Below are positions 1 to 64,000 of a stretch of DNA of 64,000 nucleotides, one piece after another; the first letter of the stretch is position 1, and every line of letters starts with the position of its first letter. The stretch is from positions 1 through 64,000 of the forward strand of contig NZ_WTYV01000001.1 of NCBI RefSeq assembly GCF_009827655.1. The letters run 5' to 3'. A program made the translations under genes and the position numbers. This stretch comes from Alteraurantiacibacter buctensis. GTDB taxonomy: Bacteria; Pseudomonadota; Alphaproteobacteria; Sphingomonadales; Sphingomonadaceae. The notes under the pieces are model-generated. The model was not told where the DNA came from and ran no database searches. It saw only the letters and a list, made by a program, of their open reading frames with translations.

Positions 1-39
1 CCACCTGCGGCCAGCCATGGCGGCGGAGGCAATCTTGCA

Positions 40-150
40 CTAACAATCAACACGGACCACTCGGTGGGGGCCGATCACGCGCTTCCGTGCCTTGGCGCGG
101 TAAACCTTGCCAAGTTTGATCGGCACAGGGTCTTTGCGACGGCGCGCCAT
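40..150 (-). CDS. Small basic hypothetical protein (36 aa)
   Basis: The reading frame opens with ATG at 150, behind a good ribosome binding site (GAGGTG, six bases upstream), and ends with TAG at 40-42. The product is very rich in Arg, Lys and Val, which suggests nucleic-acid or ribosome contact, but I recognise no family. Support is limited to the strong ribosome binding site and the codon pattern. It lies alone at the window edge, so its operon partners, if any, lie to the left and outside the window. Confidence 0.4.
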   Translation of the reverse strand: MARRRKDPVPIKLGKVYRAKARKRVIGPHRVVRVDC

Positions 151-211
151 GGTTGCACCTCATGTTTGGCTCGAACGGTAAAATGACAGATTAGCCGTCT
201 ATTGTGCAGTA

Positions 212-457
212 ATGCCGCACAGGCTTAAGAAATACCTGATGACCAGCGGCCCAAGACGCCTCGATCTTACGCGCGACCAGGAGGTATGGGGTATGGCGCT
301 ATGGGTTGAGCGCACGCACGGCGAAAATGGCTGGATGCACATTGCCATGGAGCAGGACCGATGGCTGGCCGCGGGCGAGATCGACGGCGTTGCGCTGTGG
401 CGTGAAGTGCAGCGGTGCTGGGAAGAGTTGCAAGCGGCGAAGGGGCAGATTCAATAA
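212..457 (+). CDS. DUF6961-like small hypothetical protein
   Basis: This 81-aa protein carries the pattern LTRDQEVWGMALWVER, followed by an amphipathic stretch with I-A and ALWREVQ. That resembles the small single-domain proteins filed as DUF6961, which are common in sphingomonads and often sit beside mobile elements. The function is unknown. The start at 212 has no clear ribosome binding site; the in-frame ATG at 239 would give a 72-aa protein closer to the family's usual N-terminus. No operon partner is visible: 397 bases without a recognisable gene follow. Confidence 0.55.
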   Translation: MPHRLKKYLMTSGPRRLDLTRDQEVWGMALWVERTHGENGWMHIAMEQDRWLAAGEIDGVALWREVQRCWEELQAAKGQIQ

Positions 458-854
458 GTCCTAGTACGGCATGGATTGGGCCGAATGCGGAATGACGGGT
501 ATTTGGCAGATTGGCGCAAAAGCGAACGCTAACAGTAGGCGCTCTCGTTTACACCGAGAGGGTCTGGGACTGGGCCGTCTTCTGCCAGTCCGGTCTCAGA
601 TGGTAACTTCGGAATGCTGACATTTTCAGTACCGAAGAAGGGTGGCAGCAGCCGCTGACTTTTCGGACGTGCCGAACACTAAATACGCACCCCGAAAGCG
701 GCTGTACATTCAGCCTAGATTCTCTCGCGAGAAGTCCCCGATCCCTGCCCTTGTGTGTCAAAACCTATAGCTTAGTTCGCGTTGCACAATAGGTAGGTCG
801 CCCGAAGGGCGGCGCCCCAAATGCTCGTTTAATCCTGCGGCTCGGCCAATCCGG
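458..854. other. Intergenic stretch without recognisable gene
   Basis: I see no convincing gene here. A 70-codon minus-strand frame exists, but its composition (Ser/Arg/Cys rich, no motif, no ribosome binding site) looks like noise. It separates the small DUF6961-like gene from the 3' end of the CapP-type peptidase gene. Confidence 0.5.
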
Positions 855-1745
855 CTACCGGCGTCGGCTCTTCCCGGGGAAGCGCGGATTTTCCCAGACA
901 TCAAAGGTGTCGCGCAACTCGTCTTCGCCGTCATCGTCGCTGTCATCGACGACCAGCAGCGTCATTTTCCACCCATTCGCCAGATTCAAAGCCTGTTCCC
1001 TGATCGATGATGGGCGGTGAAGGTTGGCCAGCCACACACCCCTGTCAACGTCGTCGGATTCGACCCCATCGGTTTGATGGCGAGCAGACAGTGAATTGTG
1101 GGGAAGCGGCGTTCCGATCCGGGCTTCGACAAAAGGAAAGCGGGTGGGCTTGTAGATGCGGCGCAAGGTCCCATTCTGCGAGAGCAAAATGGCGCACAGA
1201 TCGTGGTGGTAGGTCGAATAGTGGATCGCCGTTGCTTCCTTGCTGACGTCGTATTTCGCCGCCAGATCGACAACATGACGAAGGTCAGGACCACCTTGTG
1301 CGCGCATGTCGGTCTTGAATTTTATCACCGGCATCAGGATCCCAGCGCTGAACCGGTTCGCTTCCGCTTCCATTCGCTGGCTGCGGTTGTCGCGGTCGGC
1401 CTTGCGAATGTTCATGTCCGATTTTGAACAGGCAAATTGCCCTGAGTCACCAGGCTGGTGCGCCGAGATGAGATAGTGTCCGAGTTCGTGACCGATCGTA
1501 TAGCGCTGTCTCAGTCGATTGGCTTTGCCGTTGACCAGGATGACACCGTCCCGGCGCTCTGGCTGCGTAATCAACCCGCCTTCGAAGTTGTCGGTCGTCA
1601 TTCGATGGATGGCAGTGATGCCAACGGCCGTCGCAAGTTCTTCGATCGGAACCGGAGTCGGCAGATCAGGGACCTGTCGCAGGATCTCTGCGATGATACG
1701 TTCGGGGGAGGTGCAGTCAGCAAGCTCGACCCGATCAATCTGCAT
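855..1745 (-). CDS. ImmA/IrrE-family zinc peptidase, CapP-like
   Basis: The 296-aa product has the ImmA/IrrE zincin signature: HELGH at residues 86-90 and, downstream, an MEAEANRF segment (about 125-132) that supplies the glutamate ligand and helix of this family. In CBASS-linked homologues (CapP) such a peptidase senses single-stranded DNA and cleaves the partner repressor. A cysteine at residue 106, between the two zinc-binding segments, could play the part of the inhibitory cysteine described in CapP; that is inference. The C-terminal half (about 150-296) is a separate domain ending in an acidic stretch. The start ATG at 1745 lies inside the end of the HTH gene (11-base overlap), so the two are translationally coupled. 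A phage-type ImmA role is the alternative. Confidence 0.82.
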   Translation of the reverse strand: MQIDRVELADCTSPERIIAEILRQVPDLPTPVPIEELATAVGITAIHRMTTDNFEGGLITQPERRDGVILVNGKANRLRQRYTIGHELGHYLISAHQPGDSGQFACSKSDMNIRKADRDNRSQRMEAEANRFSAGILMPVIKFKTDMRAQGGPDLRHVVDLAAKYDVSKEATAIHYSTYHHDLCAILLSQNGTLRRIYKPTRFPFVEARIGTPLPHNSLSARHQTDGVESDDVDRGVWLANLHRPSSIREQALNLANGWKMTLLVVDDSDDDGEDELRDTFDVWENPRFPGKSRRR

Positions 1746-2070
1746 CTGTTGCCTTGCCCCCGCGTTTTTTCATGGTCTCGATCATCGCCTCGATGAACTG
1801 TCGATCTTCAATGTTCAGCTTTTGCAGATCACGGTACATGACGACCATTTGTTCATCTTCCGCATCAGAGGGGTCTTCGCCAACCAGCGAAGCAATCGTC
1901 ACCCCAAAATGCTCTGCCAGATTCTTCAGTAGTTCGATCGAGGGGTTCTTTGTCGTCCCCTTTTCCAGTTCCCAAATGTGCGCCTTCGAAGCCCCTACTG
2001 CATCGGCAACCACCTGAAGGGATTGACCCCGCTCTGTCCGCAGCTTTTGCAATTTCATCGCGAGCGACAT
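1735..2070 (-). CDS. XRE-family HTH repressor, CapH-like
   Basis: This is a 111-aa protein with an N-terminal Cro/C1-type helix-turn-helix (about residues 5-62; SLQVVADAVGASKAHIWELE covers the recognition region) and a short C-terminal helical tail. I chose ATG 2070 over an upstream ATG at 2100 because GGGAG lies eight bases ahead of it. It overlaps the metallopeptidase gene and points away from the CBASS operon, the layout of CapH/CapP pairs in which CapH represses the defence genes until CapP cuts it. The linker around residues 65-85, rich in acidic residues, is a plausible cleavage region. A generic phage-like repressor or an antitoxin role cannot be excluded from sequence alone. Confidence 0.8.
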   Translation of the reverse strand: MSLAMKLQKLRTERGQSLQVVADAVGASKAHIWELEKGTTKNPSIELLKNLAEHFGVTIASLVGEDPSDAEDEQMVVMYRDLQKLNIEDRQFIEAMIETMKKRGGKATDAD

Positions 2071-2160
2071 GGCACTCTCCCAGCCCCCTAAGAGTAACAC
2101 ACCCGTGCGCCTGTAGGAAAGCTGCGTCGTTCGGTCAATCGAACATTTGCGGCAGATTGG

Positions 2161-2202
2161 TTGACTGCGCCGCGCGTTCGGTGTATCTTACGATCCTGTA
2201 AG
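2161..2202 (+). promoter_or_regulatory. CBASS promoter with palindromic operator
   Basis: TTGACT (2161-2166), a 17-base spacer and TATCTT (2184-2189) form a near-consensus sigma70 promoter about 60 bases ahead of the CD-NTase gene. A perfect 5-6-5 palindrome CTTAC-N6-GTAAG (2187-2202) overlaps the -10 element and the expected start site, a good place for a repressor such as the divergent CapH-like protein. A second palindrome, GTTCG-N6-CGAAC (2129-2144), overlaps a possible -35 (TTGACC) for the divergent repressor gene. Binding is inferred. Confidence 0.6.
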
Positions 2203-2253
2203 GCGAAGTCTGCCGATATTGGGCTTTGCCACCTGCGCCAAATAGGGGGCATA

Positions 2254-3507
2254 ATGACTGTTTTCGATCCGTTCCGTCCGCGCCCCGAGCGCCTGCCGAC
2301 CCCGAGCTTCGCCGACGCGATGCTTATGGACGTGGCTCGCCGGGTCCAGTTGTCGCCTACGAAGCACGACGAGGCGCAACAGCATTTCGAGGCGCTTTGC
2401 GGCTATGTTGATCGTCCTGAAAGCCCGCTGCAGGACAAGGTGATCGCCTGCTACCCAGGGGGCAGCTTCGCGACCGGTACAGCGATTGCCTCAAGCGTTT
2501 CGAAGGATCAGCATGACGTCGATGTCGTCATGGAACTTGATGTTCCGACCAACAGCGATCCCAAGCGGATTCTTGACCTGCTTTTCGAAGCCATCAACGC
2601 GCAGCCGGGCTCCCGTTATCACGGGCGGGTGACGCGAAATTCGCGGTGCGTGACCGTCGAATACGACGATGGTGTCCGCGTCGATTTGATGCCCATTTCG
2701 CGGCTGACGGCGGCACCCGAGAAGGCGGGGCATCTTTTCCATTTCAAGCAGCAGCCGCTTGAGAGCTACCACAAGCCTGTCAATCCTTGGGGCTTTGCCG
2801 ACCACTTCAACGCCCAGACGGCATACGATCCGGTTTTTGCTGCAATCTTTGAATCTCGAGCTCTGGCTGACGGACGAACGGTCGCGAAGGCCGACGTCGA
2901 TCCGTTGCCCGACCGCGTCCCGTTGTCTAAAAAGGCCGCGCGCGTCGTCGCGCTGCAGCTGATCAAGCGCAATCGCGATGTGCGGTTTCGCAACCGTTCG
3001 AAGCGCAAGCCGCCCTCTGTGGTTTTGGCAGCACTGGCGCTGGAAGTGGCACCTGTCGGCGCGGGCTTGCTGGAGGAGGTCGTCTCGATTTCGCGGCACA
3101 TTGCACAGCGCCTGCAGGAGCAGAGTGCACACAATCTTTGTATCGACGTCCGCAACCCCGCTTACATCCCGGATGTCTTTACCGATCGTTGGCCCGGCGC
3201 GTTGTCTGACCAGGACGAGTATGTGCGTGATCTGGAGTATCTGGTCCGGCAATTGGTTCGCCTGCGGACGGAAAACATCTCGCTCACTGAAACGAACACG
3301 ATTCTCGACGATCTGTTCGGAGAGACGGCGGCCAAGTACGCGATCAAGGAACACATGGAACGTAGCCGTGTCGCCATGGAGAAGGGCGCGATGCGGTTCG
3401 GTCCCAGCGGCCGGGTCCATGCAGGCGTGACTGCCGCTGCTATCGCAACCAATTGCACCCCGGCTCGGGCAAGCACCAACATGGGCGGCGAATGGTTCCT
3501 GGACTGA
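2254..3507 (+). CDS. CBASS CD-NTase (cGAS/DncV-like nucleotidyltransferase)
   Basis: This 417-aa nucleotidyltransferase has the CD-NTase active site: GGS (residues 69-71), the two metal-binding aspartates of DVDVV (88 and 90) and a third acidic residue in VRVDLMP (144). The family makes cyclic di- or trinucleotides on phage infection, which switch on an effector. Start ATG 2254 has GGGGG nine bases upstream. The helical C-terminal half is the OAS-like all-alpha domain. The last 16 bases overlap the E2 gene, and the order CD-NTase, E2, phospholipase marks an E2-only (type II short) CBASS. The nucleotide product cannot be read from the sequence, though CapV partners usually answer cGAMP. The C-terminus is not a diglycine. 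Confidence 0.93.
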   Translation: MTVFDPFRPRPERLPTPSFADAMLMDVARRVQLSPTKHDEAQQHFEALCGYVDRPESPLQDKVIACYPGGSFATGTAIASSVSKDQHDVDVVMELDVPTNSDPKRILDLLFEAINAQPGSRYHGRVTRNSRCVTVEYDDGVRVDLMPISRLTAAPEKAGHLFHFKQQPLESYHKPVNPWGFADHFNAQTAYDPVFAAIFESRALADGRTVAKADVDPLPDRVPLSKKAARVVALQLIKRNRDVRFRNRSKRKPPSVVLAALALEVAPVGAGLLEEVVSISRHIAQRLQEQSAHNLCIDVRNPAYIPDVFTDRWPGALSDQDEYVRDLEYLVRQLVRLRTENISLTETNTILDDLFGETAAKYAIKEHMERSRVAMEKGAMRFGPSGRVHAGVTAAAIATNCTPARASTNMGGEWFLD

Positions 3508-3992
3508 TCCCGATCGAGACCCAGATCGCGGCGATGGAGCAACGCTGGCCGGACTTTGCGCTTGTGCAAAGGATCGGGCGCCGAGCGGTCTGGGAAGGAA
3601 CGCTCGACCCGGTTTGCAAGCGCTACCGTGTGCGGATCGGTTACGAAGTCCCGCTTGCGATCGAAAACTTCTCCATTCTCAACGCGCAACCGCGGGTCCA
3701 GGTGCTGTCGCCACGTCTTGAACGCCATCCTGAATATGAAGAAGGCCCGATCCCGCACGTCTATGTAAACCGTGCGGAGCAATCCTTGCCTTACTTGTGC
3801 CTGTTCGATCCGTTCAACGGCGAGTGGACGCCATCGGACCTGTTGGCCGAAACGACTGTGCCCTGGGCCGCACGGTATCTCTACTTCTATGAAGGCTGGT
3901 TGCTGACCGGAAAATGGTCAGGCGGTGGCCGGCACCCGACACAGGAGGAGTTGGATGGAACCCAGCGACCAAAGGCCATTGCGGCGGTCTGA
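3492..3992 (+). CDS. CBASS E2-like conjugating protein
   Basis: This 166-aa protein carries the hallmarks of the bacterial E2-like proteins in short type II CBASS: PYLCLF with the candidate catalytic Cys103, then the conserved aromatic block EWTPSDLL, PWAARYLYFYEGWLLTG and W-GGGRHP near the C-terminus. In characterised systems such an E2 modifies or binds the C-terminus of the CD-NTase and primes it, without an E1 or a JAB peptidase. None of those accessory genes is visible here. The start ATG 3492 lies within the end of the CD-NTase gene, and the 3' end overlaps the phospholipase gene by 38 bases, so all three genes are translationally coupled. An upstream in-frame ATG at 3453 is less likely. 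Confidence 0.85.
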   Translation: MVPGLIPIETQIAAMEQRWPDFALVQRIGRRAVWEGTLDPVCKRYRVRIGYEVPLAIENFSILNAQPRVQVLSPRLERHPEYEEGPIPHVYVNRAEQSLPYLCLFDPFNGEWTPSDLLAETTVPWAARYLYFYEGWLLTGKWSGGGRHPTQEELDGTQRPKAIAAV

Positions 3993-5004
3993 TGGAACGC
4001 TTGGTGAGCGGCGGCGACAATTGCCGTGGCCGGAGGGCAAGCGATTTCGGATCCTGTCCATCGATGGCGGCGGCATTCGGGGAATTTTGCCCGCGTCGAT
4101 TCTGGCGGAGTTCGAACGGCAGTATCTGGGCGGACACTCCGTTGGTGACTATTTCGATCTGATCGCCGGTACATCCACGGGGGGAATAATCGCCCTCGGG
4201 CTTTCGATCGGGCTGCCTGCTTCCGACATTCTCCAGGTCTATTTTGATCACGGCGAAGAGATTTTTCCATCGGCCAGGCCGCCCCTGGAAGGGCTCAAGC
4301 GACTTTGGGCCAAGGTTCGATCGCTGGCATATTACCAGTATGACCGAGAGCCGCTTGAACGTGAACTGCGCCGGATTTTTGGCGCGCGCCCGTTTGGAGA
4401 TGCCCAGCGTCGACTTTGCATTCCTTCTTTCGACGGCTTCACCGAGGTCAACATATTCAAGACGCCGCATCATCCCGATTTCAAGCTCGATTGGCGCGAA
4501 GAAATGGTCACAGTCGCGCTCGCGACATCTGCTGCTCCTACCTATTTCTCGATCTATAGGGATGGGCAGCGACGGTTCGCAGACGGAGGCGTGTGGGCAA
4601 ACAATCCGGTGATGGTCGCACTGGTCGATGCGCTCAGTTGCAACGACCTCGATCGCGATCAGATCGATATCCTGTCGCTGGGATGCGGTGACGCCGAAAT
4701 GACGATTTCGGATGCACAGGTCCTGCGCGGAGGCTTGTGGCATTGGCGCGATATCGTTTCGTCAGCGATGCATCTCTCCAGCCAGAATGCGCTGGGGCAA
4801 GCTGGGCTACTCATTGGCCGCGATCGGCTCATTCGCTTGAATGCGCCACTGCTGCCCGATGGTCCGATCGGTTTGGACGACGTGAAGCGTGCGAAGGCAG
4901 AGCTGCCAAATGTGGCGAAGGAACTGGCCCTTGCGAATGGGCCAGCGGTGGCGTCCCGGTTCTTCAATGAGAAGTCCGAGCCTTACGTTCCCTTTCATCC
5001 ATAA
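3955..5004 (+). CDS. capV: Patatin-like phospholipase effector (CapV)
   Basis: The 349-aa product is a patatin-fold lipase. It has the oxyanion loop DGGGIRG (about 37-43), the nucleophile elbow GTSTG with Ser74, and the DGG motif with Asp210, which complete the Ser-Asp dyad. CapV is the CBASS effector that is activated by the cyclic nucleotide made by the CD-NTase; it then degrades inner-membrane phospholipids, causing abortive infection. Start ATG 3955 is preceded by AGGAGG, unlike the longer frame that opens at 3925. It is the last gene of the CBASS operon. All catalytic motifs are intact, so the effector looks functional. Confidence 0.93.
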   Translation: MEPSDQRPLRRSDGTLGERRRQLPWPEGKRFRILSIDGGGIRGILPASILAEFERQYLGGHSVGDYFDLIAGTSTGGIIALGLSIGLPASDILQVYFDHGEEIFPSARPPLEGLKRLWAKVRSLAYYQYDREPLERELRRIFGARPFGDAQRRLCIPSFDGFTEVNIFKTPHHPDFKLDWREEMVTVALATSAAPTYFSIYRDGQRRFADGGVWANNPVMVALVDALSCNDLDRDQIDILSLGCGDAEMTISDAQVLRGGLWHWRDIVSSAMHLSSQNALGQAGLLIGRDRLIRLNAPLLPDGPIGLDDVKRAKAELPNVAKELALANGPAVASRFFNEKSEPYVPFHP

Positions 5005-5053
5005 GCTGTTTGATCTGCTTGGGCCGGGGTAGTCGGTTTTCGTCACCACCCCC

Positions 5054-5127
5054 GTCCGAAATCCGTCTACATTTTTCGGACAATGGCGATTTTGATTGTG
5101 TCCGAAGTTATGCTACATATTTCGGAC
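5054..5127 (+). promoter_or_regulatory. AbiE promoter with paired inverted repeats
   Basis: Four copies of an 8-base element alternate in orientation: GTCCGAAA (5054-5061), TTTCGGAC (5074-5081), GTCCGAAG (5100-5107) and TTTCGGAC (5120-5127). They make two inverted repeats with the same 8-12-8 geometry, 46 bases apart. Known AbiEi antitoxins bind two inverted repeats to autoregulate the operon. A promoter TTGATT (5092-5097), 16 bases, TACATA (5114-5119) is embedded in the second repeat and would start transcription within a few bases of ATG 5128, implying a leaderless mRNA. Confidence 0.7.
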
Positions 5128-5778
5128 ATGGACAAAATCCCGCCCGGACTGAAAGCGCAAATTCTCGATCGTGTAAGCCGAGCGACGGCGAACACTGTCT
5201 GGACACCGGCCGACTTCCTCGACCTTGCCGGCCGCGATGCGGTCGACAAGACCCTCCAGCGTTTGGTCAAATGGGGCGAGCTCCGCCGGATCGATCGCGG
5301 CCTCTATGACAAACCGCAGTTCAACAGCCTGACCCGGCAGGACAATGCCCCCGATCCGCGAGCGGTCATCGACGCCGTCGCACGGCGTGATCAGATCCGT
5401 GTCCTGGTCGACGGAATGACTGCTGCAAACGATCTCGGCTTTACCAATGCCGTACCGGCGAAGATCGTCGTGCACAGCGAAGCGCGGCCCAAGTCGATCA
5501 AGCTCGGCAACCTCACCATCGAGTTCAAAACGACCGCGGCAAGCAAACTCTATTGGGCGGGACGCCCGGCCATGAGGATCGTCCAAGCGCTGCACTGGCT
5601 GCGCGATACAATGTCGACGGACGACACGGGACAATGGCGTGAGCGACTTGCCACCCTTCTCGGCAACCCCACCCACGGCGCAGCTTTGCGCGCTGATCTT
5701 GCCGAGGGGCTGCCAACGCTCCCGGCCTGGATGCAGGACCTGCTGCGTCCGTTCGTCTCGGAAGTGCACAGCGAATGA
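5128..5778 (+). CDS. AbiEi-like antitoxin / autorepressor (DUF6088 type)
   Basis: The 216-aa protein starts with a winged-helix domain (about 5-70) with the pattern TPADFLDL, followed by LQRLVKWGELRRIDRGLYD, typical of AbiEi/DUF6088 proteins. A larger C-terminal domain follows that serves antitoxicity in AbiEi. In type IV toxin-antitoxin systems the antitoxin does not bind the toxin directly and represses its own operon. I chose ATG 5128 because the palindromic operator and the predicted transcription start end exactly there; in-frame starts at 5083 and 5110 would lie inside the operator. The stop overlaps the toxin start (ATGA). Confidence 0.83.
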   Translation: MDKIPPGLKAQILDRVSRATANTVWTPADFLDLAGRDAVDKTLQRLVKWGELRRIDRGLYDKPQFNSLTRQDNAPDPRAVIDAVARRDQIRVLVDGMTAANDLGFTNAVPAKIVVHSEARPKSIKLGNLTIEFKTTAASKLYWAGRPAMRIVQALHWLRDTMSTDDTGQWRERLATLLGNPTHGAALRADLAEGLPTLPAWMQDLLRPFVSEVHSE

Positions 5779-6821
5779 ACTCCGCCTTCGATGAAGTTCT
5801 GCGTGCAGACACGCCCACCCGCACGGGCCTCTATACCGCGACTGCGCAGCGGCTCGGCACGACCCCGCAGAACGTCGAGAAGGATTTCTGGGTCTGCTGG
5901 ACCCTTGATGCCCTGTTCAACGGGATCGAGGACGGACCCCGCCTGCTGTTCAAGGGCGGAACTTCGCTGTCGAAGGGGTTCGGGTTGATCGAGCGGTTCT
6001 CCGAAGACATCGACGTGACGGTCTTCCGCGATGATCTCGGAGTGCCCGCGACCATCGCGGAATTGGCTGCACTGAGCCGCAAGAAGCGCGACGCTGCGCT
6101 TGATTCAATCAAGGCCGCCTGCGAAGCACATATCAACGGACCATTGAAAGCGCGCCTCGCGCAAATCTGCGCCGATACCTGCGCGCGCGCAGGCCTCGAA
6201 GCGCAGTCAATTCGGGTCGAGGCCGACGCTCGGGATGGCCAAACCTTGCTCTTGGTATATCCCAGCATCACCCCCGAGGATGCTTACATCGCCAAGTCGG
6301 TGAAGATCGAATCAGGCGCAAAGTCGGCGCTTGATCCCAATTCGGTGCGAACAATTGTGCCCTATGTCGACGCTGACGCCGTCGATCTCGACCTCGCTGT
6401 GCCGGGCGTTACTGTGGTCGATGCCGAACGAACCTTCTGGGACAAGGTCGTCATCCTGCATGGCCTGAGGCGTTGGTTCGAAATCCGAGGGCAGCTGCGC
6501 GGCGACGGTCAGCGTATTTCTCGCCACTATTACGACCTGTTCCGCCTGCTCCAATCGGAGATCGGCCAAGCGGCCCTGGCAAACCGCGCGCTTGGTGAAG
6601 ACTGCGTCGCCCATGCCCGCATGTTCTTCAATCGCCCGGACTTCGATCTGGCCACCGCGCAGGCCCCGACATTTGCCTTGTGCCCGGAGGGAGGGATGAC
6701 GGATGCCTTGCGCCAGGACTATCGCGCCATGAGCACCATGATCTTCGGCGAGCCGCCACCCTTTGATGCGGTCGTCGAGGCGATTGCCGAATTGCAATAT
6801 TCTTTAAACGTGGCCGCATGA
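5775..6821 (+). CDS. AbiEii/AbiGii-family nucleotidyltransferase toxin
   Basis: This 348-aa protein is of the AbiEii family: the motif FKGGTSLSKGFGLIERFSED is the nucleotidyltransferase GS...D core, followed by IDVTVF with the second aspartate. A further conserved segment ERTFWDKVVILHGL lies in the C-terminal half. AbiEii toxins act as NTases that modify tRNA acceptor ends or bind GTP, halting growth during phage infection. It is coupled to the antitoxin gene by a 4-base ATGA overlap and to the next gene in the same way. Length and motifs look complete. Confidence 0.9.
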   Translation: MNSAFDEVLRADTPTRTGLYTATAQRLGTTPQNVEKDFWVCWTLDALFNGIEDGPRLLFKGGTSLSKGFGLIERFSEDIDVTVFRDDLGVPATIAELAALSRKKRDAALDSIKAACEAHINGPLKARLAQICADTCARAGLEAQSIRVEADARDGQTLLLVYPSITPEDAYIAKSVKIESGAKSALDPNSVRTIVPYVDADAVDLDLAVPGVTVVDAERTFWDKVVILHGLRRWFEIRGQLRGDGQRISRHYYDLFRLLQSEIGQAALANRALGEDCVAHARMFFNRPDFDLATAQAPTFALCPEGGMTDALRQDYRAMSTMIFGEPPPFDAVVEAIAELQYSLNVAA

Positions 6822-7297
6822 AGGGGATCCTCCAGCGCTTGTTCGGTGGCGATGGCCCGAGCGACAAGTCGCCTGCGCAGCCAGAGTTCGCCAGTCCGCT
6901 GGAAATCAAACCCTTCTCACATGGCTTGGTCAGGATCCCGGCGCTCGACTTTTTTGGTCCTCACACCGCCTCGCCAAATGGCAGGTTCCATCTCATTTGG
7001 CTGGACAGAAACCCCGAGGGCACAACTGGCGGTCATCGTTATGAGGGACACGGGACATGGACTCTGCTGAGCGATGGTGGCGCGACATTGGCTACGGGTC
7101 GTCTCGAGCGACCGCAGGATGGTCATGTGGCCGACAACGGCACGTTCAGCGCAGCCTCCACCAGCCGCGTCAACTCGGGATCGCCGAGCAGCAGCCACCA
7201 TCGAGCGACAACCGGATCAGATGCGCTCACATCACTGCCAGCGCGCACAAAGCGAGTGCCCGTGTCTGCTGACATAACTTCCGGGGGGCCTGCATAA
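6818..7297 (+). CDS. AbiE-linked hypothetical protein, 3' end replaced
   Basis: The gene overlaps the AbiEii stop by four bases (ATGA), so it belongs to the same transcript. Residues 1 to about 110 look genuine, with a beta-rich pattern (SPNGRFHLIWLDR, GHGTWTLLSDGG, GRLERPQDGHVADNGTF). After about position 7150 the frame runs antisense through the remnant of an efflux lipoprotein gene, and the protein turns into a Ser/Thr/Arg-rich tail. I read it as truncated by the recombination that joined the defence island to the Emr locus. I do not recognise the family; it may act in the defence system or be a passenger. Confidence 0.5.
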   Translation: MKGILQRLFGGDGPSDKSPAQPEFASPLEIKPFSHGLVRIPALDFFGPHTASPNGRFHLIWLDRNPEGTTGGHRYEGHGTWTLLSDGGATLATGRLERPQDGHVADNGTFSAASTSRVNSGSPSSSHHRATTGSDALTSLPARTKRVPVSADITSGGPA

Positions 7298-7362
7298 TCG
7301 GGCCCTGCCGTGCATCCAGCTAGCAAGGCGATAGTGACAAGCGGAGGTAGCAAGTGGCGCAT
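7123..7362 (-). pseudogene. Remnant of RND-type outer-membrane efflux lipoprotein
   Basis: The first 70 or so residues are the start of a NodT/OprM-type outer-membrane factor. There is a lipoprotein signal with lipobox LLAGC, then a proline/tyrosine-rich start, then WWLLLGDPELTRLVEAAL, the conserved opening of the outer-membrane efflux fold. The family is about 450-490 aa; here the frame fails after AAL and stops at 7123. It lies just downstream of the EmrB gene on the same strand, as expected for an emrAB-outer membrane factor operon. The efflux system has therefore lost its own outer-membrane partner. Confidence 0.75.
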
Positions 7363-7372
7363 CGTGTAGGGC

Positions 7373-8944
7373 TCAGTGCATCGAAAGGGAGACATTTTTT
7401 GGAAGCGGCCTCAGGAAGAGGACCAGCGGAACCGTCGCGAGGGTCAGAATCCCCATAACCAGGAACACATCATTGTAGGTCATTATGAACGCCTCGCGTT
7501 GGAGGGTGCGGCTCAGGACGGCCATCGCCCCCTCCATGCCGCCGAAGTTTCGCGCCAGCCCTTCGAGATAGGCCTGTAGCGAAACGCTGTTCGCATTCAG
7601 GGTCTCTTCCATCCGCCGGCTATGATGCCAGATCCGCTGGTCCTGGAACGATGCCAGAGCCGAAAGAGCGAAAGAGCCACCGAGATTGCGGGCCGCGTTG
7701 AAAATGCCCGAGGCATCGCCCGCGTCTTCCTTGGCCACCGACGCAACCGTTGCCTGATTCAGGAACATCATCGCAAGTATCATTCCGGCCCCGCGGATAA
7801 GCTGACTTTCAGTGAAGACTGCGCCGCCGGATTCCGCGGTCAGACTCGTGCTGACAAAGCAGCTGATCGCCATCAGCAGCATTCCGGTGCCGACGGCAAT
7901 GCGGATGTCCACCTTGCGGATCATCAGGGGCAGAACCGGCATCAGGAGAAAGGCCGGGACACCCATCCAGAAGATGACCAGTCCCGTCTGAAAAGCATTA
8001 TAGTCAGAGATGATCGCGAGGAACTGGGGGATAACGTAGGTTGAACCATACATCACCATGCCCAGGGCGAGAGCCATGATCGCGACGCTGGCGAACTGTC
8101 GATTGAACAGGAGCTGCAACTTCAAGACCGGCTTGCGTGCTTTCACTTGTCCGTAAATCAAACAGGCAAAGCCGATAATGGTCACCACCGTTAGCCAGCG
8201 AATGAGTGAGGACTCGAACCATTCTTCACGGTGCCCTTCCTCGAGTACAACAGTCAGACCGCCCAGTCCGAGGATCAGCCCGAGAATGCCAGCCCAATCG
8301 GCGTCCGTGAGATATTCCCACTTGGGCTTCTCGTGAGGCAGCCCGATAAACAGCAGGAGCAGCAGGATTGCGCAGACTGGCACATTGACGAAAAAGGCAT
8401 AGTGCCAGCTCAGGTTCTCGGTCAGCCAGCCGCCGATCAATGGCCCCATCACGGGGCCAAGAACCACAGTCATGCCGAACAGGGCCATTCCGATGGGCTG
8501 TTGGTGCGGCGGCAATCGTTTAGCCACAATAGTCATTGCGGTCGGAATGAGGACTCCGCCCATGAAGCCCTGGCCCGTTCGGCCGATGATCATGGTCGTA
8601 AGGTCGGTGGCTACACCGCATAGCACCGAAAATGCGGTGAACGCGCTGACAGCGATGATGAGGAGGGTTCGCAGACCGAACAGCCGTTCCAGCCAAGCGC
8701 TCAGCGGAATGACGACGATTTCAGCAACGAGAAATGACGTAGCAATCCAGGTGCCTTCGGCGCCTGTGGCACCGATCTCGCCCTGAATGACGGGGAGTGC
8801 GGAATTGACGATTGATATGTCCAGCGTCGCGAGCATGGCGCCGAGCGCGCCCGCGGCCACAGCGACCCAGGCAGTCACGTCTGCGTTCTTTCGGCTCCCG
8901 GCCGGCCCGATCGAAGTGTCCTGCGCTGCCAGTATCTCGGTCAT
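7373..8944 (-). CDS. emrB: EmrB-type DHA2 multidrug MFS transporter
   Basis: The 523-aa protein has the layout of a 14-helix DHA2 drug:proton antiporter. Motif A-like and antiporter motif C sequences appear in the N-terminal half (LDISIVNSALPVIQ in helix 1; GRTGQGFMGG; GPVMGPLIGGWL). It works with the periplasmic adaptor encoded just upstream; the two genes overlap by ATGA (8941-8944). Export of hydrophobic drugs or uncouplers is the known family role. The third partner, the outer-membrane channel, survives only as a fragment downstream, so tripartite function would need another channel. Confidence 0.92.
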   Translation of the reverse strand: MTEILAAQDTSIGPAGSRKNADVTAWVAVAAGALGAMLATLDISIVNSALPVIQGEIGATGAEGTWIATSFLVAEIVVIPLSAWLERLFGLRTLLIIAVSAFTAFSVLCGVATDLTTMIIGRTGQGFMGGVLIPTAMTIVAKRLPPHQQPIGMALFGMTVVLGPVMGPLIGGWLTENLSWHYAFFVNVPVCAILLLLLFIGLPHEKPKWEYLTDADWAGILGLILGLGGLTVVLEEGHREEWFESSLIRWLTVVTIIGFACLIYGQVKARKPVLKLQLLFNRQFASVAIMALALGMVMYGSTYVIPQFLAIISDYNAFQTGLVIFWMGVPAFLLMPVLPLMIRKVDIRIAVGTGMLLMAISCFVSTSLTAESGGAVFTESQLIRGAGMILAMMFLNQATVASVAKEDAGDASGIFNAARNLGGSFALSALASFQDQRIWHHSRRMEETLNANSVSLQAYLEGLARNFGGMEGAMAVLSRTLQREAFIMTYNDVFLVMGILTLATVPLVLFLRPLPKNVSLSMH

Positions 8945-10068
8945 TGAGTCCGACTCGAGATCTCTTCCAATTCGCCGGCAGCATTCCGGGTGTCGACCGT
9001 AGCCACTACCGACATGCCGGGAACGAGCAGACGCCGCACTTCAGGGGGAGCATCGATAGCGATGCGGACGGGTATCCGTTGAACGATCTTGGTAAAGTTG
9101 CCGGTGGCATTTTCGGGGGGGAGGATGGAAAATTCCGCGCCCGTTCCCGGCGATATGCTGACCACTCGTCCCGCGATCTCAAGGCCTGGCAGGGCGTCAA
9201 CTTCGAGCCTGACGCTCTGGCCGGCCCGGATGAGGCCGACCTGCGTTTCTTTGAAGTTCGCGGTCACGTAGATCGCGCTCACCGGAACCACCGTCATCAA
9301 ACGTTGACCCGGTTGCACGAACTGGCCCACCCTCACCGAGAGATCGCCGACGCGGCCGGCCTTGCTGGCGCGCAGCAAGGTCGATTCAACCGTAAGGTCG
9401 GCTGTTTCCAGCTGAGCGCGGGCAGCGTCCGCCTGCGCCTGGGTCTGGCTGATCTGCTCGAACAGGGTCCCCCGGCGAGCGGTCGCGGCAGCCACCGCCG
9501 CCTGCGCAGCGGCGAGTTCGGCCCGCGCCTGCCGCGCCTGCGCCTCATACTGGTCTAGCTTTTCCCGCGGTTCGGCTCCTGTCGCGGCAAGGGGCCGATA
9601 TCGCGCCACCTGGTCGTTCGCGAGGTCCAGTGCTGCGCGCGCGGCGGCGAGTTGGGCCCGCGCCTGGCGAATGGCTGCATCCTGTTCGGCTACCTGAGAA
9701 CGGATTGTGTCGGCACCGGCCAGGGTCGCAGCGATCTGCGCGCGCGCCTGTTGCGCTTGCGCCTGATAATCCCGCAAATCCAGTTGTACGAGGGCTCCGC
9801 CGCGAGCAACCTGCTCGTTCTCCCCCACGAAGACCTCTTCGACGTATCCCGCTACCTTGGAAGAGATAACGACGCTGTCGGCAGCGACATCGGCGTTATC
9901 GGTCGACTGCATGTACTGTCCGTAGGTTACGTGCCGGTAGTACCACCAGATCCCGCCAAGCAGCACGGCAAGACCAACGATGATTAGCACGATGCGCAAG
10001 CCACGCCGCGATTGCGGTTTCGTTGGGGTTGTGCCCTCCTGCTCCGGTTGGTTGGAGTTATCGGTCAT
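8941..10068 (-). CDS. emrA: EmrA-type HlyD-family membrane fusion protein
   Basis: This is a 375-aa adaptor. It has a short cytoplasmic tail rich in Pro and Gln, one transmembrane helix (about 26-45), a barrel-sandwich half (GYVEEVFVGENEQV), a long Ala/Gln/Arg-rich coiled-coil hairpin (about 100-215), then the second half-motif and a beta-barrel. It bridges EmrB to an outer-membrane channel. It is the first gene of the emr operon and is read divergently from a MarR regulator 125 bases away. Confidence 0.92.
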   Translation of the reverse strand: MTDNSNQPEQEGTTPTKPQSRRGLRIVLIIVGLAVLLGGIWWYYRHVTYGQYMQSTDNADVAADSVVISSKVAGYVEEVFVGENEQVARGGALVQLDLRDYQAQAQQARAQIAATLAGADTIRSQVAEQDAAIRQARAQLAAARAALDLANDQVARYRPLAATGAEPREKLDQYEAQARQARAELAAAQAAVAAATARRGTLFEQISQTQAQADAARAQLETADLTVESTLLRASKAGRVGDLSVRVGQFVQPGQRLMTVVPVSAIYVTANFKETQVGLIRAGQSVRLEVDALPGLEIAGRVVSISPGTGAEFSILPPENATGNFTKIVQRIPVRIAIDAPPEVRRLLVPGMSVVATVDTRNAAGELEEISSRTQ

Positions 10069-10193
10069 CTGACTCTTTCGGCAGCCTCAGTAAAAGGTGA
10101 ACGCGTCTCGCGCCCTATGAGCCGTGAGTCAAATAGTAAAGGCATTTAGCAGTTTGCATTTGGGCATCCGAGGCTATCCGACTACACAGCGCT

Positions 10194-10685
10194 ATGGATG
10201 AAAAACCAGATACCATGTCACGGTCTCAGCGTCGGCAGAAGGTCATCACCGATAATGACCGCATTCTCTATCTTATGGACGAGATCAGTCGCGGCGCGCG
10301 CAGAGTGTACGATGCGAGGGTCGCCAGGATCGGTCTCAATCAGACACAGTGGAGGATCATCGGACAACTTCTTCGCGATCCTGCCCTTACGCAGGCTGAA
10401 ATCGCCAAGAAACTGGAACTGGAATCGGCGACCATCGGCCAGGCGGTTGCAGGTCTTTGCGCACGCGGGCTGATGAAAAGGCTTCGAGCTGAGACGGATC
10501 GGCGAGCGTGGCAGCTCATCCTCACGGAGCAGCTTGACGATCTGCTGCCCGAACTGAGAGGCTCCGCGGATAGGCTTCATGATCTGCTTTGGCGCGACAT
10601 TGCCGCCGACGAGAAGCGAACGCTGCAGCAGATTCTTGAAAGGGTATCGGAAAATCTGGACCAACACCGTGCCGAGGCTGAATAA
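10194..10685 (+). CDS. MarR-family regulator of the emr operon
   Basis: This 163-aa winged-helix protein has the MarR core: ILYLMDEISRGARRVYDAR (dimer helix), LNQTQWRIIGQL, then LTQAEIAKKLELESATIGQAVAGL as the DNA-reading helix-turn-helix and the wing with ETDRRAW. Its divergent position to emrAB suggests it represses the efflux genes and responds to their substrates. No convincing palindrome was found in the 125-base gap. A UbiB-like kinase gene starts four bases after its stop, so the two are probably co-transcribed. Confidence 0.88.
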   Translation: MDEKPDTMSRSQRRQKVITDNDRILYLMDEISRGARRVYDARVARIGLNQTQWRIIGQLLRDPALTQAEIAKKLELESATIGQAVAGLCARGLMKRLRAETDRRAWQLILTEQLDDLLPELRGSADRLHDLLWRDIAADEKRTLQQILERVSENLDQHRAEAE

Positions 10686-10689
10686 AATC

Positions 10690-12276
10690 ATGGCATCGCC
10701 CCCGGAAAAGCCTATCGGCAGCATCGCTCGCGCCGCGGAGATTGGCCGAATCCTAATGAGGCACGGAGCGAAGAATCTCGCCGGAGCCCTCGGGTTTATT
10801 CCCTCTTCGAACAATGTCATCGACCCTCGCGAATTTCGCCCGGCCGCAGTTGTCGCGTTCCTCCGTGACATCGGGCCAGTCGGCATAAAACTGGGGCAGC
10901 TCCTCGCCACCCGAAGCGATCTGTTCACCGAACACTGGATCACGGCATTCTCAACCCTGCACGATCAGGTGTCGCCAGTGCGCTTCGCAGATATCGAGCC
11001 CGTACTTGCTTCAAGCTGGGGTGAGGACTGGCGGAACGACTTTGCGCAGTTCGACGAAAAGCCTTTGGCGTCCGCCTCGATTGCACAGACCTATTCCGCC
11101 GAGCTAAGGGACGGTAGCAAGGTCATCGTGAAGGTTCGACGCCCGGGCACCGCCGCGCGGATGGAAGCCGATGTGCGTCTGCTTGTGCGTCTTGCCGAGA
11201 TCGCAGAAGCACGCTCTCCTGACATCGCGCGTTACCGGCCAGTCGAGTTTCTGCGGACCTTCGGCCGCAATCTTGCCTGGGAGATGGACCTCGCTGCGGA
11301 ATCCCGAGCCTGCGAGCGGATCGGCGCATATCTCGATACCATCGGCGTCAGGACCCCGGCCATCCATTGGGAACTGACCGGGCTGCGGGTGAACGTTCAG
11401 GAACGCCTGTACGGCAGGCCCGCGTCTTCGCTGGGCAGCCCATCGGGCGACCCGCGGGTGGCGGCTTTCGCTAAAAGCTATGCCAACGCTGTCCTGCGGA
11501 TGATCATCCTGAACGGCGAATTTCACGGCGACCCCCATCCGGGTAACGTCTTCCTGATCGGCGAGCAGGATGTCGGCTTCATCGACTTCGGATCAGTCGG
11601 GACGCTCACCAAGGCCAGGCGCGACGAGATCGTCCGCCTCGTGCTTGCGATTGCTGGTGAGAAAACCAGCGATGTCGCGAATGTCCTGCTCGCATGGGCG
11701 GGGGAGCCGAAGGTGGATCGCGATGCGCTCGCGGTGGATCTGGATCAGTTGATCGGAGAGTTCAGGGGAACCGTGCTATCTGGCATCGAGTTCTCGCAGA
11801 TTTTTTCCCGCGTTTTCGACCTGTTGCGGGATTATCGACTGGTTCTGCCACCTGATCTGGCCATTCTTCTGCGTACCTTGTTGACTGCAGAGGGCTTCGT
11901 CCGATCGCTGGCACCGGACTACAACATCGCCGAAGAGACCCGGCCGATCATGACGGAGCTTCTCGCCGAGCGGTTCTCGCTCGGCAGCGCTCGGTCGGGT
12001 TTGAAGAAACTTCGCGGTCAGCTGCTGGGGTTGTCGGCGTCCTTGCCCGACATACTTGCCACTGCGAACTCGATCGCAAAGTCAGGATATGTGCCGGTTC
12101 AGCTCGATCCGCTCAGTATCGAGCAGCTCGCTGGACTTCGCAATGAGCGGCAGTCCTTGAAAGGCCCTCTAGCTGCCGCATTGATCGTGGCTAGCGCATT
12201 GCTTGTCGATCAATCCTGGCTTCTGGCTGGCGGCGCGCTTGTGATTGCTGGGGTGGTGCTCATCCGAAAATCATAA
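10690..12276 (+). CDS. UbiB/AarF/ABC1-family atypical kinase
   Basis: The 528-aa protein belongs to the ABC1/ADCK/UbiB family. It has the N-terminal KxGQ motif (KLGQ, 67-70), the Ala-rich loop with ASASIAQTY, the catalytic-loop signature HGDPHPGN (279-286), and DFG (299-301). Two hydrophobic helices close the C-terminus, as in UbiB. Members support ubiquinone synthesis or lipid handling at the inner membrane through ATPase-like activity. It is set behind a MarR gene rather than in a ubi cluster, so it may be an accessory paralogue. A start at 10579 is possible but overlaps the MarR gene; ATG 10690 is preferred. Confidence 0.88.
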   Translation: MASPPEKPIGSIARAAEIGRILMRHGAKNLAGALGFIPSSNNVIDPREFRPAAVVAFLRDIGPVGIKLGQLLATRSDLFTEHWITAFSTLHDQVSPVRFADIEPVLASSWGEDWRNDFAQFDEKPLASASIAQTYSAELRDGSKVIVKVRRPGTAARMEADVRLLVRLAEIAEARSPDIARYRPVEFLRTFGRNLAWEMDLAAESRACERIGAYLDTIGVRTPAIHWELTGLRVNVQERLYGRPASSLGSPSGDPRVAAFAKSYANAVLRMIILNGEFHGDPHPGNVFLIGEQDVGFIDFGSVGTLTKARRDEIVRLVLAIAGEKTSDVANVLLAWAGEPKVDRDALAVDLDQLIGEFRGTVLSGIEFSQIFSRVFDLLRDYRLVLPPDLAILLRTLLTAEGFVRSLAPDYNIAEETRPIMTELLAERFSLGSARSGLKKLRGQLLGLSASLPDILATANSIAKSGYVPVQLDPLSIEQLAGLRNERQSLKGPLAAALIVASALLVDQSWLLAGGALVIAGVVLIRKS

Positions 12277-12549
12277 TGAAGGAGCAACTTAATTCGTGCA
12301 CGGTCACGTTACGGCAAAGCCGAACTTAATGAGGATTTCATACGCCGCACTTCAGCGACCAAGACGCATCGCGAAAAAAATTTTTCGACCTATTGCGATT
12401 GAAGGCTTATTTTCCTCAATCAGACGAAACTATGGAACGGCAGCTTTCAGGCTTGTCCTCGCCTGACTTTATGGCCGCTATTAGGGCGCATTGCTGCCAA
12501 GCGAATTAGACCCCACGACATTGAATTCGAATCTCTGGAGCGCGAAATC

Positions 12550-12732
12550 TCACTGACGCCAGGGGGCTTCGGATAGCGCCAGTCTGCACGCGATTTCATC
12601 ACCAATTTCGGTCGCAGCCTCAAGGAGGGAGGTATCATCCAAGTGTGCATACCGAGCTGTTGTCGAAACCTGCCTGTGGCCAAGGAGGCTTCCAATCATC
12701 GGCAAAGTCTCGGATGCGCTCGCCAAAGCCCG
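12550..12732 (-). pseudogene. Tyrosine integrase fragment (C-terminal end only)
   Basis: The reading frame keeps only the last piece of a phage-type integrase: LPMIGSLLGHRQVSTTARYAHL, holding the His of the LGH box and the nucleophile Tyr, then a short helical tail. The arginine, HxxR and N-terminal parts are missing. It lies next to a larger integrase fragment with a different sequence, so at least two integrases decayed here. Confidence 0.65.
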
Positions 12733-12828
12733 GAAGCACGTAGTCAAACCTCGTCCGGCGCTTCCCAGCCTCTCCCGGAACAACGCGCGCGAGTTCCTCG
12801 GCCAGGATATGCTTCAGATCGTATCCGG

Positions 12829-13290
12829 TCACGCCGCGATGCCCAGCGCACCGGCGAGGCTCGAACAAATCCGGTCGGCGCTCTCCGAGATGATGTCGTC
12901 TGCAAGATGCGCATAGCGCGCGGTCGTCTCGGGAAGCGCGTGCCCCAACAGCTTGCCGATGGTCGCGAGTGGAATGCCCTTGGCAATGGCCGCTGAGGCA
13001 AAGCTGTGGCGAAGATCGTGGAGCCGGACATCGGGAAGAGCGGCCTTGCGCCTGATCCTGATCCAGTGTTCTCCAAGATTGATTGGTCCCTCCCGATGCA
13101 ACGCCGGAAAGACAAGCTGGTCGTCGGCCCGGCGGTCGAGGCCACTCAGAATTTCGATCGCTTGCGGGTTGAGATAAATGGTCTTCGGGCCGGTCTTGCT
13201 GTCGGGTAGCGCAAGTCGAGGAATCTGGACGTAGCGCCAGCGCAAGGTCGCAATCTCCGAAGCACGTGCACCCGTGTATCCAGGGAGAAG
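12829..13290 (-). pseudogene. Tyrosine integrase catalytic-domain remnant
   Basis: The catalytic domain of a tyrosine recombinase is nearly whole: TGARASEI (first Arg), HDLRHSFAS (His-x-x-Arg), LGHALPETTARYAHL (His and Tyr). The N-terminal DNA-binding domain is absent. No proper start exists, because upstream of about 13290 the sequence belongs to the DUF2493 gene in another frame. It is the junction partner that truncated that gene. It is unlikely to be active. Confidence 0.75.
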
Positions 13291-14033
13291 GTAACCTGAG
13301 GCACCTTGCGCCGCTCGGCCCAGGAAGAAGCCAGGCGATCAACGCCCTTGGTGTCACCGCCGTGGATCAGAACCATATCGGCAACACGCGCGTGAACCTT
13401 GTCCAGCGTAGCCCAAACATTGTTGGCAAAGGTCAGTGCCTCCTCGTCGGTTGGATGGCGGCTGCGCCCTCCGGCGAATACCACCGGTGTGCCTTCGGGC
13501 ATTGCTGCACGGCGCTTTGCCTCACCCCGTGCACGCAGGAAATCGCGGCCCTCGACGAGCGCGGAAGTCAGCATAGCTCCGTGATTAAAGCGCGAACTCG
13601 AGACGGGCTTCCACGAGGAGCCGAACTCGTTGAGATAGAGGCTGGCTGCCACTTCGCGCATTTCTTCAAGTGCGAGCATGGCACCTTCAGCGCATTGCGC
13701 GCGCTCGACCTGGGTCTCCAGCTCATGGGTATGGATTTCGGACCCATCGGCTGTGGCAACAAGTGCGCGGACCTCGTCGGTTGCACGGTCGACGGCAGTG
13801 GATTTGCGCTCCGCCGAGCGGTGGAAGATGTTGACGAAGGCCCAACCAAGGTCCTCGGCATCGGCTTCAAGCGCGGTCCCCGAGACCAGCGCGAAAAGGT
13901 CGGACCAGACCGCTGCAAGCGTTTGGACGACGGCCTCCTCGCACGGAAAATCGGTAGCAGTGACGGGGGCAGGTCCAATAGCGAAACCGGACAGATCGAG
14001 TCCGGCGAGTTGGGCGGCAAATGACGTGTGCAT
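13146..14033 (-). CDS. DUF2493-domain protein, C-terminus replaced by integrase DNA
   Basis: The N-terminal region to about residue 250 is the DUF2493-type protein found in sphingomonad and rhizobial conjugative elements. A helical N-terminal part is followed by the TPVVFAGGRSR...VLIHGGDTKGVDRLASSWAERR segment, a Rossmann-like SLOG-type fold that binds nucleotides. The natural C-terminus (usually a further 50 or so residues) is lost: after FSLD (13278-13289) the frame reads out-of-frame integrase DNA to a stop at 13146. The start ATG 14033 has AGGAGG. Next to ArdC and ParB its synteny is that of an integrative element. Confidence 0.72.
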   Translation of the reverse strand: MHTSFAAQLAGLDLSGFAIGPAPVTATDFPCEEAVVQTLAAVWSDLFALVSGTALEADAEDLGWAFVNIFHRSAERKSTAVDRATDEVRALVATADGSEIHTHELETQVERAQCAEGAMLALEEMREVAASLYLNEFGSSWKPVSSSRFNHGAMLTSALVEGRDFLRARGEAKRRAAMPEGTPVVFAGGRSRHPTDEEALTFANNVWATLDKVHARVADMVLIHGGDTKGVDRLASSWAERRKVPQVTFSLDTRVHVLRRLRPCAGATSRFLDLRYPTARPARRPFISTRKRSKF

Positions 14034-14339
14034 GATGATGTCCTCCTGGCTGACGTGAGGCTAACGCACCCGCTCTTGGCTGCGCCAGCGAGAGCCCGTC
14101 AGGGCCAGCGGTGAGGCGGACTTGCGCACCCGTCAGGGGAAACCTGCTTGGGCAGGCTGGCGCGGGCAGGCACAGACCCCGAAGGGGGCGGCCAACACGG
14201 GCCTCGCCCAAGCGGGTTGCGCAGGGCCGACGGCTGGCCCAGGGCCTCTCTCGCTCGGGCAGTGGCCAAGGGCGGTCGAGACACCGCAGGCAAGGACAAC
14301 GGAAGTGCTCCGGGCATGGCGAGCATGCGCCGGCTTAAC
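14034..14339. other. GC-rich non-coding leader upstream of DUF2493 gene
   Basis: No credible gene lies in this 306-base stretch; frames crossing it are Arg/Pro/Gly rich in every phase. It holds two copies of CCCGTCAGGG (near 14095 and 14130) and many GC-rich short repeats. It separates the DUF2493 start from the split-gene fragment and may be a structured leader or an element-specific non-coding segment. Confidence 0.4.
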
Positions 14340-14720
14340 TCAGGCCGCGCGCCTGGCAAAAATGCCCTCTCCGTTCGACATGTGGCCGAGGCAGTCGTAG
14401 TCGCCAAACAGCGCATCGAAACGAGCAGATATCTGCGCAAGCCAGTGCCGTGCTCGCGGCGAGCGGGCTGTACGCCAGTCAGCGTCCCAATAGGCAGGGT
14501 CGTCACGCTCGGCGATCCAGACTGCGACCAGGCTGCCGTAGGTCGAGATACCGAAGTCGGCAAAGGCATTGCGCATAAGGATCCGGTCCTCGCGCCCCCG
14601 CCATGTATCGTGGACAACCAATGACCCGCATGGAGGCGAGCCACACATCAGCTCCACCGCGTCAGCTGCATATATAAACCCAAGCCCAGCGAAGCTCGCG
14701 CTAACCGTTGTGAACATCAT
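14340..14720 (-). pseudogene. C-terminal half of a split mobile-element gene
   Basis: From about 14635 downward the frame reads HDTWRGREDRILMRNAFADFG, then AVWIAERDD and ARHWLAQI, then LFGDYDCLGHMSNGEG. I recognise this as the C-terminal two thirds of a short hypothetical protein normally encoded between ArdC and DUF2493 in sphingomonad elements. Its N-terminal part (MGRSVSYPSGAIVAF) sits at 18230-18382 on the same strand, on the far side of the metal-resistance module. The frame happens to reach an ATG at 14720 that overlaps the efflux gene stop (ATGA), so the fragment may still be translated as a hybrid. The function is unknown. Confidence 0.62.
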
Positions 14721-15673
14721 GCGCCAAGGCGCGGCATCATCTTGATGTAGAGGAGCGAAGCGGCAAGTTCGACGAGCGTTTGGGCGACAATGACGGCTGG
14801 CACGAGTGGTATTGCCCCTGGCACGGCTAGCGCTAGCGGCAGCACGACAATTGAATTGCGCGTTGCCCCGCTAAACGCGATGGCGCGGCCTGCTGGTGCG
14901 TCCAGCCTCGCGATCCGCGCTATGCCCCAGGCCATCAGCGGCGTGATAAGCGCGAAGGCGATGTAGAGCGGTGCAACTGCCAAAACGCTGGTCAACGCCG
15001 GGCCGAGTTGTGGAACCACGGCAGCAATGACGATGAACAAGACCAGCGCCGTTGCGGGCACCGGTAGGAGCCCAAGCGCCACGTTGACCCGCGCGCCGGC
15101 TGCGCTTCGGGACGCCCAAAGCTGGCAGAGTGCCGCAAGGCCCAGCGGTATGGCGATCAGCGACAGGAAGGCGTGGAGAAACGGTCCCATTTGCACGAGC
15201 TCAGCAGCTTCGTCGCCGAGAAACAAGCTCAGCCAAAGCGGCAGCAGGAGCATCTGCACGATGAGGAGCGCCGGCGTTGCAGCCAGTAGCAGCCGGGCAT
15301 CGGCGCGACCCAGGTGCGAGAAGGTGACCACATAGTCGATGCATGGGCAGAGCAGCACGATCAGGAAGCCTAGGCGAACGAGCGGGTCCAACGGTGCAAA
15401 CTGGAGGAGGATGGCAACCAGCACCGGCACCGCGAGGAAATTGACCACGAGCAGGGCCCCAAAGAACCGGCCTTGGCGGAACGCGTCCCGAAGCGAGGCG
15501 AGCGGAACTTGCAGGAGGGTGACGAACAGCATCAGCGCGAGCGCGGGGTTTATCGCCGGCTCGAACCGCTCGGTGCCGCTGAGCGCAATGGCGGCTATCG
15601 CGGCCATGCAGACGGCCACAAAGTAGATAACGACCTGGCGTGTCTCCAGCGACTCTCGCGCTTTTTCCATCAT
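14717..15673 (-). CDS. ACR3/BASS-superfamily arsenite-type efflux permease
   Basis: The 318-aa integral membrane protein has about ten helices. It carries the Cys-containing CPCIDYVVTFSHLGRAD segment that matches the conserved cysteine region of ACR3-like permeases in the BASS superfamily, and a second conserved region FSGATRNSIVVLPLA. Such proteins expel arsenite or related oxyanions. I took ATG 15673, which overlaps the FTR1 stop by four bases. It is expressed with the FTR1-type permease and faces an ArsR-family regulator. The metal handled could differ, since no arsenate reductase (arsC) is present. Confidence 0.8.
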   Translation of the reverse strand: MMEKARESLETRQVVIYFVAVCMAAIAAIALSGTERFEPAINPALALMLFVTLLQVPLASLRDAFRQGRFFGALLVVNFLAVPVLVAILLQFAPLDPLVRLGFLIVLLCPCIDYVVTFSHLGRADARLLLAATPALLIVQMLLLPLWLSLFLGDEAAELVQMGPFLHAFLSLIAIPLGLAALCQLWASRSAAGARVNVALGLLPVPATALVLFIVIAAVVPQLGPALTSVLAVAPLYIAFALITPLMAWGIARIARLDAPAGRAIAFSGATRNSIVVLPLALAVPGAIPLVPAVIVAQTLVELAASLLYIKMMPRLGA

Positions 15674-17700
15674 TCGGCTTGTGCCCGCGCCGAGCGCCGG
15701 TTCCAGAAGAAGCCTAGCGCCAGCAGCACGATCATCGCGAGCTGTGCCAGGATGGTCTCGCGCGTAGGATAGAGGCCAAGGAACTCGTTGCGCGGAAAAC
15801 CGGGCCAGGGTGCGATAGGCAGATAACCCGCCTCCTGAAGGGCCGCGCTTCCCTTGCCGATCAGCACCACGGCCAGAACCGCGATCAGCGCCGAGCTGTA
15901 GGCGAAAAACTTGCCGATCGGTAGCGTCCGGCTGTAGCGCATCATCACGAAGGCGATGATCGCCAGCACCGCGATCGCGACAAGCGCGCCTGCCACGACG
16001 GCGCCGCCATTCCCCTGGCTCCAAATCGCCGCGTAGAACAGGATCGTCTCGAACACCTCGCGATAGACCACGATGAAGGTGAGCGCGAACAGGAACCAGG
16101 CGGAGCGGCGGTTGAGGGCGCGTCCGAGCTTCTCGCGAATATACCGCTGCCAGGCGTCGGCATTGCTCTTGCCGTGCATCCATATCCCGACCCACAGCAG
16201 CACTAGCGCGGCAAAGACGCCGCCGAACCCCTCGGTCAGCTCGCGGCTCGCACCGCTGATGGTGATGAACCAGGTCGCCGCCGCCCATGTAGCCGCTCCC
16301 GCGACCAATGCGGCGACCCAGCCGCCGTGCACATAAGTCAGGACATCGCGCCGATCGGCTTTGGTCAGGAAGGCGATCATCGCGATAACGATCAGTATGG
16401 CTTCCATTCCTTCGCGCACGAGAATGGTAAAGGCGGCAACAAAGGCGGAAGTCGCGGACGCCTCGCTGGGAGCGAGGGCGGTTTCGGCCTGCTCGAACAG
16501 GCTGTCGAGCGTGGTGACGCGCTCGCTCACAGTCGCGATCGGCTCACCGCGGGCGATGGCCGCGCGCAGATCCGCCATTGCGCCTTCAATCCGGACCATC
16601 AGCGCATTGTCGCGCGATGCCAAAACCGCCTCGACCGGCTCGAAGCCGTCAAGATACGCCGACAACGCAAGATCGGTGGCGGACTTGCGGTCCCCGCGCT
16701 GGTAAGCCGCCAGCGCCTCATCCAGCTTCGCTCTCGCAAGCGTCAGCGTGCCACTCGCCTGCGCGGCACCAGCCGCTTCGGGATGGCGACGTAAGTAGGA
16801 CATGAGCTGCTGCGCTCTGTCTTCCCCGACCTGGGCGGCGAGCGCCGCCGGAGTGGTGCCGACCAGTCCTTCGAGATCGAGGCGTCGACGAAGATCGGCG
16901 TCGCCCTCCCACGTCGCCTCGCCACTTGCCGCAGAGCTTTCAGGGTAGGCGAGCGACCCGGCATAGAAGGCGAGCGCCCAGCGATCCTGCGCCGGCAGGT
17001 CGGCGAAGCTCACCATGCTGGTTCCGTCCAGACCCTGTTCGATCACCTGATAGAGCGCGAAGATGCTGCGCTCGCGTGCCCGCGCTTCATCGGTGAAGGC
17101 GATGGGCGGCGGATCAAGCCCGACCGATTGAGAACCACGGCCATCGCCGGTCGCGCCGTGGCAGCTGGCGCAATGCTCGGCATAGAGCACTTGACCGCGC
17201 GCGAAGTCCGGCATGATGGTCGGGGCGAGCGGCACCGGATAGGATTTGATGAGATCGGCGGCAAGACTGCGCGCAGCAGTGGCGATTGCCGGGGCAGGCG
17301 ACTTGGCGGCGATATTCCGTTCGAGACGGGCTGTCTGCCGCAAGAGCTGGGCCTTCGCTGACGACGCTGGCAGCTCGGCGATCAGCCTGCTGGCGGTGGC
17401 AGAGAACTCGGTCATCTCGTCGAACTCGGTCTGGTTCACGATCTTCCCGTTCTCGACCGCTTCGCGATAATCGACGGCGATATAGTCGAGCAGGCGCCAG
17501 ATGGTTTGCGCGGGCGCGGTCTGCGCGACTGCTGGCGTGCTCATGCCCATGCATGCCATCGCGACCGCGATCAGCCACAACTTCGGCCGCGATGATTCGC
17601 GAATGCGCCGCATTAGCATGTTGAAAACACACTGCGCCCTGATTAGCCACGAAACGCGCCCTATCGCTGGCCCGCGCGTGGCGTTGCGGTTACTGCTCAT
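15670..17700 (-). CDS. FTR1-family permease with fused cytochrome c domain
   Basis: The 676-aa protein starts with a signal segment (about 41-60). A cytochrome c domain follows with CASCH (177-181), then helical linker sequence (about 310-415), then a multi-helix FTR1 domain with the two iron-permease motifs REGME (429-433) and REVFE (547-551). FTR1 proteins move iron after oxidation, and fused c-type haem domains probably supply the redox step at the periplasmic face. Here it is co-transcribed with an ACR3-like exporter under a divergent ArsR regulator. Start ATG 17700 has AGGGTG upstream; 17613 is an alternative. Confidence 0.86.
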   Translation of the reverse strand: MSSNRNATRGPAIGRVSWLIRAQCVFNMLMRRIRESSRPKLWLIAVAMACMGMSTPAVAQTAPAQTIWRLLDYIAVDYREAVENGKIVNQTEFDEMTEFSATASRLIAELPASSAKAQLLRQTARLERNIAAKSPAPAIATAARSLAADLIKSYPVPLAPTIMPDFARGQVLYAEHCASCHGATGDGRGSQSVGLDPPPIAFTDEARARERSIFALYQVIEQGLDGTSMVSFADLPAQDRWALAFYAGSLAYPESSAASGEATWEGDADLRRRLDLEGLVGTTPAALAAQVGEDRAQQLMSYLRRHPEAAGAAQASGTLTLARAKLDEALAAYQRGDRKSATDLALSAYLDGFEPVEAVLASRDNALMVRIEGAMADLRAAIARGEPIATVSERVTTLDSLFEQAETALAPSEASATSAFVAAFTILVREGMEAILIVIAMIAFLTKADRRDVLTYVHGGWVAALVAGAATWAAATWFITISGASRELTEGFGGVFAALVLLWVGIWMHGKSNADAWQRYIREKLGRALNRRSAWFLFALTFIVVYREVFETILFYAAIWSQGNGGAVVAGALVAIAVLAIIAFVMMRYSRTLPIGKFFAYSSALIAVLAVVLIGKGSAALQEAGYLPIAPWPGFPRNEFLGLYPTRETILAQLAMIVLLALGFFWNRRSARAQAE

Positions 17701-17741
17701 CCGATCACCCTGTTTGCATTGCCCGGATCGGGCAGGTATAC

Positions 17742-17757
17742 TTCAAGTACATTTGAA
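17742..17757. promoter_or_regulatory. Candidate ArsR operator
   Basis: TTCAA-N6-TTGAA is a perfect 16-base palindrome in the 68-base gap between the divergent FTR1 and ArsR genes. Its size and location suit an ArsR-family dimer controlling both directions. No other symmetric element is present in the gap. Confidence 0.6.
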
Positions 17758-17768
17758 ATATTGAGCGG

Positions 17769-18137
17769 ATGATGGAAGAAAATCAAGCTCTCGTTGCGTT
17801 CGCCGCAATCTCCAATCAGACTCGGCTTCGCATTATTCGACTGTTGGTGTTGGCCGGCGCCGATGGCCGGCAGGCAGGCGTCATCGCACGCGAGCTCGAT
17901 GCCGCGGCGCCGTCACGCGTGTCGTTCCATCTCCGTCAACTCGAACAGGCAGGGCTAATCGAGAGCCGCCGTGAGGGTCGATCGATCATATACAGCGCGA
18001 CCTTTCCCGCGCTGTCCGATCTGGTTGCGTTCCTCATGCACGATTGTTGCGAGGGGCACTGCAAAGTTTGCGACAAGGCCATTGCGCTGTTTGCCCAATG
18101 CACTGGGCGGCCCACCAAGGCGCTCGTCGTATCCTGA
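17769..18137 (+). CDS. ArsR-family metal-responsive repressor
   Basis: This 122-aa winged-helix protein has the ArsR core (AISNQTRLRIIRLLVLAG; PSRVSFHLRQLEQAGLIESRREGRSIIYSA). A Cys-rich C-terminal segment CCEGHCKVC (about 96-104) offers thiol ligands for As(III) or a soft metal. It differs from the classic ELCVCDLC site of E. coli ArsR, so the inducer may differ. It is divergent from the FTR1/ACR3 genes across a TTCAA-N6-TTGAA palindrome and should repress both directions. Confidence 0.85.
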   Translation: MMEENQALVAFAAISNQTRLRIIRLLVLAGADGRQAGVIARELDAAAPSRVSFHLRQLEQAGLIESRREGRSIIYSATFPALSDLVAFLMHDCCEGHCKVCDKAIALFAQCTGRPTKALVVS

Positions 18138-18229
18138 GCCTCTTGCACGGCCTCTGTCATGCGCACGCTCGACACGCACTCAGACTTGCAGCGAGCACTT
18201 GAGGATCGTGCAGTCGCGGGTGGGCCGCC

Positions 18230-18382
18230 CACGAACTCGGTATCGCAGTTATCAACAAAAGCGCCTATTCGCTCCTGCAGAGCTTGAAGCTCGCGCAGAT
18301 CCCCGGAAGGCCACTGGTTCTCAACTTCGAGAATGGTGAAAGCGACGATGGCGCCGCTGGGATAGCTGACCGATCGGCCCAT
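18230..18382 (-). pseudogene. N-terminal part of the split mobile-element gene
   Basis: An ATG at 18382, 11 bases after the ArdC stop, opens MGRSVSYPSGAIVAFTILEVE, the usual N-terminus of a conserved short protein encoded after ArdC in sphingomonad elements. After roughly 45-50 codons the sequence no longer resembles the family, and the frame runs antisense into the ArsR gene. The missing C-terminal part lies at 14340-14640. The right break lies somewhere between about 18190 and 18260; I cannot place it exactly. Confidence 0.62.
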
Positions 18383-18393
18383 GACGTCCTCCC

Positions 18394-19335
18394 TCAGGCC
18401 GCAAGCGCGGCGTCATGCGCCGCCTCATCGGTTGCATCGGCTACACCTCGGCCGCCGAGTTTCAGGAGCAGGCTCGAGGCTTCCTCGGCCTTGGCGGCGG
18501 CGGTGAGGATGGCGCGGTCATCCTCCTTCAAGAGCTTCAACCAATTGCCGATATAGCTGGCATGGTTGTCGAGATGGGCAACCGGCAGCCCGAGTTCGGC
18601 CCCGAGCATCGCGCTCGATAATTCCGCGACAAGCTCCTCGGCGGCATAGGCCGCCGTGCCGAAGCGGTTCTTGAGGTCGCGTGCCAGACGGCTGGAATGC
18701 CCAGTCCAGTGCGACAGCTCGTGCGCCAATGTCGCATAGTAATGATTGAAGCCTGAGAACAGGTGCGCAGGCGGCATGGTCACGCGGTCGGCCAAGGGCT
18801 CGTAATAAGCCTCGTCGCCTTGATGGCGCAGCGTGGCCGGAATGGCCGCGAAGAATGCGTCGAGCGCTTGTTCGCGCCCCTCCGGTTCAGTCAACTCGAG
18901 CGTGGCGGCCGGATGAAACCGCTCGGGCAATCCCTCGACCTGGTCGGCATTGAACACTGGATAGGCCTTCAACACCCGGCGCGCTTCGTCGCTCTTTTCG
19001 CCGGAATCGGGAGCCTCGATCTCCTTGGTGTAGCTCTTGTAGAAAATGGCAATGGTCGATTTCTCGCCCTTGCGCACCTGTGCGCCAAGTTCCTTGGCCT
19101 GGTTGTAGGTCATCCAGAACGGCGAGGCGTAACCGCACATGTCGGCGACCATCCACAGCCAGAACACGTTCATTCCCCGATAGGGAATGCCACATGCGCG
19201 CATAGGCCGCGAGACCGGCACGCCCCGCCATGGCTTGATCCATGGCCTAGTCCCGGATTCCAGGCGGGCGATGATTTCCTGAGTGATGCGGGTGGCGGGC
19301 GAGAGTGCGCCGCCTTGTCCCTTGCGATAGGCCAT
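18394..19335 (-). CDS. ardC: ArdC-family antirestriction protein
   Basis: The 313-aa protein shows the two ArdC parts. The N-terminal ssDNA-binding domain runs to about residue 130 (ITQEIIARLESGTRPWIKPW; RGMNVFWLW). The C-terminal zincin-like domain has HELSH (205-209) and a downstream EELVAEL glutamate motif. ArdC proteins protect incoming plasmid DNA from restriction during conjugation. The start ATG 19335 has AGGAG. The leader resembles that of parB upstream, which suggests common control. Confidence 0.9.
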   Translation of the reverse strand: MAYRKGQGGALSPATRITQEIIARLESGTRPWIKPWRGVPVSRPMRACGIPYRGMNVFWLWMVADMCGYASPFWMTYNQAKELGAQVRKGEKSTIAIFYKSYTKEIEAPDSGEKSDEARRVLKAYPVFNADQVEGLPERFHPAATLELTEPEGREQALDAFFAAIPATLRHQGDEAYYEPLADRVTMPPAHLFSGFNHYYATLAHELSHWTGHSSRLARDLKNRFGTAAYAAEELVAELSSAMLGAELGLPVAHLDNHASYIGNWLKLLKEDDRAILTAAAKAEEASSLLLKLGGRGVADATDEAAHDAALAA

Positions 19336-19409
19336 GTGGTGTCTCCTGATTGGGCACAGGATCTTCGAAGGCAGGGTATTCGCCCCGATGTGCCGCCAAT
19401 CACCGGGCT

Positions 19410-19423
19410 CCCTCCCCTCTCAT
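19410..19423 (-). promoter_or_regulatory. Shared leader motif upstream of ardC
   Basis: On the minus strand the 14-mer ATGAGAGGGGAGGG begins about 88 bases and ends 75 bases ahead of the ardC start. The identical 14-mer lies 73 bases ahead of parB (21573-21586). Both leaders also share a TCGAAG-R-TC segment and the ribosome site CAATCAGGAG. This could be a common regulatory leader or a trace of duplication. Confidence 0.45.
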
Positions 19424-19431
19424 CTCATGAA

Positions 19432-19471
19432 GAGAAGCGGCCCCTCGGCGTTAGCCGAAGGACCGCTTCTC
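19432..19471. repeat. 40-base hairpin between parB and ardC
   Basis: GAGAAGCGG (19432-19440) pairs perfectly with CCGCTTCTC (19463-19471), and an inner stem TCGGC (19445-19449) pairs with GCCGA (19454-19458) around a GTTA loop. No T run follows on the minus strand. It may be a processing or attenuation hairpin within the parB-ardC transcript. Confidence 0.55.
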
Positions 19472-19505
19472 AGGGGTGCGAGTGACCGATCCTGTCAGGA
19501 GGAGG

Positions 19506-21500
19506 TCAGGCGGCCAGCTCGCTGGGGGACGGGTCGTGATCGTTGGCACCAACCACGGGATCGGCGTTGCTCGTTTCCGCATCGACGCCGTCCGGCGTGC
19601 CTTGCACAAACCGCATGACCTCGGGCACCCAGGCCTGCGCTTTCTCGCGCACCTCGACCTCGGTGATATAGGTGCCGGCAAAGACGCGTTCGGCACTCAT
19701 CGCGAGATCGCCCTTCTTGACCGCAGCGAAGCGCGAGGACAGGTCGAGGCCGCCGACATCAGTCATGGCATCGAGGATCACCTGCTTCGACACCCGGTCG
19801 AAGTAATTCGCTGCCGTAGGCCGCCACCAGGCCGCCATGTCGATCCCGATCAGGCTGCCAAGGTGATCCTGGAAGGCAATCTGCCGCTCGCCCGCCATGT
19901 TGAGGCCGGCTTCGAGCGAGCGGGCAACGACATGGCCCAGCCACGCGGCGCGTGTATCATCGCCCAGCGCACGGAACAGGTCGAAACGCGATGCCACACC
20001 ATCACCGCAACGCCAGCTTTCGTCGAGGCCTGAGCGCAGCTCGGCAAGGGCGCTGCTTACAGGCGCATCCTTGGCCTCGAACCCTATGATGGGCCCGGCT
20101 GGAACCGGTCCGCGCAGCGTGGTTGCCGAGCGCGCACGCCAGTCATGGGTATCGGCATCGGCCAGCGTGAAGACCATGAGGTCGAGCGCGAGGCAAGGAT
20201 CGGAGGCCACATGCAGCGCAAGAACATCGCGGCGCTGCATCGCTAGTTCGTCAGCCAGGCGCTTGGAAAGCGCCGAGCGGCGTTTGCCGTCGGCGCCAAT
20301 GCCTGGAGCGACCTCGATCATGTCGCCCTCTTCGGGACTCCCAGGATCGGTCGGGCGCTCGCCGTAGAAGACTGGCTGCAAGGTAGGCGTGCCGTCGCGC
20401 GCAAGCACGAGGATCATACCAGCCTCCGCTTTCAGCTCGGGCGCGAGTACGGGCGGCCGGGCACGGATATCTTGGCATTCGCGTTCGATCGCCGCGATAG
20501 ACTTCTCCGCCGCAGCAACTGCCTCCTCTGCGCTGTCCTCGTCCTCGAGGATGGCGGCATGCTCGTCGTAGCTCGCATCGAGCGCGTCGAGCCGGGCGAG
20601 TTCTTCTTCGGTCAGCGGGGCCGGTTCGGCCGGAAGCCGGACCAATCCTTCGACAAGGTCATGGCTGGCATAGGGATCAAGCGTCGGCTTGACCCACGCA
20701 AGGCCTTGCTCGGCAGCGATCTGGCTCGCCTTCTCTTCCATCCTTGCCATCGCGAGATTTTCGAGCAGGGCGACATCAACCCAACTCTCGCTGGCCTCGT
20801 CATCGAACAACTCGCGTTCGATCCGGCCCCCTGCGACGAGATAGGCTTCGCGGCCAACAAGCCGGGCGCGGGGATCACTGCCACGCACCGTGCCCGAGAG
20901 CACCATTCGCCGGATCGAATCCGGATGCGGTGCATAGTAACCCGAGGTGACCTGCTCGAACACGCGGGCCTGGATTTCCTGATCCGAGGTTGCGCCGAAG
21001 GCCTTGGCAATGTCGAGCGTGATCTCGCCCGAGGCGAGCGCCTCGAACACCACAGGTGCAAGCGTTGCCAGACGCAAGCGGCCCTCGACGAAGCGGACAG
21101 TGAGGCCAAAGCGGCGCGCGACATCCTCGACCGTGGCACCGCCATCGACCAGCGCGGCGAAGGCAGTGGCTTCATCAGCCGGGTTCATCGCCAATCGGTG
21201 AAAGTTCTCGGCAAGGCTGGTCTCGACGGCGGCTTCGGCACTGTCCTCGAGCACGAGGCAGGTGACCTGGTGATCGCGGGAAAGGACCTTGTCGTCCGCC
21301 AGCGCCAGCATGGCACAACGACGGCGTTCGCCGGCCTCGACCTCGAACCTGCCCTTAGCTGCGGGGCGGACGATAAGGTTCTGCAACAGGCCGTGGGCGG
21401 CAATGCTGGCCTTCAATTCGGCATCGGCCACGGGATCGCTGTGACGGCGCACGTTGCGGGGAGATTGAACAAGCTTGTTCAGCGGGATCGACTTGATCAT
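19506..21500 (-). CDS. ParB/Spo0J-family partition-like protein (large)
   Basis: The 664-aa protein opens with the ParB N-terminal domain: LNKLVQSPRNVRRH, GLLQNLIVRP, VEAGERRRCAML and ENFHRLAMNPADEATAF with the box II region. A KorB-like helix-turn-helix follows (VEDVARRFGLTVRFVEGRLRL). The rest is an acidic, helical tail of about 400 residues, typical of the large ParB-like proteins in sphingomonad plasmids and elements. No ParA gene is adjacent, so it may act as a transcription or element-maintenance factor and not in true partition. ATG 21500 has AGGAG ten bases upstream; the frame extends to 21650 without a start context. Confidence 0.85.
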   Translation of the reverse strand: MIKSIPLNKLVQSPRNVRRHSDPVADAELKASIAAHGLLQNLIVRPAAKGRFEVEAGERRRCAMLALADDKVLSRDHQVTCLVLEDSAEAAVETSLAENFHRLAMNPADEATAFAALVDGGATVEDVARRFGLTVRFVEGRLRLATLAPVVFEALASGEITLDIAKAFGATSDQEIQARVFEQVTSGYYAPHPDSIRRMVLSGTVRGSDPRARLVGREAYLVAGGRIERELFDDEASESWVDVALLENLAMARMEEKASQIAAEQGLAWVKPTLDPYASHDLVEGLVRLPAEPAPLTEEELARLDALDASYDEHAAILEDEDSAEEAVAAAEKSIAAIERECQDIRARPPVLAPELKAEAGMILVLARDGTPTLQPVFYGERPTDPGSPEEGDMIEVAPGIGADGKRRSALSKRLADELAMQRRDVLALHVASDPCLALDLMVFTLADADTHDWRARSATTLRGPVPAGPIIGFEAKDAPVSSALAELRSGLDESWRCGDGVASRFDLFRALGDDTRAAWLGHVVARSLEAGLNMAGERQIAFQDHLGSLIGIDMAAWWRPTAANYFDRVSKQVILDAMTDVGGLDLSSRFAAVKKGDLAMSAERVFAGTYITEVEVREKAQAWVPEVMRFVQGTPDGVDAETSNADPVVGANDHDPSPSELAA

Positions 21501-21572
21501 GGGACTTAACTCCTGATTGCGAGCCCGGTGCATCGACCTTCGATGTCCAGCTGGCTCAATCAGGGCAAAGCC

Positions 21573-21586
21573 CCCTCCCCTCTCAT
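21573..21586 (-). promoter_or_regulatory. Shared leader motif upstream of parB
   Basis: This is the second copy of ATGAGAGGGGAGGG (minus strand), 73 bases ahead of the parB start. It matches the ardC leader copy in sequence and spacing. Confidence 0.45.
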
Positions 21587-21636
21587 TCGTGCTTGCATGG
21601 TGGGTATTCCGCAACCGACCGAACTGTGATCTATAG

Positions 21637-21665
21637 TTGACAGCCGTCATCTAAGTGTGCATTAA
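21637..21665 (+). promoter_or_regulatory. Promoter of the HigBA-type operon
   Basis: TTGACA (21637-21642) is followed after 17 bases by CATTAA (21660-21665). A start site about seven bases on would coincide with ATG 21673, implying a leaderless or very short-leader transcript for the toxin gene. Confidence 0.45.
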
Positions 21666-21672
21666 ACTTGGC

Positions 21673-21963
21673 ATGTTGGAAGTCAGGCGCACCGCCGAAT
21701 TTATCGTTTGGCTCCAGCATTTGCGTGACGTGCAGGCCCGTGCGCGGATCGCCAAACGGATCGACCGGATAGCCCAAGGCAATTTCGGCGATGCCAAAGC
21801 TATTGGCGGCGGCGTGCATGAGTTGCGCTTCACGTTCGGACCCGGATACCGAGTCTATTATACGAGGCGCGGCGACGTGGTGGTGATCCTGTTATGCGGC
21901 GGAGACAAGGGATCGCAGGTGCAAGATATCGAGCGGGCCAAGGCATTGGCCGAGGAGGTTTGA
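21673..21963 (+). CDS. RelE/ParE-superfamily toxin, HigB-2 type
   Basis: This 96-aa basic protein fits the 'addiction module killer' group: FIVWLQHLRDVQARARIAKRIDRIAQGNFGD, then GVHELRFTFGPGYRVYYTRRGDVVVILLCGGDK near the C-terminus, the RelE fold with conserved Arg and Tyr. Such toxins cleave ribosome-bound mRNA. It precedes its antitoxin by two bases, the HigBA order. I prefer ATG 21673; an upstream GTG (21655) would add six residues. Confidence 0.88.
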   Translation: MLEVRRTAEFIVWLQHLRDVQARARIAKRIDRIAQGNFGDAKAIGGGVHELRFTFGPGYRVYYTRRGDVVVILLCGGDKGSQVQDIERAKALAEEV

Positions 21964-21965
21964 CA

Positions 21966-22247
21966 ATGACTATCGAGACGAAGCCATGGGATGCGGCCGA
22001 TGTCCTCCAGACGCCGACCGATATTGCCGCCTATCTCGATGCCTATCTCGAGGACGGCACCCCCGAAGAGTTGCTTGGCGCGCTAAACACCATTGCACGC
22101 TCGCGCGGCATGTCCGCGCTGGCGCGCGAGACCGGTATCAGCCGCGAGGCACTCTACCGGGCGTTCAGCGACAACGGCAATCCGACGCTCGACACGTTGC
22201 TGCGCGTCATGAAGGCGCTCGGGGTCCGACTGGCGGTTGCCGCCTGA
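21966..22247 (+). CDS. HigA-type XRE antitoxin
   Basis: This 93-aa partner of the upstream toxin has a helix-turn-helix: MSALARETGISREALYRAFSDNGNPTLDTLLRVMKALG. The N-terminal 40 residues probably cover the toxin. Antitoxins of this group repress their own operon. Its last 41 bases overlap the 3' end of the opposite-strand excisionase-type gene, which suggests the module inserted there. Confidence 0.88.
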   Translation: MTIETKPWDAADVLQTPTDIAAYLDAYLEDGTPEELLGALNTIARSRGMSALARETGISREALYRAFSDNGNPTLDTLLRVMKALGVRLAVAA

Positions 22248-22698
22248 TTTCTCCATCAAGCGTTGCCAGCTCGTCCAAAGCCTTGCTACGCTTGGCGTTG
22301 CGCGCACGCTTGTAGGCGAACAGTGTTTCAGCCTTGATCCGGCGATGCCGCCCGACCAGTTCGTGCTCGATCTCTCCCTTGTCGAGCAGAGAAATCAGGA
22401 AGGGTCGCGAGACATTGAGAATATCGGCCGCCTGCTGTGTCGACAGCATCTGACTGACGGGGACAAGCGTCACCGCATTGCCGCTGCCGACGTGACGCAA
22501 CAGTTCGGTCAAGAGCTTCGACAGGCCAGGGGTCAAGGTGATCTCGGAAGGGATCCTGGTCTCTTCATCGAGAATGCGCAGCGTGGTCTCGCACGACGCG
22601 TGCGATGCGAGAATCTGGCGCAACTGGTTGGCAGCCGCCCGCTCCAGCGCGGACGGAAGGCGACCGCCGAGCTCCTCGGCAAAGGCTGGAATCGTCAT
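22207..22698 (-). CDS. Excisionase-family HTH protein (orphan antitoxin-like)
   Basis: The 163-aa protein holds an excisionase/MerR-like helix-turn-helix (LSTQQAADILNVSRPFLISL) after a 90-residue helical N-terminus. Proteins of this shape are usually antitoxins encoded before a PIN-domain toxin. Here no PIN gene follows; the 3' end runs into the HigBA antitoxin gene, and the last 12 or so residues look foreign. I infer that HigBA insertion removed the toxin and trimmed the antitoxin. Two TATTCGCAA repeats upstream may be its operator. Confidence 0.7.
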   Translation of the reverse strand: MTIPAFAEELGGRLPSALERAAANQLRQILASHASCETTLRILDEETRIPSEITLTPGLSKLLTELLRHVGSGNAVTLVPVSQMLSTQQAADILNVSRPFLISLLDKGEIEHELVGRHRRIKAETLFAYKRARNAKRSKALDELATLDGEIRRQPPVGPRAPS

Positions 22699-22735
22699 GT
22701 TTGGGCTCTCCGTGTCAGAACCATTATCTAGTATA

Positions 22736-22771
22736 TATTCGCAATAAACGCAACATACGAATTATTCGCAA
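22736..22771 (-). promoter_or_regulatory. Direct repeats upstream of excisionase-type gene
   Basis: TATTCGCAA occurs at 22736-22744 and again at 22763-22771, 27 bases apart (on the same helix face to within a couple of bases), in an AT-rich gap of 94 bases. This is the likely promoter and autoregulatory site of the orphan antitoxin-like gene. Confidence 0.4.
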
Positions 22772-22792
22772 AATTCTTAGAGCAAGGCTTGG

Positions 22793-25700
22793 TCATGGCC
22801 GGCACAGCTTCGCCAACGTGTCCACCGCAGTGTTGATCGGCACGAACAGGCGCGTCTGGTAACGGATGATCTCGGTGAAGCAGCCTTGCGCCTTGTACCA
22901 GTCGAGGCGGGCCGCGCTCCATCCGGTGAGTTCGAGGCGCTGGCTGCCGTTGACCAGGCTGCGTTTCACCATCATCGGCTCGCGCGAGCCGAGTTCCATC
23001 GCCCGCCCGGTCGCGAGAACCGACTGAACAATGTCGTCAGCCGACAGCGTCTGCTCGCGTTCAAGTCCGAGGGCCTTGCACAGCTCCGGCACGCAATGGG
23101 CGGGCAGTTCGCGACCGAGCAACGAGCGTCCATCGCTCGCCGATATTCGGCTTACCCGTACGAAATCGGAAGGAAGCTTGTCCCAAACGGGAAGCAGTAG
23201 GCCTGTCGCGAGATAGAGCCGTTCACGCTTGTGGCTGTTTCGCGCCTCATCGACCTCAGCGATCCACGCTTGGCGGAAGGCGTCGATGCGTATGGGTTCC
23301 CAATTGCTCTCCGCCAATTGATCCGCAGTGATATGGCTACGTTTCAATGGGCGCAAAAGTTCGAACCGGGCGATACGCGTGCCATCGTCGGCCAACAGGC
23401 TGCGCGCAGGGACCAACAGGACAACGCGGCCTGACCGGCTGTTGCGCATGGGCCGCTGGTGCTGGCCACCGATGCCATGAAGCTCCTCGAGGCGCTCGAA
23501 GGTCAGCGGCTTCAGCGCACGCGCAATTTCAATCTCAAGCAGATGCGTCGTAGCCCCGGACATTGCGTCGGTACGCAGTAGCGTGTCCGACAGCACGTTG
23601 AAGTCCTCGACCGCAAGGGTTTCGAGGCCAAGGTCGAGTGTCCCCGCCTGCCGTGCCGCATCAACCCGTGCCTCGACCAACCCCAGGTATTCGTCGAAGA
23701 TGGCGTTTTGCAGGTCGATGGGCAGCGCCAGGATGCGGTTGAGCCACCGCTGGATCGTCGGCAGGTCATCGACCATCGAACCATCGGGCGCCTCGATTGC
23801 GAGACCCGACAGTTCCTGGAAGCGCGCAAGGCCGACAGCTTCGAGCTTGCCGGTGAACAGCAGTCGAAACCAGCGAGTGAGCGCCTCCTTGGCATAGATG
23901 CTCTCGAGGTTGTCAGCTGGATCGAACAGGTTCTGGCCACCGGTCTGCCGCTGACCGCGCGTAAGTGCCCCGAGGCTGTCCAATCGTCTGGCAATGGTCG
24001 AGATGAACCGCCGCTCGCCGCGCACATCGGTGGTCACCGGCCGGAACAACGGCGCCGAGGCCTGGTTCGTGCGATTGGTCCGGCCCAGCCCCTGGATCGC
24101 GGCATCGGCCCGCCAGCCCGGTTCGAGCAGGAAGTGAACCCGGCGCGCCTGGTTCTTCGCTGCGAGGTCAGCATGGTAGCTACGGCCTGTTCCGCCCGCA
24201 TCGGAGAACACCAGAATGCGCTTGGCCCCATCCATAAACGCTTGCGTCTCTGCCAGATTCGCGCGGGCAGAACGCGTATGCAGCTTTTGGTGCCCGTCAC
24301 GTCCGATGATCAGGCGACGGGTCCTACCTGTGACCTCGGCCACCTGATCGACACCGAAGCGTTCGATGATCGCATCAAGCGCGATCGCGATCGGCGGCAA
24401 GGCGCAGAGCTGTTCGATCATCCGGTCACGCGCTGCCAATGCCGAGCGGCACAGCACGGGTGCGCCGTGTTCATCGCTCATGGGTTCGGAGCGGGCATTA
24501 CCGTTCTCGTCGGTAAAGACAGCCATCAGGCGGACCGGAAAGCTTCTCACGAGATAGTCGATGACATATTCTCGCGGGGACAGGTCGATCTCGAGCGCCT
24601 CGCGCTCGTCAGCCGACAAGTCGGCCAGGCGACGATCAAGCATGGCTTCGCCAGTTGAAACAAGCTGGACGACCACTGCGTTACCATCGGCAATCGCAGC
24701 GTCGATAGCGGGCAAAAGGCTTGGCAGCTTCATCGACAACAGCAGTTGGGCAAAGAATCGCTGCTTGGTCCCCTCGAACACCGACAAGGCGGCCGCCTTG
24801 GCGCCGGAGTTGAGCGTGGCGCCGCTGTCGGCATCGACGATCCGGGTGGCTTCGAGTGCTTCGTGCAAGTTGCCATGAATGATTGACCAAGCTTCCGCAT
24901 AGGCATCGTAGACCGCGACTTGGGGCCCAGTAAGGCAATGCTCGAGGATCTCGTACTCGACCCCGGCGAAGGACAGAGCCCGGGCGGTGTAGAGCCCGAG
25001 CGATTTGAGGTCACGGGCGACCAGTTCCATTGCTGCGATGCCGCCGTCACGAATGTCAGCGACAAAGGCCTCGCGATTGGCAAAAGCAGTCTCGGGACCC
25101 CAGAGGCCGAGCCGTGTGGCATAAGCTAAATTATTGACGTCGGACGCCCCTGTCGCCGAGGCATAAAGCACACGGGCACGTGGCAGCAGGTTCTGCAACC
25201 GCACGCCGGCCACGCCCTGCTCCGAACCCTTCACCTTACCGCGCGATCCTTCGCCGCCCGCCGCATTTGCCATGGCATGGGCCTCGTCGAACACGATGAC
25301 GCCGTCAAAGTCCTCGCTTGCCCAGGCGAGGATCTGTTCGAGACGGGTCGCGTCGCCCCGTCCTGACCGCAGTGTTGGGTAGGTGACGAACAGGATGCCG
25401 TCGCGCATGGTAATGGGCGTTCCGAGCCTCCAGCTCGCGAGCGGCTGCACATCGATTGGCAGGCCACCAAGCGCGGACCAGTCGCGCCGGGCATCCTCCA
25501 AGAGCGCCTCGTTCTTCGAGATCCAGATATGGCGGCGTTCGCGGCGCACCCAGCGATCGAGGATCACACTCGCAACCTGGCGCCCTTTGCCCGCGCCCGT
25601 ACCGTCGCCAAGGAAGTACCCCTGCCGGTAGACCCGCCCCTCGGCCGATGCCTTGAGCGAGCACCCCTTGTCTTCGACTTCATAGCGCCCGGGAAGATCC

Positions 25701-27031
25701 CGCTCGTGGGCATTTGCAGCATAGATCAGCGTTTCGGCCTGGGCGGCAGACAGCAGGCGCTTGGAGAGAAGTCCTTCGGGAAGCTGAGGAATGGTATGGG
25801 GTACGGGAGCTGCGATCGATCCCATGGCCACGGACTCGACCAGCGGCGTCGGATGCTCTGCCGCATCTGGGATAACGATTCGGCTTGGCCGGTAGGGCAG
25901 GTAGTGCCCCACCTGCGCCTCGATGGGCGCGGGGGTCTCGAGGCGCTGGTAAGCCAGCGGCATGATGGCTTGCGGTGCCGTCGCAGTTTTGATTGGAGCA
26001 GGAAGCGGACGATTTGCGGTCGCGACCAATCGGAATGGTGCGCGCATCGGGATGCGCGAAGGCTCATGCCTGGACTTTGCTGCGGCGCGGGCCGGTAAGG
26101 CATCGATCAGTGCCGTGATTTCGAGGAAGTCATTCGACCTGGCAATGACCGGTTGGGTCGTTGCCTTGGTCTTGTCGAGGACCAGCAAGCGGGCTGTAAT
26201 GCCGGTGCCCTGGCTGACGAAAGCACGCTCGATGACAACGTTGAGCTTCAGCGCGACAGGTCCATTGATGGTTGCGAGAAAGCTGGGAGTATCGAACCAT
26301 TCGGGCATGATCGCCACGAGCCGACCGCCGTCAGCGAGCCGGTTCCATGCCGATCGCAGATGGCGCGCGCCCGTCCGACCATCGTGGCCGCGCTCGATCC
26401 CGTGCGAATAGGGTGGGTTCATCAGGACCAGGCTCGGGGCAACGGCGGCATCGAGTAACTCGTCGATCAATTCCGCGTCGTGTCCGGTCAGCTGGGATTG
26501 CGGGAACACGGCAGCGAGGCAATCGCGCCGCAGCGGCGAGATCTCGTTGAGCGCGAGGATTGCGCCTGCCTTCTCGGCCCAGAGTGCCAGCATCCCCGTT
26601 CCGGCCGAAGGCTCAAGGACGTGATCGCCATTCGAGAAGGCGCAGGCACGTGCCGCGAGCCAGGCAAAACGCGGCGGTGTGGCAAACTGCTGCCATGCGA
26701 TCTGCTCTTCACTGCGGTTGGCTTGGCCGGGGACAAGAGCTTCGAGCGAGGCGAACAGGGCATCAGCCTTGGCTGCGAGCGCAGTAAGGCCGAACGCGTC
26801 GACCTCTTGCAGGTATAAGACCTGCGCCAGTTCGAGCGCGGCATGGGCATCTCGGACCGACCAGCGCCCTTCAGCATCGCTGCCACCAAAGTATTGGCAT
26901 AGAGTGTGGGTAATATGGGCACGCGACACCGCAGTGCCGGATGAAAGCGTTGCGGCAATGGAGCGCGCAGCGGAAACGACGATCGGCGGGACGGGTTCGT
27001 CAAACGAGAACGCAGGCGATGAAGTGGACAT
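22793..27031 (-). CDS. Methylase / strawberry-notch-type helicase fusion
   Basis: The 1412-aa protein joins two enzymes. Residues 100-300 are a class I N6-adenine-like methyltransferase with the SAM site PSAGTGML (141-148) and catalytic NPPY (205-208). Residues 420-1300 are an SF2 strawberry-notch (SBNO) helicase: Walker A GDGTGAGKGRQ (475-485), DEAH (582-585), and a C-terminal domain with LGRTNRTNQ. Such proteins recur in sphingomonad and rhizobial integrative elements and are thought to protect or remodel element DNA. Start ATG 27031 has AGGAGG. It is very close to primase and ParB genes on the same strand. Confidence 0.9.
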   Translation of the reverse strand: MSTSSPAFSFDEPVPPIVVSAARSIAATLSSGTAVSRAHITHTLCQYFGGSDAEGRWSVRDAHAALELAQVLYLQEVDAFGLTALAAKADALFASLEALVPGQANRSEEQIAWQQFATPPRFAWLAARACAFSNGDHVLEPSAGTGMLALWAEKAGAILALNEISPLRRDCLAAVFPQSQLTGHDAELIDELLDAAVAPSLVLMNPPYSHGIERGHDGRTGARHLRSAWNRLADGGRLVAIMPEWFDTPSFLATINGPVALKLNVVIERAFVSQGTGITARLLVLDKTKATTQPVIARSNDFLEITALIDALPARAAAKSRHEPSRIPMRAPFRLVATANRPLPAPIKTATAPQAIMPLAYQRLETPAPIEAQVGHYLPYRPSRIVIPDAAEHPTPLVESVAMGSIAAPVPHTIPQLPEGLLSKRLLSAAQAETLIYAANAHERDLPGRYEVEDKGCSLKASAEGRVYRQGYFLGDGTGAGKGRQVASVILDRWVRRERRHIWISKNEALLEDARRDWSALGGLPIDVQPLASWRLGTPITMRDGILFVTYPTLRSGRGDATRLEQILAWASEDFDGVIVFDEAHAMANAAGGEGSRGKVKGSEQGVAGVRLQNLLPRARVLYASATGASDVNNLAYATRLGLWGPETAFANREAFVADIRDGGIAAMELVARDLKSLGLYTARALSFAGVEYEILEHCLTGPQVAVYDAYAEAWSIIHGNLHEALEATRIVDADSGATLNSGAKAAALSVFEGTKQRFFAQLLLSMKLPSLLPAIDAAIADGNAVVVQLVSTGEAMLDRRLADLSADEREALEIDLSPREYVIDYLVRSFPVRLMAVFTDENGNARSEPMSDEHGAPVLCRSALAARDRMIEQLCALPPIAIALDAIIERFGVDQVAEVTGRTRRLIIGRDGHQKLHTRSARANLAETQAFMDGAKRILVFSDAGGTGRSYHADLAAKNQARRVHFLLEPGWRADAAIQGLGRTNRTNQASAPLFRPVTTDVRGERRFISTIARRLDSLGALTRGQRQTGGQNLFDPADNLESIYAKEALTRWFRLLFTGKLEAVGLARFQELSGLAIEAPDGSMVDDLPTIQRWLNRILALPIDLQNAIFDEYLGLVEARVDAARQAGTLDLGLETLAVEDFNVLSDTLLRTDAMSGATTHLLEIEIARALKPLTFERLEELHGIGGQHQRPMRNSRSGRVVLLVPARSLLADDGTRIARFELLRPLKRSHITADQLAESNWEPIRIDAFRQAWIAEVDEARNSHKRERLYLATGLLLPVWDKLPSDFVRVSRISASDGRSLLGRELPAHCVPELCKALGLEREQTLSADDIVQSVLATGRAMELGSREPMMVKRSLVNGSQRLELTGWSAARLDWYKAQGCFTEIIRYQTRLFVPINTAVDTLAKLCRP

Positions 27032-27108
27032 GGCAAACCTCCTGACGAGGCGATGGCATGTCCACCGACCTCATCTGGCCCAGCGCCCACTTTCCTCTGT
27101 CGCGGTGG

Positions 27109-28005
27109 TCAAGGCTTCTCCGCGTGGCGGGCGAGTAGCTCGTCATTCCAGTCAAACCCCGCGGACGCTGGCACATGGATGACAATGCGCCGGTCCCCTT
27201 GAGCATAGGCACGACGCGCTCGCTTCTCGGCCAGTTGGCCGCCCGCATCGTGATCGAGAAACACGTGGAGCTCGCGTACACTCTCAGGGATCGAGACCAG
27301 GCCGAAACGTTCGTTACCAAGCGTCGCCCAACACGGTATGCCGAAGAGTGCCGTGGCCGACAGGGCAGTCTCAATGCCTTCGGCCAGGCCCAGGTGGCCA
27401 TCCACGGCAGGAGCAAGCCTGACCGCGCCAGTTCCAAGACTTCCCAAGGCGCGCCGTGGTCGCTCGAAGCTCGCCAGCTTGCGCTTCGTCGGATCGAAGA
27501 AGGTGCGGTGCACGGCAACGATGCCGACATCGACGCAAACTGCCGCCAGCATGGCCGGTAGGAATTGAACCTGCTCGCGAGGTCCGAGCGGTGTCCGGGC
27601 GAGGAAGCGCAATTGGTCTGAATGGTGGTGGATTCCCCGTTGGGCAAGGTGGTCCTCGGCGGGCGTGCCAACCAGGGGGCAAGCCGCCTGCCACAAGCGG
27701 CGTGCATTTCCGCCCGAACGATCCGGCGCTTCGCGTGCTACCAGCGGTGCGCCTGCCCCACTGAACAGCTCGCGGGCACCAACCCCGTGCCGACGCAGCG
27801 CGGTGATGATTTCGTCGTTGGTGCATCCGGCGAAGCAATGCAGCAGGATCGCTTTGCGACCCAAGCTGACACTGAGCGAGGGTGTTCGGTCGTCATGCGC
27901 CGGGCAACAGCACATGCCCTTGCCTCGGCGCCAGGTTCCGCGAAGGCTTTCGACGATTTCTCGGGCGCGGCGTTCGAGTGGCTCAGTTCCAAAAGTCTGG
28001 GGCAT
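27109..28005 (-). CDS. Toprim-domain primase-like protein (DUF7146 type)
   Basis: The 298-aa protein has an N-terminal zinc-finger region resembling CHC2 primases (CCCPAHDDRTPSLSV; LLHCFAGC) and a C-terminal Toprim domain (LAEGIETALSA with the catalytic Glu; FLDHDAGG with the DxD-like pair). It fits the primase-like gene that follows the strawberry-notch helicase in these elements and probably primes the incoming strand. ATG 28005 has CGGAG; an upstream ATG-less extension reaches 28194. It is transcribed divergently from the transglycosylase. Confidence 0.85.
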   Translation of the reverse strand: MPQTFGTEPLERRAREIVESLRGTWRRGKGMCCCPAHDDRTPSLSVSLGRKAILLHCFAGCTNDEIITALRRHGVGARELFSGAGAPLVAREAPDRSGGNARRLWQAACPLVGTPAEDHLAQRGIHHHSDQLRFLARTPLGPREQVQFLPAMLAAVCVDVGIVAVHRTFFDPTKRKLASFERPRRALGSLGTGAVRLAPAVDGHLGLAEGIETALSATALFGIPCWATLGNERFGLVSIPESVRELHVFLDHDAGGQLAEKRARRAYAQGDRRIVIHVPASAGFDWNDELLARHAEKP

Positions 28006-28130
28006 GCATCTACTCCGGTTGGGATGCCCTCCCCAGCGCAGCCTCCGCTCTGCGCCGTCATCAATCGCATTTCCTACAGTAAATGTTCTATATATGTTCC
28101 ATCGCGATTTGACTAGCAAAGGATCGAGAT

Positions 28131-28787
28131 ATGACACTGAAAACCAGCCTGATCGTAGGAATTGCGGCCGTGCTCTGGGTAGCAGCACCGGCATTTGCGC
28201 AGTCGCCGCCCGCCCTCGAAAGCGGCACGGGCGAAGCGCGTGAGCCAGCGGCAGCGGAAGGGTCGAGCGGATTTCGGTTGCTCGAACACGGCACCTGGCA
28301 GCGACCGCCAGACGCTACGTCTCCTGTCCCCTCGAAAAGCGAAGGCGGTCGGGTTCTCCTCCCCTATCATTACCCGCCGATCAGCCACGGCGGGCCTTCT
28401 GGGTTTCGTCGTGCAACCTACCTGCCACACGTTCAGGCCGCAGAAATGCGATATGCCTTGCCGCCCGGGCTCCTAGATGCATTGGTCTGGACTGAATCGC
28501 GCTACAATCCAGTTGCGGTCAGCAAGGCTGGTGCCGCAGGCCTTGGACAGCTTATGCCGGGCACGGCTCGTGATCTGGGTGTGGCCAACAGGTTTGATCC
28601 AGTGGCCAATTTGAACGGCGCCGCCAACTATCTGCGTCAGATGCTAAACAAGTTCGGCCAAGTTCACCTTGCTCTTGCAGCGTACAATGCCGGCCCCGGA
28701 GCCGTGGAACGGGCTCGCGGCATCCCACGCAATCGAGAGACTCCTGCTTATGTTCGCAATGTGCTGCGGCATTGGCGTCAATCGTGA
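28131..28787 (+). CDS. Lytic transglycosylase (SLT domain), VirB1-like
   Basis: This 218-aa protein has a signal peptide (about 1-23, AFAQ cleavage), a low-complexity linker, and a C-terminal SLT domain. The catalytic Glu lies in [10 protein letters not shown], followed by [13 protein letters not shown] and [13 protein letters not shown]. It cuts peptidoglycan in the periplasm and is the type used to open the wall for conjugation machinery. No other type IV secretion gene is present in the window, so it is an element remnant or a stand-alone enzyme. Confidence 0.9.
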
Positions 28788-29304
28788 GCTAGCAGCATTT
28801 CGGAATATATCCTTCGCACAGGTGACCTCACTAAGGGTGCCCTCGATTTGCATGTCGTCGAGCACAACAATATTGAGATTTCGATGCAAGCGCCCCCGAT
28901 CCCCGTTTGGATGGGCGCGATCGGCATTTCACAACTCCCACCGGATTTCTCGGGTGCAGAATTTGGACGGTCCCCCCGCAGGAACAACGCCATTATCGTG
29001 TCCCAAATTGTGAGCAGCATGGGAGTGTGGTAGAGACTGTGGGAGCGAGGCATTTGAACCGCCTCTTTTCGTTAGCTTATTCAATTCATTAGAGCTTTTC
29101 GCTTGCAACCTCCGTCTCCGCCAGATCCCGGATTTCCACGAACCGCAGCGAACCACTGAGAACAAGCTAATCGCTTGTTAGGCTGCGCTTTTTCATGAAA
29201 ATTTGACCGCGATGGATCGCATCAGTTCACGTCAGACCGCCGCCATATTTATGGCCTATCTTATGGCTTGAATGCTACGAGGTGTCGGTTAAAGTCGCGA
29301 AATC
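28788..29304. other. Intergenic stretch before truncated integrase
   Basis: No gene is convincing here. A 61-codon plus-strand frame (28848-29033, with a hydrophobic, Pro-rich start) lacks a ribosome site and a known motif. The stretch contains a CCA-ending segment at 29109-29123 that may be an attachment site. Confidence 0.4.
29109..29123 (+). other. Possible attachment site (tRNA 3'-end-like)
   Basis: CCTCCGTCTCCGCCA resembles the acceptor stem and CCA end of a serine-type tRNA or tmRNA. No T-loop (GGTTCGAATCC) precedes it, so it is not a gene. It lies 180 bases ahead of a P4-type integrase gene, where att sites normally sit. Confidence 0.35.
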
Positions 29305-30016
29305 ATGGCTACGCGCGCGCGAGCGAAACTGAACGTAAAGCAGGTGGCAGCCTACGCCGGGCCTGGTGTATTGTCCGATGGCGGCGGGCTGTACCTGCGT
29401 GTTCGGGAGTCGGGCCGTTCGTGGTTTTACATCGGCACCCTCAATGGGAAGCGCATCGAGATCGGCCTTGGTTCGGCGTTGGATGTGACGCTGGCCAAAG
29501 CGCGTGACAAAGCAGCAGAGGTTCGTGCTCTGATCCTTGAAGGCATCGACCCACGAATCGAAAAGGCGAAGGCCAAGGCTGCCGCGAAGCCAAAGGTCTT
29601 GTTCGGGGCATTTGCGCTCGATCACCTCGACAGCATCGAGGATGGCTTCAAGAACCCGAAGCATCGCCAGCAGTGGCGGAACACGCTGATTACCTACGCC
29701 AAGCCGATGTTTGATCTGCCGATCGAGGAGGTAAAAACCGAGCACATCCTGGAAGTGCTGCAGCCGATCTGGTTGGAGAAGCGCGAGACCGCTTCACGGG
29801 TGCGTGGTCGGATAGAGCGCGTGCTGGATGCCGCCAGAGTGAAGGGCCTGCGCCACGGCGAGAATCCTGCGCGTGGCCGTGGCCACCTCGACTTGCTGCT
29901 GCCCAAGCGCTCGAAGGTGGGGGTCAAGCACCATCCGGCACTGCCGTTCAAGCAGGTGGCCGAGTTCATGGCTGAACTGCGCCAGCGTGATATCGTGACG
30001 GCTAAGGCGTTGGAGT
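29305..30016 (+). pseudogene. P4-type tyrosine integrase, truncated by IS6
   Basis: The first 237 residues are those of a P4-type integrase: the arm-binding N-terminus (GGLYLRVRESGRSWFYIG, IGLGSALDVTLAKAR), then the core-binding helical domain (FDLPIEEVKTEHILEVLQPIW). The catalytic domain with Arg-His-Arg-Tyr is missing; the frame enters an IS6-family element at 30017 and ends inside it at 30135. Integration and excision by this enzyme are lost. Confidence 0.88.
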
Positions 30017-30856
30017 GGTGCTGTCAGTCTAACCGCAACTCGTCTCCGATGTGCGGAGTTTGCCCTACCCCAGCGTCGATTCAGGCCATGAGCAATTGCC
30101 ACTCGGCCAGGGCGGCCGAGCGGCGTATCTTGTAGGTCGTTCTGTCGACGAGGTGGCGTTCAAGGTTGAAGTGGTTGTGGACGTTGGCGTGGACCGAGGC
30201 GAACTTTTGTAAGCTTTTCATCTGTCGGAACCTGAGCATCGCCCGCTCTCGTCGTCGGAATGGCAGGTGGCTGTTCTCCACCCGATTGTTGGCCCAGCGT
30301 CCGACCTCCTGCTTCTCGGTGTTGCCGAGCTCGGTCATTGCCGCCTTGTACGAACGCAGGCCATCGGTGGTAATCTCCGCCGGTGAGCCGTGGCGCTTCA
30401 GCGCCTTCTTCATGAAGGCCAGCGCTGCCTTCTTGTCGCGGGTCTTGGTGACGAAGCTTTCGAGCACCTCGCCCTCCTGGTCGACCGCTCGCCACAGGTA
30501 ATGCATCTCGCCGTTGATCTTCACATAGACCTCGTCGAGGTGCCACTTCCACTGGCGGAAGCCTCTCATCCGGCTCACCCGCTGGCGACGGACATCGGCT
30601 GCGAACAGCGGGCCGAACCGGTTCCACCAATGGCGCACGGTCTCGTGGCAGATGTCGATGCCGCGCTCGGCCAGCAGGTCCTCAACGTTGCGCAAGCTCA
30701 GCGGGAAGCGGACGTACATCATCACGACCAAGCGGATTACCTCGGGCGACGAGTTGAAGTACCGAAACGGGCTGGCTGGTTTGCGGGGTCGGGGCATCGC
30801 AGCGCCCTACCCTCGCCGGCTTAAAACGCTAGTGGTGCATTTGGTCTGACAAAGCC
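30017..30856. mobile_element. IS6-family insertion sequence (840 bp)
   Basis: The element is bounded by imperfect inverted ends: GGTGCTGTCAGTCTAA at the left (30017) and, read inward from the right (30856), GGCTTTGTCAGACCAA. It carries one transposase gene on the minus strand. The flanks (GTTGGAGT left, TCGCCCGT right) do not match, so there is no 8-base target duplication; this suggests recombination between copies or adjacent deletion after insertion. Confidence 0.8.
30081..30797 (-). CDS. IS6-family DDE transposase
   Basis: The 238-aa transposase has the IS6 layout: a short N-terminal helix-turn-helix region (LSLRNVEDLLAERGI, ETVRHW) and a DDE core with DEVYVKING (first Asp), ITTDGLRSY (second Asp) and NNRVENSH (Glu). 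Full length and intact motifs suggest it is active. IS6 elements move by replicative cointegration and often drive local rearrangement, in keeping with the scars around it. Confidence 0.93.
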   Translation of the reverse strand: MPRPRKPASPFRYFNSSPEVIRLVVMMYVRFPLSLRNVEDLLAERGIDICHETVRHWWNRFGPLFAADVRRQRVSRMRGFRQWKWHLDEVYVKINGEMHYLWRAVDQEGEVLESFVTKTRDKKAALAFMKKALKRHGSPAEITTDGLRSYKAAMTELGNTEKQEVGRWANNRVENSHLPFRRRERAMLRFRQMKSLQKFASVHANVHNHFNLERHLVDRTTYKIRRSAALAEWQLLMA

Positions 30857-31005
30857 TCGCCCGTACATCATCGCCACCAGGCGGATCACCTCGGTTGACG
30901 AGTTGAAACGGCGAAACGGGCTTGGCGGCAGGGCTCGAGATTTGCGCGACATCAGTTCCGGCTAACTGGGCTCGACGCAAGGTGCCACGTTGCTCTGACA
31001 GAGCC
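30857..31005 (-). mobile_element. End remnant of a second IS6-family element
   Basis: An ATG at 30952 (minus strand) opens 32 codons that match the IS6 transposase N-terminus (FRRFNSSTEVIRLVAMMY), close to but not identical with the intact copy. Upstream lies a terminal repeat, GGCTCTGTCAGAGCAACG (read inward from 31005). The rest was removed where the intact IS now begins. Two related elements thus collided here. Confidence 0.72.
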
Positions 31006-31114
31006 CTTCAGGCAAAGCGGCCCACCAAGGGGAAATGCTTTCAGACGCGCTGAGCTTTTTGCCGCAAATTTGCGATTGCGACATGTCCAAGTTGGCCAGA
31101 AAAAATAATCGTTT

Positions 31115-33265
31115 ATGGTCCGCGCGATGCAACGTGTTCCCCTCCAATCTGCGCGGGTCGTAAGACAAATGTCAAAGGCTAGCGCGTTTCGTTTCGCGCT
31201 CGTTCTGGTTGCACCATGCGCCTTGGCGCTGTCTCTTTTTCTAGTAATGCGAGAGTTTCGTCAAGGAGACGAAATAGCGGCGCAGGTAGAAAACTCCCAT
31301 CGCATAAGGGCCGAGTTAACCGATCTGTTGGCGCTTCATCAAGATTTGGAGATAGGCCAACGCGGCTTGATCATAACGCAGGACCGGGAATTCCTGGTGC
31401 CCTATGAAACAGCCCGTCCCAGATTGGACGACAGTCTAGCAAGGATCGCCACAATTTTAAGCCGATCGCCCGAGTTTCAGAGACTGGCCTACCTCTCTCA
31501 CCAAAAACTGGACTTTGTCGACCGCACCATCGCCATGACGTTGGAAGGCCGCAGCGACGACGCAATCGCATTGATCCGCGAAGGACGCGGAAAGCATTTG
31601 ATGGACCAAATAAGGACATCCATCGATCGGCTGCAAGAGAGTGAACAGGACCGCCTGAACGATCGCATAATTGCGTTCCGGAGCTCGCGCGACGGTGTCG
31701 AAACGATCGTCTCGGCGATCTTCGTAGCGCTGAGTTGCATCCTGTTACTGGCAATCGCTATCACCGCACGGGCTATGCGCCTGCGGAGTGAAGCCGCGAG
31801 CAAATATCGCGAGATTAGCGCGCGGCAGGTTGCCATACTTGAAAGTGCCTACGAAGGCGTCGTCACTATCAATACAAGTGGCTCAATAGAGTCCCTTAAC
31901 CCGGCTATCCGCCAGATGACCGGATATCGGACCGACGAACTTATCAGACGCGATATCGGCATTCTTTTCGAGATCGCTCCGGACAAAGGATTCAAGGAAA
32001 GCTTTTTGCGTCGCTTCCTAAGGCGATCGGAAAGCACCGAGCGCACCTTCGAGTTGCTAGGTAGACGTAAAGACGGCACCCTTTTCCCTTGCGAAGTGGG
32101 TGTCAGCCCGGTGCAGCTGGAAACCGGAACGACATTTGTCGCCATCGTGCGCGATACGACAGAGCGGAAGCGAGTCGAACAGATGAAGAGCGAATTCGTC
32201 TCCACTGTCAGTCACGAACTGCGCACGCCGCTGACATCCATTGCCGGTTCCCTGGGCTTGGTAGCCGGCGGCGCTGCAGGTGAAATCCCCGAAAAGGCCG
32301 CCCGCCTGATCCAGATTGCGCGCGACAATTGCGACCGACTGGTTCGCCTCATTAACGATATCCTGGACCTCGAGAAGCTTGAATCGGGTCGGATGGAAAT
32401 CAAGCTCCAGCCCGTGTCTTTGCGGAGCTTCCTACCGCAGGCCGTCCAGGCGAACATTGGATATGCGCAGCAATTCGGCGTCACCCTAGAACTTGGGCCG
32501 GTAACGGATGATGCATTCGTAATGGCCGATCCGGACCTGTTGATGCAGGTTATGACCAACATACTTTCCAACGCCGCCAAGTTTTCCCTCCCCGGAGAAC
32601 CGGTAGATATCTCGGTAACTTCGCTAGACCGGCGCTGGCGTATCGATGTGACCGATCGGGGGCCCGGCATCCCGGGCGAATTTGCCACACGCATCTTCGG
32701 CAAATTCGCGCAGGCCGAGGCTACCGACAGCAGAAAAAAGGGCGGCACCGGTCTTGGCCTGTCGATAGTTCGCGAAATCCTTAATCGCATAGGTGGAGAA
32801 GTCAGTTTTGATAGCGTGGAGGATCAGGGGACCACGTTCCACGTCGATCTGCCGCGCCATGCTCACGTGGGGCGCATCAGCATTTCGGATCAGTCAGACT
32901 TCAGCGTGCTGCACGTCGAAGATGATCCGGATGTACTTGATTTGATAGAAAACGCGCTGGCCGGTCGCTACAGCCTGCAGTCGGCAAAGACGCTCGAGGA
33001 AGCGCGCGGTATCCTCGAGCATTTCAGATTCGATGTAGCGATCGTGGATTTTGCGCTGCCAGATGGCTCGGGACATGAGCTACTGCCACTCTTGCGCCGG
33101 CAGGGTGCGCATATCCTCGTATTTACAGCACAGGACACCGATCAGTCGGTTACGGCGGAAGTCGAAGGCGTGTTCATAAAGTCGAGAGCAAGTCTCGACG
33201 GACTGGTTGCAGCAATCGACGGATTGTTAGGCCAGAAGCCGCATTCCGCAGAGGAAAATTCATGA
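31115..33265 (+). CDS. CHASE3-PAS hybrid sensor histidine kinase
   Basis: The 716-aa protein holds a transmembrane helix (about 27-45), a CHASE3-like periplasmic domain (about 50-195), a second helix (about 200-225) and a PAS domain (240-350). A HisKA domain with phospho-His367 (SHELRTPL), an HATPase with N and GTGLGL boxes, and a C-terminal receiver with Asp645 (AIVDFALPDGSG) complete it. It should autophosphorylate and pass phosphate through its receiver to the Hpt protein encoded two genes on. It heads a seven-gene operon joined by short start/stop overlaps. ATG 31115 has a poor ribosome site; 31169 is a possible alternative. Confidence 0.9.
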   Translation: MVRAMQRVPLQSARVVRQMSKASAFRFALVLVAPCALALSLFLVMREFRQGDEIAAQVENSHRIRAELTDLLALHQDLEIGQRGLIITQDREFLVPYETARPRLDDSLARIATILSRSPEFQRLAYLSHQKLDFVDRTIAMTLEGRSDDAIALIREGRGKHLMDQIRTSIDRLQESEQDRLNDRIIAFRSSRDGVETIVSAIFVALSCILLLAIAITARAMRLRSEAASKYREISARQVAILESAYEGVVTINTSGSIESLNPAIRQMTGYRTDELIRRDIGILFEIAPDKGFKESFLRRFLRRSESTERTFELLGRRKDGTLFPCEVGVSPVQLETGTTFVAIVRDTTERKRVEQMKSEFVSTVSHELRTPLTSIAGSLGLVAGGAAGEIPEKAARLIQIARDNCDRLVRLINDILDLEKLESGRMEIKLQPVSLRSFLPQAVQANIGYAQQFGVTLELGPVTDDAFVMADPDLLMQVMTNILSNAAKFSLPGEPVDISVTSLDRRWRIDVTDRGPGIPGEFATRIFGKFAQAEATDSRKKGGTGLGLSIVREILNRIGGEVSFDSVEDQGTTFHVDLPRHAHVGRISISDQSDFSVLHVEDDPDVLDLIENALAGRYSLQSAKTLEEARGILEHFRFDVAIVDFALPDGSGHELLPLLRRQGAHILVFTAQDTDQSVTAEVEGVFIKSRASLDGLVAAIDGLLGQKPHSAEENS

Positions 33266-33627
33266 TTCGCGTGCTTTATGTCGATGACGAACCTGATATT
33301 CGGGAGGTCGCTTGCATGGCACTGGAGATCGACCCCGACTTTGACGTGCGCTGCTGCGCATCGGGCCGCGATGGGCTGGAAACCGCACGCGAATGGCTTC
33401 CACATATTGTCCTCCTGGATGTGATGATGCCGGGACTCGACGGTCCCTCGACCCTTCGACTTATGAAGACCGATCCCTGCTTGGGGCACATTCCCGTGGT
33501 GTTTATAACCGCGCGGGTTCACGCCAGCGAAACGGCCGATTTCATGCGGCGCGGCGCGGCGGGAATTTTGAAAAAGCCGTTCGACCCGATGACGCTGGCG
33601 ACTACCGTGCGTTCTTTTCTCGAATGA
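33262..33627 (+). CDS. Single-domain response regulator (CheY-like), first
   Basis: This 121-aa receiver has DDE at 8-10, phospho-acceptor Asp53 (LLDVMMPGLDG), Thr near 83 and Lys near 104 (KKPFDP). There is no output domain. ATGA overlap with the kinase and with the Hpt gene indicates tight coupling. It probably acts as a phosphate sink or a diffusible signal to the envelope proteins of this operon. Confidence 0.92.
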   Translation: MIRVLYVDDEPDIREVACMALEIDPDFDVRCCASGRDGLETAREWLPHIVLLDVMMPGLDGPSTLRLMKTDPCLGHIPVVFITARVHASETADFMRRGAAGILKKPFDPMTLATTVRSFLE

Positions 33628-33932
33628 CGCCGTTTGACGAGGCTCTTTTGCGGATGCGAGAATCATTTGCTCGTCAGGCAAAGGACCGGGCATTGCGTTT
33701 AGAAAGGGCGCTAATCGAGGGCGATCGGTCCGCACTTGTAGATGTCGCGCACAAGATCGCCGGGATTGCTGGCATGGTCGGCTTTCCTGATCTGGGCGAG
33801 CGCGCGGCGCAGGTGGAGGATCTGGCCGATCGACAGGTCTCATCAGCGGATTTGGCGGCGGAAGGCCGCCGGCTCGCCAAAGAACTGTTCGAACTCGGCT
33901 CCATCCACCAGCCGGAGGGCAAAGATGACTGA
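33624..33932 (+). CDS. Hpt-domain phosphotransfer protein
   Basis: This 102-aa all-helical protein has the Hpt signature VAHKIAGIAGMVGF with His43, followed by LGERAAQVED. It should relay phosphate between the receiver of the hybrid kinase and the two stand-alone receivers. ATG 33624 overlaps the preceding stop, and its own stop overlaps the next start by eight bases. A longer upstream frame from 33393 is only read-through of the receiver gene in another phase. Confidence 0.88.
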   Translation: MTPFDEALLRMRESFARQAKDRALRLERALIEGDRSALVDVAHKIAGIAGMVGFPDLGERAAQVEDLADRQVSSADLAAEGRRLAKELFELGSIHQPEGKDD

Positions 33933-34296
33933 TGGGCCGCTCATCCTGATCGCAGACGATGAGCCTTTGCTAATTGAACTGCTGCAGTTCCGCCTTACGG
34001 GACGCGGTTACCGTGTCGCGGTGGCACAAGACGGGCGCGAAGCACTCGCGAGTATTCAAGTTCAACGACCCGCTGCCGTCGTGCTGGACGCCATGATGCC
34101 CATCCACGACGGATTTGAAGTCCTGCGCCGGATCCGCGCCAATCCAGATATTGCAGATATACCAGTCATCATGCTGACCGCACGACGCAGCGAAAAGGAC
34201 GTTGTGGGAGCGCTGGAACTCGGCGCGAACGAATATTTGGTGAAACCGTTCATCCCCGAAGAGCTCTTGGCGCGCCTAGGACGGTTGGTGAAATGA
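33925..34296 (+). CDS. Single-domain response regulator, second
   Basis: This 123-aa receiver has DDE at 11-13, Asp55 (VVLDAMMPIHDG), Thr (MLTARR) and KPF near the C-terminus. The PhoB-like receiver lacks any DNA-binding part. Having two receivers, one Hpt and a hybrid kinase in consecutive overlapping genes indicates a branched phosphorelay. It overlaps the barrel gene by four bases. Confidence 0.92.
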   Translation: MTDGPLILIADDEPLLIELLQFRLTGRGYRVAVAQDGREALASIQVQRPAAVVLDAMMPIHDGFEVLRRIRANPDIADIPVIMLTARRSEKDVVGALELGANEYLVKPFIPEELLARLGRLVK

Positions 34297-35318
34297 CGGC
34301 GAGAAGCACCAAATTGTTCTTACTATCCTTGGTGTTGGCCGCCCCCTTGCCGGCGAGTGGGCAGGAGCCAGACCTTTACATGCAGGCGAGAGACGCTCGC
34401 CTTGCCGGCGAGCCAGCAGAAGCTATCCGGCTACTCGATCGCTGGTTGGCGAGCCATCCCGGCGATGTTGATGCCATGTTACAACTGGGGCTGGCCCTTC
34501 TTGCACTTGGCCGGCTGGATGAGGCCGAAAGTCAGTTTGCCGCCGTCCTTACAATCGCCCCCGATTATGCTGATGCCCGCGAGGGCATTGCGCAAATCGC
34601 TGCGCGACGCAGTGATCTGCCGAGCCTGCGCAGCCAGGTGTCGATTGATGGCGGCATCAGCTTAGTCGAGGGGCCGGCGACCAACTGGCAGGACGCAGGT
34701 GTGCTCTTCGCGACGTCGATCGATCCGAGGACAACGATTTCCGGCAGCGGAACCTATTATCGCCGGTTTGGCTTGGAAGACGTGGAACTGGGCGGTGGTC
34801 TGACCCGCCAATTCGGTCGGGATACATGGCTGCGGATGGAGGCTGGTGCCACCCCAAACGCCAGCTTCAGGCCCGAGGCGTTTGTCAGCGTGGGGGCGGA
34901 CTGGCGCCTGGCTCAGAGCAATAACGCGACCGTCGTAACCGCCGACGTCAGACATCAGGAATTTCCGACCCAAGCCGTCACGACCGTCAGCCCGAGTATT
35001 GTGCAGTATCTAGCGGATGGGCGAGTGTGGGTGACCGCACGCGTATCCGGTTTGATTGCCGAGGGCGACAATCATCTGCGACTGGGGTGGCTGGGCCGGG
35101 TCGACTACGCCCCTGTTGAAAGATACCGGCTTTTCGGGGGCTTCGCGCGCGGTGCCGATACGGAACTGGGAGTGGTCTCCAATGTCAGCAACGTTTTTGG
35201 AGGCGCTGAACTGCCCATCGGTGAAACCCTTTCGCTGATGCTATCAGCAGCGCAGGAGTGGAGGGAAGCAGGTGCAGACCGCACCGATTTCCGGATCGGC
35301 TTCAAGGTGGAGCTATGA
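34293..35318 (+). CDS. YaiO-like outer-membrane barrel with TPR start
   Basis: The 341-aa protein has a signal peptide (about 1-23), two TPR-like helices pairs (about 28-105; AGEPAEAIRLLDRWLASHPGDVDAMLQLGLALLALGRLDEAE in outline) and then a C-terminal beta-barrel (about 110-341) with alternating pattern and final Leu, in the manner of the YaiO family. YaiO proteins of E. coli lie near a glycosyltransferase gene (yaiP) and are of unknown function. Here it may export or anchor the product of the operon's glycosyltransferase. Its start overlaps the receiver gene. Confidence 0.82.
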   Translation: MTARSTKLFLLSLVLAAPLPASGQEPDLYMQARDARLAGEPAEAIRLLDRWLASHPGDVDAMLQLGLALLALGRLDEAESQFAAVLTIAPDYADAREGIAQIAARRSDLPSLRSQVSIDGGISLVEGPATNWQDAGVLFATSIDPRTTISGSGTYYRRFGLEDVELGGGLTRQFGRDTWLRMEAGATPNASFRPEAFVSVGADWRLAQSNNATVVTADVRHQEFPTQAVTTVSPSIVQYLADGRVWVTARVSGLIAEGDNHLRLGWLGRVDYAPVERYRLFGGFARGADTELGVVSNVSNVFGGAELPIGETLSLMLSAAQEWREAGADRTDFRIGFKVEL

Positions 35319-36346
35319 CCAGCCTGCTGGCCCTATGGAACGTGTCGCTCACACTTTCGGGCATGGCGCTGTTCGCGCTTACCTTGCTTCTTCTGGCACG
35401 GATACACGAAGCCCGCCGGTTGGGGCGCGATCGGACCATGCGCTCGGAATTGACTGCGCACCTGCTTGCCGGACATGCGCCGACCCGCAAGCTTACCAGG
35501 GCGCAAAGCGAGATAGCCGGCGATCTTACCATCGAATTGGCGGAACTCATGCGCGGCTCTGACCGCATGCACCTGCTAGAACGTGCCGCGGCCATGGGCG
35601 TGATCGCCGTTCTGGGCAGGCGGCTACACTCCCGCGTGGCTCAGGATCGACTGACGGCAGCCGAAGCGCTGGCCATGTTCGATGGAGAAGGCCAGGCGCT
35701 CGCCGCGACTGCCCTGGACGATCCCAATCGTGATGTCAGACTGGGCGCGGCATTGGCATTAGCGCAAAACAATGCTGCGCCCTCCCCCGCATTTCTGGCG
35801 CAGAAGCTGGGTATCGGCACCACGGAACGATCGCTACTAGTCGTGTCCCTAATGCGTGACCTGGCCGAGGCGGACGCGAACGCCGTTCAGGCACTCCTGA
35901 CACTTCCCGGCATAGCTGGCGAGACCAAGGTCGCCGCGACCGAGGCGCTGGGACTGGGCCGTCTAGTGGAAACGACGCCGCTGGTCACCTGGATCGCCGA
36001 GGCGCTGAGTGGGGATCCAGCACTTCAACCGCGCATCTACCGCGCCCTTGGACAGATGGGCCACCCCGGTGCCCGTGACGCTGTCGCTGCCGGCCTTTCC
36101 AGCCCTTCGTGGGAGGTGCGCGCCGCAGCCGCCGACGCAGCGGGTAAGATCGGCCTGACGGACCTTCTTGGCCGCCTGTCCGATCTGCTTGACGACGACT
36201 ATTGGTGGGTACGGCTCCGCGCTGGCGAAGCGCTCGCAGCAAGCGGTGCGGCCGGGCGCGACCAGCTGGTGCGGGCTGCTGCATCCGGCCCGGCGACCGC
36301 TCGCCATGCCGCCAATGCGATCCTAGCCGAAAGACAGTTGCTGTGA
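35315..36346 (+). CDS. Membrane-anchored HEAT-repeat protein
   Basis: The 343-aa protein has one N-terminal transmembrane helix (about 8-30), then helical repeats of the HEAT/PBS-lyase type (DPNRDVRLGAALAL, GLSSPSWEVRAAAADAAGKIG, LLDDDYWWVRLRAGEALAASG). HEAT repeats are protein-binding scaffolds. In this operon it could couple the receivers to the glycosyltransferase; that is inference. ATG 35315 overlaps the barrel stop; the gene ends in GTGA shared with the next start. Confidence 0.82.
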   Translation: MTSLLALWNVSLTLSGMALFALTLLLLARIHEARRLGRDRTMRSELTAHLLAGHAPTRKLTRAQSEIAGDLTIELAELMRGSDRMHLLERAAAMGVIAVLGRRLHSRVAQDRLTAAEALAMFDGEGQALAATALDDPNRDVRLGAALALAQNNAAPSPAFLAQKLGIGTTERSLLVVSLMRDLAEADANAVQALLTLPGIAGETKVAATEALGLGRLVETTPLVTWIAEALSGDPALQPRIYRALGQMGHPGARDAVAAGLSSPSWEVRAAAADAAGKIGLTDLLGRLSDLLDDDYWWVRLRAGEALAASGAAGRDQLVRAAASGPATARHAANAILAERQLL

Positions 36347-37776
36347 ACCACGTCTTTCCGGCTTGGGCCAGCGAGTGGATGATCGTCTCGGCAAGCGCGA
36401 TCGCCTCGGTAGTAATCGTCACCGGGCTCCTGCAGACGGCCCTATACATTGTGCTTCTCACGTATGCCGGCGTTGCTTTGTCGGATCGGCCTCCCATTCC
36501 GCGAGGGGCCACTCTGTGGCGACGCTATTCGGATCAGGCCCCCACAATCTCGGTCCTTGCGCCCGCTTTCAATGAAGAGCTGACAATCGTCGAAAGCGTC
36601 CGCTCGCTGCTGGCGCTGCACTATCCCGACTTCGAAGTGATCGTGATCAACGATGGCTCGCGCGATGGAACCTTGGCCAAAGTGATATCTGAATTCGGCT
36701 TGCAAAAGGTGGAGCGCTATAGCGACGACGCGGTCACTCATGCCCCTATCAGGGCTTTCTACGCATCGCCTACCCTCCCCCGGCTGCTGGTCGTGGATAA
36801 GGAAAACGGCGGCAAGTCCGATGCGCTGAATGCTGGCATCAATGTGAGCCGTAGCGCCCTGTTTTGTGCCATCGACGCCGATTCAATCCTGGAGTCCGAC
36901 GCGCTGCTCCGCGTGGTGCGTCCGTTCGTGGACTTTCCGCACCTTACCGTGGCCGCAGGCGGGACAATTCGCATCGCCAACGGGTGCCGGGTCGATTCCG
37001 GCCGCATCGCGTTCATCGGCCTGCCCACCAACTTTCTGGCGCTCGTGCAGATCGTCGAATACCTCCGAGCGTTTTTGATGGCCCGCTTGGCTCTTGGTAA
37101 AATGCAGGCCCTCACAGTCATCTCCGGAGCGTTCGGCCTGTTCCGCCGGGCTCAGGTCGTCGCTGTTGGGGGATATAGTCATGGAACCGTTGGAGAGGAT
37201 ATGGAGCTCGTACTGAAGCTTCATCGCTACATGCGCGACTCCGGGCAGCCCTATAGGGTCGACTTCATCGCCGAACCGGTCTGCTGGACCGAATGCCCGG
37301 ACACGCTGCAGGTCCTGGGTCGTCAGCGCAGTCGGTGGCAACGCGGCTCTCTGGAGTGCTTTTTTAAGCATCGGGACATGCTCTTTAACCCGAAGTACGG
37401 CCGGATCGGTCTGATTGGATTTGGCCAGATCTTGCTGGTGGATGTCCTTGGCCCGCTTATCGAAGTAGTTGGCTACCTTCTGATCCCACTTCTCTATACA
37501 GTGGGATTGTTGGCCCTACCATGGCTGCTGGCATTCCTGGCGATCACCTTCACCTTCGGCATATTTATTAGTGCTGCCACTTTGATATTAGAGGAAATAC
37601 AGCTTCACCGCTTCCCCCGCGCTTATGAACTTGCGGTTCTTGGGCTGGTCGCTGTAGCAGAGAACTTCGGCTACCGGCAGCTATCCAATTTTTGGCGGTT
37701 GCAAGGCTGGTGGCAGTACTTGCGCAAGCAGCAATCTTGGGGCGCAATGACCCGCAAAGGGTTTGGTGGGCAATAG
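36343..37776 (+). CDS. Processive family 2 glycosyltransferase (membrane)
   Basis: The 477-aa protein is a GT2 synthase of the hyaluronan/PgaC type. It has an N-terminal helix pair (about 13-43) and a GT-A domain with NDGSRDGT (Asp104), DAD (178-180), GED (284-286) and QRSRW (328-332), the set of processive enzymes. Three or four C-terminal helices (about 365-440) follow. It would polymerise a sugar nucleotide across the inner membrane. The start is GTG 36343, sharing GTGA with the HEAT gene. No PilZ domain or pgaB-like deacetylase is nearby. The polymer is unknown. Confidence 0.88.
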   Translation: MNHVFPAWASEWMIVSASAIASVVIVTGLLQTALYIVLLTYAGVALSDRPPIPRGATLWRRYSDQAPTISVLAPAFNEELTIVESVRSLLALHYPDFEVIVINDGSRDGTLAKVISEFGLQKVERYSDDAVTHAPIRAFYASPTLPRLLVVDKENGGKSDALNAGINVSRSALFCAIDADSILESDALLRVVRPFVDFPHLTVAAGGTIRIANGCRVDSGRIAFIGLPTNFLALVQIVEYLRAFLMARLALGKMQALTVISGAFGLFRRAQVVAVGGYSHGTVGEDMELVLKLHRYMRDSGQPYRVDFIAEPVCWTECPDTLQVLGRQRSRWQRGSLECFFKHRDMLFNPKYGRIGLIGFGQILLVDVLGPLIEVVGYLLIPLLYTVGLLALPWLLAFLAITFTFGIFISAATLILEEIQLHRFPRAYELAVLGLVAVAENFGYRQLSNFWRLQGWWQYLRKQQSWGAMTRKGFGGQ

Positions 37777-38271
37777 GAAAGGGAAACAAAGGGGGGCGCA
37801 CGCTTACTCCCCACATCGCTCAGTTCGCCATCGTCTGGCTTTGCCGGCAAATATTAACAGACCGCTGCCTTTGAGGGTGCAGGATAGGTCACTTCGTGCG
37901 CGTTCTCCCCGATCCCACAAAAGGAGATCCAGAAAGCCCCATTGGGTCCAAACAGGTAATGAAAAGACTGTGTCAACGCAAAGCACACAGCGGCACTTAG
38001 GCAAACCCTCAAGCCTTGTGCTGCGGCGGGAAGACGCATCGTTTGGGGGATACCTTCTCACCCACGGGCAGTGGGACGCAGGGGTTACCACGCCCGCCGC
38101 AGCGGGAAGGCTTATACAAGCGACCAGATAAGGTCGCAACCTGCGTCTAGTCTGACCCCTACAAATGGCTATCTCATTGCTTGGTTAGTTGTTCTACGGT
38201 TTGAGGTAAGCCATTTGACGTAAACAGGTTTTTGATAGAACTTGCTATCTCAGCGACCTTTAGGGGGTTCC
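37777..38271. other. Intergenic stretch after the glycan operon
   Basis: This 495-base stretch holds no recognisable gene; the open frames in it lack motifs and ribosome sites. I saw no clear terminator. It ends in the AGGGGG ribosome site of the next small gene. Confidence 0.45.
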
Positions 38272-38430
38272 ATGGTGTCCAAGCTGATCTGCCGCCTTAT
38301 CGGACATCGGATCAATCGCTGGCGGGTGAAGCATGATGGTGATTCCTTCAAGACATCTTGCGCGCGCTGCCACCAGCCCTTCGTCCGGGATATTGAGGGT
38401 TGGCACCTCGACATGCGGGCGAAGGCATAG
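38272..38430 (+). CDS. DUF1660-like small zinc-ribbon protein, copy 1
   Basis: This 52-aa protein has the pattern CRLIGHRI followed by CARC, with spacing like the short DUF1660 phage-type proteins (CxLxGH...CxxC). The two Cys/His pairs could hold a zinc ion. ATG 38272 has AGGGGG seven bases upstream; the longer frame from 38242 has no such signal. A related gene starts one base after its stop codon. Confidence 0.6.
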   Translation: MVSKLICRLIGHRINRWRVKHDGDSFKTSCARCHQPFVRDIEGWHLDMRAKA

Positions 38431-38431
38431 A

Positions 38432-38575
38432 ATGGCGGGACAGCTCACTTGTCGTTTGCTGGGCCACCGGATCGAACCGCACCGCGTGCGCTTTGACGGC
38501 GCGTGCCTGACGCGGTGTGTTCGATGCCGGCAGGACGTGTTCCGCGACAGCGGCAAGTGGAGCCTGCCCCGATAG
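38432..38575 (+). CDS. DUF1660-like small zinc-ribbon protein, copy 2
   Basis: This 47-aa paralogue of the preceding gene has CRLLGHRI, then CVRCRQDVFRD. The two share the CRLxGHRI and CxRC-Q--FRD frame, so they arose by tandem duplication and then diverged. The start codon directly follows the previous stop and is presumably coupled to it. The function is unknown; such proteins are frequent in prophages and genomic islands. Confidence 0.58.
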   Translation: MAGQLTCRLLGHRIEPHRVRFDGACLTRCVRCRQDVFRDSGKWSLPR

Positions 38576-38824
38576 GGCAGCTCAAGCTAGGGAAGCACCA
38601 AAGACTCGGTGAGCAGCGCCACACAGATCATCGCGACCACCATCAGAAGTTGCTTCAACTTCGGGCGACGCTCCACATCAGGATTCCGTTTCCATTGAAT
38701 ATGATGACCCCCTGAAGACGCGAAAAGCCGATTACGTGATTGCGATGATGTATCGTTCAGCACCTTAAAAGGGGGTGCACTTCAACATATTGCGAAACTT
38801 TTTGAGGATCGCTAACCTGATGTT

Positions 38825-38971
38825 ATGAAGCGATGGCTTTTATTGATAGCAATTTGTGTTTGCGCGGTGGGAATCTTGGGAGCCTGGGTGACGGGAAGTT
38901 TTCCGTTCGATGAAACCTTCGTCGAAGAGGGTGCACATTCGGCTGAGGGTCCCGAAGTTTTCACACCCTGA
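38825..38971 (+). CDS. Small single-pass membrane protein (48 aa)
   Basis: MKRWLLLIAICVCAVGILG begins a 48-aa frame: a positively charged start, one hydrophobic helix (about 4-24) and an acidic, Glu/Asp-rich tail. The ribosome site is weak. The tidy membrane topology is the main support. It lies alone between the zinc-ribbon pair and the diguanylate cyclase gene. I do not know the family. Confidence 0.4.
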   Translation: MKRWLLLIAICVCAVGILGAWVTGSFPFDETFVEEGAHSAEGPEVFTP

Positions 38972-39196
38972 TCGACCGTTATCTGGTTGACCACCGACTG
39001 CGCAAATTGAAACCATCTGTGCATCGCCATCGCGGCGCGAAAGGTCGTAACAGAGGCTGCGTCTCTGAATCGGATCGCACGGGGCATTGTTTATCCGAAG
39101 CCGAGACATGCAAGATCCCGAGCCGGCTTGATTGACTGCCAACGGATAGCGCAGTGGAACCTGATATTAACCAGCTTCCACCACAATCCAATCGCT

Positions 39197-40960
39197 ATGG
39201 GGAAGTTTGGCAAAAACCTGTCAGAACCAATAAGAACGATGCAGATCGCCTTGGGGGTGGGCGTTCTTTATGCGCCCATCGCCATCGCTACAATTTTCGT
39301 ATCAAGCAACGGGCACAATCATGCGGCCATCTGGCTAGCTGACGCAGTCGGCTTGGCAGCGCTATTGACGTTGCCGCGCCGCGACTGGCCTTTTGTGATC
39401 ATCGCGATCGTGATCGCCAACCATCTGGCGAACGACATCACGCGTGGGTTCGAGTGGGGACACATCCTTTATGGCATGGCCAATGCCGGACAGGTGCTTT
39501 TGGCCGGGACACTCGTCAGGTCGCGCGGTGCAAACCCGCTCGCAAGTGCGGGCTCGCTGAGCCGGTTCTTTCTTTGGGCCGGGCTAGTCGCACCCCTTTG
39601 CGGGGCAGCGGTGGGTTCGCTCGTGTCCTGGTGGCTTTACCAGCAACCTTATGACACATCGATGATCCGTTGGTTCGCCAGCAATTCCCTGGGATTTCTG
39701 GTCGGCACCCCTCTATTCAGAGGTCTCTTCGATGGAAGCCTGAGGATTTCCTTCAGCCAGCTCAACGCTACCCAGCGTCAGAATATGGCGGGGCTTCTCG
39801 CAGTATTTACTCTTATCGTTTACACCGCTTTCTCGTGGCAACGCGTGCCTTTGCTTTTCTTACCGGTCTGCGCCTTGGTGATGGTGGCGGTTTGGCTTGG
39901 CAGGGTCGGCGTCACTGTCGCCATTATGATCGTGGCGTTAGTCGCAACCGCGACCATGATGAGCGACTATGGCCCGCTGGATCTCCTGGCAGTCGATGAT
40001 TTTCGCAAGGCAACCTTTTTCCAGATTTATCTGGGCCTGCTGCTGGCAACGGGACTGCTCGTCGCGGCGATCGTAACTTCACGTGGCGATGCGATGGCGA
40101 AACTGGCCGAGCGGGAACACATGCTGAGCCAGCTTCTCAAGCACGGCAAGGAAGTCATTCTCAGCCTGGACGCGGAGGGGCGTTGCAAGTTCTGTGTCGG
40201 TCCCGCCAAGTCGTTGCTAGGCTTGGCTTCCGACGACATTGTCGGGTGCACGCTGGTCGAACTGGCGCAACGCCTGGGCATCCCCTTTGCGGTGGTGGAT
40301 GCCAGCGAGTGCGCGGCGCGTTCCGCACCCTACGCACAAGAATTTCAGTTAGCACGCGCCCGGCGCACATGGGTCGAGGTTAGCATCGCGCCGATCATCC
40401 TTGATGGTTGCCTTAGTAGCTCGGTGGTTACCTTCCGTGACGTCACGATGCAGCGCGTGAGGGCCGAGGACCTCCAGCGGCGCGCTTTTACGGACGAACT
40501 CACCCAAGTCCTGAACCGGGCTGGATTTGAGAGACAGTTTGAACATTTGCTCCAAACTTCCGGCCCGCTCAGTCTGGCGCTGATTGATTTGGACTCATTC
40601 AAGAGCATCAACGATACGTTCGGGCATTCTTCCGGCGACGAGGCTTTGGCGGTGATCGCGGACATTATCGGCGCGCACACCCGCAAGGAAGACGTGGTGG
40701 GCCGAATTGGTGGAGACGAGTTTGCCATCCTATTCCGTACAGAACCAGCTATCGCTTTGGCCGCCTGCGAACGCATTTGCAAATGCGTGGAGGAGACACA
40801 GATATTTGCAACGGATCGGCGTTTGATGAACGTCACGATCAGCTGCGGAGTGGCAACGATGCCCCCTGAAGGTAACCGTCAAGCTCTCTTCGACGCGGCT
40901 GATATGGCTCTGTACAGCGTGAAGCATCATGGCCGTAATGGGGCGCGATTGGCTGCCTGA
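39197..40960 (+). CDS. MASE1-PAS-GGDEF diguanylate cyclase
   Basis: The 587-aa protein has a MASE1-like membrane sensor with eight or so helices (about 15-300), a coiled linker, a PAS-like domain (about 320-425) and a GGDEF domain. The catalytic site is GGDEF (505-509), and the inhibitory I-site RKED (496-499) lies at the standard five-residue distance. It should make cyclic-di-GMP with product inhibition. There is no EAL domain. The start is uncertain (39197 or 39239), since neither has a strong ribosome site. Confidence 0.9.
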   Translation: MGKFGKNLSEPIRTMQIALGVGVLYAPIAIATIFVSSNGHNHAAIWLADAVGLAALLTLPRRDWPFVIIAIVIANHLANDITRGFEWGHILYGMANAGQVLLAGTLVRSRGANPLASAGSLSRFFLWAGLVAPLCGAAVGSLVSWWLYQQPYDTSMIRWFASNSLGFLVGTPLFRGLFDGSLRISFSQLNATQRQNMAGLLAVFTLIVYTAFSWQRVPLLFLPVCALVMVAVWLGRVGVTVAIMIVALVATATMMSDYGPLDLLAVDDFRKATFFQIYLGLLLATGLLVAAIVTSRGDAMAKLAEREHMLSQLLKHGKEVILSLDAEGRCKFCVGPAKSLLGLASDDIVGCTLVELAQRLGIPFAVVDASECAARSAPYAQEFQLARARRTWVEVSIAPIILDGCLSSSVVTFRDVTMQRVRAEDLQRRAFTDELTQVLNRAGFERQFEHLLQTSGPLSLALIDLDSFKSINDTFGHSSGDEALAVIADIIGAHTRKEDVVGRIGGDEFAILFRTEPAIALAACERICKCVEETQIFATDRRLMNVTISCGVATMPPEGNRQALFDAADMALYSVKHHGRNGARLAA

Positions 40961-41106
40961 ACCCATAGCCGAAACGCTGCTGTCCGGAACCTAGCCGTGG
41001 GCCGCCAATGTCGTGGCTATGGCTAGACTATATCGTCAACCACGGGCGCTGCAGGCAGTAAGCGGGCCCCCTTGATCAATAGATCCGCGTCGGTTCTTAC
41101 GCGAAC

Positions 41107-41321
41107 ATGTCAACCAAGCACCACGAGTCGTTAACTCAGCTGATCCGCGCGGGCCATCAACTGCGGGTGGAGCACGCTTGCAACCGCGTGGTGCTGCTCG
41201 AACCACGAAGGTTCTGGACGCTAGCCTGACGCGCGGCGGCGGGCACCTGATCGACAACGCGGTGTCGCGAACGAAATGCAAGCGCTGCGGTGTCAGGCCG
41301 TTCCGCTGGGGTCCGGGCTAA
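41107..41321 (+). pseudogene. Frameshifted short zinc-ribbon protein gene
   Basis: An ATG at 41107 opens MSTKHHESLTQLIRAGHQLRV, typical of a 70-aa sphingomonad protein, then stops at about 41228. In a second frame the sequence resumes with a C-terminal CKRCG...RWGPG ending at 41321. The two pieces together suggest one small zinc-binding protein broken by an indel. The call rests on pattern memory only. Confidence 0.4.
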
Positions 41322-41467
41322 TCGACGCCGCCGCGCTCGTCCGCTAGCGGGATCGAATCTTGCAGGTGCCGCAGGAGCGCGATCATCCGGGCATCATCCG
41401 CCTCGGTCGCCAACTGGCGAGCCAGCATTACGTGTCGATCGTTTCGTGGGCCTCTTGCGGATGCCAT
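41318..41467 (-). CDS. Possible 49-aa hypothetical protein
   Basis: MASARGPRNDRHVMLARQLA begins a helical, charged 49-aa frame. Its stop overlaps the end of the opposite-strand pseudogene by four bases. It has no clear ribosome site and no recognised family. It is a tentative call. Confidence 0.3.
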   Translation of the reverse strand: MASARGPRNDRHVMLARQLATEADDARMIALLRHLQDSIPLADERGGVD

Positions 41468-41633
41468 GGCACGCCACGCTCCTCATTTCGGTGAGGGACC
41501 AGCACAGCAACCCGAAGGGGCATCGTCGAGTATGACACGGTATCAGGCCCCGCCCGTGCTGCTGGACAAATGCAAATTGGGGTTCTTATAAATTGCACCG
41601 GGGAATGGTCGGGACAACCTGAGAGGGGTCGCA

Positions 41634-42608
41634 TTGACTCGGTTTCCCGCCATCCGCCGTGCGATCATCGCTGACAGGAACGCCCAGACATCCATCGCCA
41701 TAGCCGCCGGCATGATCGGAGCCGCGACGCTATTCCGCTGGCTCACCTGGCAGGTGATCCCGCATCTGGTCTTTGTCGGATATTTCCCTGCCGTGCTCAT
41801 CATCTCCCTGTTGCTGGGCTGGCGGTGGGGTTTGCCGGCGACAATTATGGCGGGAGTGATCGGAGCCTATTTCCTACCCGAACCCCCCCAGCCACTGACA
41901 AGCCCGCGCAGCCTTGCCGGGCTGCTGGCGTTCTATTTCTCCGCCGTGATCGTGGTGGCAACGGCGGACACCCTGCGCCGGACTGTTCGGGATCTCGAAG
42001 TTGCCAAGACCTCAGCAGATTACTTGAACCAGGAACTCCAGCACCGGGTGGGTAATACGCTCGCCGTGGTCCAGGCTATCGCTTCGCAGACGTTGCGGCA
42101 TGCGGGGGCAAACGATTTCCCGGTCGCTTTCGGTGGTCGGCTTCGGGCACTGGGGCGGGCCAACAGGCTGATGGGCCTTTCGTCTGAAAATCGCTGCAAC
42201 CTGCGCGATCTGGTATCCGAAGCCTGTGCACCGTTCTTCGATGGGGGTAATCTTACACTGTATGGGCCGGGAGTGCTCGTGCCTCCAGAGAGTTGCGTAC
42301 CATTGACGCTGTGCCTGCACGAGTTGTGCACCAACGCGACTAAGCATGGCGCGCTCTCGACGCCATCTGGACGTGTTTCAATATCTTGGACGCTCGCCCG
42401 GAACGGCACTTTGAAGATTACCTGGCAAGAGCATGAGGGGCCGCCGGTCCATGCCCCCTCCCGGGTGGGGATGGGCACGCGGCTGCTAACTAAACAGGAA
42501 GGCATCAAGGGAGTCGATCTCCGTTACCTACCACTCGGTTTGGAGTGCGACATCTTGATCGACGATGTCGTGTCGCAATCGGGTAGCTTCGGTCGAACGA
42601 AGCCATGA
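41634..42608 (+). CDS. HWE-family sensor histidine kinase
   Basis: The 324-aa protein has four N-terminal membrane helices of the DUF4118 type (about 15-105), then an HWE/HisKA_2 kinase core. Phospho-His137 sits in LQHRVGNTLAVVQAIA, and HELCTNATKHGAL and GMGTRL form the ATP site. HWE kinases are common in alphaproteobacteria and often govern stress or light responses. The start is TTG 41634 with GAGAGGGG ahead. A 66-aa gene overlaps its stop by ATGA. Confidence 0.88.
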   Translation: MTRFPAIRRAIIADRNAQTSIAIAAGMIGAATLFRWLTWQVIPHLVFVGYFPAVLIISLLLGWRWGLPATIMAGVIGAYFLPEPPQPLTSPRSLAGLLAFYFSAVIVVATADTLRRTVRDLEVAKTSADYLNQELQHRVGNTLAVVQAIASQTLRHAGANDFPVAFGGRLRALGRANRLMGLSSENRCNLRDLVSEACAPFFDGGNLTLYGPGVLVPPESCVPLTLCLHELCTNATKHGALSTPSGRVSISWTLARNGTLKITWQEHEGPPVHAPSRVGMGTRLLTKQEGIKGVDLRYLPLGLECDILIDDVVSQSGSFGRTKP

Positions 42609-42805
42609 CTTCTGTAACCGATTATCTGGATGCGCTGCATCAATATATTTCCTTCAGGCCGTCGGTGGGGGCCGACTTCGAGACTCGCAGCCGCGAAGCC
42701 GCGATGGAGCAGGACGCGCTTCGCAAGTGTCGGGACATCTGGGCGTCCCTGCCCAATTCCGCCAAGCGGCGTCTACCCCCGCCGCCGGGTTGGTTAGCGC
42801 TGTAG
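42605..42805 (+). CDS. Small kinase-coupled hypothetical protein (66 aa)
   Basis: The ATG overlaps the stop of the HWE kinase gene, so the two are translated together. The 66-aa product is helical and charged (VTDYLDALHQYI, AMEQDALRKCRDIWASL) and ends in a Pro-rich tail. I recognise no family. Coupling suggests that it works with the kinase. Confidence 0.5.
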   Translation: MTSVTDYLDALHQYISFRPSVGADFETRSREAAMEQDALRKCRDIWASLPNSAKRRLPPPPGWLAL

Positions 42806-42994
42806 CCCGATAATTCCATCTCTCTCGACATTGCGGCAGGCCGACAGATGGGATAACCTAAATCCGTCTCACGATAGTTCCTAAAGCCGCATCCTGCCTC
42901 ACCACTATCGCTTATCCTAGATATCTAGCTGCAGATACCTGTCCAGTCTGATGGAAAGACCTGTTAGGTTCACGGTAAGGGTGACTAACCAAGG

Positions 42995-43432
42995 CTAGCT
43001 AACCCCGCGATCAAGCAACGTCCTCATTTGTTCGGCAGCATGAGTCGCATTCACCCCGGTCAAAAATCTGATTTCCTCAAGCTCCTCGCGCATCGCCAGT
43101 CGAGCTTGCTCGCTTCCTCCGATACAGGCCATGCTCCACTCCGGGAAGAGTCGCTCCTTCACATTCACCATGTCGACCAGTTGAAGTTCGCGATGCCGGA
43201 AGTCTCGGCAAATTCTCTCGAACGTTTCTTCGACATTGGCCGTTGGCCCCTCCAAGATCTGGATGTAACACCGAACTATCAGGAGCAAACTGCCGGTAAT
43301 GCCCTGTATTGAGTTTTTGTTGGCAGATTGTGCAGCAATTACCGCCGGATCGGCCTGACTGCCGACAGTAGCGCGCCCTGCGGCCTTACTAGTATAAAGC
43401 AGGCGGCACGGTCTCGTTTCGTCCACCGCCAT
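42995..43432 (-). CDS. BLUF-domain blue-light sensor
   Basis: This 145-aa protein is a single BLUF domain. It has the flavin-binding triad Tyr13 (RLLYTS), Asn40 (NSIQGITG) and Gln58 (YIQILEG), followed by a second helical region (RHRELQLVDMVNVKERLFPEWSM). BLUF proteins bind FAD and signal blue light to partners, often c-di-GMP enzymes. The start ATG 43432 lies two bases after the stop of an EAL-domain remnant. No output domain is fused. Confidence 0.92.
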   Translation of the reverse strand: MAVDETRPCRLLYTSKAAGRATVGSQADPAVIAAQSANKNSIQGITGSLLLIVRCYIQILEGPTANVEETFERICRDFRHRELQLVDMVNVKERLFPEWSMACIGGSEQARLAMREELEEIRFLTGVNATHAAEQMRTLLDRGVS

Positions 43433-43434
43433 GG

Positions 43435-43560
43435 TTACGCGTTTTCCATCTGATCGGAGCGGACCAAAAACCGGATCAATTCGCCCGATGCGATAGGGCG
43501 GCTGATCAGAAATCCCTGCAGGTTAGGCACCACGGCTTTCGCTTTCCACCCTAACTGCAG
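43435..43560 (-). pseudogene. C-terminal remnant of an EAL-domain protein
   Basis: Reading the minus strand toward 43435 gives LQGFLISRPIASGELIRFLV, the last helix and strand of an EAL phosphodiesterase domain. No start or upstream domain is left: before about 43560 the frame is lost. It ends two bases ahead of the BLUF gene, implying that the two were once neighbours in an operon. Confidence 0.65.
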
Positions 43561-43691
43561 ACGTTAACCGTCTTCCAGTGATATCCTGAAAGCAGTCGCT
43601 GCCGTGCTCCCCGAGCTAAGTCTGCAATTGGGAGGGTTGCCGACCTTCTGCTTTCAAATTCAAGGTCCGGAAATCCGGACGTTCCGAAATC

Positions 43692-43719
43692 GCGGGAGGC
43701 GCTTGCTCGCACCCCCCGC
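43692..43719 (-). terminator. Hairpin terminator after the PRC-like gene
   Basis: On the minus strand an 11-base stem (GCGGGGGGTGC with GCGCCTCCCGC, two G-T wobbles) encloses a six-base loop, 12 bases after the stop codon of the gene at 43731. The following T run is weak. Confidence 0.5.
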
Positions 43720-43730
43720 AACGCTTTCGT

Positions 43731-44570
43731 CTAGTTCACCGCGGCATCGCCTTCGCCAGCGTACAACGCCGAGCCGCTGCCGTGCAGCGCGGCGGCAGGA
43801 TAGGTGACGTTCTGACCATCCTGCCGCACCACGACCTCGCTCACCGTTCCCTGGGAGTTGGCAACCACCTGCCGGACTTCGCCTATCTTTTCGCCACCGG
43901 CCCCGAACACGTCCATGCCAGGTGCTACGGCAAAGGCGCCGGTGCCGTTTGCCGCACCGCTGCCAGCCACCGCCAGCGCGGAATTGCCCAAGCCAGTGCC
44001 GATCGAGCCGGCCGCATTACCCGTGCCGGTAGCTGAACCCGTTGCCGAACCGGCGAGCGGAACCGCCGTCCCGGTTGCCTGGCCAGCAGTTCCCTGCGCG
44101 CTCGCGACCAGACCGGCAGCAACCGCCTGCCCGCTCGAAGCTGCGTCCAGCACCTGTCCATTGGTCTGGCCTGCCAAGCCCGCCACCGCATCGGTGCCGA
44201 TTAGCTGCGCATCGGCGCTGCCTTGGCCAGCGGCGCTGCCGGATCCGCTCGCCTCGCCGCTCAGCGGAGCGACCGGGTTGTCAACCAGCGGGGCCACGCT
44301 GGCCGAGGTGTTGGCATCGGCCCGGCGGTTGGCCTGCACCCGGCCCGAACGGCGATCGACCTGCTGGTCACCCGAGGTCGAGCCGCTGGCATCCAGCGTG
44401 CTACCGATGCTGCTGCTCACGCTGTCGAGCGTGCCGCCCATCGAACCGAACCCGCCGCCCAGCGTTCCGCCAACCATGCCGCCAAGACCGCCCGAGCCGC
44501 CGAGCAACTGGGCCTGCGCAGGAACCGCGAACAGGGCTATGGCCGATGCGGCGATAAGAAGCTTTTTCAT
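43731..44570 (-). CDS. Secreted low-complexity protein with PRC-like end
   Basis: The 279-aa protein has a signal peptide (about 1-21, AQAQ), a long Gly/Ala/Ser/Thr-rich region (about 22-215) and a C-terminal PRC-barrel-like strand set (VFGAGGEKIGEVRQVVANSQGTVSEVVV). It probably resides at the cell surface or periplasm. ATG 44570 has AGGAAAGGA upstream; the frame extends to 44615. Such proteins are frequent in sphingomonads and have no known role. Confidence 0.72.
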   Translation of the reverse strand: MKKLLIAASAIALFAVPAQAQLLGGSGGLGGMVGGTLGGGFGSMGGTLDSVSSSIGSTLDASGSTSGDQQVDRRSGRVQANRRADANTSASVAPLVDNPVAPLSGEASGSGSAAGQGSADAQLIGTDAVAGLAGQTNGQVLDAASSGQAVAAGLVASAQGTAGQATGTAVPLAGSATGSATGTGNAAGSIGTGLGNSALAVAGSGAANGTGAFAVAPGMDVFGAGGEKIGEVRQVVANSQGTVSEVVVRQDGQNVTYPAAALHGSGSALYAGEGDAAVN

Positions 44571-44666
44571 CTCGTGATCCTTTCCTGACTGAACGGCCAT
44601 CGTTGGACCGCACATCAGGAAAACGGATCGGCTCGTCTGCTTAATTCATCGCCCGGCAATTTTTTG

Positions 44667-45893
44667 TCAGGAGCGGCCGCAGGTCCCGCATACCAGCCCC
44701 CGCCCGAAGCTTGCGTCAGGGCCCGGAGCGCCAAGGTCGCGGGCCTCTTCGTCCACAGTGCGGCGCCAGTTGGCCGACTGGCGCAGCGCCGCCGCGATCC
44801 GCGCAGCCACGAGCGGGGTCGCATAGGAGGTGCCGCGCAACCGCACCCGCCGGCCCCGCGCATCGCGCCCGAAAAGGTCTGCACCGGGCGCAGCATAGTC
44901 GAGGTGTAGGGCCCGGCCTGCCTCCAGCAGCGCGCGGTTGCGCCCATCGACCCCCGTCACGGCGACCACTCCCGGATAGGATGCCGGATAGGCCGGGGGT
45001 GCCGCCGGGCCATTGTTGCCCACGGCTGCCACCACTACCACGCCGCGCCTTCCCGCTGCTGTGACAGCCCGCTCCAGCACCGGGTTGCGCGGGCCCACCA
45101 GGCTGATCGTGACTACCCGGCTGCCGCCGGCGACCAGCCAGCCGAGCGCGCGTGCGATCGCGAGCGCCCCGCCCCCTGCCGGGTCGGTGCCGTAGACATC
45201 GGCCACGCGAATATCGCGCACGCCTGCCTGTTGCAGCAGGTGGACGATTGCCGAGCCATGGTTGCTGGGAGTCGGCGCGCCAGTGGCGAAGCCGCGCGAA
45301 ACGAAGGTGCCTTGGCTGTCGGCCGGCGCACCATCGATCATGCCCACGGCCGGTCCGGGCTGCGCCCGTGCGGCGGCGGCGCGCTGCAGGACGGCGATGG
45401 GCGCGGACCCGCTCTGGAAGTGCAGGTTATCGGGTGCCACCACGGCTGCGGGAGCCAACCGCGCGGCAAGCTCCTGCGCATCAGGCAGGCTCATGCCGGA
45501 TGGCAGGGCCAACCGCGTGACCGCGATGTCCAGCCCCTCGATTTCTTCCCGGCCGAGAAGCCGCAATCCTTCCGATGCCAGCGCCGCCGCCGAAGCATCG
45601 TCCAGGTCCATCAGCAGCAGTTCCCCCCGCCGGGCAGGCTGGCCGGAGCGGTCGAGTTCCACGCTCTGCCGGTTCTGGCGAACGAACCGGGCAAGGGTCC
45701 GCTGCTGCAGGCGCAGCAGATCGCGGACGCTGTCCGCCGTCACCTCATCAATCGCGCCTGTCACGCCTTCCAGTGGATCGAGCACGTGGCCCGCGCCCGG
45801 CAAGTCAACACGCGGCAAGGCCAGCTGCGCCCCGGCTGGCCCTGCCGCCGAACCCAAGGCTGCCGAGAGGACAATGGCTAGAAGGACGCGCAT
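44667..45893 (-). CDS. S8-family serine peptidase (subtilase)
   Basis: The 408-aa protein has a signal peptide (about 1-22), a propeptide-like region with an LDLDD core, and a subtilisin domain. Its catalytic residues are Asp187 (GMIDG), His212 (SNHGSAIVHLL), Asn294 (GNNGPAAPP) and Ser356 (GTSYATPL). The whole triad and oxyanion residue are present, so it should be an active secreted protease. It is divergent from the ECF sigma/anti-sigma pair, suggesting it belongs to that regulon. The start choice is 45893; 45920 lacks a signal-peptide fit. Confidence 0.88.
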   Translation of the reverse strand: MRVLLAIVLSAALGSAAGPAGAQLALPRVDLPGAGHVLDPLEGVTGAIDEVTADSVRDLLRLQQRTLARFVRQNRQSVELDRSGQPARRGELLLMDLDDASAAALASEGLRLLGREEIEGLDIAVTRLALPSGMSLPDAQELAARLAPAAVVAPDNLHFQSGSAPIAVLQRAAAARAQPGPAVGMIDGAPADSQGTFVSRGFATGAPTPSNHGSAIVHLLQQAGVRDIRVADVYGTDPAGGGALAIARALGWLVAGGSRVVTISLVGPRNPVLERAVTAAGRRGVVVVAAVGNNGPAAPPAYPASYPGVVAVTGVDGRNRALLEAGRALHLDYAAPGADLFGRDARGRRVRLRGTSYATPLVAARIAAALRQSANWRRTVDEEARDLGAPGPDASFGRGLVCGTCGRS

Positions 45894-45984
45894 TCTTCGT
45901 GGGATCCGATCTTTTTGCATTAGACATGGATGGAACGAAGCTGGCCAGTCGTTTAATCCCTGAAAGCCGGGAAAGGACCGAACT

Positions 45985-46473
45985 CTGCACCCCACTTTCG
46001 AACAGCAGGCACTCGATGCATTGCCCCGGCTGCGGCGCTTTGCCGCAGGGTTGGCCGGTCACCCGGCGGATGGCGATGACCTGTGCCAGATGACGATTGA
46101 ACGGGCGCTGGCCAACCGGGACAAGTTCCAGGCGGGCACGCGGATCGATAGCTGGATGTACCGGATCATGCGCAATATCTGGATTGACGAGCAAAGGGCG
46201 CGCAACCGGCGCAATCAGACCTTCGTGGTGGACGAGGCGGGCCTGCTAGTCGGGACCGACGGCGCACAGGAAGCTCAGGTGGAATTGGCCAATGTCGATC
46301 GGGCGCTGGCTATGCTGCCGCCCGAACAGCGCGAGGCCGTGCTGTTGGTGATGGTCGAGGGCTTTTCCTATCGCGAGGCGGCGGAGATCGTGAACTGTCC
46401 GGTCGGCACCCTCAATTCCCGACTGGTGCGCGGGCGCGATGCGCTGCTCGCCATACTGGAGCAATCAGCATGA
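45985..46473 (+). CDS. ECF-type sigma factor
   Basis: The product has the two sigma70 parts of an ECF factor: region 2 (GDDLCQMTIERALANRDKF, SWMYRIMRNIWIDEQRARNRRN) and region 4 (LPPEQREAVLLVMVEGFSYREAAEIVNCPVGTLNSRLVRGRDAL). The conserved helix LDALPRLRRFAAG lies before the TTG at 46021, so I place the start at a CTG codon (45985) that has AGGA upstream; TTG 46021 is the conservative alternative. The stop overlaps the anti-sigma gene by four bases. Confidence 0.85.
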   Translation: MHPTFEQQALDALPRLRRFAAGLAGHPADGDDLCQMTIERALANRDKFQAGTRIDSWMYRIMRNIWIDEQRARNRRNQTFVVDEAGLLVGTDGAQEAQVELANVDRALAMLPPEQREAVLLVMVEGFSYREAAEIVNCPVGTLNSRLVRGRDALLAILEQSA

Positions 46474-47168
46474 CCATCAGCGAAAACGAGCTGGCCGCTT
46501 TTGCCGACGGTGAGCTTACTTCTGCCGACGCCGCCCGGGTCGAGCAGGCGGTGGCGGCCGACCCAGAACTGGCGCGCCGGCTGGCCGCCCATCGGCTGGT
46601 GAAGGACCGGCTGGCCGGGCATTTTGCGCCGATCATGGCCGAGGACCCGCCAGAGCGGCTGACCGCCCTGCTACGTCCACGACCCGCGGTGGCGGACCTT
46701 GCCGCCGCGCGCGAGGAGCGCAGCCAGCGGACACGCCTGCCGCGCTGGACTTGGGTTGCCGGTCCCGCGCTCGCCGCATCGCTGCTGATTGCGGTGCTGG
46801 TCCCCGGCAGCGGCGGCAATTCGTCCGCAGTCTATGCCGACACCCAACTGGCCACCGTGCTCACCAGCCAGCTCGTCGCTAACCAGAACCCTGACGCGCA
46901 GACCCGCGTGCTGCTGTCGTTCGTCCGCGACGATGGTGACTATTGCCGTGCTTACGCTTCGGACCGACAGAGCGGCATCGCCTGCAACGACGGGTCCGGC
47001 TGGGCCCTGGTCGAGCAGGCAGGCGGCGCGACCGGCAGCCAGGGCGAATACCAGCAGGCCGGATCGTCGGTGGCCGATGTCCTTGCCCGTGCGCAGGACA
47101 TGGCAGTCGGGGGCGCGCTGGATGCCGAAGCCGAACGGGCGGCGCAGGAGCGCGGCTGGCACGACTAG
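46470..47168 (+). CDS. Anti-sigma factor (transmembrane)
   Basis: The 232-aa protein has an N-terminal anti-sigma domain (LAAFADGELTSADAARVEQAV, AAHRLVKDRL), a single helix (about 93-110), and a periplasmic C-terminal part with a Cys pair. It binds the sigma factor encoded by the overlapping gene and releases it on an envelope signal. The zinc-type HxxxCxxC motif is absent. The two genes overlap by ATGA. Confidence 0.85.
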   Translation: MTISENELAAFADGELTSADAARVEQAVAADPELARRLAAHRLVKDRLAGHFAPIMAEDPPERLTALLRPRPAVADLAAAREERSQRTRLPRWTWVAGPALAASLLIAVLVPGSGGNSSAVYADTQLATVLTSQLVANQNPDAQTRVLLSFVRDDGDYCRAYASDRQSGIACNDGSGWALVEQAGGATGSQGEYQQAGSSVADVLARAQDMAVGGALDAEAERAAQERGWHD

Positions 47169-47195
47169 CGCCGTGCTCGCGTGCCTTACGAGGAA

Positions 47196-47221
47196 AGGGG
47201 GCCGACGGATACCGACCCCCT
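47196..47221 (+). terminator. Possible terminator after anti-sigma gene
   Basis: AGGGGG (47196-47201) and CCCCCT (47216-47221) form a short strong stem 28 bases after the anti-sigma stop, without a clear T run. A rho-dependent or non-functional hairpin is equally possible. Confidence 0.35.
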
Positions 47222-47252
47222 GAATTCCTGATTGCGCACGGGAAGGTTCGCG

Positions 47253-47591
47253 TCAGCCCTCGATCGTCACGGTCCCGCGATAGCCGCGCTCAGCCATTTC
47301 CTTGATATAGTGGCGGCGCTCGTGGCGCAGTTCCACCGCGTATTCCTCCCAGGCGTCGCGACGATCCTCGATATCGCTGGCGCGCCGCAGATCCGACGTC
47401 AGCTCTTTCTGCGCCTCCGTCACGTTGATGCGGTAGTCGAACCACAGGCGGTTCTCGATGCCGGCGATGGGGCTGGCAAGGATCAATGCCTCTTCGGCGC
47501 GGGCCGCCGTTTCCTCAGGCAATGTATCGACGGCACCGGCTGCGGTTGTCAGGCAGGCCAGTCCCAAGGCACAAGCAAGCAGCATCTTCAT
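47253..47591 (-). CDS. Secreted helical hypothetical protein
   Basis: This 112-aa protein has a signal peptide (about 1-19, cut near AGAVD) and a charged helical body (NVTEAQKELTSDLRRASDIEDRRDAWEEYAVELRHERRHY in outline). No family is recognised. ATG 47591 has GGGAG; an upstream ATG at 47609 would add six residues. It is convergent with the anti-sigma gene. Confidence 0.6.
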   Translation of the reverse strand: MKMLLACALGLACLTTAAGAVDTLPEETAARAEEALILASPIAGIENRLWFDYRINVTEAQKELTSDLRRASDIEDRRDAWEEYAVELRHERRHYIKEMAERGYRGTVTIEG

Positions 47592-47662
47592 CGTCGTAAC
47601 TCCCTTCATGAACCGGATCGCTGCTGCGCGATCTCGAAAGGGAAACGGACCGCTGCATCGAT

Positions 47663-48688
47663 TTAATCCACGCTTGGAATGCGGCGCGAGAGAACGGGGC
47701 TTTGTGAGGACTGACGGCCAGGCAGCAGGCTGACGGTCCAGGTGAGCATGTTCGGCAGCAGTAGGCCGCACCCTGCACACGCGACGAAGGCTGCGACTGC
47801 CAGGGACCAGAAGCCGGGCGCAAGCCACAGGCCAGCGTAACCGATCGCGCACAGGGCGAGCCCTGTCGCCAACAGAGCTGCCCCAGCCGTGGCGTTCGCT
47901 CGCCGGAACAGATAGCTTCCCAGTACCATGCCCAGGTTGGCACCAGCACCGGCCATGCCGATCCGGGCGGGCGATGCGGGACCGGCCAGCTGCAGGATCT
48001 GACCCAGTTGCACGATGATGGTATAGAACAACAGGCCCACGCCAAAGGTTACAGCGATGAGGGGTAGGACTTTGCCGACGGGAAACCCGCCGGTATCGGT
48101 ATCGGCCTGATGCGACAGTTCCCCGGGTTCGAACAGGATCAGTGCGGCGGCGACGGCGATCGGAATTGCCACGAAATACATCAGAAAAGGACCGCGTGAA
48201 CCAAATCCCTCGCCCAGCAGCCCTCCCAGGGCAACCAGGACAATGGCGGCAATGCTGACGAAGCCGACCTGCAGGGCGAACCACTTGTCGCGCTGCTCGC
48301 CCAGGAAATAGTCGGCAATGAGGGCGGTGGCGACCGTCATGATGGCGGCTTCGGCAATTCCCAGAAAGACGCGCGCGACCATGATTTCCACAAGATCGGC
48401 CAGCAGCAACGGAACGACACCGGCCAGCGCATACAACAGCAAGGCTGCAACCAGCAGCCTCTTGCGCCCGATCCGGTCGCTCAACCAGCCGGCCAAAGGC
48501 GAAAACAGCGCAACGCACAGGGCCGGAATGGTCAGGGCCATCGGCACGAGGAGGCTGCTGCCCGGCACATCGCCGAATTCCTGAAGCAGCATTGGCAACA
48601 CCGGAACCAGCGAATTGATCGCCATCACCGGCAAGACGGATGCAAGCAGCAACACGATACCGTGGCGCGCGCCAGCGGATCTGGTCAT
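47663..48688 (-). CDS. MFS transporter, C-terminally truncated
   Basis: The 341-aa permease has the MFS signature GRKRLLVAALLLYALAG in the 2-3 loop and about ten helices. MFS members of this type are 390-420 aa; here the protein ends soon after NMLTWTVSLLPG with a polar tail instead of two more helices, so a deletion or frameshift clipped it. It is the last gene in a row with two Rieske oxygenases, FAH and VOC enzymes, so it was probably the uptake step for their substrate. Its function is doubtful. Confidence 0.75.
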   Translation of the reverse strand: MTRSAGARHGIVLLLASVLPVMAINSLVPVLPMLLQEFGDVPGSSLLVPMALTIPALCVALFSPLAGWLSDRIGRKRLLVAALLLYALAGVVPLLLADLVEIMVARVFLGIAEAAIMTVATALIADYFLGEQRDKWFALQVGFVSIAAIVLVALGGLLGEGFGSRGPFLMYFVAIPIAVAAALILFEPGELSHQADTDTGGFPVGKVLPLIAVTFGVGLLFYTIIVQLGQILQLAGPASPARIGMAGAGANLGMVLGSYLFRRANATAGAALLATGLALCAIGYAGLWLAPGFWSLAVAAFVACAGCGLLLPNMLTWTVSLLPGRQSSQSPVLSRRIPSVD

Positions 48689-48750
48689 CGCCTATTTTCC
48701 TCTCGAAGCTGCTGAAGCCTGTGCGGTCACCGCTTCTTCTCTTTTCGGTT

Positions 48751-49761
48751 TCAGCATCGGTTTTCTGCCCGAATGCGCGCTTGCAGGATGCGGCGCGCCA
48801 TGACCGCCGCCTTGTCGATCGGTAACAGCGCGGGCTTGTGGGAGAAAAGGTCGTTGGACGTCATTCGCGAGCGAACCGCCCGGATCATCGGCTCGTCCTC
48901 ATTCTCGAAGGCATTCTGCGTACCGAATTGCAGCATGCCGGAGACCTGCCGGTTGTCGTGCTCGCGATTGCGGCCTGCCGCCCAGAAATAATGGGTGGAG
49001 TGCTCCGTCTCCGGGGTCAGCAAGTGGACCGTGGGGATTTTCGGCCCGCCATCGGCCTCTCCGCTGATCATCCCGGTATCCAGGTCAAGGTTGGCCGGGG
49101 CGTGCCAGTGCATATAGGCGTGCAGCGTCGCGGTCGGGGCCGGATCGGTCCACAGGATCTGGAACAGGCCGGTGATCGGCTCGTCGCGCACATCGTAATA
49201 GGCGCTGACCACACCATCCTTCTGCTCTGCCCGGAAAGTGGTGCGCGCGGAATTCCCCGGCGATGCCAGCAGTGGGTGAAGAAATTCCACGTGCGACAGA
49301 TCGAGCAGGTTGTCGATCACCAGCTCATAGTTGGCATCGACGTGAAGCTGCCCGTGGATCCATGACAGGTCCTCGCGTTCCATGCGGTGCAGCGGCGGCA
49401 AGCTGGCAGGATCGGCCTGGGCGGTATCGCCCATCCAGATCCATACCATGCCATAGCGTTCGCAGGTGGGGAAACTCTTCACCGCAAGGGTGCCGGTGAT
49501 CGCTCCGTGGGGGTTGCGCACACACTTGCCGGAGCCGTCGAACACAAGCCCGTGATAGGGGCAGATCACTCCGCTACCGGTCAGCCGGCCAAGGCTTAGC
49601 GGAGCAAACCGGTGGGGGCAGGCATCGCGCAATGCCGATGTGCTGCCGTCTGCCTGACGGAACAACACCACGGGCTCGCCCAAGATGGTCCGGGCGACGG
49701 CCTTGTCGGCAATGTCCTTGCTCCACCCTGCCGCATACCAGGCATTAAAGAGGAACGGCAC
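48751..49761 (-). CDS. Rieske [2Fe-2S] aromatic oxygenase (VanA-like), first
   Basis: The 336-aa protein has a Rieske cluster with CPH (48-50) and CPYH (67-70) ligands and a mononuclear iron site DNLLDLSHVEFLH. This pattern matches single-component demethylases/hydroxylases such as VanA and toluenesulfonate oxygenase. It needs a separate reductase, which is not in the window. It lies five bases after a second, distinct Rieske gene, in the operon with VOC and FAH genes. Confidence 0.9.
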   Translation of the reverse strand: MPFLFNAWYAAGWSKDIADKAVARTILGEPVVLFRQADGSTSALRDACPHRFAPLSLGRLTGSGVICPYHGLVFDGSGKCVRNPHGAITGTLAVKSFPTCERYGMVWIWMGDTAQADPASLPPLHRMEREDLSWIHGQLHVDANYELVIDNLLDLSHVEFLHPLLASPGNSARTTFRAEQKDGVVSAYYDVRDEPITGLFQILWTDPAPTATLHAYMHWHAPANLDLDTGMISGEADGGPKIPTVHLLTPETEHSTHYFWAAGRNREHDNRQVSGMLQFGTQNAFENEDEPMIRAVRSRMTSNDLFSHKPALLPIDKAAVMARRILQARIRAENRC

Positions 49762-49766
49762 GGCGC

Positions 49767-50822
49767 TCAGACCCTTTCGGCGTCGAGCATTGACTGGATC
49801 ATGCGGCGCACTTTGACCGCCGGGCCATCGGCCTTGACCAGCAGCTCCCGCTGGCGAGCGGCCCCTTCCTCCAGTCGCGCCTCTACAGCCTCGATAGCGT
49901 CGGCATCCTGCTGGCGAATCCTGATGTCCGAAGCGAGCTGGAAGGCATCAAGTTCCTCGCTCTCCGTCCGGAAGTTGCGGGTTGAGAAGCCGAAGTAGTG
50001 GCAGCTCGTCTCCGTTTCCGGGGTGATGCCGTGCATGATGTGCATCGCGCCCAAGGCTGGCGGCACGGTTTCGTGCCCCGGTACCCTGGTGTAGATCGGA
50101 AAGCCGGTGCGGATGAATTCGGGACCATAGAAATCGGTCAACTGGTCGAAGTCCGCCAGCCCCTCGTAGGCATTCTCCGGCAGCCAGACGAGGGCGTTGA
50201 AGTGCGTCCACGGCAGCTTGCCCATGCGCACCACGCGGTAACTGCTTGGGCGCCGTTCCTCACGCATTTTGGGATCGGCCATCGCCTCGCCGCCGGAAAT
50301 GTGATGGTGGACGTAAGGCAGATGCGTCAGGTCCATCAGGTTATCGACCAGAAGCTGCGCGCGGCCCTGCACACGGAAATAGTTGGGCGACGAATAGCGC
50401 CAGCCCGGCGTGCCCAGTTCGAAGTCCGCATAGGGCGGGATCAGTGCCGGATCGCACTTGTCCGCATCCCCCATCCAGATCCAGCACAGCGGGCCCTTCT
50501 CGATTACCGGATAGGTCGGCTGACAGAAACCTGCGCCCGTGCCCTGGGAAGGCACGCTGCTGCACTTGCCATCGGCCTCGAAGGCGAAGCCATGGTAGCC
50601 GCAAACCAGCGCATCGCCGCGAACCTTGCCCCTGGCCAGCGGATAGTAACGATGCGGGCACAGTCCGTACATCGCCACCGGATCGCCGTTTTCGCGGCGA
50701 TAAAGCGCAACCGGCTTGCCCAGCAGGGTCCGCTCGATCGGATCGCGGGTGATCTCGTCCGAAAAAGCGGCAATGTACCAGCGGTTGCGGACGATGCCGG
50801 TGGGGGTGGTGAAGGGATACAC
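49767..50822 (-). CDS. Rieske [2Fe-2S] aromatic oxygenase, second
   Basis: The 351-aa protein has Rieske ligands CPH (55-57) and CGYH (74-77) and the iron site DNLMDLTHLPYVHHH. It is related to, but clearly different from, the neighbouring Rieske protein; two such oxygenases in a row suggest successive O-demethylation or hydroxylation of one aromatic. I chose GTG 50822 because GGAGG is placed eight bases ahead, just before MYPFTTP. No electron-transfer partner is nearby. Confidence 0.9.
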   Translation of the reverse strand: MYPFTTPTGIVRNRWYIAAFSDEITRDPIERTLLGKPVALYRRENGDPVAMYGLCPHRYYPLARGKVRGDALVCGYHGFAFEADGKCSSVPSQGTGAGFCQPTYPVIEKGPLCWIWMGDADKCDPALIPPYADFELGTPGWRYSSPNYFRVQGRAQLLVDNLMDLTHLPYVHHHISGGEAMADPKMREERRPSSYRVVRMGKLPWTHFNALVWLPENAYEGLADFDQLTDFYGPEFIRTGFPIYTRVPGHETVPPALGAMHIMHGITPETETSCHYFGFSTRNFRTESEELDAFQLASDIRIRQQDADAIEAVEARLEEGAARQRELLVKADGPAVKVRRMIQSMLDAERV

Positions 50823-50838
50823 GGTCAACCTCCGTTCG

Positions 50839-51876
50839 TCAGGCGGGATCGTTGAGCGGGAACGGGCCCCAGGTCCAGTTCCGCCCGCCGGTTTCCTCGG
50901 CCACGATCGTGTTGGTCTGGCGGCCAAGACCGGTGATCTCGCCCTCCATCACATCGCCGGGGCGCAACCAGCGGTTGCCGTGGAAAGCGCCATTGCCCGG
51001 CGGTGAACCGGTGGCCAGCAGATCGCCCGGCACCAGCCGGACGCGCTCGGAGGCATAGGACAGGATCTGTTCGGGACCGAAGATCATGTCGGTCACCGGC
51101 CAGTCCTGCATCTGCTGGCCACTGACCTTCAGCCCGATGCGCAGGTCGGCAAGGTTCACGAACTCCTTGGGGACGATGAATGGTCCCAGCACCTTGAAAT
51201 TGGGCTGGTGCTTGCTCATCCAGTCGTACTGAAAGCGCACGTCGGTGCGACGGAACTCGTCGACGGTACCAAGGTCGTTGATAGCGACATAGCCGGCGAT
51301 CAGATCGCCTGCCTCCTCGGGCTTCACGTAGCGGCCGGTCTTGCCCACGATCACACCCAGTTCCATCTCCCAGTCGGGATGTTCGCCGATCAGCGGCAGC
51401 GGCACGTCATCGTTCGCGCCGCACAGGGCCGAGTGCAGGCCGGTCCAGATAAAGGGCATCCCTTCGGTTGCGCGACGGTCCACTTCGGCCAGGTTGCGCT
51501 GGAAGAAGTCTTCATCGCTCTCGCCCGGCTTGCGGTTGACCTGGTTGAACTTGTTGTGGGTCATCATCTCGGCCACGTGCTGGCGGTAATTCGACCCGGC
51601 AAACAGCATGTTGGGATGGGCGACGCAGGGCAGGCAATGGAGAGCGGCAAACTGGTGCTGCGGCCCTTCACGACGCGCGGCGAGATCCACCAGCGCCTCG
51701 AAGGCGCGCTCCCACTCGTCGAAGATGGCGTGGGTATCGTACCAGTGTGCCGAAAGGTCCAGCACAGTGCCGTCCGGCAGCACCAGGCCGGGGAACGGCT
51801 TGCCGCCATTCGCGCAATAGGTGCCGATCCCGAAGGAACCTTCCGCCAGGCCGGTCGCCACGTTGTAAGTCGTCAT
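50839..51876 (-). CDS. Fumarylacetoacetate hydrolase-family enzyme
   Basis: The 345-aa protein has the FAH fold: FAGSNYRQHVAEM, DWEMELGVIVGK (metal Glu pair), the conserved YAWNDMSTRD-like region as YVAINDLGTVDEFRR, and LVPGDLLATGSPPGNG. It hydrolyses C-C bonds of beta-diketones formed by ring cleavage. It follows the extradiol dioxygenase gene by 15 bases, so it probably acts on that enzyme's ring-fission product. Confidence 0.9.
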   Translation of the reverse strand: MTTYNVATGLAEGSFGIGTYCANGGKPFPGLVLPDGTVLDLSAHWYDTHAIFDEWERAFEALVDLAARREGPQHQFAALHCLPCVAHPNMLFAGSNYRQHVAEMMTHNKFNQVNRKPGESDEDFFQRNLAEVDRRATEGMPFIWTGLHSALCGANDDVPLPLIGEHPDWEMELGVIVGKTGRYVKPEEAGDLIAGYVAINDLGTVDEFRRTDVRFQYDWMSKHQPNFKVLGPFIVPKEFVNLADLRIGLKVSGQQMQDWPVTDMIFGPEQILSYASERVRLVPGDLLATGSPPGNGAFHGNRWLRPGDVMEGEITGLGRQTNTIVAEETGGRNWTWGPFPLNDPA

Positions 51877-51891
51877 CGTGAAATCTCCGGA

Positions 51892-52824
51892 TTAGATGAA
51901 ATAGCGGCTCGGCTCGTCATCGGACCACACGTCCATCACCACGGCGGAGATGTCGTGAACATTGGTGCCATCAGACTTGCGCAACAGGTCGGTATCGGAA
52001 AATGTCTCGAAGCGCGCGCCGTCGGGACTGCGCCAGACATCGAACACGTGGCTGCCGTGCGGGTGGCGACCAACGCCCCAGATCGGCTCGTAATCCTTGC
52101 CACCAAGGTAGCGATGCGTGCGCAGCTGGGCTTCGTAGTCGTGCGCTTCGAAGCTGACGTGATGGCATCCGCCACGCTCGTCCTGCATCAGGGCCAGCGT
52201 GTGGTGGTCAACCCATTCTTCCCCGCGATCCAGCCGGTGGAACCCGACAATCTTCGCCTGTGGGACACCCGGAACGTGGTACACGTCGCTGCCGATCAGC
52301 CCCAGGTGCTGGCCGTACCAGGCTGCGGATGCGGCATAATTCCTGACGAAAAGCCCCAGGTGTCCCAGCCGCCACAGGCGCGCCGGGCCTACCTCGCGGC
52401 CACTCTGCTGGCGGCCGAACCTGTGCTTTTCAAAAGGGGTGTTGATCAGCAGGTCCTCGTACCGCTCGCCAGCTTCGCGCCGCGCAGATCCGTGGACCAG
52501 CAGCACACGGTTGCCATCGGGATCGGTCAGCGCCACGCATTGGCCGCCACCCGGCAGATCAAGGTCCGGCTGGCGCTCGGCACCAAGCTCGACCACGGCT
52601 TCATCCAGCATGGCCGCGTCTTCCACCGCGAAGGCAAAGCCGATGAAGCCATCGGCAGCCGCCTTGATCGCCACATAGCAGGCTTCATCCCCGCCCCGGG
52701 TGCGCATGACCAGGCGATCGTCCGTACGCTCCGCAGTCAACAGACCAAAGTCGGTGCAGAATGCCTCCTGTAGATCCAGGTCGCGGGCACCGAAGATAAC
52801 GTGATGAAGCGAATCCAGACGCAT
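51892..52824 (-). CDS. Type I extradiol dioxygenase (VOC superfamily)
   Basis: The 310-aa protein has two VOC repeats. In the C-terminal repeat the iron ligands His (LGHLGLFV), His (CHHVSFE) and Glu (FETFSD) are intact; the N-terminal repeat (LHHVIFGARDL) lacks them. This is the layout of BphC-type extradiol dioxygenases. It cleaves a catechol between or next to the hydroxyls. It is the first gene of a five-gene operon that faces a LysR regulator 110 bases away. The frame extends to 52884, but ATG 52824 fits the family start. Confidence 0.88.
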   Translation of the reverse strand: MRLDSLHHVIFGARDLDLQEAFCTDFGLLTAERTDDRLVMRTRGGDEACYVAIKAAADGFIGFAFAVEDAAMLDEAVVELGAERQPDLDLPGGGQCVALTDPDGNRVLLVHGSARREAGERYEDLLINTPFEKHRFGRQQSGREVGPARLWRLGHLGLFVRNYAASAAWYGQHLGLIGSDVYHVPGVPQAKIVGFHRLDRGEEWVDHHTLALMQDERGGCHHVSFEAHDYEAQLRTHRYLGGKDYEPIWGVGRHPHGSHVFDVWRSPDGARFETFSDTDLLRKSDGTNVHDISAVVMDVWSDDEPSRYFI

Positions 52825-52874
52825 TGATAAGCCTCTCGCAAAACTGTTCTGCGAAGCTTTTTGAGCGCCTCCAG

Positions 52875-52891
52875 TTGATTTCAAAAATCAA
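52875..52891. promoter_or_regulatory. LysR-type operator
   Basis: TTGATTT-CAA-AAATCAA is a perfect 17-base palindrome in the 110-base gap between the dioxygenase and LysR genes, with a T-N11-A core. It is the expected recognition site for the adjacent LysR regulator. Confidence 0.6.
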
Positions 52892-52934
52892 TTCAGCAAA
52901 TTTCACACATTGGAAATCTCAATTGAGGGCGCAT

Positions 52935-53846
52935 ATGCGTTTCAAAGGCCTGGATCTCAATCTTCTCGCGGCGCTGGATGTCCTGCTTGAGTGTCGCAGC
53001 ACCACCGAAACAGCACGGCGCCTGAACCTCAGCCAGCCGACAATCAGTTCGGCACTGGGCCGGCTGCGCGACTATTTCGGCGATGACCTGCTGGTGAACG
53101 TGGGGCGGGAAATGGTGCCAACGCCGCTGGCCGAGGAACTGGGCCCGGCCATCGCCGAACTGCTGAACATTGCCCGCTTCCGTATCGTTCACGCCGAGGC
53201 CTTCGATCCCCGCACCTCGCGCCGGAAGTTCCGTGTCCTCGCGTCAGACTACCTGTTCGATGTGCTGCTTGCCAATGCTCTGGCACGGGCGGCACAGGTT
53301 GCACCGCATATCACTTTCGAAATCGGCAATATTGGTCCGCAAGGCACCAGGTCGTTCGAGCGCGGCGATATCGATCTGATGATCACGGTGCCGAAATTCA
53401 TGCTGGCGGGCTATCCGTCGGAGGAGCTGTTCGCGGATTGCGATGTCGTGGTCTGCTGGTCTGGCGGCCGCTATGCCCAGGGGGTGGACGAGGCAGCCTT
53501 CGCCCAGGCCGAGTTTGCCATGGCCCTGTTCGGCGAGGCACGGCGGACCGCCCTCTCGGACATGCATTTTGCTGAAGCAGGCCTGGCGCTCAACGCGGCA
53601 GTGCATGTGCCCAGCTTTTCGGCCTTGCCGGGTGCGGTATGCGGCACCGATCGCCTCGCCGTGATGCACCGTCGCCATGCGCTCTTCTTCCAGCGCCTCT
53701 ATCCGCTGGTGGTCCACCCCTTGCCCGTTCCGGGTGCGCATATCAGCGAGATGGCGCAATGGCATCCGCTGCGGCGCAAGGATGCTGGGTTAAGCTGGCT
53801 GCTTGAGCTGCTGCGAGGCGAAGTTGCCAACATCCAGGAGGGTTGA
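52935..53846 (+). CDS. LysR-family regulator (NodD/LinR type)
   Basis: The 303-aa protein begins MRFKGLDLNLLAALDVLL, with a winged helix-turn-helix (TTETARRLNLSQPTISSALGRLRDYFGDDLL), the close signature of the NodD/LinR subgroup. Its effector domain (about 90-300) would bind an aromatic inducer. It is divergent from the dioxygenase-FAH-Rieske operon and should activate it through the palindrome at 52875. I chose ATG 52935 over 52824, which falls within the operator. Confidence 0.9.
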   Translation: MRFKGLDLNLLAALDVLLECRSTTETARRLNLSQPTISSALGRLRDYFGDDLLVNVGREMVPTPLAEELGPAIAELLNIARFRIVHAEAFDPRTSRRKFRVLASDYLFDVLLANALARAAQVAPHITFEIGNIGPQGTRSFERGDIDLMITVPKFMLAGYPSEELFADCDVVVCWSGGRYAQGVDEAAFAQAEFAMALFGEARRTALSDMHFAEAGLALNAAVHVPSFSALPGAVCGTDRLAVMHRRHALFFQRLYPLVVHPLPVPGAHISEMAQWHPLRRKDAGLSWLLELLRGEVANIQEG

Positions 53847-53955
53847 GCCCCAATTTGAGGAGTTGCATGGCCGAGAGGCAGGCGGGCGACCGGGGCGGGG
53901 GCGATACCGGTCTTCCTCCCGTTCTGACAGGCCGGCCGGCCGCGCACCCCGCCCC

Positions 53956-55722
53956 TTACAGCGGCCAGACCCACAGGATCAGCGGCGTGCCGAGCACGAT
54001 CACCAGCAACGACAGCGGGGCGCCCAGGCGGGCGTAGTCGGAAAAGCGATAGCCACCGGCACCGAACACCAGCGTGTTGCACTGGTGGCCTATGGGGGTC
54101 AGGAAATCGCACCCCGCGCCCACGGCAATGGCGATCAGGAAGGGTTCGGGGCGATAGCCCAGCTCCTGCGCGAAGACCACGGCGATGGGGGCCATCACCA
54201 GCACCGTGGCGGCATTGTTCAGGAACGGGGTCACCGCCATCGCCGCTACCAGGATCAACGCCACCGCGCCCCACGCCGGCAGCGTGGCCGCGAAGGTGGA
54301 GAGCAGATCGGCGATCACCGCTGCCGCGCCGGTCGATTCCAGCGAGGCGCTCACCGGAATCAACGCTCCCAGCATGATCAGAATCGGCCAGTCGACCGCC
54401 TCGTAAGCCTCGTCCACCGGCAGCACGCCGCTCGCCAGCATCAGCGCGGCGGCGGCAAAGAAGGCGACAGCCACCGGCACCAGCCCCGTGGCTGTGGCCG
54501 CAATGGCCGTGGCCAGGATGATCACCGGCAGATAGCGGTGGCGCGGCGAGCCCAGCCTGATCTGGCGCTGCGCCAGCGGCAGCGCGCCCAGCTTCGTCAA
54601 CCGGTCGGGCAACAGCTTCATCGGCCCCTGCAGCACGATCACGTCGCCCGCCTGCAGCACTGTCTGGCCGATGCGCCGGGTCAGGTGCTCGCCGGCGCGG
54701 GACACGGCAATCAGGTTGATGCCGAAGCGGTCGCGCAGCAGCAGGCGGCCGGCGGTGCGGCCAACCAGCGCAGAATCGGCCTTCACCACGGCTTCCAGCA
54801 CGCCCACCCCGTCACCGCTGTCCACGCCATCCTTGCCCTCGCCTTCCAGCACCAGGCGGCCGGAGGCGATGGCCCGCTCCAGCGCATCTGGCTCGCCCGC
54901 CAGGATCAGCCGGTCGCCTTCCCGCAGGCGCACGTGGGGGCCGATCTGGCCCGGCAGGTTGCCCCGCAGCAGGCCGGTGATGGCCACCTCTTCCTCGTGC
55001 CGGGCGGAAAACTCGTCCACCGTCTCGCCGATGGCGGGGGAACCCGCCGCGATCGTCACCTCGGTGACATAGGCTGAGATATCCAGCGCATCGCCCAGTT
55101 GCGGGGCAGCCGCGCGATCGGAGGGCAGCAGGCGATAGCCGAAGCGAAGGAAAATCAGGCCCACCACCAGCAGGCCAAGGCCGGTGGGAAGGTAATCGAA
55201 CATGCCGAACGGCTGGCCGGTCATGTCTTCGCGCACGCGGCTGACGATGATGTTGGGCGATGTGCCGACCAGCGTGGTGAGGCCCCCCAGCAGCGAGGCG
55301 AACGACATCGGCATCAGGTAGCGGGACGGGCTGTTGCCGCTTCGCTTGGCCATCTGGAAGGCGGCCGGCATCAGCATGGCCAGCGCGCCCACGTTCTTGA
55401 TCATGCCCGACAACACCCCCACCGTGGTGGTCAGCAGCAGCAGTTGCGATGGCAGCCGGCGGGTGAACTGGGCCACGCTGGCCAGCATGGATTCCACCAC
55501 GCCCGATCGCTGGATGGCGGCGGAAACCACCAGGGCCGAGCCGACGATGATCACGATATCGTCGGCAAAGCCGGTGAAGGCATCCTCCGGCGCCACGATG
55601 CCCAGCGCCAGCGCCGCCAGCAGGGCGATCAGCGCTGTAACGTCATACCGGAAGCGGCCCCAGACGAAGAGGATCATCATCCCCGCCAGGGTTGCGATCG
55701 AAAGCCATTGGGGAGTGGTCAT
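53956..55722 (-). CDS. SLC13/DASS permease with two RCK-C domains
   Basis: The 588-aa protein has two sets of SLC13 membrane helices (about 5-190 and 395-588) with the NTS/NTA signatures (LVGTSPNIIV and FLNNAATVLVMAP). Between them lie two TrkA-C/RCK-C regulatory domains (EEVAITGLLRGN; FGINLIAVSRAGE). Such permeases carry carboxylates or sulfate with sodium. It stands next to two catabolic sets, so uptake of an aromatic acid is a reasonable guess. ATG 55722 is preferred to the TTG at 55734. Confidence 0.85.
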   Translation of the reverse strand: MTTPQWLSIATLAGMMILFVWGRFRYDVTALIALLAALALGIVAPEDAFTGFADDIVIIVGSALVVSAAIQRSGVVESMLASVAQFTRRLPSQLLLLTTTVGVLSGMIKNVGALAMLMPAAFQMAKRSGNSPSRYLMPMSFASLLGGLTTLVGTSPNIIVSRVREDMTGQPFGMFDYLPTGLGLLVVGLIFLRFGYRLLPSDRAAAPQLGDALDISAYVTEVTIAAGSPAIGETVDEFSARHEEEVAITGLLRGNLPGQIGPHVRLREGDRLILAGEPDALERAIASGRLVLEGEGKDGVDSGDGVGVLEAVVKADSALVGRTAGRLLLRDRFGINLIAVSRAGEHLTRRIGQTVLQAGDVIVLQGPMKLLPDRLTKLGALPLAQRQIRLGSPRHRYLPVIILATAIAATATGLVPVAVAFFAAAALMLASGVLPVDEAYEAVDWPILIMLGALIPVSASLESTGAAAVIADLLSTFAATLPAWGAVALILVAAMAVTPFLNNAATVLVMAPIAVVFAQELGYRPEPFLIAIAVGAGCDFLTPIGHQCNTLVFGAGGYRFSDYARLGAPLSLLVIVLGTPLILWVWPL

Positions 55723-55859
55723 GTCCTGCCACAACCGTGCGGACGGGCCACGGGTTCCGGTGCTGGCCCAAAGTCCATCCTCAAGGACCGGTCTCCGTCA
55801 TATGAGAGTCACATCCCCGTGGCAGTCCGCCTGCTCCAGCCAGGGGACTTCGGCCAGTA

Positions 55860-56534
55860 ATGCAGCGCGTTTCCATTTTGGGCACCAGTGAGCGTGTGGC
55901 GACCTTCGACCGGTTCCACAACGGCGAGACCGAGTTCGCCTTCGGCCTGCTGACGCCCGACGGGCCGCAGCGGCTGGTGGAAGGCCAGGTGTGGGCCTTT
56001 GTCGACTGGGTGATGCCCGATCTCTCCGGCCTGGAAATGTGCCGCCGCCTGCGCGCCGATCCGCGCACGGCCGAGGCCCATGTGACCATGGTGCTGGAGG
56101 AGGACGATCCGGATTACCGCCGCCGCGCGCTGAAGGCGGGGGCGGATGACTATGCCGTTGGCCCGCTGGACCGGCAGGGGATGTTGGACCGGGTGCTGGC
56201 GCTGTGCTCAGCCGCCACCCGCCCGATCGTGCGGCAGGTGGTGGAGGCTGGTGGCCTGACGATCAACCTGGCAGGCGAGCAGGCGCGCTGGCAGGGCCGT
56301 CTGATCCCGCTGCGGCCCAACGAGTTCCGCGTGCTGCGGTTCATGGCGCAGAACCCCAACCGCATCCTGACCCGGGCCGAACTGGTCGAGGCGCTGGGCA
56401 AGGCGGGTGACCCGGACTACCTGCGCACGGTGGACGTATGGGTAAAGCGCCTGCGGACCGGCCTGCGCGAGGCCGGTGCGGGCAAGCTGCTGCGCACCGT
56501 CCACGGCAAGGGCTACGTGCTCGACCTGGACTAG
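55860..56534 (+). CDS. OmpR-type response regulator
   Basis: The 224-aa protein has a degenerate receiver (VDWVMPDLSG with the aspartate pair shifted, ADDYAVGPLDR) and a C-terminal winged helix (IPLRPNEFRVLRFMAQNPNRILTRAELVEAL...VDVWVKRLR). The receiver N-terminus lacks the usual DD pair (VSILGTSER), so phosphorylation is uncertain. No kinase is adjacent. It converges with the MarR gene, with a small hairpin at 56538-56554 between them. Confidence 0.82.
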   Translation: MQRVSILGTSERVATFDRFHNGETEFAFGLLTPDGPQRLVEGQVWAFVDWVMPDLSGLEMCRRLRADPRTAEAHVTMVLEEDDPDYRRRALKAGADDYAVGPLDRQGMLDRVLALCSAATRPIVRQVVEAGGLTINLAGEQARWQGRLIPLRPNEFRVLRFMAQNPNRILTRAELVEALGKAGDPDYLRTVDVWVKRLRTGLREAGAGKLLRTVHGKGYVLDLD

Positions 56535-56537
56535 GTG

Positions 56538-56554
56538 CAGGGCCGTCAGCCCTG
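56538..56554. terminator. Small hairpin at convergent gene ends
   Basis: CAGGGC-N5-GCCCTG spans the end of the MarR gene and the 3' side of the regulator gene. The stem is short (six bases) and has no T run. It could be a weak bidirectional terminator. Confidence 0.3.
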
Positions 56555-57007
56555 GCGCAGCAGGTCCACCTTGCTGGCCACCCGCAGCAGCAGGTCATCC
56601 AGCAGCTCACGCTCCTTCGGTTGCAAGTCGGCCAGGATGGCGCGGAAATAGTCCACCCGCGCGTCGCGCGTGCGGCGATAGAGCGCCAGCCCTTCCTCGG
56701 TCAGTTCCAGCAGCAGGCGCTTGCGGTTGTCGTCATCCTGCTCGCGCAGCAGCAGTCCGGCAGACGAGAGGCGGGCAACGGCGCGGCTCACCTCGGCCCG
56801 GTCGATATCGAAGGCGGTGCAGATATCCGCCGCGCTGGCCCGCGCCTTGGTGCCGACATAGACCAGCACCCGCCACTCGGCCAGCGTCAGCCCCGCCGAT
56901 TCCGACAGGTGGCGGGCGGATTCGCGGTCGATCATCCGCGCCAGCAGTTGCAGCCGGTGCGGCAGGTGATGTTCGCCAAACAGGGTCCAGGTGGGTGGAA
57001 GCGCCAT
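56546..57007 (-). CDS. MarR-family regulator of the catabolic set
   Basis: This 153-aa winged-helix protein has HRLQLLARMIDRES (dimer helix), LTLAEWRVLVYV, ASAADICTAFDIDRAEVSRAVARL (recognition helix) and a wing with DDDNRKRLLL. ATG 57007 (GAGGAT upstream) is favoured over the TTG at 57055, which would abut the operator. The palindrome GTTGA-N4-TCAAC occurs in front of the divergent DUF3237 gene, the SnoaL-like gene and the TonB receptor, so this protein probably controls all three promoters. Confidence 0.88.
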   Translation of the reverse strand: MALPPTWTLFGEHHLPHRLQLLARMIDRESARHLSESAGLTLAEWRVLVYVGTKARASAADICTAFDIDRAEVSRAVARLSSAGLLLREQDDDNRKRLLLELTEEGLALYRRTRDARVDYFRAILADLQPKERELLDDLLLRVASKVDLLRQG

Positions 57008-57055
57008 ATCCTCGGCCCCTGCTTTAGAAAGCAAGCCGGACAAGGTCAAATTCAA

Positions 57056-57069
57056 GTTGACTTATCAAC
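57056..57069. promoter_or_regulatory. MarR operator copy 1
   Basis: GTTGA-CTTA-TCAAC is a perfect palindrome in the short gap between the MarR gene and the DUF3237 gene, close to both starts. It is the first of three copies in the window. Confidence 0.65.
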
Positions 57070-57073
57070 ACGA

Positions 57074-57574
57074 ATGGCCTTGCTTGCGGGGATGACCAGT
57101 CCGCACCCCTTCCAGCCCGCGCTGGAATTCGCCTTCACTATCTCGATCACGCTCAGCAAGCCCTATTGGGTGAAGCCCCCGGCGCGCGGCGACATGCGGG
57201 CGGCGATCTATGCGGCGGAAGGCGTGGTGGAAGGCCCGCTATTGAACGGCCGGGTGGTGCCCATGTCGGGCGGCGACTTTCCGCTGACCCGCCCCAACGG
57301 GGTGATCGATTTCGATGCCCGCTACCTGCTGGAAGCGGACGACGGCGCAGTGATCTTCATGGAGAACCGCGGCTACCGCTGGGCGAAGAGCCCGGAAATC
57401 GCCGCCATGATGAGCCGCAACGAGGCGGTGGACCACGATGCCTACTACATGCGCGTGACGCCCAAGTTCGACGTGCCCGAGGGCCCGCATGACTGGATGA
57501 GCCGCCACGTCTTCGTGGGCGTGGCCGAGAAGATCCCGGGGGCCAACCGTATCCATTATTTCGTGGTCCGCTGA
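57074..57574 (+). CDS. DUF3237-family protein
   Basis: The 166-aa protein matches DUF3237: RAAIYAAEGVVEGPLLNGRVVPMSGGDFPLTR in outline, then FDARYLLEADDGAVIFMENRGYR and TPKFDVPEGPHDWMSRHVFVG. The family is beta-barrel shaped, of unknown reaction, and often co-encoded with hydrolases and oxygenases for xenobiotics. Its stop is one base from the CocE-type hydrolase start. ATG 57074 directly follows the operator; ATG 57092 is an alternative. Confidence 0.82.
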   Translation: MALLAGMTSPHPFQPALEFAFTISITLSKPYWVKPPARGDMRAAIYAAEGVVEGPLLNGRVVPMSGGDFPLTRPNGVIDFDARYLLEADDGAVIFMENRGYRWAKSPEIAAMMSRNEAVDHDAYYMRVTPKFDVPEGPHDWMSRHVFVGVAEKIPGANRIHYFVVR

Positions 57575-57575
57575 C

Positions 57576-59228
57576 ATGGTGTCGGATCGGCCTATCACCC
57601 GCCCCGGCGTCGATCCCTACAGCGCCACCCACAAGCCCCCGCTGCCGGGCACCGACTATGCCACGTGGACCGACCGCGGCCTGACGATCGAGCGCAATTG
57701 CGTGATCCCGCTGCGTGACGGCACGCAGATCTACGGCGATATCTACCGGCCCGAAGGGGCCACCTACGGGGTGCCGCTGCTGCTGGCCTGGGGCCCCTAT
57801 GGCAAGCACGCCCTGTCCAACAACGTGTTCTGGCCCAGGTCTGGCGTAAACCCGGAATGGCTGAGCGACCTGACCGCGTTCGAGGCGCCCGATCCGCTGT
57901 TCTGGGCCAGACTGGGCGTGGGCGTGGCCGTGGTCGATCCGCGCGGGGCCTGGCTGTCCGAAGGCGATTTCCACCACAACGGCGCGCAGGAAGCCGATGA
58001 CTGCGCCGACACCATCGAGTGGCTGGCTGCCCGCCCGTGGAGCAACGGGCGCGTGGGGATGACCGGCGTGTCCTACCTCGCCTGCATCCAGTATCTCGTC
58101 GCCCCGCTGAAGCCGCCGGCGCTGGCTGCGCTCAACCCGTGGGAAGCCTTCTCGGACTGGTATCGCGAGTTCGCCTATCACGGCGGCATCCTGGAGACGG
58201 GCTTCCTGCCGCGCGCGTCGGACAATATCCGTTTCTCGCTGAACCGCACCGAGGATACCTGGGAGAACGCGAAAGCCCACCCGCTGATGGACGGGTTCTG
58301 GCACAGCAAGGAAGTGGACCTGGAAGCAATCACCCAGCCTGCCTATGTCGTGGCCGGCTGGGCCGACCAGGGCCTGCACCTGCGCGGCACGATCGAGGCC
58401 TGGCGGCGCATGGGCAGCCGCCAGAAGTGGCTCGATGTCCACGGGCAGAAGAAGTGGGCCAACTATTACCATCCTGCCAGCCGCGTGCGGCAGGCGGCCT
58501 TCTTCGAACATTTCCTGTTCGACAAGCCGACCGCAATTTCTGCCTGGCCGCCGGTGCGGATCGAGGTGCGCGAGGCGCATGGCGTGGCCAGCGAGCGGGC
58601 GGAAAGCGCCTTTCCCCCCGCCCGCGCGGTGCTCACCAGCCTGCCGCTGGGGGCCGATGGGACGCTGGGGACGGGGGTGGCGGGCGAGGTGCGCTATCAC
58701 GCCCGCGAGGGGCAGGCGACCTTCGACCATACCTTTGCCGAGGATACCGAGATCACCGGCCACGTGGCCCTGAAGCTGTGGGTGGAGGCCGAGGGCGCGG
58801 ACGACATGGACCTGTTTGTGGCCCTGCAGAAGCTGGATGCCGCGGGCCAGCCAGTGGGCATGACCTTCTATGCCTTCTACGAGAATGGCCCGGTGGCGCT
58901 GGGCTGGCTGCGTGCCAGCCACCGCGCGCTGGACCCGGCAAAGTCGCGCCCCGACCGGCCGTGGCACAGCCACGAGCGCGAGGACCGGCTGCAACCGGGC
59001 GAGTGCGTGCCGGTGGAGATCGAGCTGTGGCCCAGCTCCACCCTGTTCCGCGCCGGCGAAACGCTGCGGCTGGTAGTTGCGGGACACGATATCTATCCGC
59101 GCGAACCCGGCCCGCCGCTGCCCTTTGCCGAACACCAAGAGACGCGCAACGCCGGCACCCACGTGCTGCGGATGGGCGGGACGTACGACAGCGAACTGCG
59201 CGTGCCGGTCATTCCGCCTGCGGCTTGA
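57576..59228 (+). CDS. CocE/NonD-family alpha/beta hydrolase
   Basis: The 550-aa protein has the CocE plan: an alpha/beta hydrolase (DGTQIYGDIYRPEG at about 48-61; nucleophile Ser166 in GMTGVSYLA; GWADQG with the acid; HGQKKW region with the His) plus a C-terminal jelly-roll of about 190 residues (VEIELWPSSTLFRAGETLRLVVAGHD). Relatives hydrolyse cocaine esters, X-Pro peptides or similar esters and amides. It follows the DUF3237 gene by one base, within the MarR-controlled set. The 3' end overlaps the MFS gene on the opposite strand by 20 bases. Confidence 0.9.
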   Translation: MVSDRPITRPGVDPYSATHKPPLPGTDYATWTDRGLTIERNCVIPLRDGTQIYGDIYRPEGATYGVPLLLAWGPYGKHALSNNVFWPRSGVNPEWLSDLTAFEAPDPLFWARLGVGVAVVDPRGAWLSEGDFHHNGAQEADDCADTIEWLAARPWSNGRVGMTGVSYLACIQYLVAPLKPPALAALNPWEAFSDWYREFAYHGGILETGFLPRASDNIRFSLNRTEDTWENAKAHPLMDGFWHSKEVDLEAITQPAYVVAGWADQGLHLRGTIEAWRRMGSRQKWLDVHGQKKWANYYHPASRVRQAAFFEHFLFDKPTAISAWPPVRIEVREAHGVASERAESAFPPARAVLTSLPLGADGTLGTGVAGEVRYHAREGQATFDHTFAEDTEITGHVALKLWVEAEGADDMDLFVALQKLDAAGQPVGMTFYAFYENGPVALGWLRASHRALDPAKSRPDRPWHSHEREDRLQPGECVPVEIELWPSSTLFRAGETLRLVVAGHDIYPREPGPPLPFAEHQETRNAGTHVLRMGGTYDSELRVPVIPPAA

Positions 59229-60576
59229 GGCCGCGCGCGGCCATCAGGAAGCAGGCGGCGGAAACAAACAGCATGCTCACCGCCACGGCCAGCGCCATTT
59301 GCAGCCCTTGCGCCGAGGCGGCAGCGCAGGCGGCCACGATGTCCGGCGCGGCTCCCTCCACCGCCAGCCCCTTGGGGCAATCGACGGGGAACGCCCCGGC
59401 ATAGGCTCGGGTAGCCATGGCATCGCTCAGGCCGCCCACGAACACCGGCCCCAGCCCCGATCCGATCAGGGTGAACAGCAGGGTATACAGCGCAATGCCG
59501 GTGGCCCGCATCCGCGCGGGCAGCAGGTTCTGGATCATGCCGGACGTCGGGCCGTAGAACACCAGCAGCATGGCCCCGCCCACCAGCAGGGTGGCGATGG
59601 CCACCGGCAGGGGCGGAACCGAGAAGGCGAACCAGTAGATCGGCGGGGCCAGTGACAGGCCGATGGCCGCGCCCCAGGCCGGCCAGCGCGGATCCTTGCC
59701 GGCCAGCCTGTCGGTGCCGAAACTGCCCAGCAGAAGCCCGGTGGCAAGCCCCACGCCGGAGACGGTGCCGAACAGCGCACCCGCCTCGCCCACGGCCAGG
59801 CCATAGCTGCGTGCCAGGAACACGGCCAGGAAGTTGGACACCGAAGTCATCCCGAACCCGGCGATGGCCCCTCCCGCAATGACCCACATCAGGGTGGGCT
59901 GGCCCGCCACGGTGCGGAAGAACTCACCCAGCGATGGCGCCGTTGACTGGCTGGCTGCGCCAGCGTCCTGCTGGCCCCGCTCGGGCTCCGGCGTCAGCCA
60001 CAGCAGCAGGGCAGCCACCACGAAACCGGGCACGGCAAAGGCCAGGAAGGCGGTGCGCCAGTCATAGGCGGCGGCCACCAACCCGGCGATGGTGGAGCCG
60101 AAAAAGGCCCCCGCCGGACTGCCCAGTTGCACCACGGCCATGGTCGAAGCGCGGCGCGTGCGCACCGACACGTCGGCCACCAGCGATGCCGCCGCCGGAG
60201 TGAAACCGGCCAGCCCCAGCCCCAGCCCCAGCCGGGCCGCGGCCAGTTGCATGAAGCCGGTGGCCAGCCCCGTGGCCGCCGTGGCCAGCGACCACAACAC
60301 CAGCGCCCCGGCGATCAGCCGCGTGCGGCGCATGCGTTCCGCCAGCATACCGATAGGCAGGCCGGCAATGGCATAGAGCAGGGCGAACATCAGGCCCTGC
60401 AACAGGCCCAGTTCCAGATCGCTCAGCCGCAGGTCCACCTTGATGGTCTGGGCCAGAACCGAGAACACCGACCGGTCGGCAAAGTTGAGGATCGATGCGG
60501 CCAGCAGCACCAGCACCAGCCGGGTGCGCCCGGCGCGCCTTCCGGGCTGCCCTTCCACCGCATAGTCCGCCGCCAT
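59209..60576 (-). CDS. MFS permease of the catabolic set
   Basis: The 455-aa protein has twelve helices and MFS motifs (DRSVFSVLAQTIKVDL in helix 1; RMRRTRLIAGALVLWSL in the 2-3 loop). This subgroup (Spinster/ACS-like) often takes up organic acids or exports products. ATG 60576 has GGGAGAAGG and shares one base with the stop of the SnoaL-like gene, so both are in one transcript driven from the operator at 61025. Confidence 0.9.
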   Translation of the reverse strand: MAADYAVEGQPGRRAGRTRLVLVLLAASILNFADRSVFSVLAQTIKVDLRLSDLELGLLQGLMFALLYAIAGLPIGMLAERMRRTRLIAGALVLWSLATAATGLATGFMQLAAARLGLGLGLAGFTPAAASLVADVSVRTRRASTMAVVQLGSPAGAFFGSTIAGLVAAAYDWRTAFLAFAVPGFVVAALLLWLTPEPERGQQDAGAASQSTAPSLGEFFRTVAGQPTLMWVIAGGAIAGFGMTSVSNFLAVFLARSYGLAVGEAGALFGTVSGVGLATGLLLGSFGTDRLAGKDPRWPAWGAAIGLSLAPPIYWFAFSVPPLPVAIATLLVGGAMLLVFYGPTSGMIQNLLPARMRATGIALYTLLFTLIGSGLGPVFVGGLSDAMATRAYAGAFPVDCPKGLAVEGAAPDIVAACAAASAQGLQMALAVAVSMLFVSAACFLMAARGLKPQAE

Positions 60577-60983
60577 CAGCCTTCTCCCCGGCGAACCACG
60601 GTGCGTTCCAGCGAGGTGGCGTTGATGCGTTTGAACAGCCCGCGTTCGATTTCGTACAGGGCCATCGAGCGCAGGTGGAAGCGGTCGCCCCGGTCCAGCA
60701 CCACGCTGCCCACGGTGACCCCGTCTGCCAGCGCCTCGAAGGTGGATCGCAGCGCGGCGGCGATGCAGTTTTCGCCCTCCACCACCCCTTCCACCACCAG
60801 CTCGCGCGCCACCTGGCCACGCAAGCCGGCATAGAACCGCGTGATCGCCTCCGGCCCCGCCAGTTCCTGCCCCGCGCCGTTCACCAGCACCACGTCCGGC
60901 GCATAGCACGCGGCATAGCCGGCGGTGTCCCCGGCGTTGAAGGCGGCGATATAGCGTTCCAGCATGGCGGCGTGTTCGCCCAT
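60576..60983 (-). CDS. SnoaL/NTF2-like small enzyme
   Basis: This 135-aa protein of the NTF2 fold has ERYIAAFNAGDTAGYAACYAPDVVLVNGAGQELAGPEAI, then a beta-sheet core. Members act as isomerases, cyclases or hydrolases on small hydrophobic compounds. ATG 60983 has GGGGAGAGGG; the longer frame to 61118 lacks this. It is the first gene after MarR operator copy 2 and is followed directly by the MFS gene. Confidence 0.82.
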   Translation of the reverse strand: MGEHAAMLERYIAAFNAGDTAGYAACYAPDVVLVNGAGQELAGPEAITRFYAGLRGQVARELVVEGVVEGENCIAAALRSTFEALADGVTVGSVVLDRGDRFHLRSMALYEIERGLFKRINATSLERTVVRRGEG

Positions 60984-61024
60984 GGCCCTCTCCCCGGCAG
61001 CACCATCGCAGCATGGCGTTTTTT

Positions 61025-61038
61025 GTTGAGCGATCAAC
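61025..61038. promoter_or_regulatory. MarR operator copy 2
   Basis: GTTGA-GCGA-TCAAC, a perfect palindrome 42 bases upstream of the SnoaL-like gene start. It has the same half-sites as the copy beside the MarR gene. Confidence 0.65.
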
Positions 61039-61119
61039 TTATTTCGCTTGCCATAGAGAGGCGGGTGCGCTCTTCCGGCAACAGGTAAAACACTATCGAC
61101 CCGATGGTTTACTGCCAAG

Positions 61120-61133
61120 GTTGATTAGTCAAC
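61120..61133. promoter_or_regulatory. MarR operator copy 3
   Basis: GTTGA-TTAG-TCAAC, a perfect palindrome 77 bases upstream of the TonB-receptor start. A half-site (TTGACT) recurs at about 61148. Confidence 0.65.
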
Positions 61134-61209
61134 ACAGACTTCTTATTGACTTCTGCAAGTGCCCCACCCCCCAAAACCAGGGGCAGCTTGCCAATCAAGG
61201 GAGATGGTC

Positions 61210-63651
61210 ATGTTGAAGCCCGCCGCCTATCGTTTCCACGCGTCTGCACTGGCGCTTGCCGCCGTGCTGGGCAGCGCCGCACCGGCCATGGCGCAGGATT
61301 CGGCGGATGCCGCTGCCAGCGACAATTCGGACGAGATCGTGGTCACCGCGCAGTTCCGTTCGCAGCGGCTGCAGGACGTGCCGATCGCCATCACCGCCGT
61401 CACCGGCGAGATGATGGAGCAGCGCGGCCAGACCAACCTGGCCGATATCGGCAACAATGCCCCCAACGTGACCCTGCGGCAGAGCGCGGCCAGCTTCGGC
61501 CCCGCCGTCTCGGCCTATATCCGCGGCGTCGGCCAGCGCGATACCAACTTCGCGCTGGAGCCGGGCGTGGGCCTGTATATCGACGATGTGTACCTGCCCA
61601 CGATGCACGGTTCGCTGCTGAACCTGGTGGACCTGGACCGGGTGGAAATCCTGCGCGGGCCGCAGGGCACGCTGGCCGGGCAGAACTCCATCGGCGGCGC
61701 GATCAAGCTCTATTCGCGCAAGCCCGATGGCTCGGGCGAAGGCTACCTGTCGGCCACCTATGGCAGCTTCAACCGCCTGGAAGTGCGCGGCGCGGCCGAT
61801 TTCACCCTGGTGGATGACCGGCTGTTTGCCCGCGTCACCGGCGCCGGCGTGTCGCGCGATGGCTATGTCACCCGTTACGACTATCGCTGCACTCACCCCA
61901 CCAGCACCGTGCCCAGCACGGTCACCGGCAACGATTGCAAGCTGGGCACCGAAGGCGGCAAGGAATACCTGGCCGGCCGCCTGGCGCTGCGCTGGCTGGC
62001 CAGCGACGATATCACGGTGGACGTGGCGGGCGACGTGACGCGCGACGGCAGCGAGGTGGCCCCGTCCACCCTGCTCTATGTCGGCCGCGCCGCTGCGCCG
62101 GGCCAGATGCTCACCGGCGTCGCCACCCCGGCGGCGGCAGCCTATGTGCTGAACGGCAATATCTACGGCGGCCCCACCGGTTCGCCCTTCGTATCCTATT
62201 CTCCGTTCGGCAACTTCGCGCAGGATACCTTCAGCAACAGCCCCTACATCAACTACGAGAACTACACCGACACCGCCCCGCGCGATGGCTCGGCCGCCTG
62301 GCAGGCGCCGCTGAAGAGTGCGCTCAACACCTGGGGTATTTCAGCCACCGTGCAGGCCGACCTGACGCCGGACCTGCGCCTGACCTCGATCAGCGCATAC
62401 CGCGAGTTCGACGGGATCTACGGCACGGGCGACGGCTCGCCCTTCAACCCCTCGCTGCAGGCCAACCAGGTGTTCAACTGGCAGGTCAGCCAGGAAGTGC
62501 GCCTGTCGGCCGCGCTGGGTGATCTGGCCAACCTCACCGTGGGCGGGTTCTACTTCAAGAAGAAGAGCCGCTACGATGCGCGCATCACCCTCACCACGCT
62601 CTACTTCCTGGAAGAGGACATCATCCCCGCCACCAACACGGCTGCCTTTGCCAACCTGGAAATCTATCCGGTTGAAGACCTGACGGTGCTGGCGGGCATC
62701 CGCTATTCGGACCAGAAGAAGAGCTTCGAGTACGGCCGTTTCGGCGTGCCGGGGTCCAACACCGGCGGTGCGGTGCCCCCGGCGCTGGCCCCGCTCAACG
62801 GGCTGGTCGGCACCTTCTCGGGTGACCGGGTGGACTATCGCTTGGGCGCGCAATACCGCTTCTCGGACGAGATCATGGCCTATGCCCAGTGGTCCACCGG
62901 CTTCCGCGGCGGCGGCATCAACCCGCGGCCGTTCTTCCCGCAGCAGGCCCTGCCGCACGATCCCGAAACGCTGGAAGCCTACGAGATCGGCTTCAAGACC
63001 GACCTGTTCGACCGCACCCTGCGGTTCAACAACTCGGCCTTCATCAACAAGTACCAGGACATCCTGGTCAACGTGTCCAACTGCCCGCTGACCGGGGCCC
63101 CCGCCGCCCCCTGCGCGCTGCCGCTGAACGCCGGCAACGCCACGATCAAGGGCTTCGAAAGCGAGCTGTCGTGGAATCCCATCGAGGGCCTGCAGTTCGA
63201 TGCCTCGCTGGCCTACCTGACCTTCAAGTACACCAGCATCAGCGCCGCCGCCGCCAATTCCGGCATCGGCCTGGAAGACAGGGGCCAATACATCAGCCCC
63301 TGGCAGTACAGCTTCTCGGCCAGCTACGAGGCGGACCTGGGCAGCAGCGGCACGCTGACCCCGCGGATCGACGTGAGCCACATCGATTCGTTCAACCGCA
63401 ATTCGAACAACGTCGATGCGGCCACCGGGGGTGAGGACATCTTCGGCCAGGTGCCCGGCTACACGCTGGTCAACACCCGCGTGACCTATGCCACCGAGGA
63501 TCGCGACTGGGAGCTGGCGCTGGAAGTGCGCAACCTGACCGACAAGCTCTACTGGACCGACTTCTTCGACAACCGGGGGTCCACCAACGGGGTGCAGGCC
63601 ACCCCCGCCGAACCGCGCACCTGGGCGGTATCCGTGAAGCGCCGCTTCTGA
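61210..63651 (+). CDS. TonB-dependent outer-membrane receptor
   Basis: The 813-aa receptor has a signal peptide (about 1-32, AMAQ), a TonB box-like DEIVVTAQ, a plug domain (QDVPIAITAVTGEMMEQRG; RVEILRGPQGTLAGQNSIGGAIKL) and a 22-strand barrel that closes with an aromatic final residue (RRF). Sphingomonads use such receptors to import aromatics or glycans, not only siderophores. Placed in the MarR set with a CocE hydrolase and an MFS permease, it probably brings in that pathway's substrate. ATG 61210 has AGGGAG upstream. Confidence 0.92.
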   Translation: MLKPAAYRFHASALALAAVLGSAAPAMAQDSADAAASDNSDEIVVTAQFRSQRLQDVPIAITAVTGEMMEQRGQTNLADIGNNAPNVTLRQSAASFGPAVSAYIRGVGQRDTNFALEPGVGLYIDDVYLPTMHGSLLNLVDLDRVEILRGPQGTLAGQNSIGGAIKLYSRKPDGSGEGYLSATYGSFNRLEVRGAADFTLVDDRLFARVTGAGVSRDGYVTRYDYRCTHPTSTVPSTVTGNDCKLGTEGGKEYLAGRLALRWLASDDITVDVAGDVTRDGSEVAPSTLLYVGRAAAPGQMLTGVATPAAAAYVLNGNIYGGPTGSPFVSYSPFGNFAQDTFSNSPYINYENYTDTAPRDGSAAWQAPLKSALNTWGISATVQADLTPDLRLTSISAYREFDGIYGTGDGSPFNPSLQANQVFNWQVSQEVRLSAALGDLANLTVGGFYFKKKSRYDARITLTTLYFLEEDIIPATNTAAFANLEIYPVEDLTVLAGIRYSDQKKSFEYGRFGVPGSNTGGAVPPALAPLNGLVGTFSGDRVDYRLGAQYRFSDEIMAYAQWSTGFRGGGINPRPFFPQQALPHDPETLEAYEIGFKTDLFDRTLRFNNSAFINKYQDILVNVSNCPLTGAPAAPCALPLNAGNATIKGFESELSWNPIEGLQFDASLAYLTFKYTSISAAAANSGIGLEDRGQYISPWQYSFSASYEADLGSSGTLTPRIDVSHIDSFNRNSNNVDAATGGEDIFGQVPGYTLVNTRVTYATEDRDWELALEVRNLTDKLYWTDFFDNRGSTNGVQATPAEPRTWAVSVKRRF

Positions 63652-63668
63652 CGGATCGTCCACCTTCT

Positions 63669-63704
63669 GAGGCCCGCAGCGTCCCCAACCACGCTGCGGG
63701 CCTC
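63669..63704 (+). terminator. Rho-independent terminator after TonB receptor
   Basis: GAGGCCCGCAGCGT (63669-63682) pairs perfectly over 14 bases with ACGCTGCGGGCCTC (63691-63704) around an eight-base loop, followed by ACCTTTTC. It lies 17 bases after the receptor stop and separates that gene from the TPP enzyme. Confidence 0.85.
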
Positions 63705-63778
63705 ACCTTTTCTGCGACCGATTTTGCGAACGGCAAACAGCGTTGCGCCGCTCGCTCCTACGACCTAGGCAGGGGCCC

Positions 63779-64000
63779 ATGAAGACAAGCGAAGCGATTG
63801 CGGACGTGCTGGTCCGCGAGGGGATTGAGGTCATCTTCGGCTATCCGCGCAATGCGGTGCTGGAAACGGCAGCCGCGCGCGGCATCCGCACTATCATCGT
63901 GCGCCAGGAACGCACCGGCCTGCACATGGCCGATGCCCTGTCCCGCCTGTCACGCGGCAAGCGCATGGGCGTGTTCGCCATGCAGCACGGCCCCGGCACC
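63779..64000 (+). CDS. TPP-dependent acetolactate-synthase-like enzyme (partial)
   Basis: Only the first 74 residues lie in the window. They begin MKTSEAIADVLVREGIEVIFGYP and hold the catalytic glutamate of TPP enzymes (RQERTGLHMADALSR). This is the N-terminal PYR domain of the acetolactate synthase / benzoylformate decarboxylase family; the full enzyme is normally about 550 aa. Its C-C lyase activity could serve the neighbouring catabolic set. The strong terminator just ahead means it has its own promoter. Confidence 0.8.
   Translation, partial: MKTSEAIADVLVREGIEVIFGYPRNAVLETAAARGIRTIIVRQERTGLHMADALSRLSRGKRMGVFAMQHGPGT

What the first reader, a model, noticed from the sequence alone, without database searches (positions are those of the whole stretch)
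31115..37776. Seven-gene phosphorelay-to-glycan operon
A hybrid CHASE3 kinase, a receiver, an Hpt, a second receiver, a YaiO-like barrel, a membrane HEAT protein and a processive GT2 are joined by six consecutive 4- to 8-base start/stop overlaps. None of the regulators has a DNA-binding part. This suggests direct post-translational control of a polysaccharide machine, with the HEAT protein as the likely docking scaffold. Synthase and outer-membrane barrel are present, but no known deacetylase, PilZ or Wzx/Wzy parts are. I know of no characterised system with this composition.
Basis: partly seen in the sequence, partly recalled or inferred. Interest (0 to 1): 0.8.

Follow-up and report, generated by a model that had tools for sequence, protein, structure and literature searches.

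The report
Phosphorelay-wired polysaccharide synthase with HEAT adaptor
A bacterial gene set in which a sensor kinase relay appears to control a sugar-polymer-making membrane enzyme directly, through a small receiver protein and a membrane-anchored scaffold; its central trio of genes recurs in distant bacterial groups and no description of it was found.

Summary
The seven genes, their order and the six overlaps (4, 4, 8, 4, 4, 4 bases) are real. The seven-gene order is peculiar to this genome: of 109 loci compared, window included, only the window has all seven on one strand. The conserved part is smaller and more widespread: a receiver domain, a HEAT protein and the GT2 synthase lie close together in 62 of 65 GT2-retrieved loci with at least 3.5 kb upstream, in ten phyla by record title. 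A YaiO-type match joins in 52 of 58 of these from outer-membrane lineages and 0 of 7 from others. In Alphaproteobacteria a kinase-receiver-Hpt cassette accompanies the core in several layouts. Some relatives fuse Hpt to the kinase and keep one free receiver, of REC2 type, which points to REC2 as output. GT2 models as a processive synthase (best PDB match hyaluronan synthase), HEAT as a membrane-anchored solenoid. Best reading: a multistep phosphorelay whose last receiver acts, with the HEAT protein, on a synthase-dependent polysaccharide machine. Direct contact, sign of control and the sugar made are not shown. Ten full-text searches found no description of it.

The parts
31115..33265 (+). Hybrid sensor kinase: CHASE3 - PAS - HisKA - HATPase - C-terminal REC (716 aa)
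   Evidence: by eye the C-terminal REC keeps the acidic pair, Asp, Thr and Lys positions
33262..33627 (+). REC1, single-domain receiver; likely intermediate phosphate carrier
   Evidence: natural REC1-Hpt fusion in L068; kinases without their own REC in L044 (Pfam) and L054 (short tail)
33624..33932 (+). Hpt phosphotransfer protein (102 aa)
   Evidence: the only PF01627 match found in the genome outside CheA
33925..34296 (+). REC2, single-domain receiver, member of the conserved core; likely output
   Evidence: Asp56 and Lys108 invariant in 21 hand-picked rows, 20 of REC2 type and the window's REC1
34293..35318 (+). TPR + YaiO-type outer-membrane barrel; likely exit of the polymer
   Evidence: signal peptide by eye
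35315..36346 (+). Membrane-anchored HEAT-repeat protein (343 aa): one long N-terminal helix (2-52) then a helical solenoid
   Evidence: AlphaFold2 mean pLDDT 95.7; nearest solved folds are alphaRep binders
36343..37776 (+). Processive-type GT2 polysaccharide synthase (477 aa), long helices at both ends
   Evidence: AlphaFold2 mean pLDDT 92.1; best PDB match hyaluronan synthase, E 6.7e-16, with BcsA and chitin synthases below

Best explanation
This is a sensor-to-synthase unit. The CHASE3 kinase autophosphorylates on a signal; phosphate passes through a receiver (the kinase's own REC and/or REC1) to the Hpt and then to REC2. Phosphorylated REC2 acts on the membrane-anchored HEAT protein, which gates the processive GT2 synthase; the polymer crosses the inner membrane through the synthase and the outer membrane through the TPR-YaiO barrel. 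Shown: gene content, motifs, predicted folds of HEAT and GT2, conservation of the core, co-inheritance. Inferred: direction of phosphate flow, REC2 as output, HEAT as the physical link, export route. Not known: whether phosphate turns the synthase on or off, what the kinase senses, which sugar is made.
For: Core adjacency: of 80 loci retrieved with GT2 patterns, HEAT is next to GT2 in 77 and a receiver domain lies within 4.5 kb on the same strand in 70; of the 65 with at least 3.5 kb upstream, 64 and 62. In 51 of the 65 that receiver looks stand-alone, in 11 it sits in a longer or multi-receiver protein, in 3 there is none. Broader samples: the 7 of 385 class genomes with the GT2 are also the 7 with strong HEAT matches, adjacent in 6, the 7th pair on two contigs of a 350-contig assembly; of 398 phylum genomes, 13 of the 14 with GT2 have a full-length HEAT match right beside it. 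Two genomes (the window's and G091) were alignment seeds and are in both samples. The GT2 is at least 43% identical to the window's in 76 selected others, across phyla. Barrel: 52 of 58 against 0 of 7 (rows, grouped by the titles). Output receiver: L073, L086, L087, L140, L143 have HK-REC-Hpt kinases, L035 too with Hpt just under its cut-off (23.5 against 24.6), and one free receiver, of REC2 type, in the stretch read. Intermediate receiver: the L044 kinase has no REC but REC1 and Hpt follow it; L068 fuses REC1 to Hpt. Cassette: 31 loci besides the window hold all seven parts, none in the window's layout. REC2-type Asp and Lys conserved. One other Hpt in the genome, in CheA.
Against: No complex was modelled, and no fusion of receiver, barrel, HEAT and GT2 with each other was found in L019-L116. 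Distance correlations are positive for every pair, so they show co-inheritance, not a particular contact. Receivers without output domains can also be sinks. L104 has no receiver at the thresholds used and L072 neither receiver nor HEAT; in L073 the free receiver lies beyond the kinase on the other strand. The L142 kinase, beside a core with one free receiver, has no Hpt by Pfam, so its relay is incomplete as read. In Neomarinimicrobiota the receiver is part of an Hpt-REC-GGDEF-REC protein (L081), so c-di-GMP may enter there.
Confidence: 0.58

Rival explanations
1. REC2 is a phosphate sink or side branch, and the HEAT protein is a structural part of the synthase (assembly or stability factor) rather than a signal receiver. 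The kinase cassette is merely co-inherited.
For: No physical contact is shown; single-domain receivers serve as sinks in some known relays (recalled). HEAT is slightly more constant than the receiver: 64 against 62 of 65, and the receiver is stand-alone in only 51 of 65.
Against: A receiver domain with intact Asp and Lys stays near HEAT and GT2 across phyla even where kinase, Hpt or barrel differ or are not found nearby.
Confidence: 0.2
2. The output runs through c-di-GMP: the relay controls a diguanylate cyclase (e.g. the MASE1-GGDEF protein at 39128-40960) and the synthase answers to c-di-GMP through an unrecognised site.
For: GGDEF gene 1.35 kb downstream; Hpt-REC-GGDEF-REC protein beside the core in L081.
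Against: No PilZ matched in the seven proteins. No GGDEF in the four Clostridium neighbours scanned (three of L084, one of L093). Whether the window's GGDEF gene is a conserved neighbour was not tested.
Confidence: 0.12
3. The GT2 makes or decorates a short glycan (glycolipid or coat sugar) rather than a secreted long polymer.
For: Substrate and product unknown; scores for PgaC, cellulose synthase and NodC all lie far below their cut-offs.
Against: Invariant Asp motifs and QRxRW residues in 77 rows, fold matches to hyaluronan and cellulose synthases, and a TPR-barrel partner in most outer-membrane lineages.
Confidence: 0.1

Closest known systems
PgaABCD / IcaADBC (poly-N-acetylglucosamine) systems
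   Same: Membrane GT2 of the PgaC/IcaA sort (best NCBIfam match, 133 bits); TPR-plus-barrel outer-membrane partner as in PgaA (recalled)
   Different: Below the PgaC cut-off (422); no deacetylase matched among the seven proteins; the control parts are a phosphorelay and a HEAT protein
Bcs cellulose synthase
   Same: Processive GT2 fold; synthase-dependent secretion under post-translational control (recalled for Bcs)
   Different: No PilZ matched; 54 bits against a 699 cut-off for CelA/BcsA; Bcs control is by c-di-GMP (recalled)
YaiO outer-membrane barrel family
   Same: YaiO barrel domain (TIGR04390 75.4 bits over cut-off 32)
   Different: Here with N-terminal TPRs beside a receiver-HEAT-GT2 core; a search on YaiO and outer membrane listed 18 papers, none concerning such a system by title or abstract start (listing only)
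Multistep phosphorelays (ArcB/BarA type; Spo0F-Spo0B-Spo0A type; types recalled)
   Same: Kinase, receiver, Hpt and receiver, in separate proteins or with Hpt fused to the kinase
   Different: The last receiver has no DNA-binding domain and is encoded beside a synthase
EpsW, single-domain receiver of an EPS cluster (Myxococcus, recalled)
   Same: Lone receiver encoded with polysaccharide genes
   Different: REC2 scores 65.6 bits against a 200 cut-off

Membership tests
Processive GT2 polysaccharide synthase | Conserved Asp motifs and QxxRW | tested here: met
   D104, D178, D180, D286, Q328, R331, W332 invariant in 77 rows
Processive GT2 polysaccharide synthase | Synthase fold with membrane helices | tested here: met
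   Model matches hyaluronan synthase and BcsA; TM-scores about 0.45-0.6 with large rmsd, so fold class only; a channel is not shown
Processive GT2 polysaccharide synthase | Makes a long polymer | not testable with these tools
   needs biochemistry
PgaABCD system | PgaC equivalog | tested here: not met
   133.3 bits, cut-off 422.3
PgaABCD system | PgaB deacetylase in the operon | tested here: not met
   no such domain matched in the seven proteins
Bcs cellulose system | BcsA equivalog with PilZ | tested here: not met
   54 bits against 699.1; no PilZ
YaiO outer-membrane barrel family | TIGR04390 domain above cut-off | tested here: met
   75.4 bits, cut-off 32; Pfam PF19413 23.2, cut-off 23.9, just below
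Multistep phosphorelay | HisKA/HATPase, REC, Hpt and a further REC all present | tested here: met
Multistep phosphorelay | Phosphate moves HK to REC to Hpt to REC2 | not testable with these tools
   supported only by fusions and layouts
EpsW-type EPS response regulator | NF041866 above cut-off | tested here: not met
   65.6 bits, cut-off 200

The most novel reading that the evidence does not exclude
Receiver-HEAT-GT2 is an ancient, phylum-crossing control module in which a phosphorylated receiver, through a membrane HEAT adaptor, directly gates a polysaccharide synthase: a phosphorelay counterpart to c-di-GMP/PilZ control, with the sensor part and the outer-membrane exit added lineage by lineage.
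Probability: 0.45. Interest if true: 0.82.

Novelty: new variant of a known kind. Interest (0 to 1): 0.64.

Why it matters
Synthase-dependent polysaccharides such as cellulose and PNAG are best known to be switched after translation by c-di-GMP (recalled). A module that puts a two-component receiver in that place, with relatives in Alphaproteobacteria, Clostridium, Solirubrobacter, Acidobacteria and others, would give a second general way for bacteria to decide when to build matrix, and a readily testable one. It also points to a conserved synthase subfamily whose product is unknown.

Tried and rejected
Membership in Pga, Bcs, NodC or EpsW families: rejected on curated cut-offs. Fusions of receiver or synthase with HEAT as proof of contact: none in L019-L116. 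Distance correlation as proof of specific contact: positive for every pair, so used only for co-inheritance. Promoter scan of 30700-38300: 4 sigma-70-like matches against 2.5 expected, none between the transposase and the kinase start. Inverted repeats bounding the IS6 copy: none convincing in 28000-31200. Literature: ten full-text searches gave nothing on this system; one search listed 20 of its 43 papers. Passages found by term in PMC12419801, PMC3826837 and PMC8117528 were unrelated.

Caveats on counts: one search compares 108 loci plus the window, found by HEAT, GT2 or DNA similarity. Five pairs have identical GT2 (L023/L042, L037/L136, L038/L135, L019/L058, L077/L078), so the 20 rows of the convergent layout are 17 distinct, the 12 of the next are 11, and 0 of 7 for the barrel is 0 of 6. 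The seed alignments A1-A4 came from genomes first picked by their HEAT protein (plus L019), so near relatives are biased towards having HEAT; the distant phyla were not in the seed. One search kept the best 80 of 578 confirmed stretches. The barrel threshold (25 bits) is lax: several matches in distant phyla are weak and may be TPRs only. Which lineages have an outer membrane, and the phyla, are taken from titles and recall. Rows left out by hand: L020 from all alignments; A5 used 91 of 96 HEAT references and A6 76 of 102 GT2 references, dropping near-duplicates, short pieces and some others; A7 is a hand-picked set of 21. Of the HK+Hpt-type kinases, seven were scanned with Pfam: five pass, L035 is just below cut-off, L142 has no Hpt.
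Full report
Seven open frames run from 31115 to 37776 on the + strand with overlaps of 4, 4, 8, 4, 4 and 4 bases. Pfam gives CHASE3-PAS-HisKA-HATPase-REC, REC, Hpt, REC, TPR plus barrel, HEAT and GT2; no DNA-binding, PilZ or deacetylase domain matched. The barrel passes NCBIfam's YaiO domain cut-off (75.4 against 32) but falls just short of Pfam's (23.2 against 23.9).

The first widening was a search of 199 genomes of the family with the HEAT protein: 17 matched, the window's own included. In the other 16, receiver (REC2) - barrel - HEAT - GT2 stand in the same order, mostly with overlaps of 1 to 8 bases and in a few places with gaps. Plasmids of Mesorhizobium ciceri and Devosia carry the set as well; the Devosia copy looks broken.

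A scan of named genome contigs with the GT2 alignment gave 80 loci. HEAT stands next to GT2 in 77 of 80 and a receiver domain lies within 4.5 kb on the same strand in 70 of 80; of the 65 loci with at least 3.5 kb upstream, 64 have HEAT, 62 have both and 52 have a barrel match. The receiver looks stand-alone in 51 of the 65, sits in a longer or multi-receiver protein in 11 (e.g. Neomarinimicrobiota, Gemmatimonadota, one Clostridium) and is missing in 3. Loci with both HEAT and receiver span, by title, Pseudomonadota, Verrucomicrobiota, Actinomycetota, Bacillota, Bacteroidota, Neomarinimicrobiota, Gemmatimonadota, Bdellovibrionota, Acidobacteriota and Margulisbacteria; many are metagenome bins whose titles may be wrong. 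Grouping the 65 by title, the barrel is matched in 52 of 58 from outer-membrane lineages and in 0 of 7 from Solirubrobacter (two of three records are one strain), Thermoleophilia, Clostridium and Symbiobacteriaceae. That is what an outer-membrane exit would predict, though the barrel threshold is lax.

Two broader samples support the link. In 385 genomes of the class, 7 hold the GT2 at E 1e-80 or better, and the same 7 hold the only strong HEAT matches (1.6e-37 or better; the next is 3.1e-13); 6 pairs are adjacent and the seventh is on two contigs. In 398 genomes of the phylum, 14 hold the GT2 and 13 of these have a full-length HEAT match directly beside it; the 14th, G888, has none at E 1e-10, and the GT2 of G698 has a stop inside. 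The other listed HEAT matches all begin at model position 100 or later, that is, they cover repeats only. The window's genome and G091 were seeds and are in both samples, and other genomes may be shared. In the genus, 10 of 40 genomes have a GT2 match, so the unit is patchy.

The kinase part varies in layout. Of 109 loci, window included, only the window has HK-REC1-Hpt-REC2-YaiO-HEAT-GT2 on one strand. Twenty rows (17 distinct) have the core facing Hpt-REC1-HK on the other strand, Aurantiacibacter relatives among them; twelve (11 distinct) have HK-REC1 upstream and Hpt facing the core from downstream; one (L044) has HK-REC1-Hpt after the core. Thirty-one loci besides the window hold all seven parts at the thresholds used, and their pairwise distances correlate (HK-HEAT 0.91, HEAT-GT2 0.95, REC2-HEAT 0.89); every pair correlates, so this shows shared inheritance only. 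The window genome has just one other PF01627 match, in a protein with the CheA domains.

The relatives suggest the direction of the relay. Kinases with REC and Hpt in one chain (L073, L086, L087, L140, L143; L035 with Hpt just under its cut-off) come with a single free receiver of REC2 type in the stretch read; in L073 it lies beyond the kinase on the other strand. The L142 kinase has no Hpt by Pfam, which this reading does not explain. The L044 kinase has no receiver of its own but is followed by REC1 and Hpt, and L068 fuses REC1 to Hpt. Read together: kinase, then own REC or REC1, then Hpt, then REC2. The phosphorylation Asp and the Lys are invariant in 21 hand-picked receivers. In the window the kinase keeps its own REC, so both it and REC1 may feed the Hpt, or one may be a drain.

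The synthase is well conserved: at least 43% identical to the window's in 76 selected others, with the Asp motifs and QRxRW invariant. Its model (mean pLDDT 92.1) resembles hyaluronan synthase, BcsA and chitin synthase. It scores far below the cut-offs for PgaC, cellulose synthase and NodC, so its sugar is unknown. The HEAT protein models as one long N-terminal helix followed by a solenoid (mean pLDDT 95.7), most like alphaRep binding proteins, which fits an adaptor but does not prove one. No fusion of core members was seen in L019-L116, and complexes were not predicted.

Conclusion. I take it as a new variant of synthase-dependent polysaccharide secretion in which a phosphorelay receiver with a HEAT adaptor takes the place usually held by c-di-GMP and PilZ (the latter recalled). 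Ten full-text searches of the held library found no description; most subscription papers are not in that library.

Noticed in passing
window 28131-30797: Lytic transglycosylase, an integrase with arm and central domains but no match to the catalytic domain, and an IS240-type transposase stand just upstream of the operon; the element's ends were not found.
   Followed up: partly
window 18394-28194, - strand: Mobile-element-like genes: Strawberry-notch helicase, ArdC-type protein, ParB, Toprim/DUF7146 protein.
   Followed up: partly
window 39128-40960: MASE1-GGDEF diguanylate cyclase 1.35 kb downstream of the operon, followed by a HWE histidine kinase at 41634-42608.
   Followed up: no
L084:5712-7835 and L093:6098-8257 (Clostridium): A protein of 707 or 719 aa with no Pfam match at E 0.001 sits directly before the receiver-HEAT-GT2 core.
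   Followed up: no
L081:6795-8324 (Neomarinimicrobiota): Hpt-REC-GGDEF-REC protein just before the core, so phosphorelay and c-di-GMP may meet there.
   Followed up: no
L095:5892-8435 (Symbiobacteriaceae) and L110:4765-7224 (Pseudomonas bin): CHASE3 kinases precede the core outside Alphaproteobacteria too.
   Followed up: partly
L020 (Devosia plasmid) and L045: The Devosia copy has kinase, barrel and GT2 split over several frames, and GT2 is split in L045: decayed or frameshifted copies.
   Followed up: no
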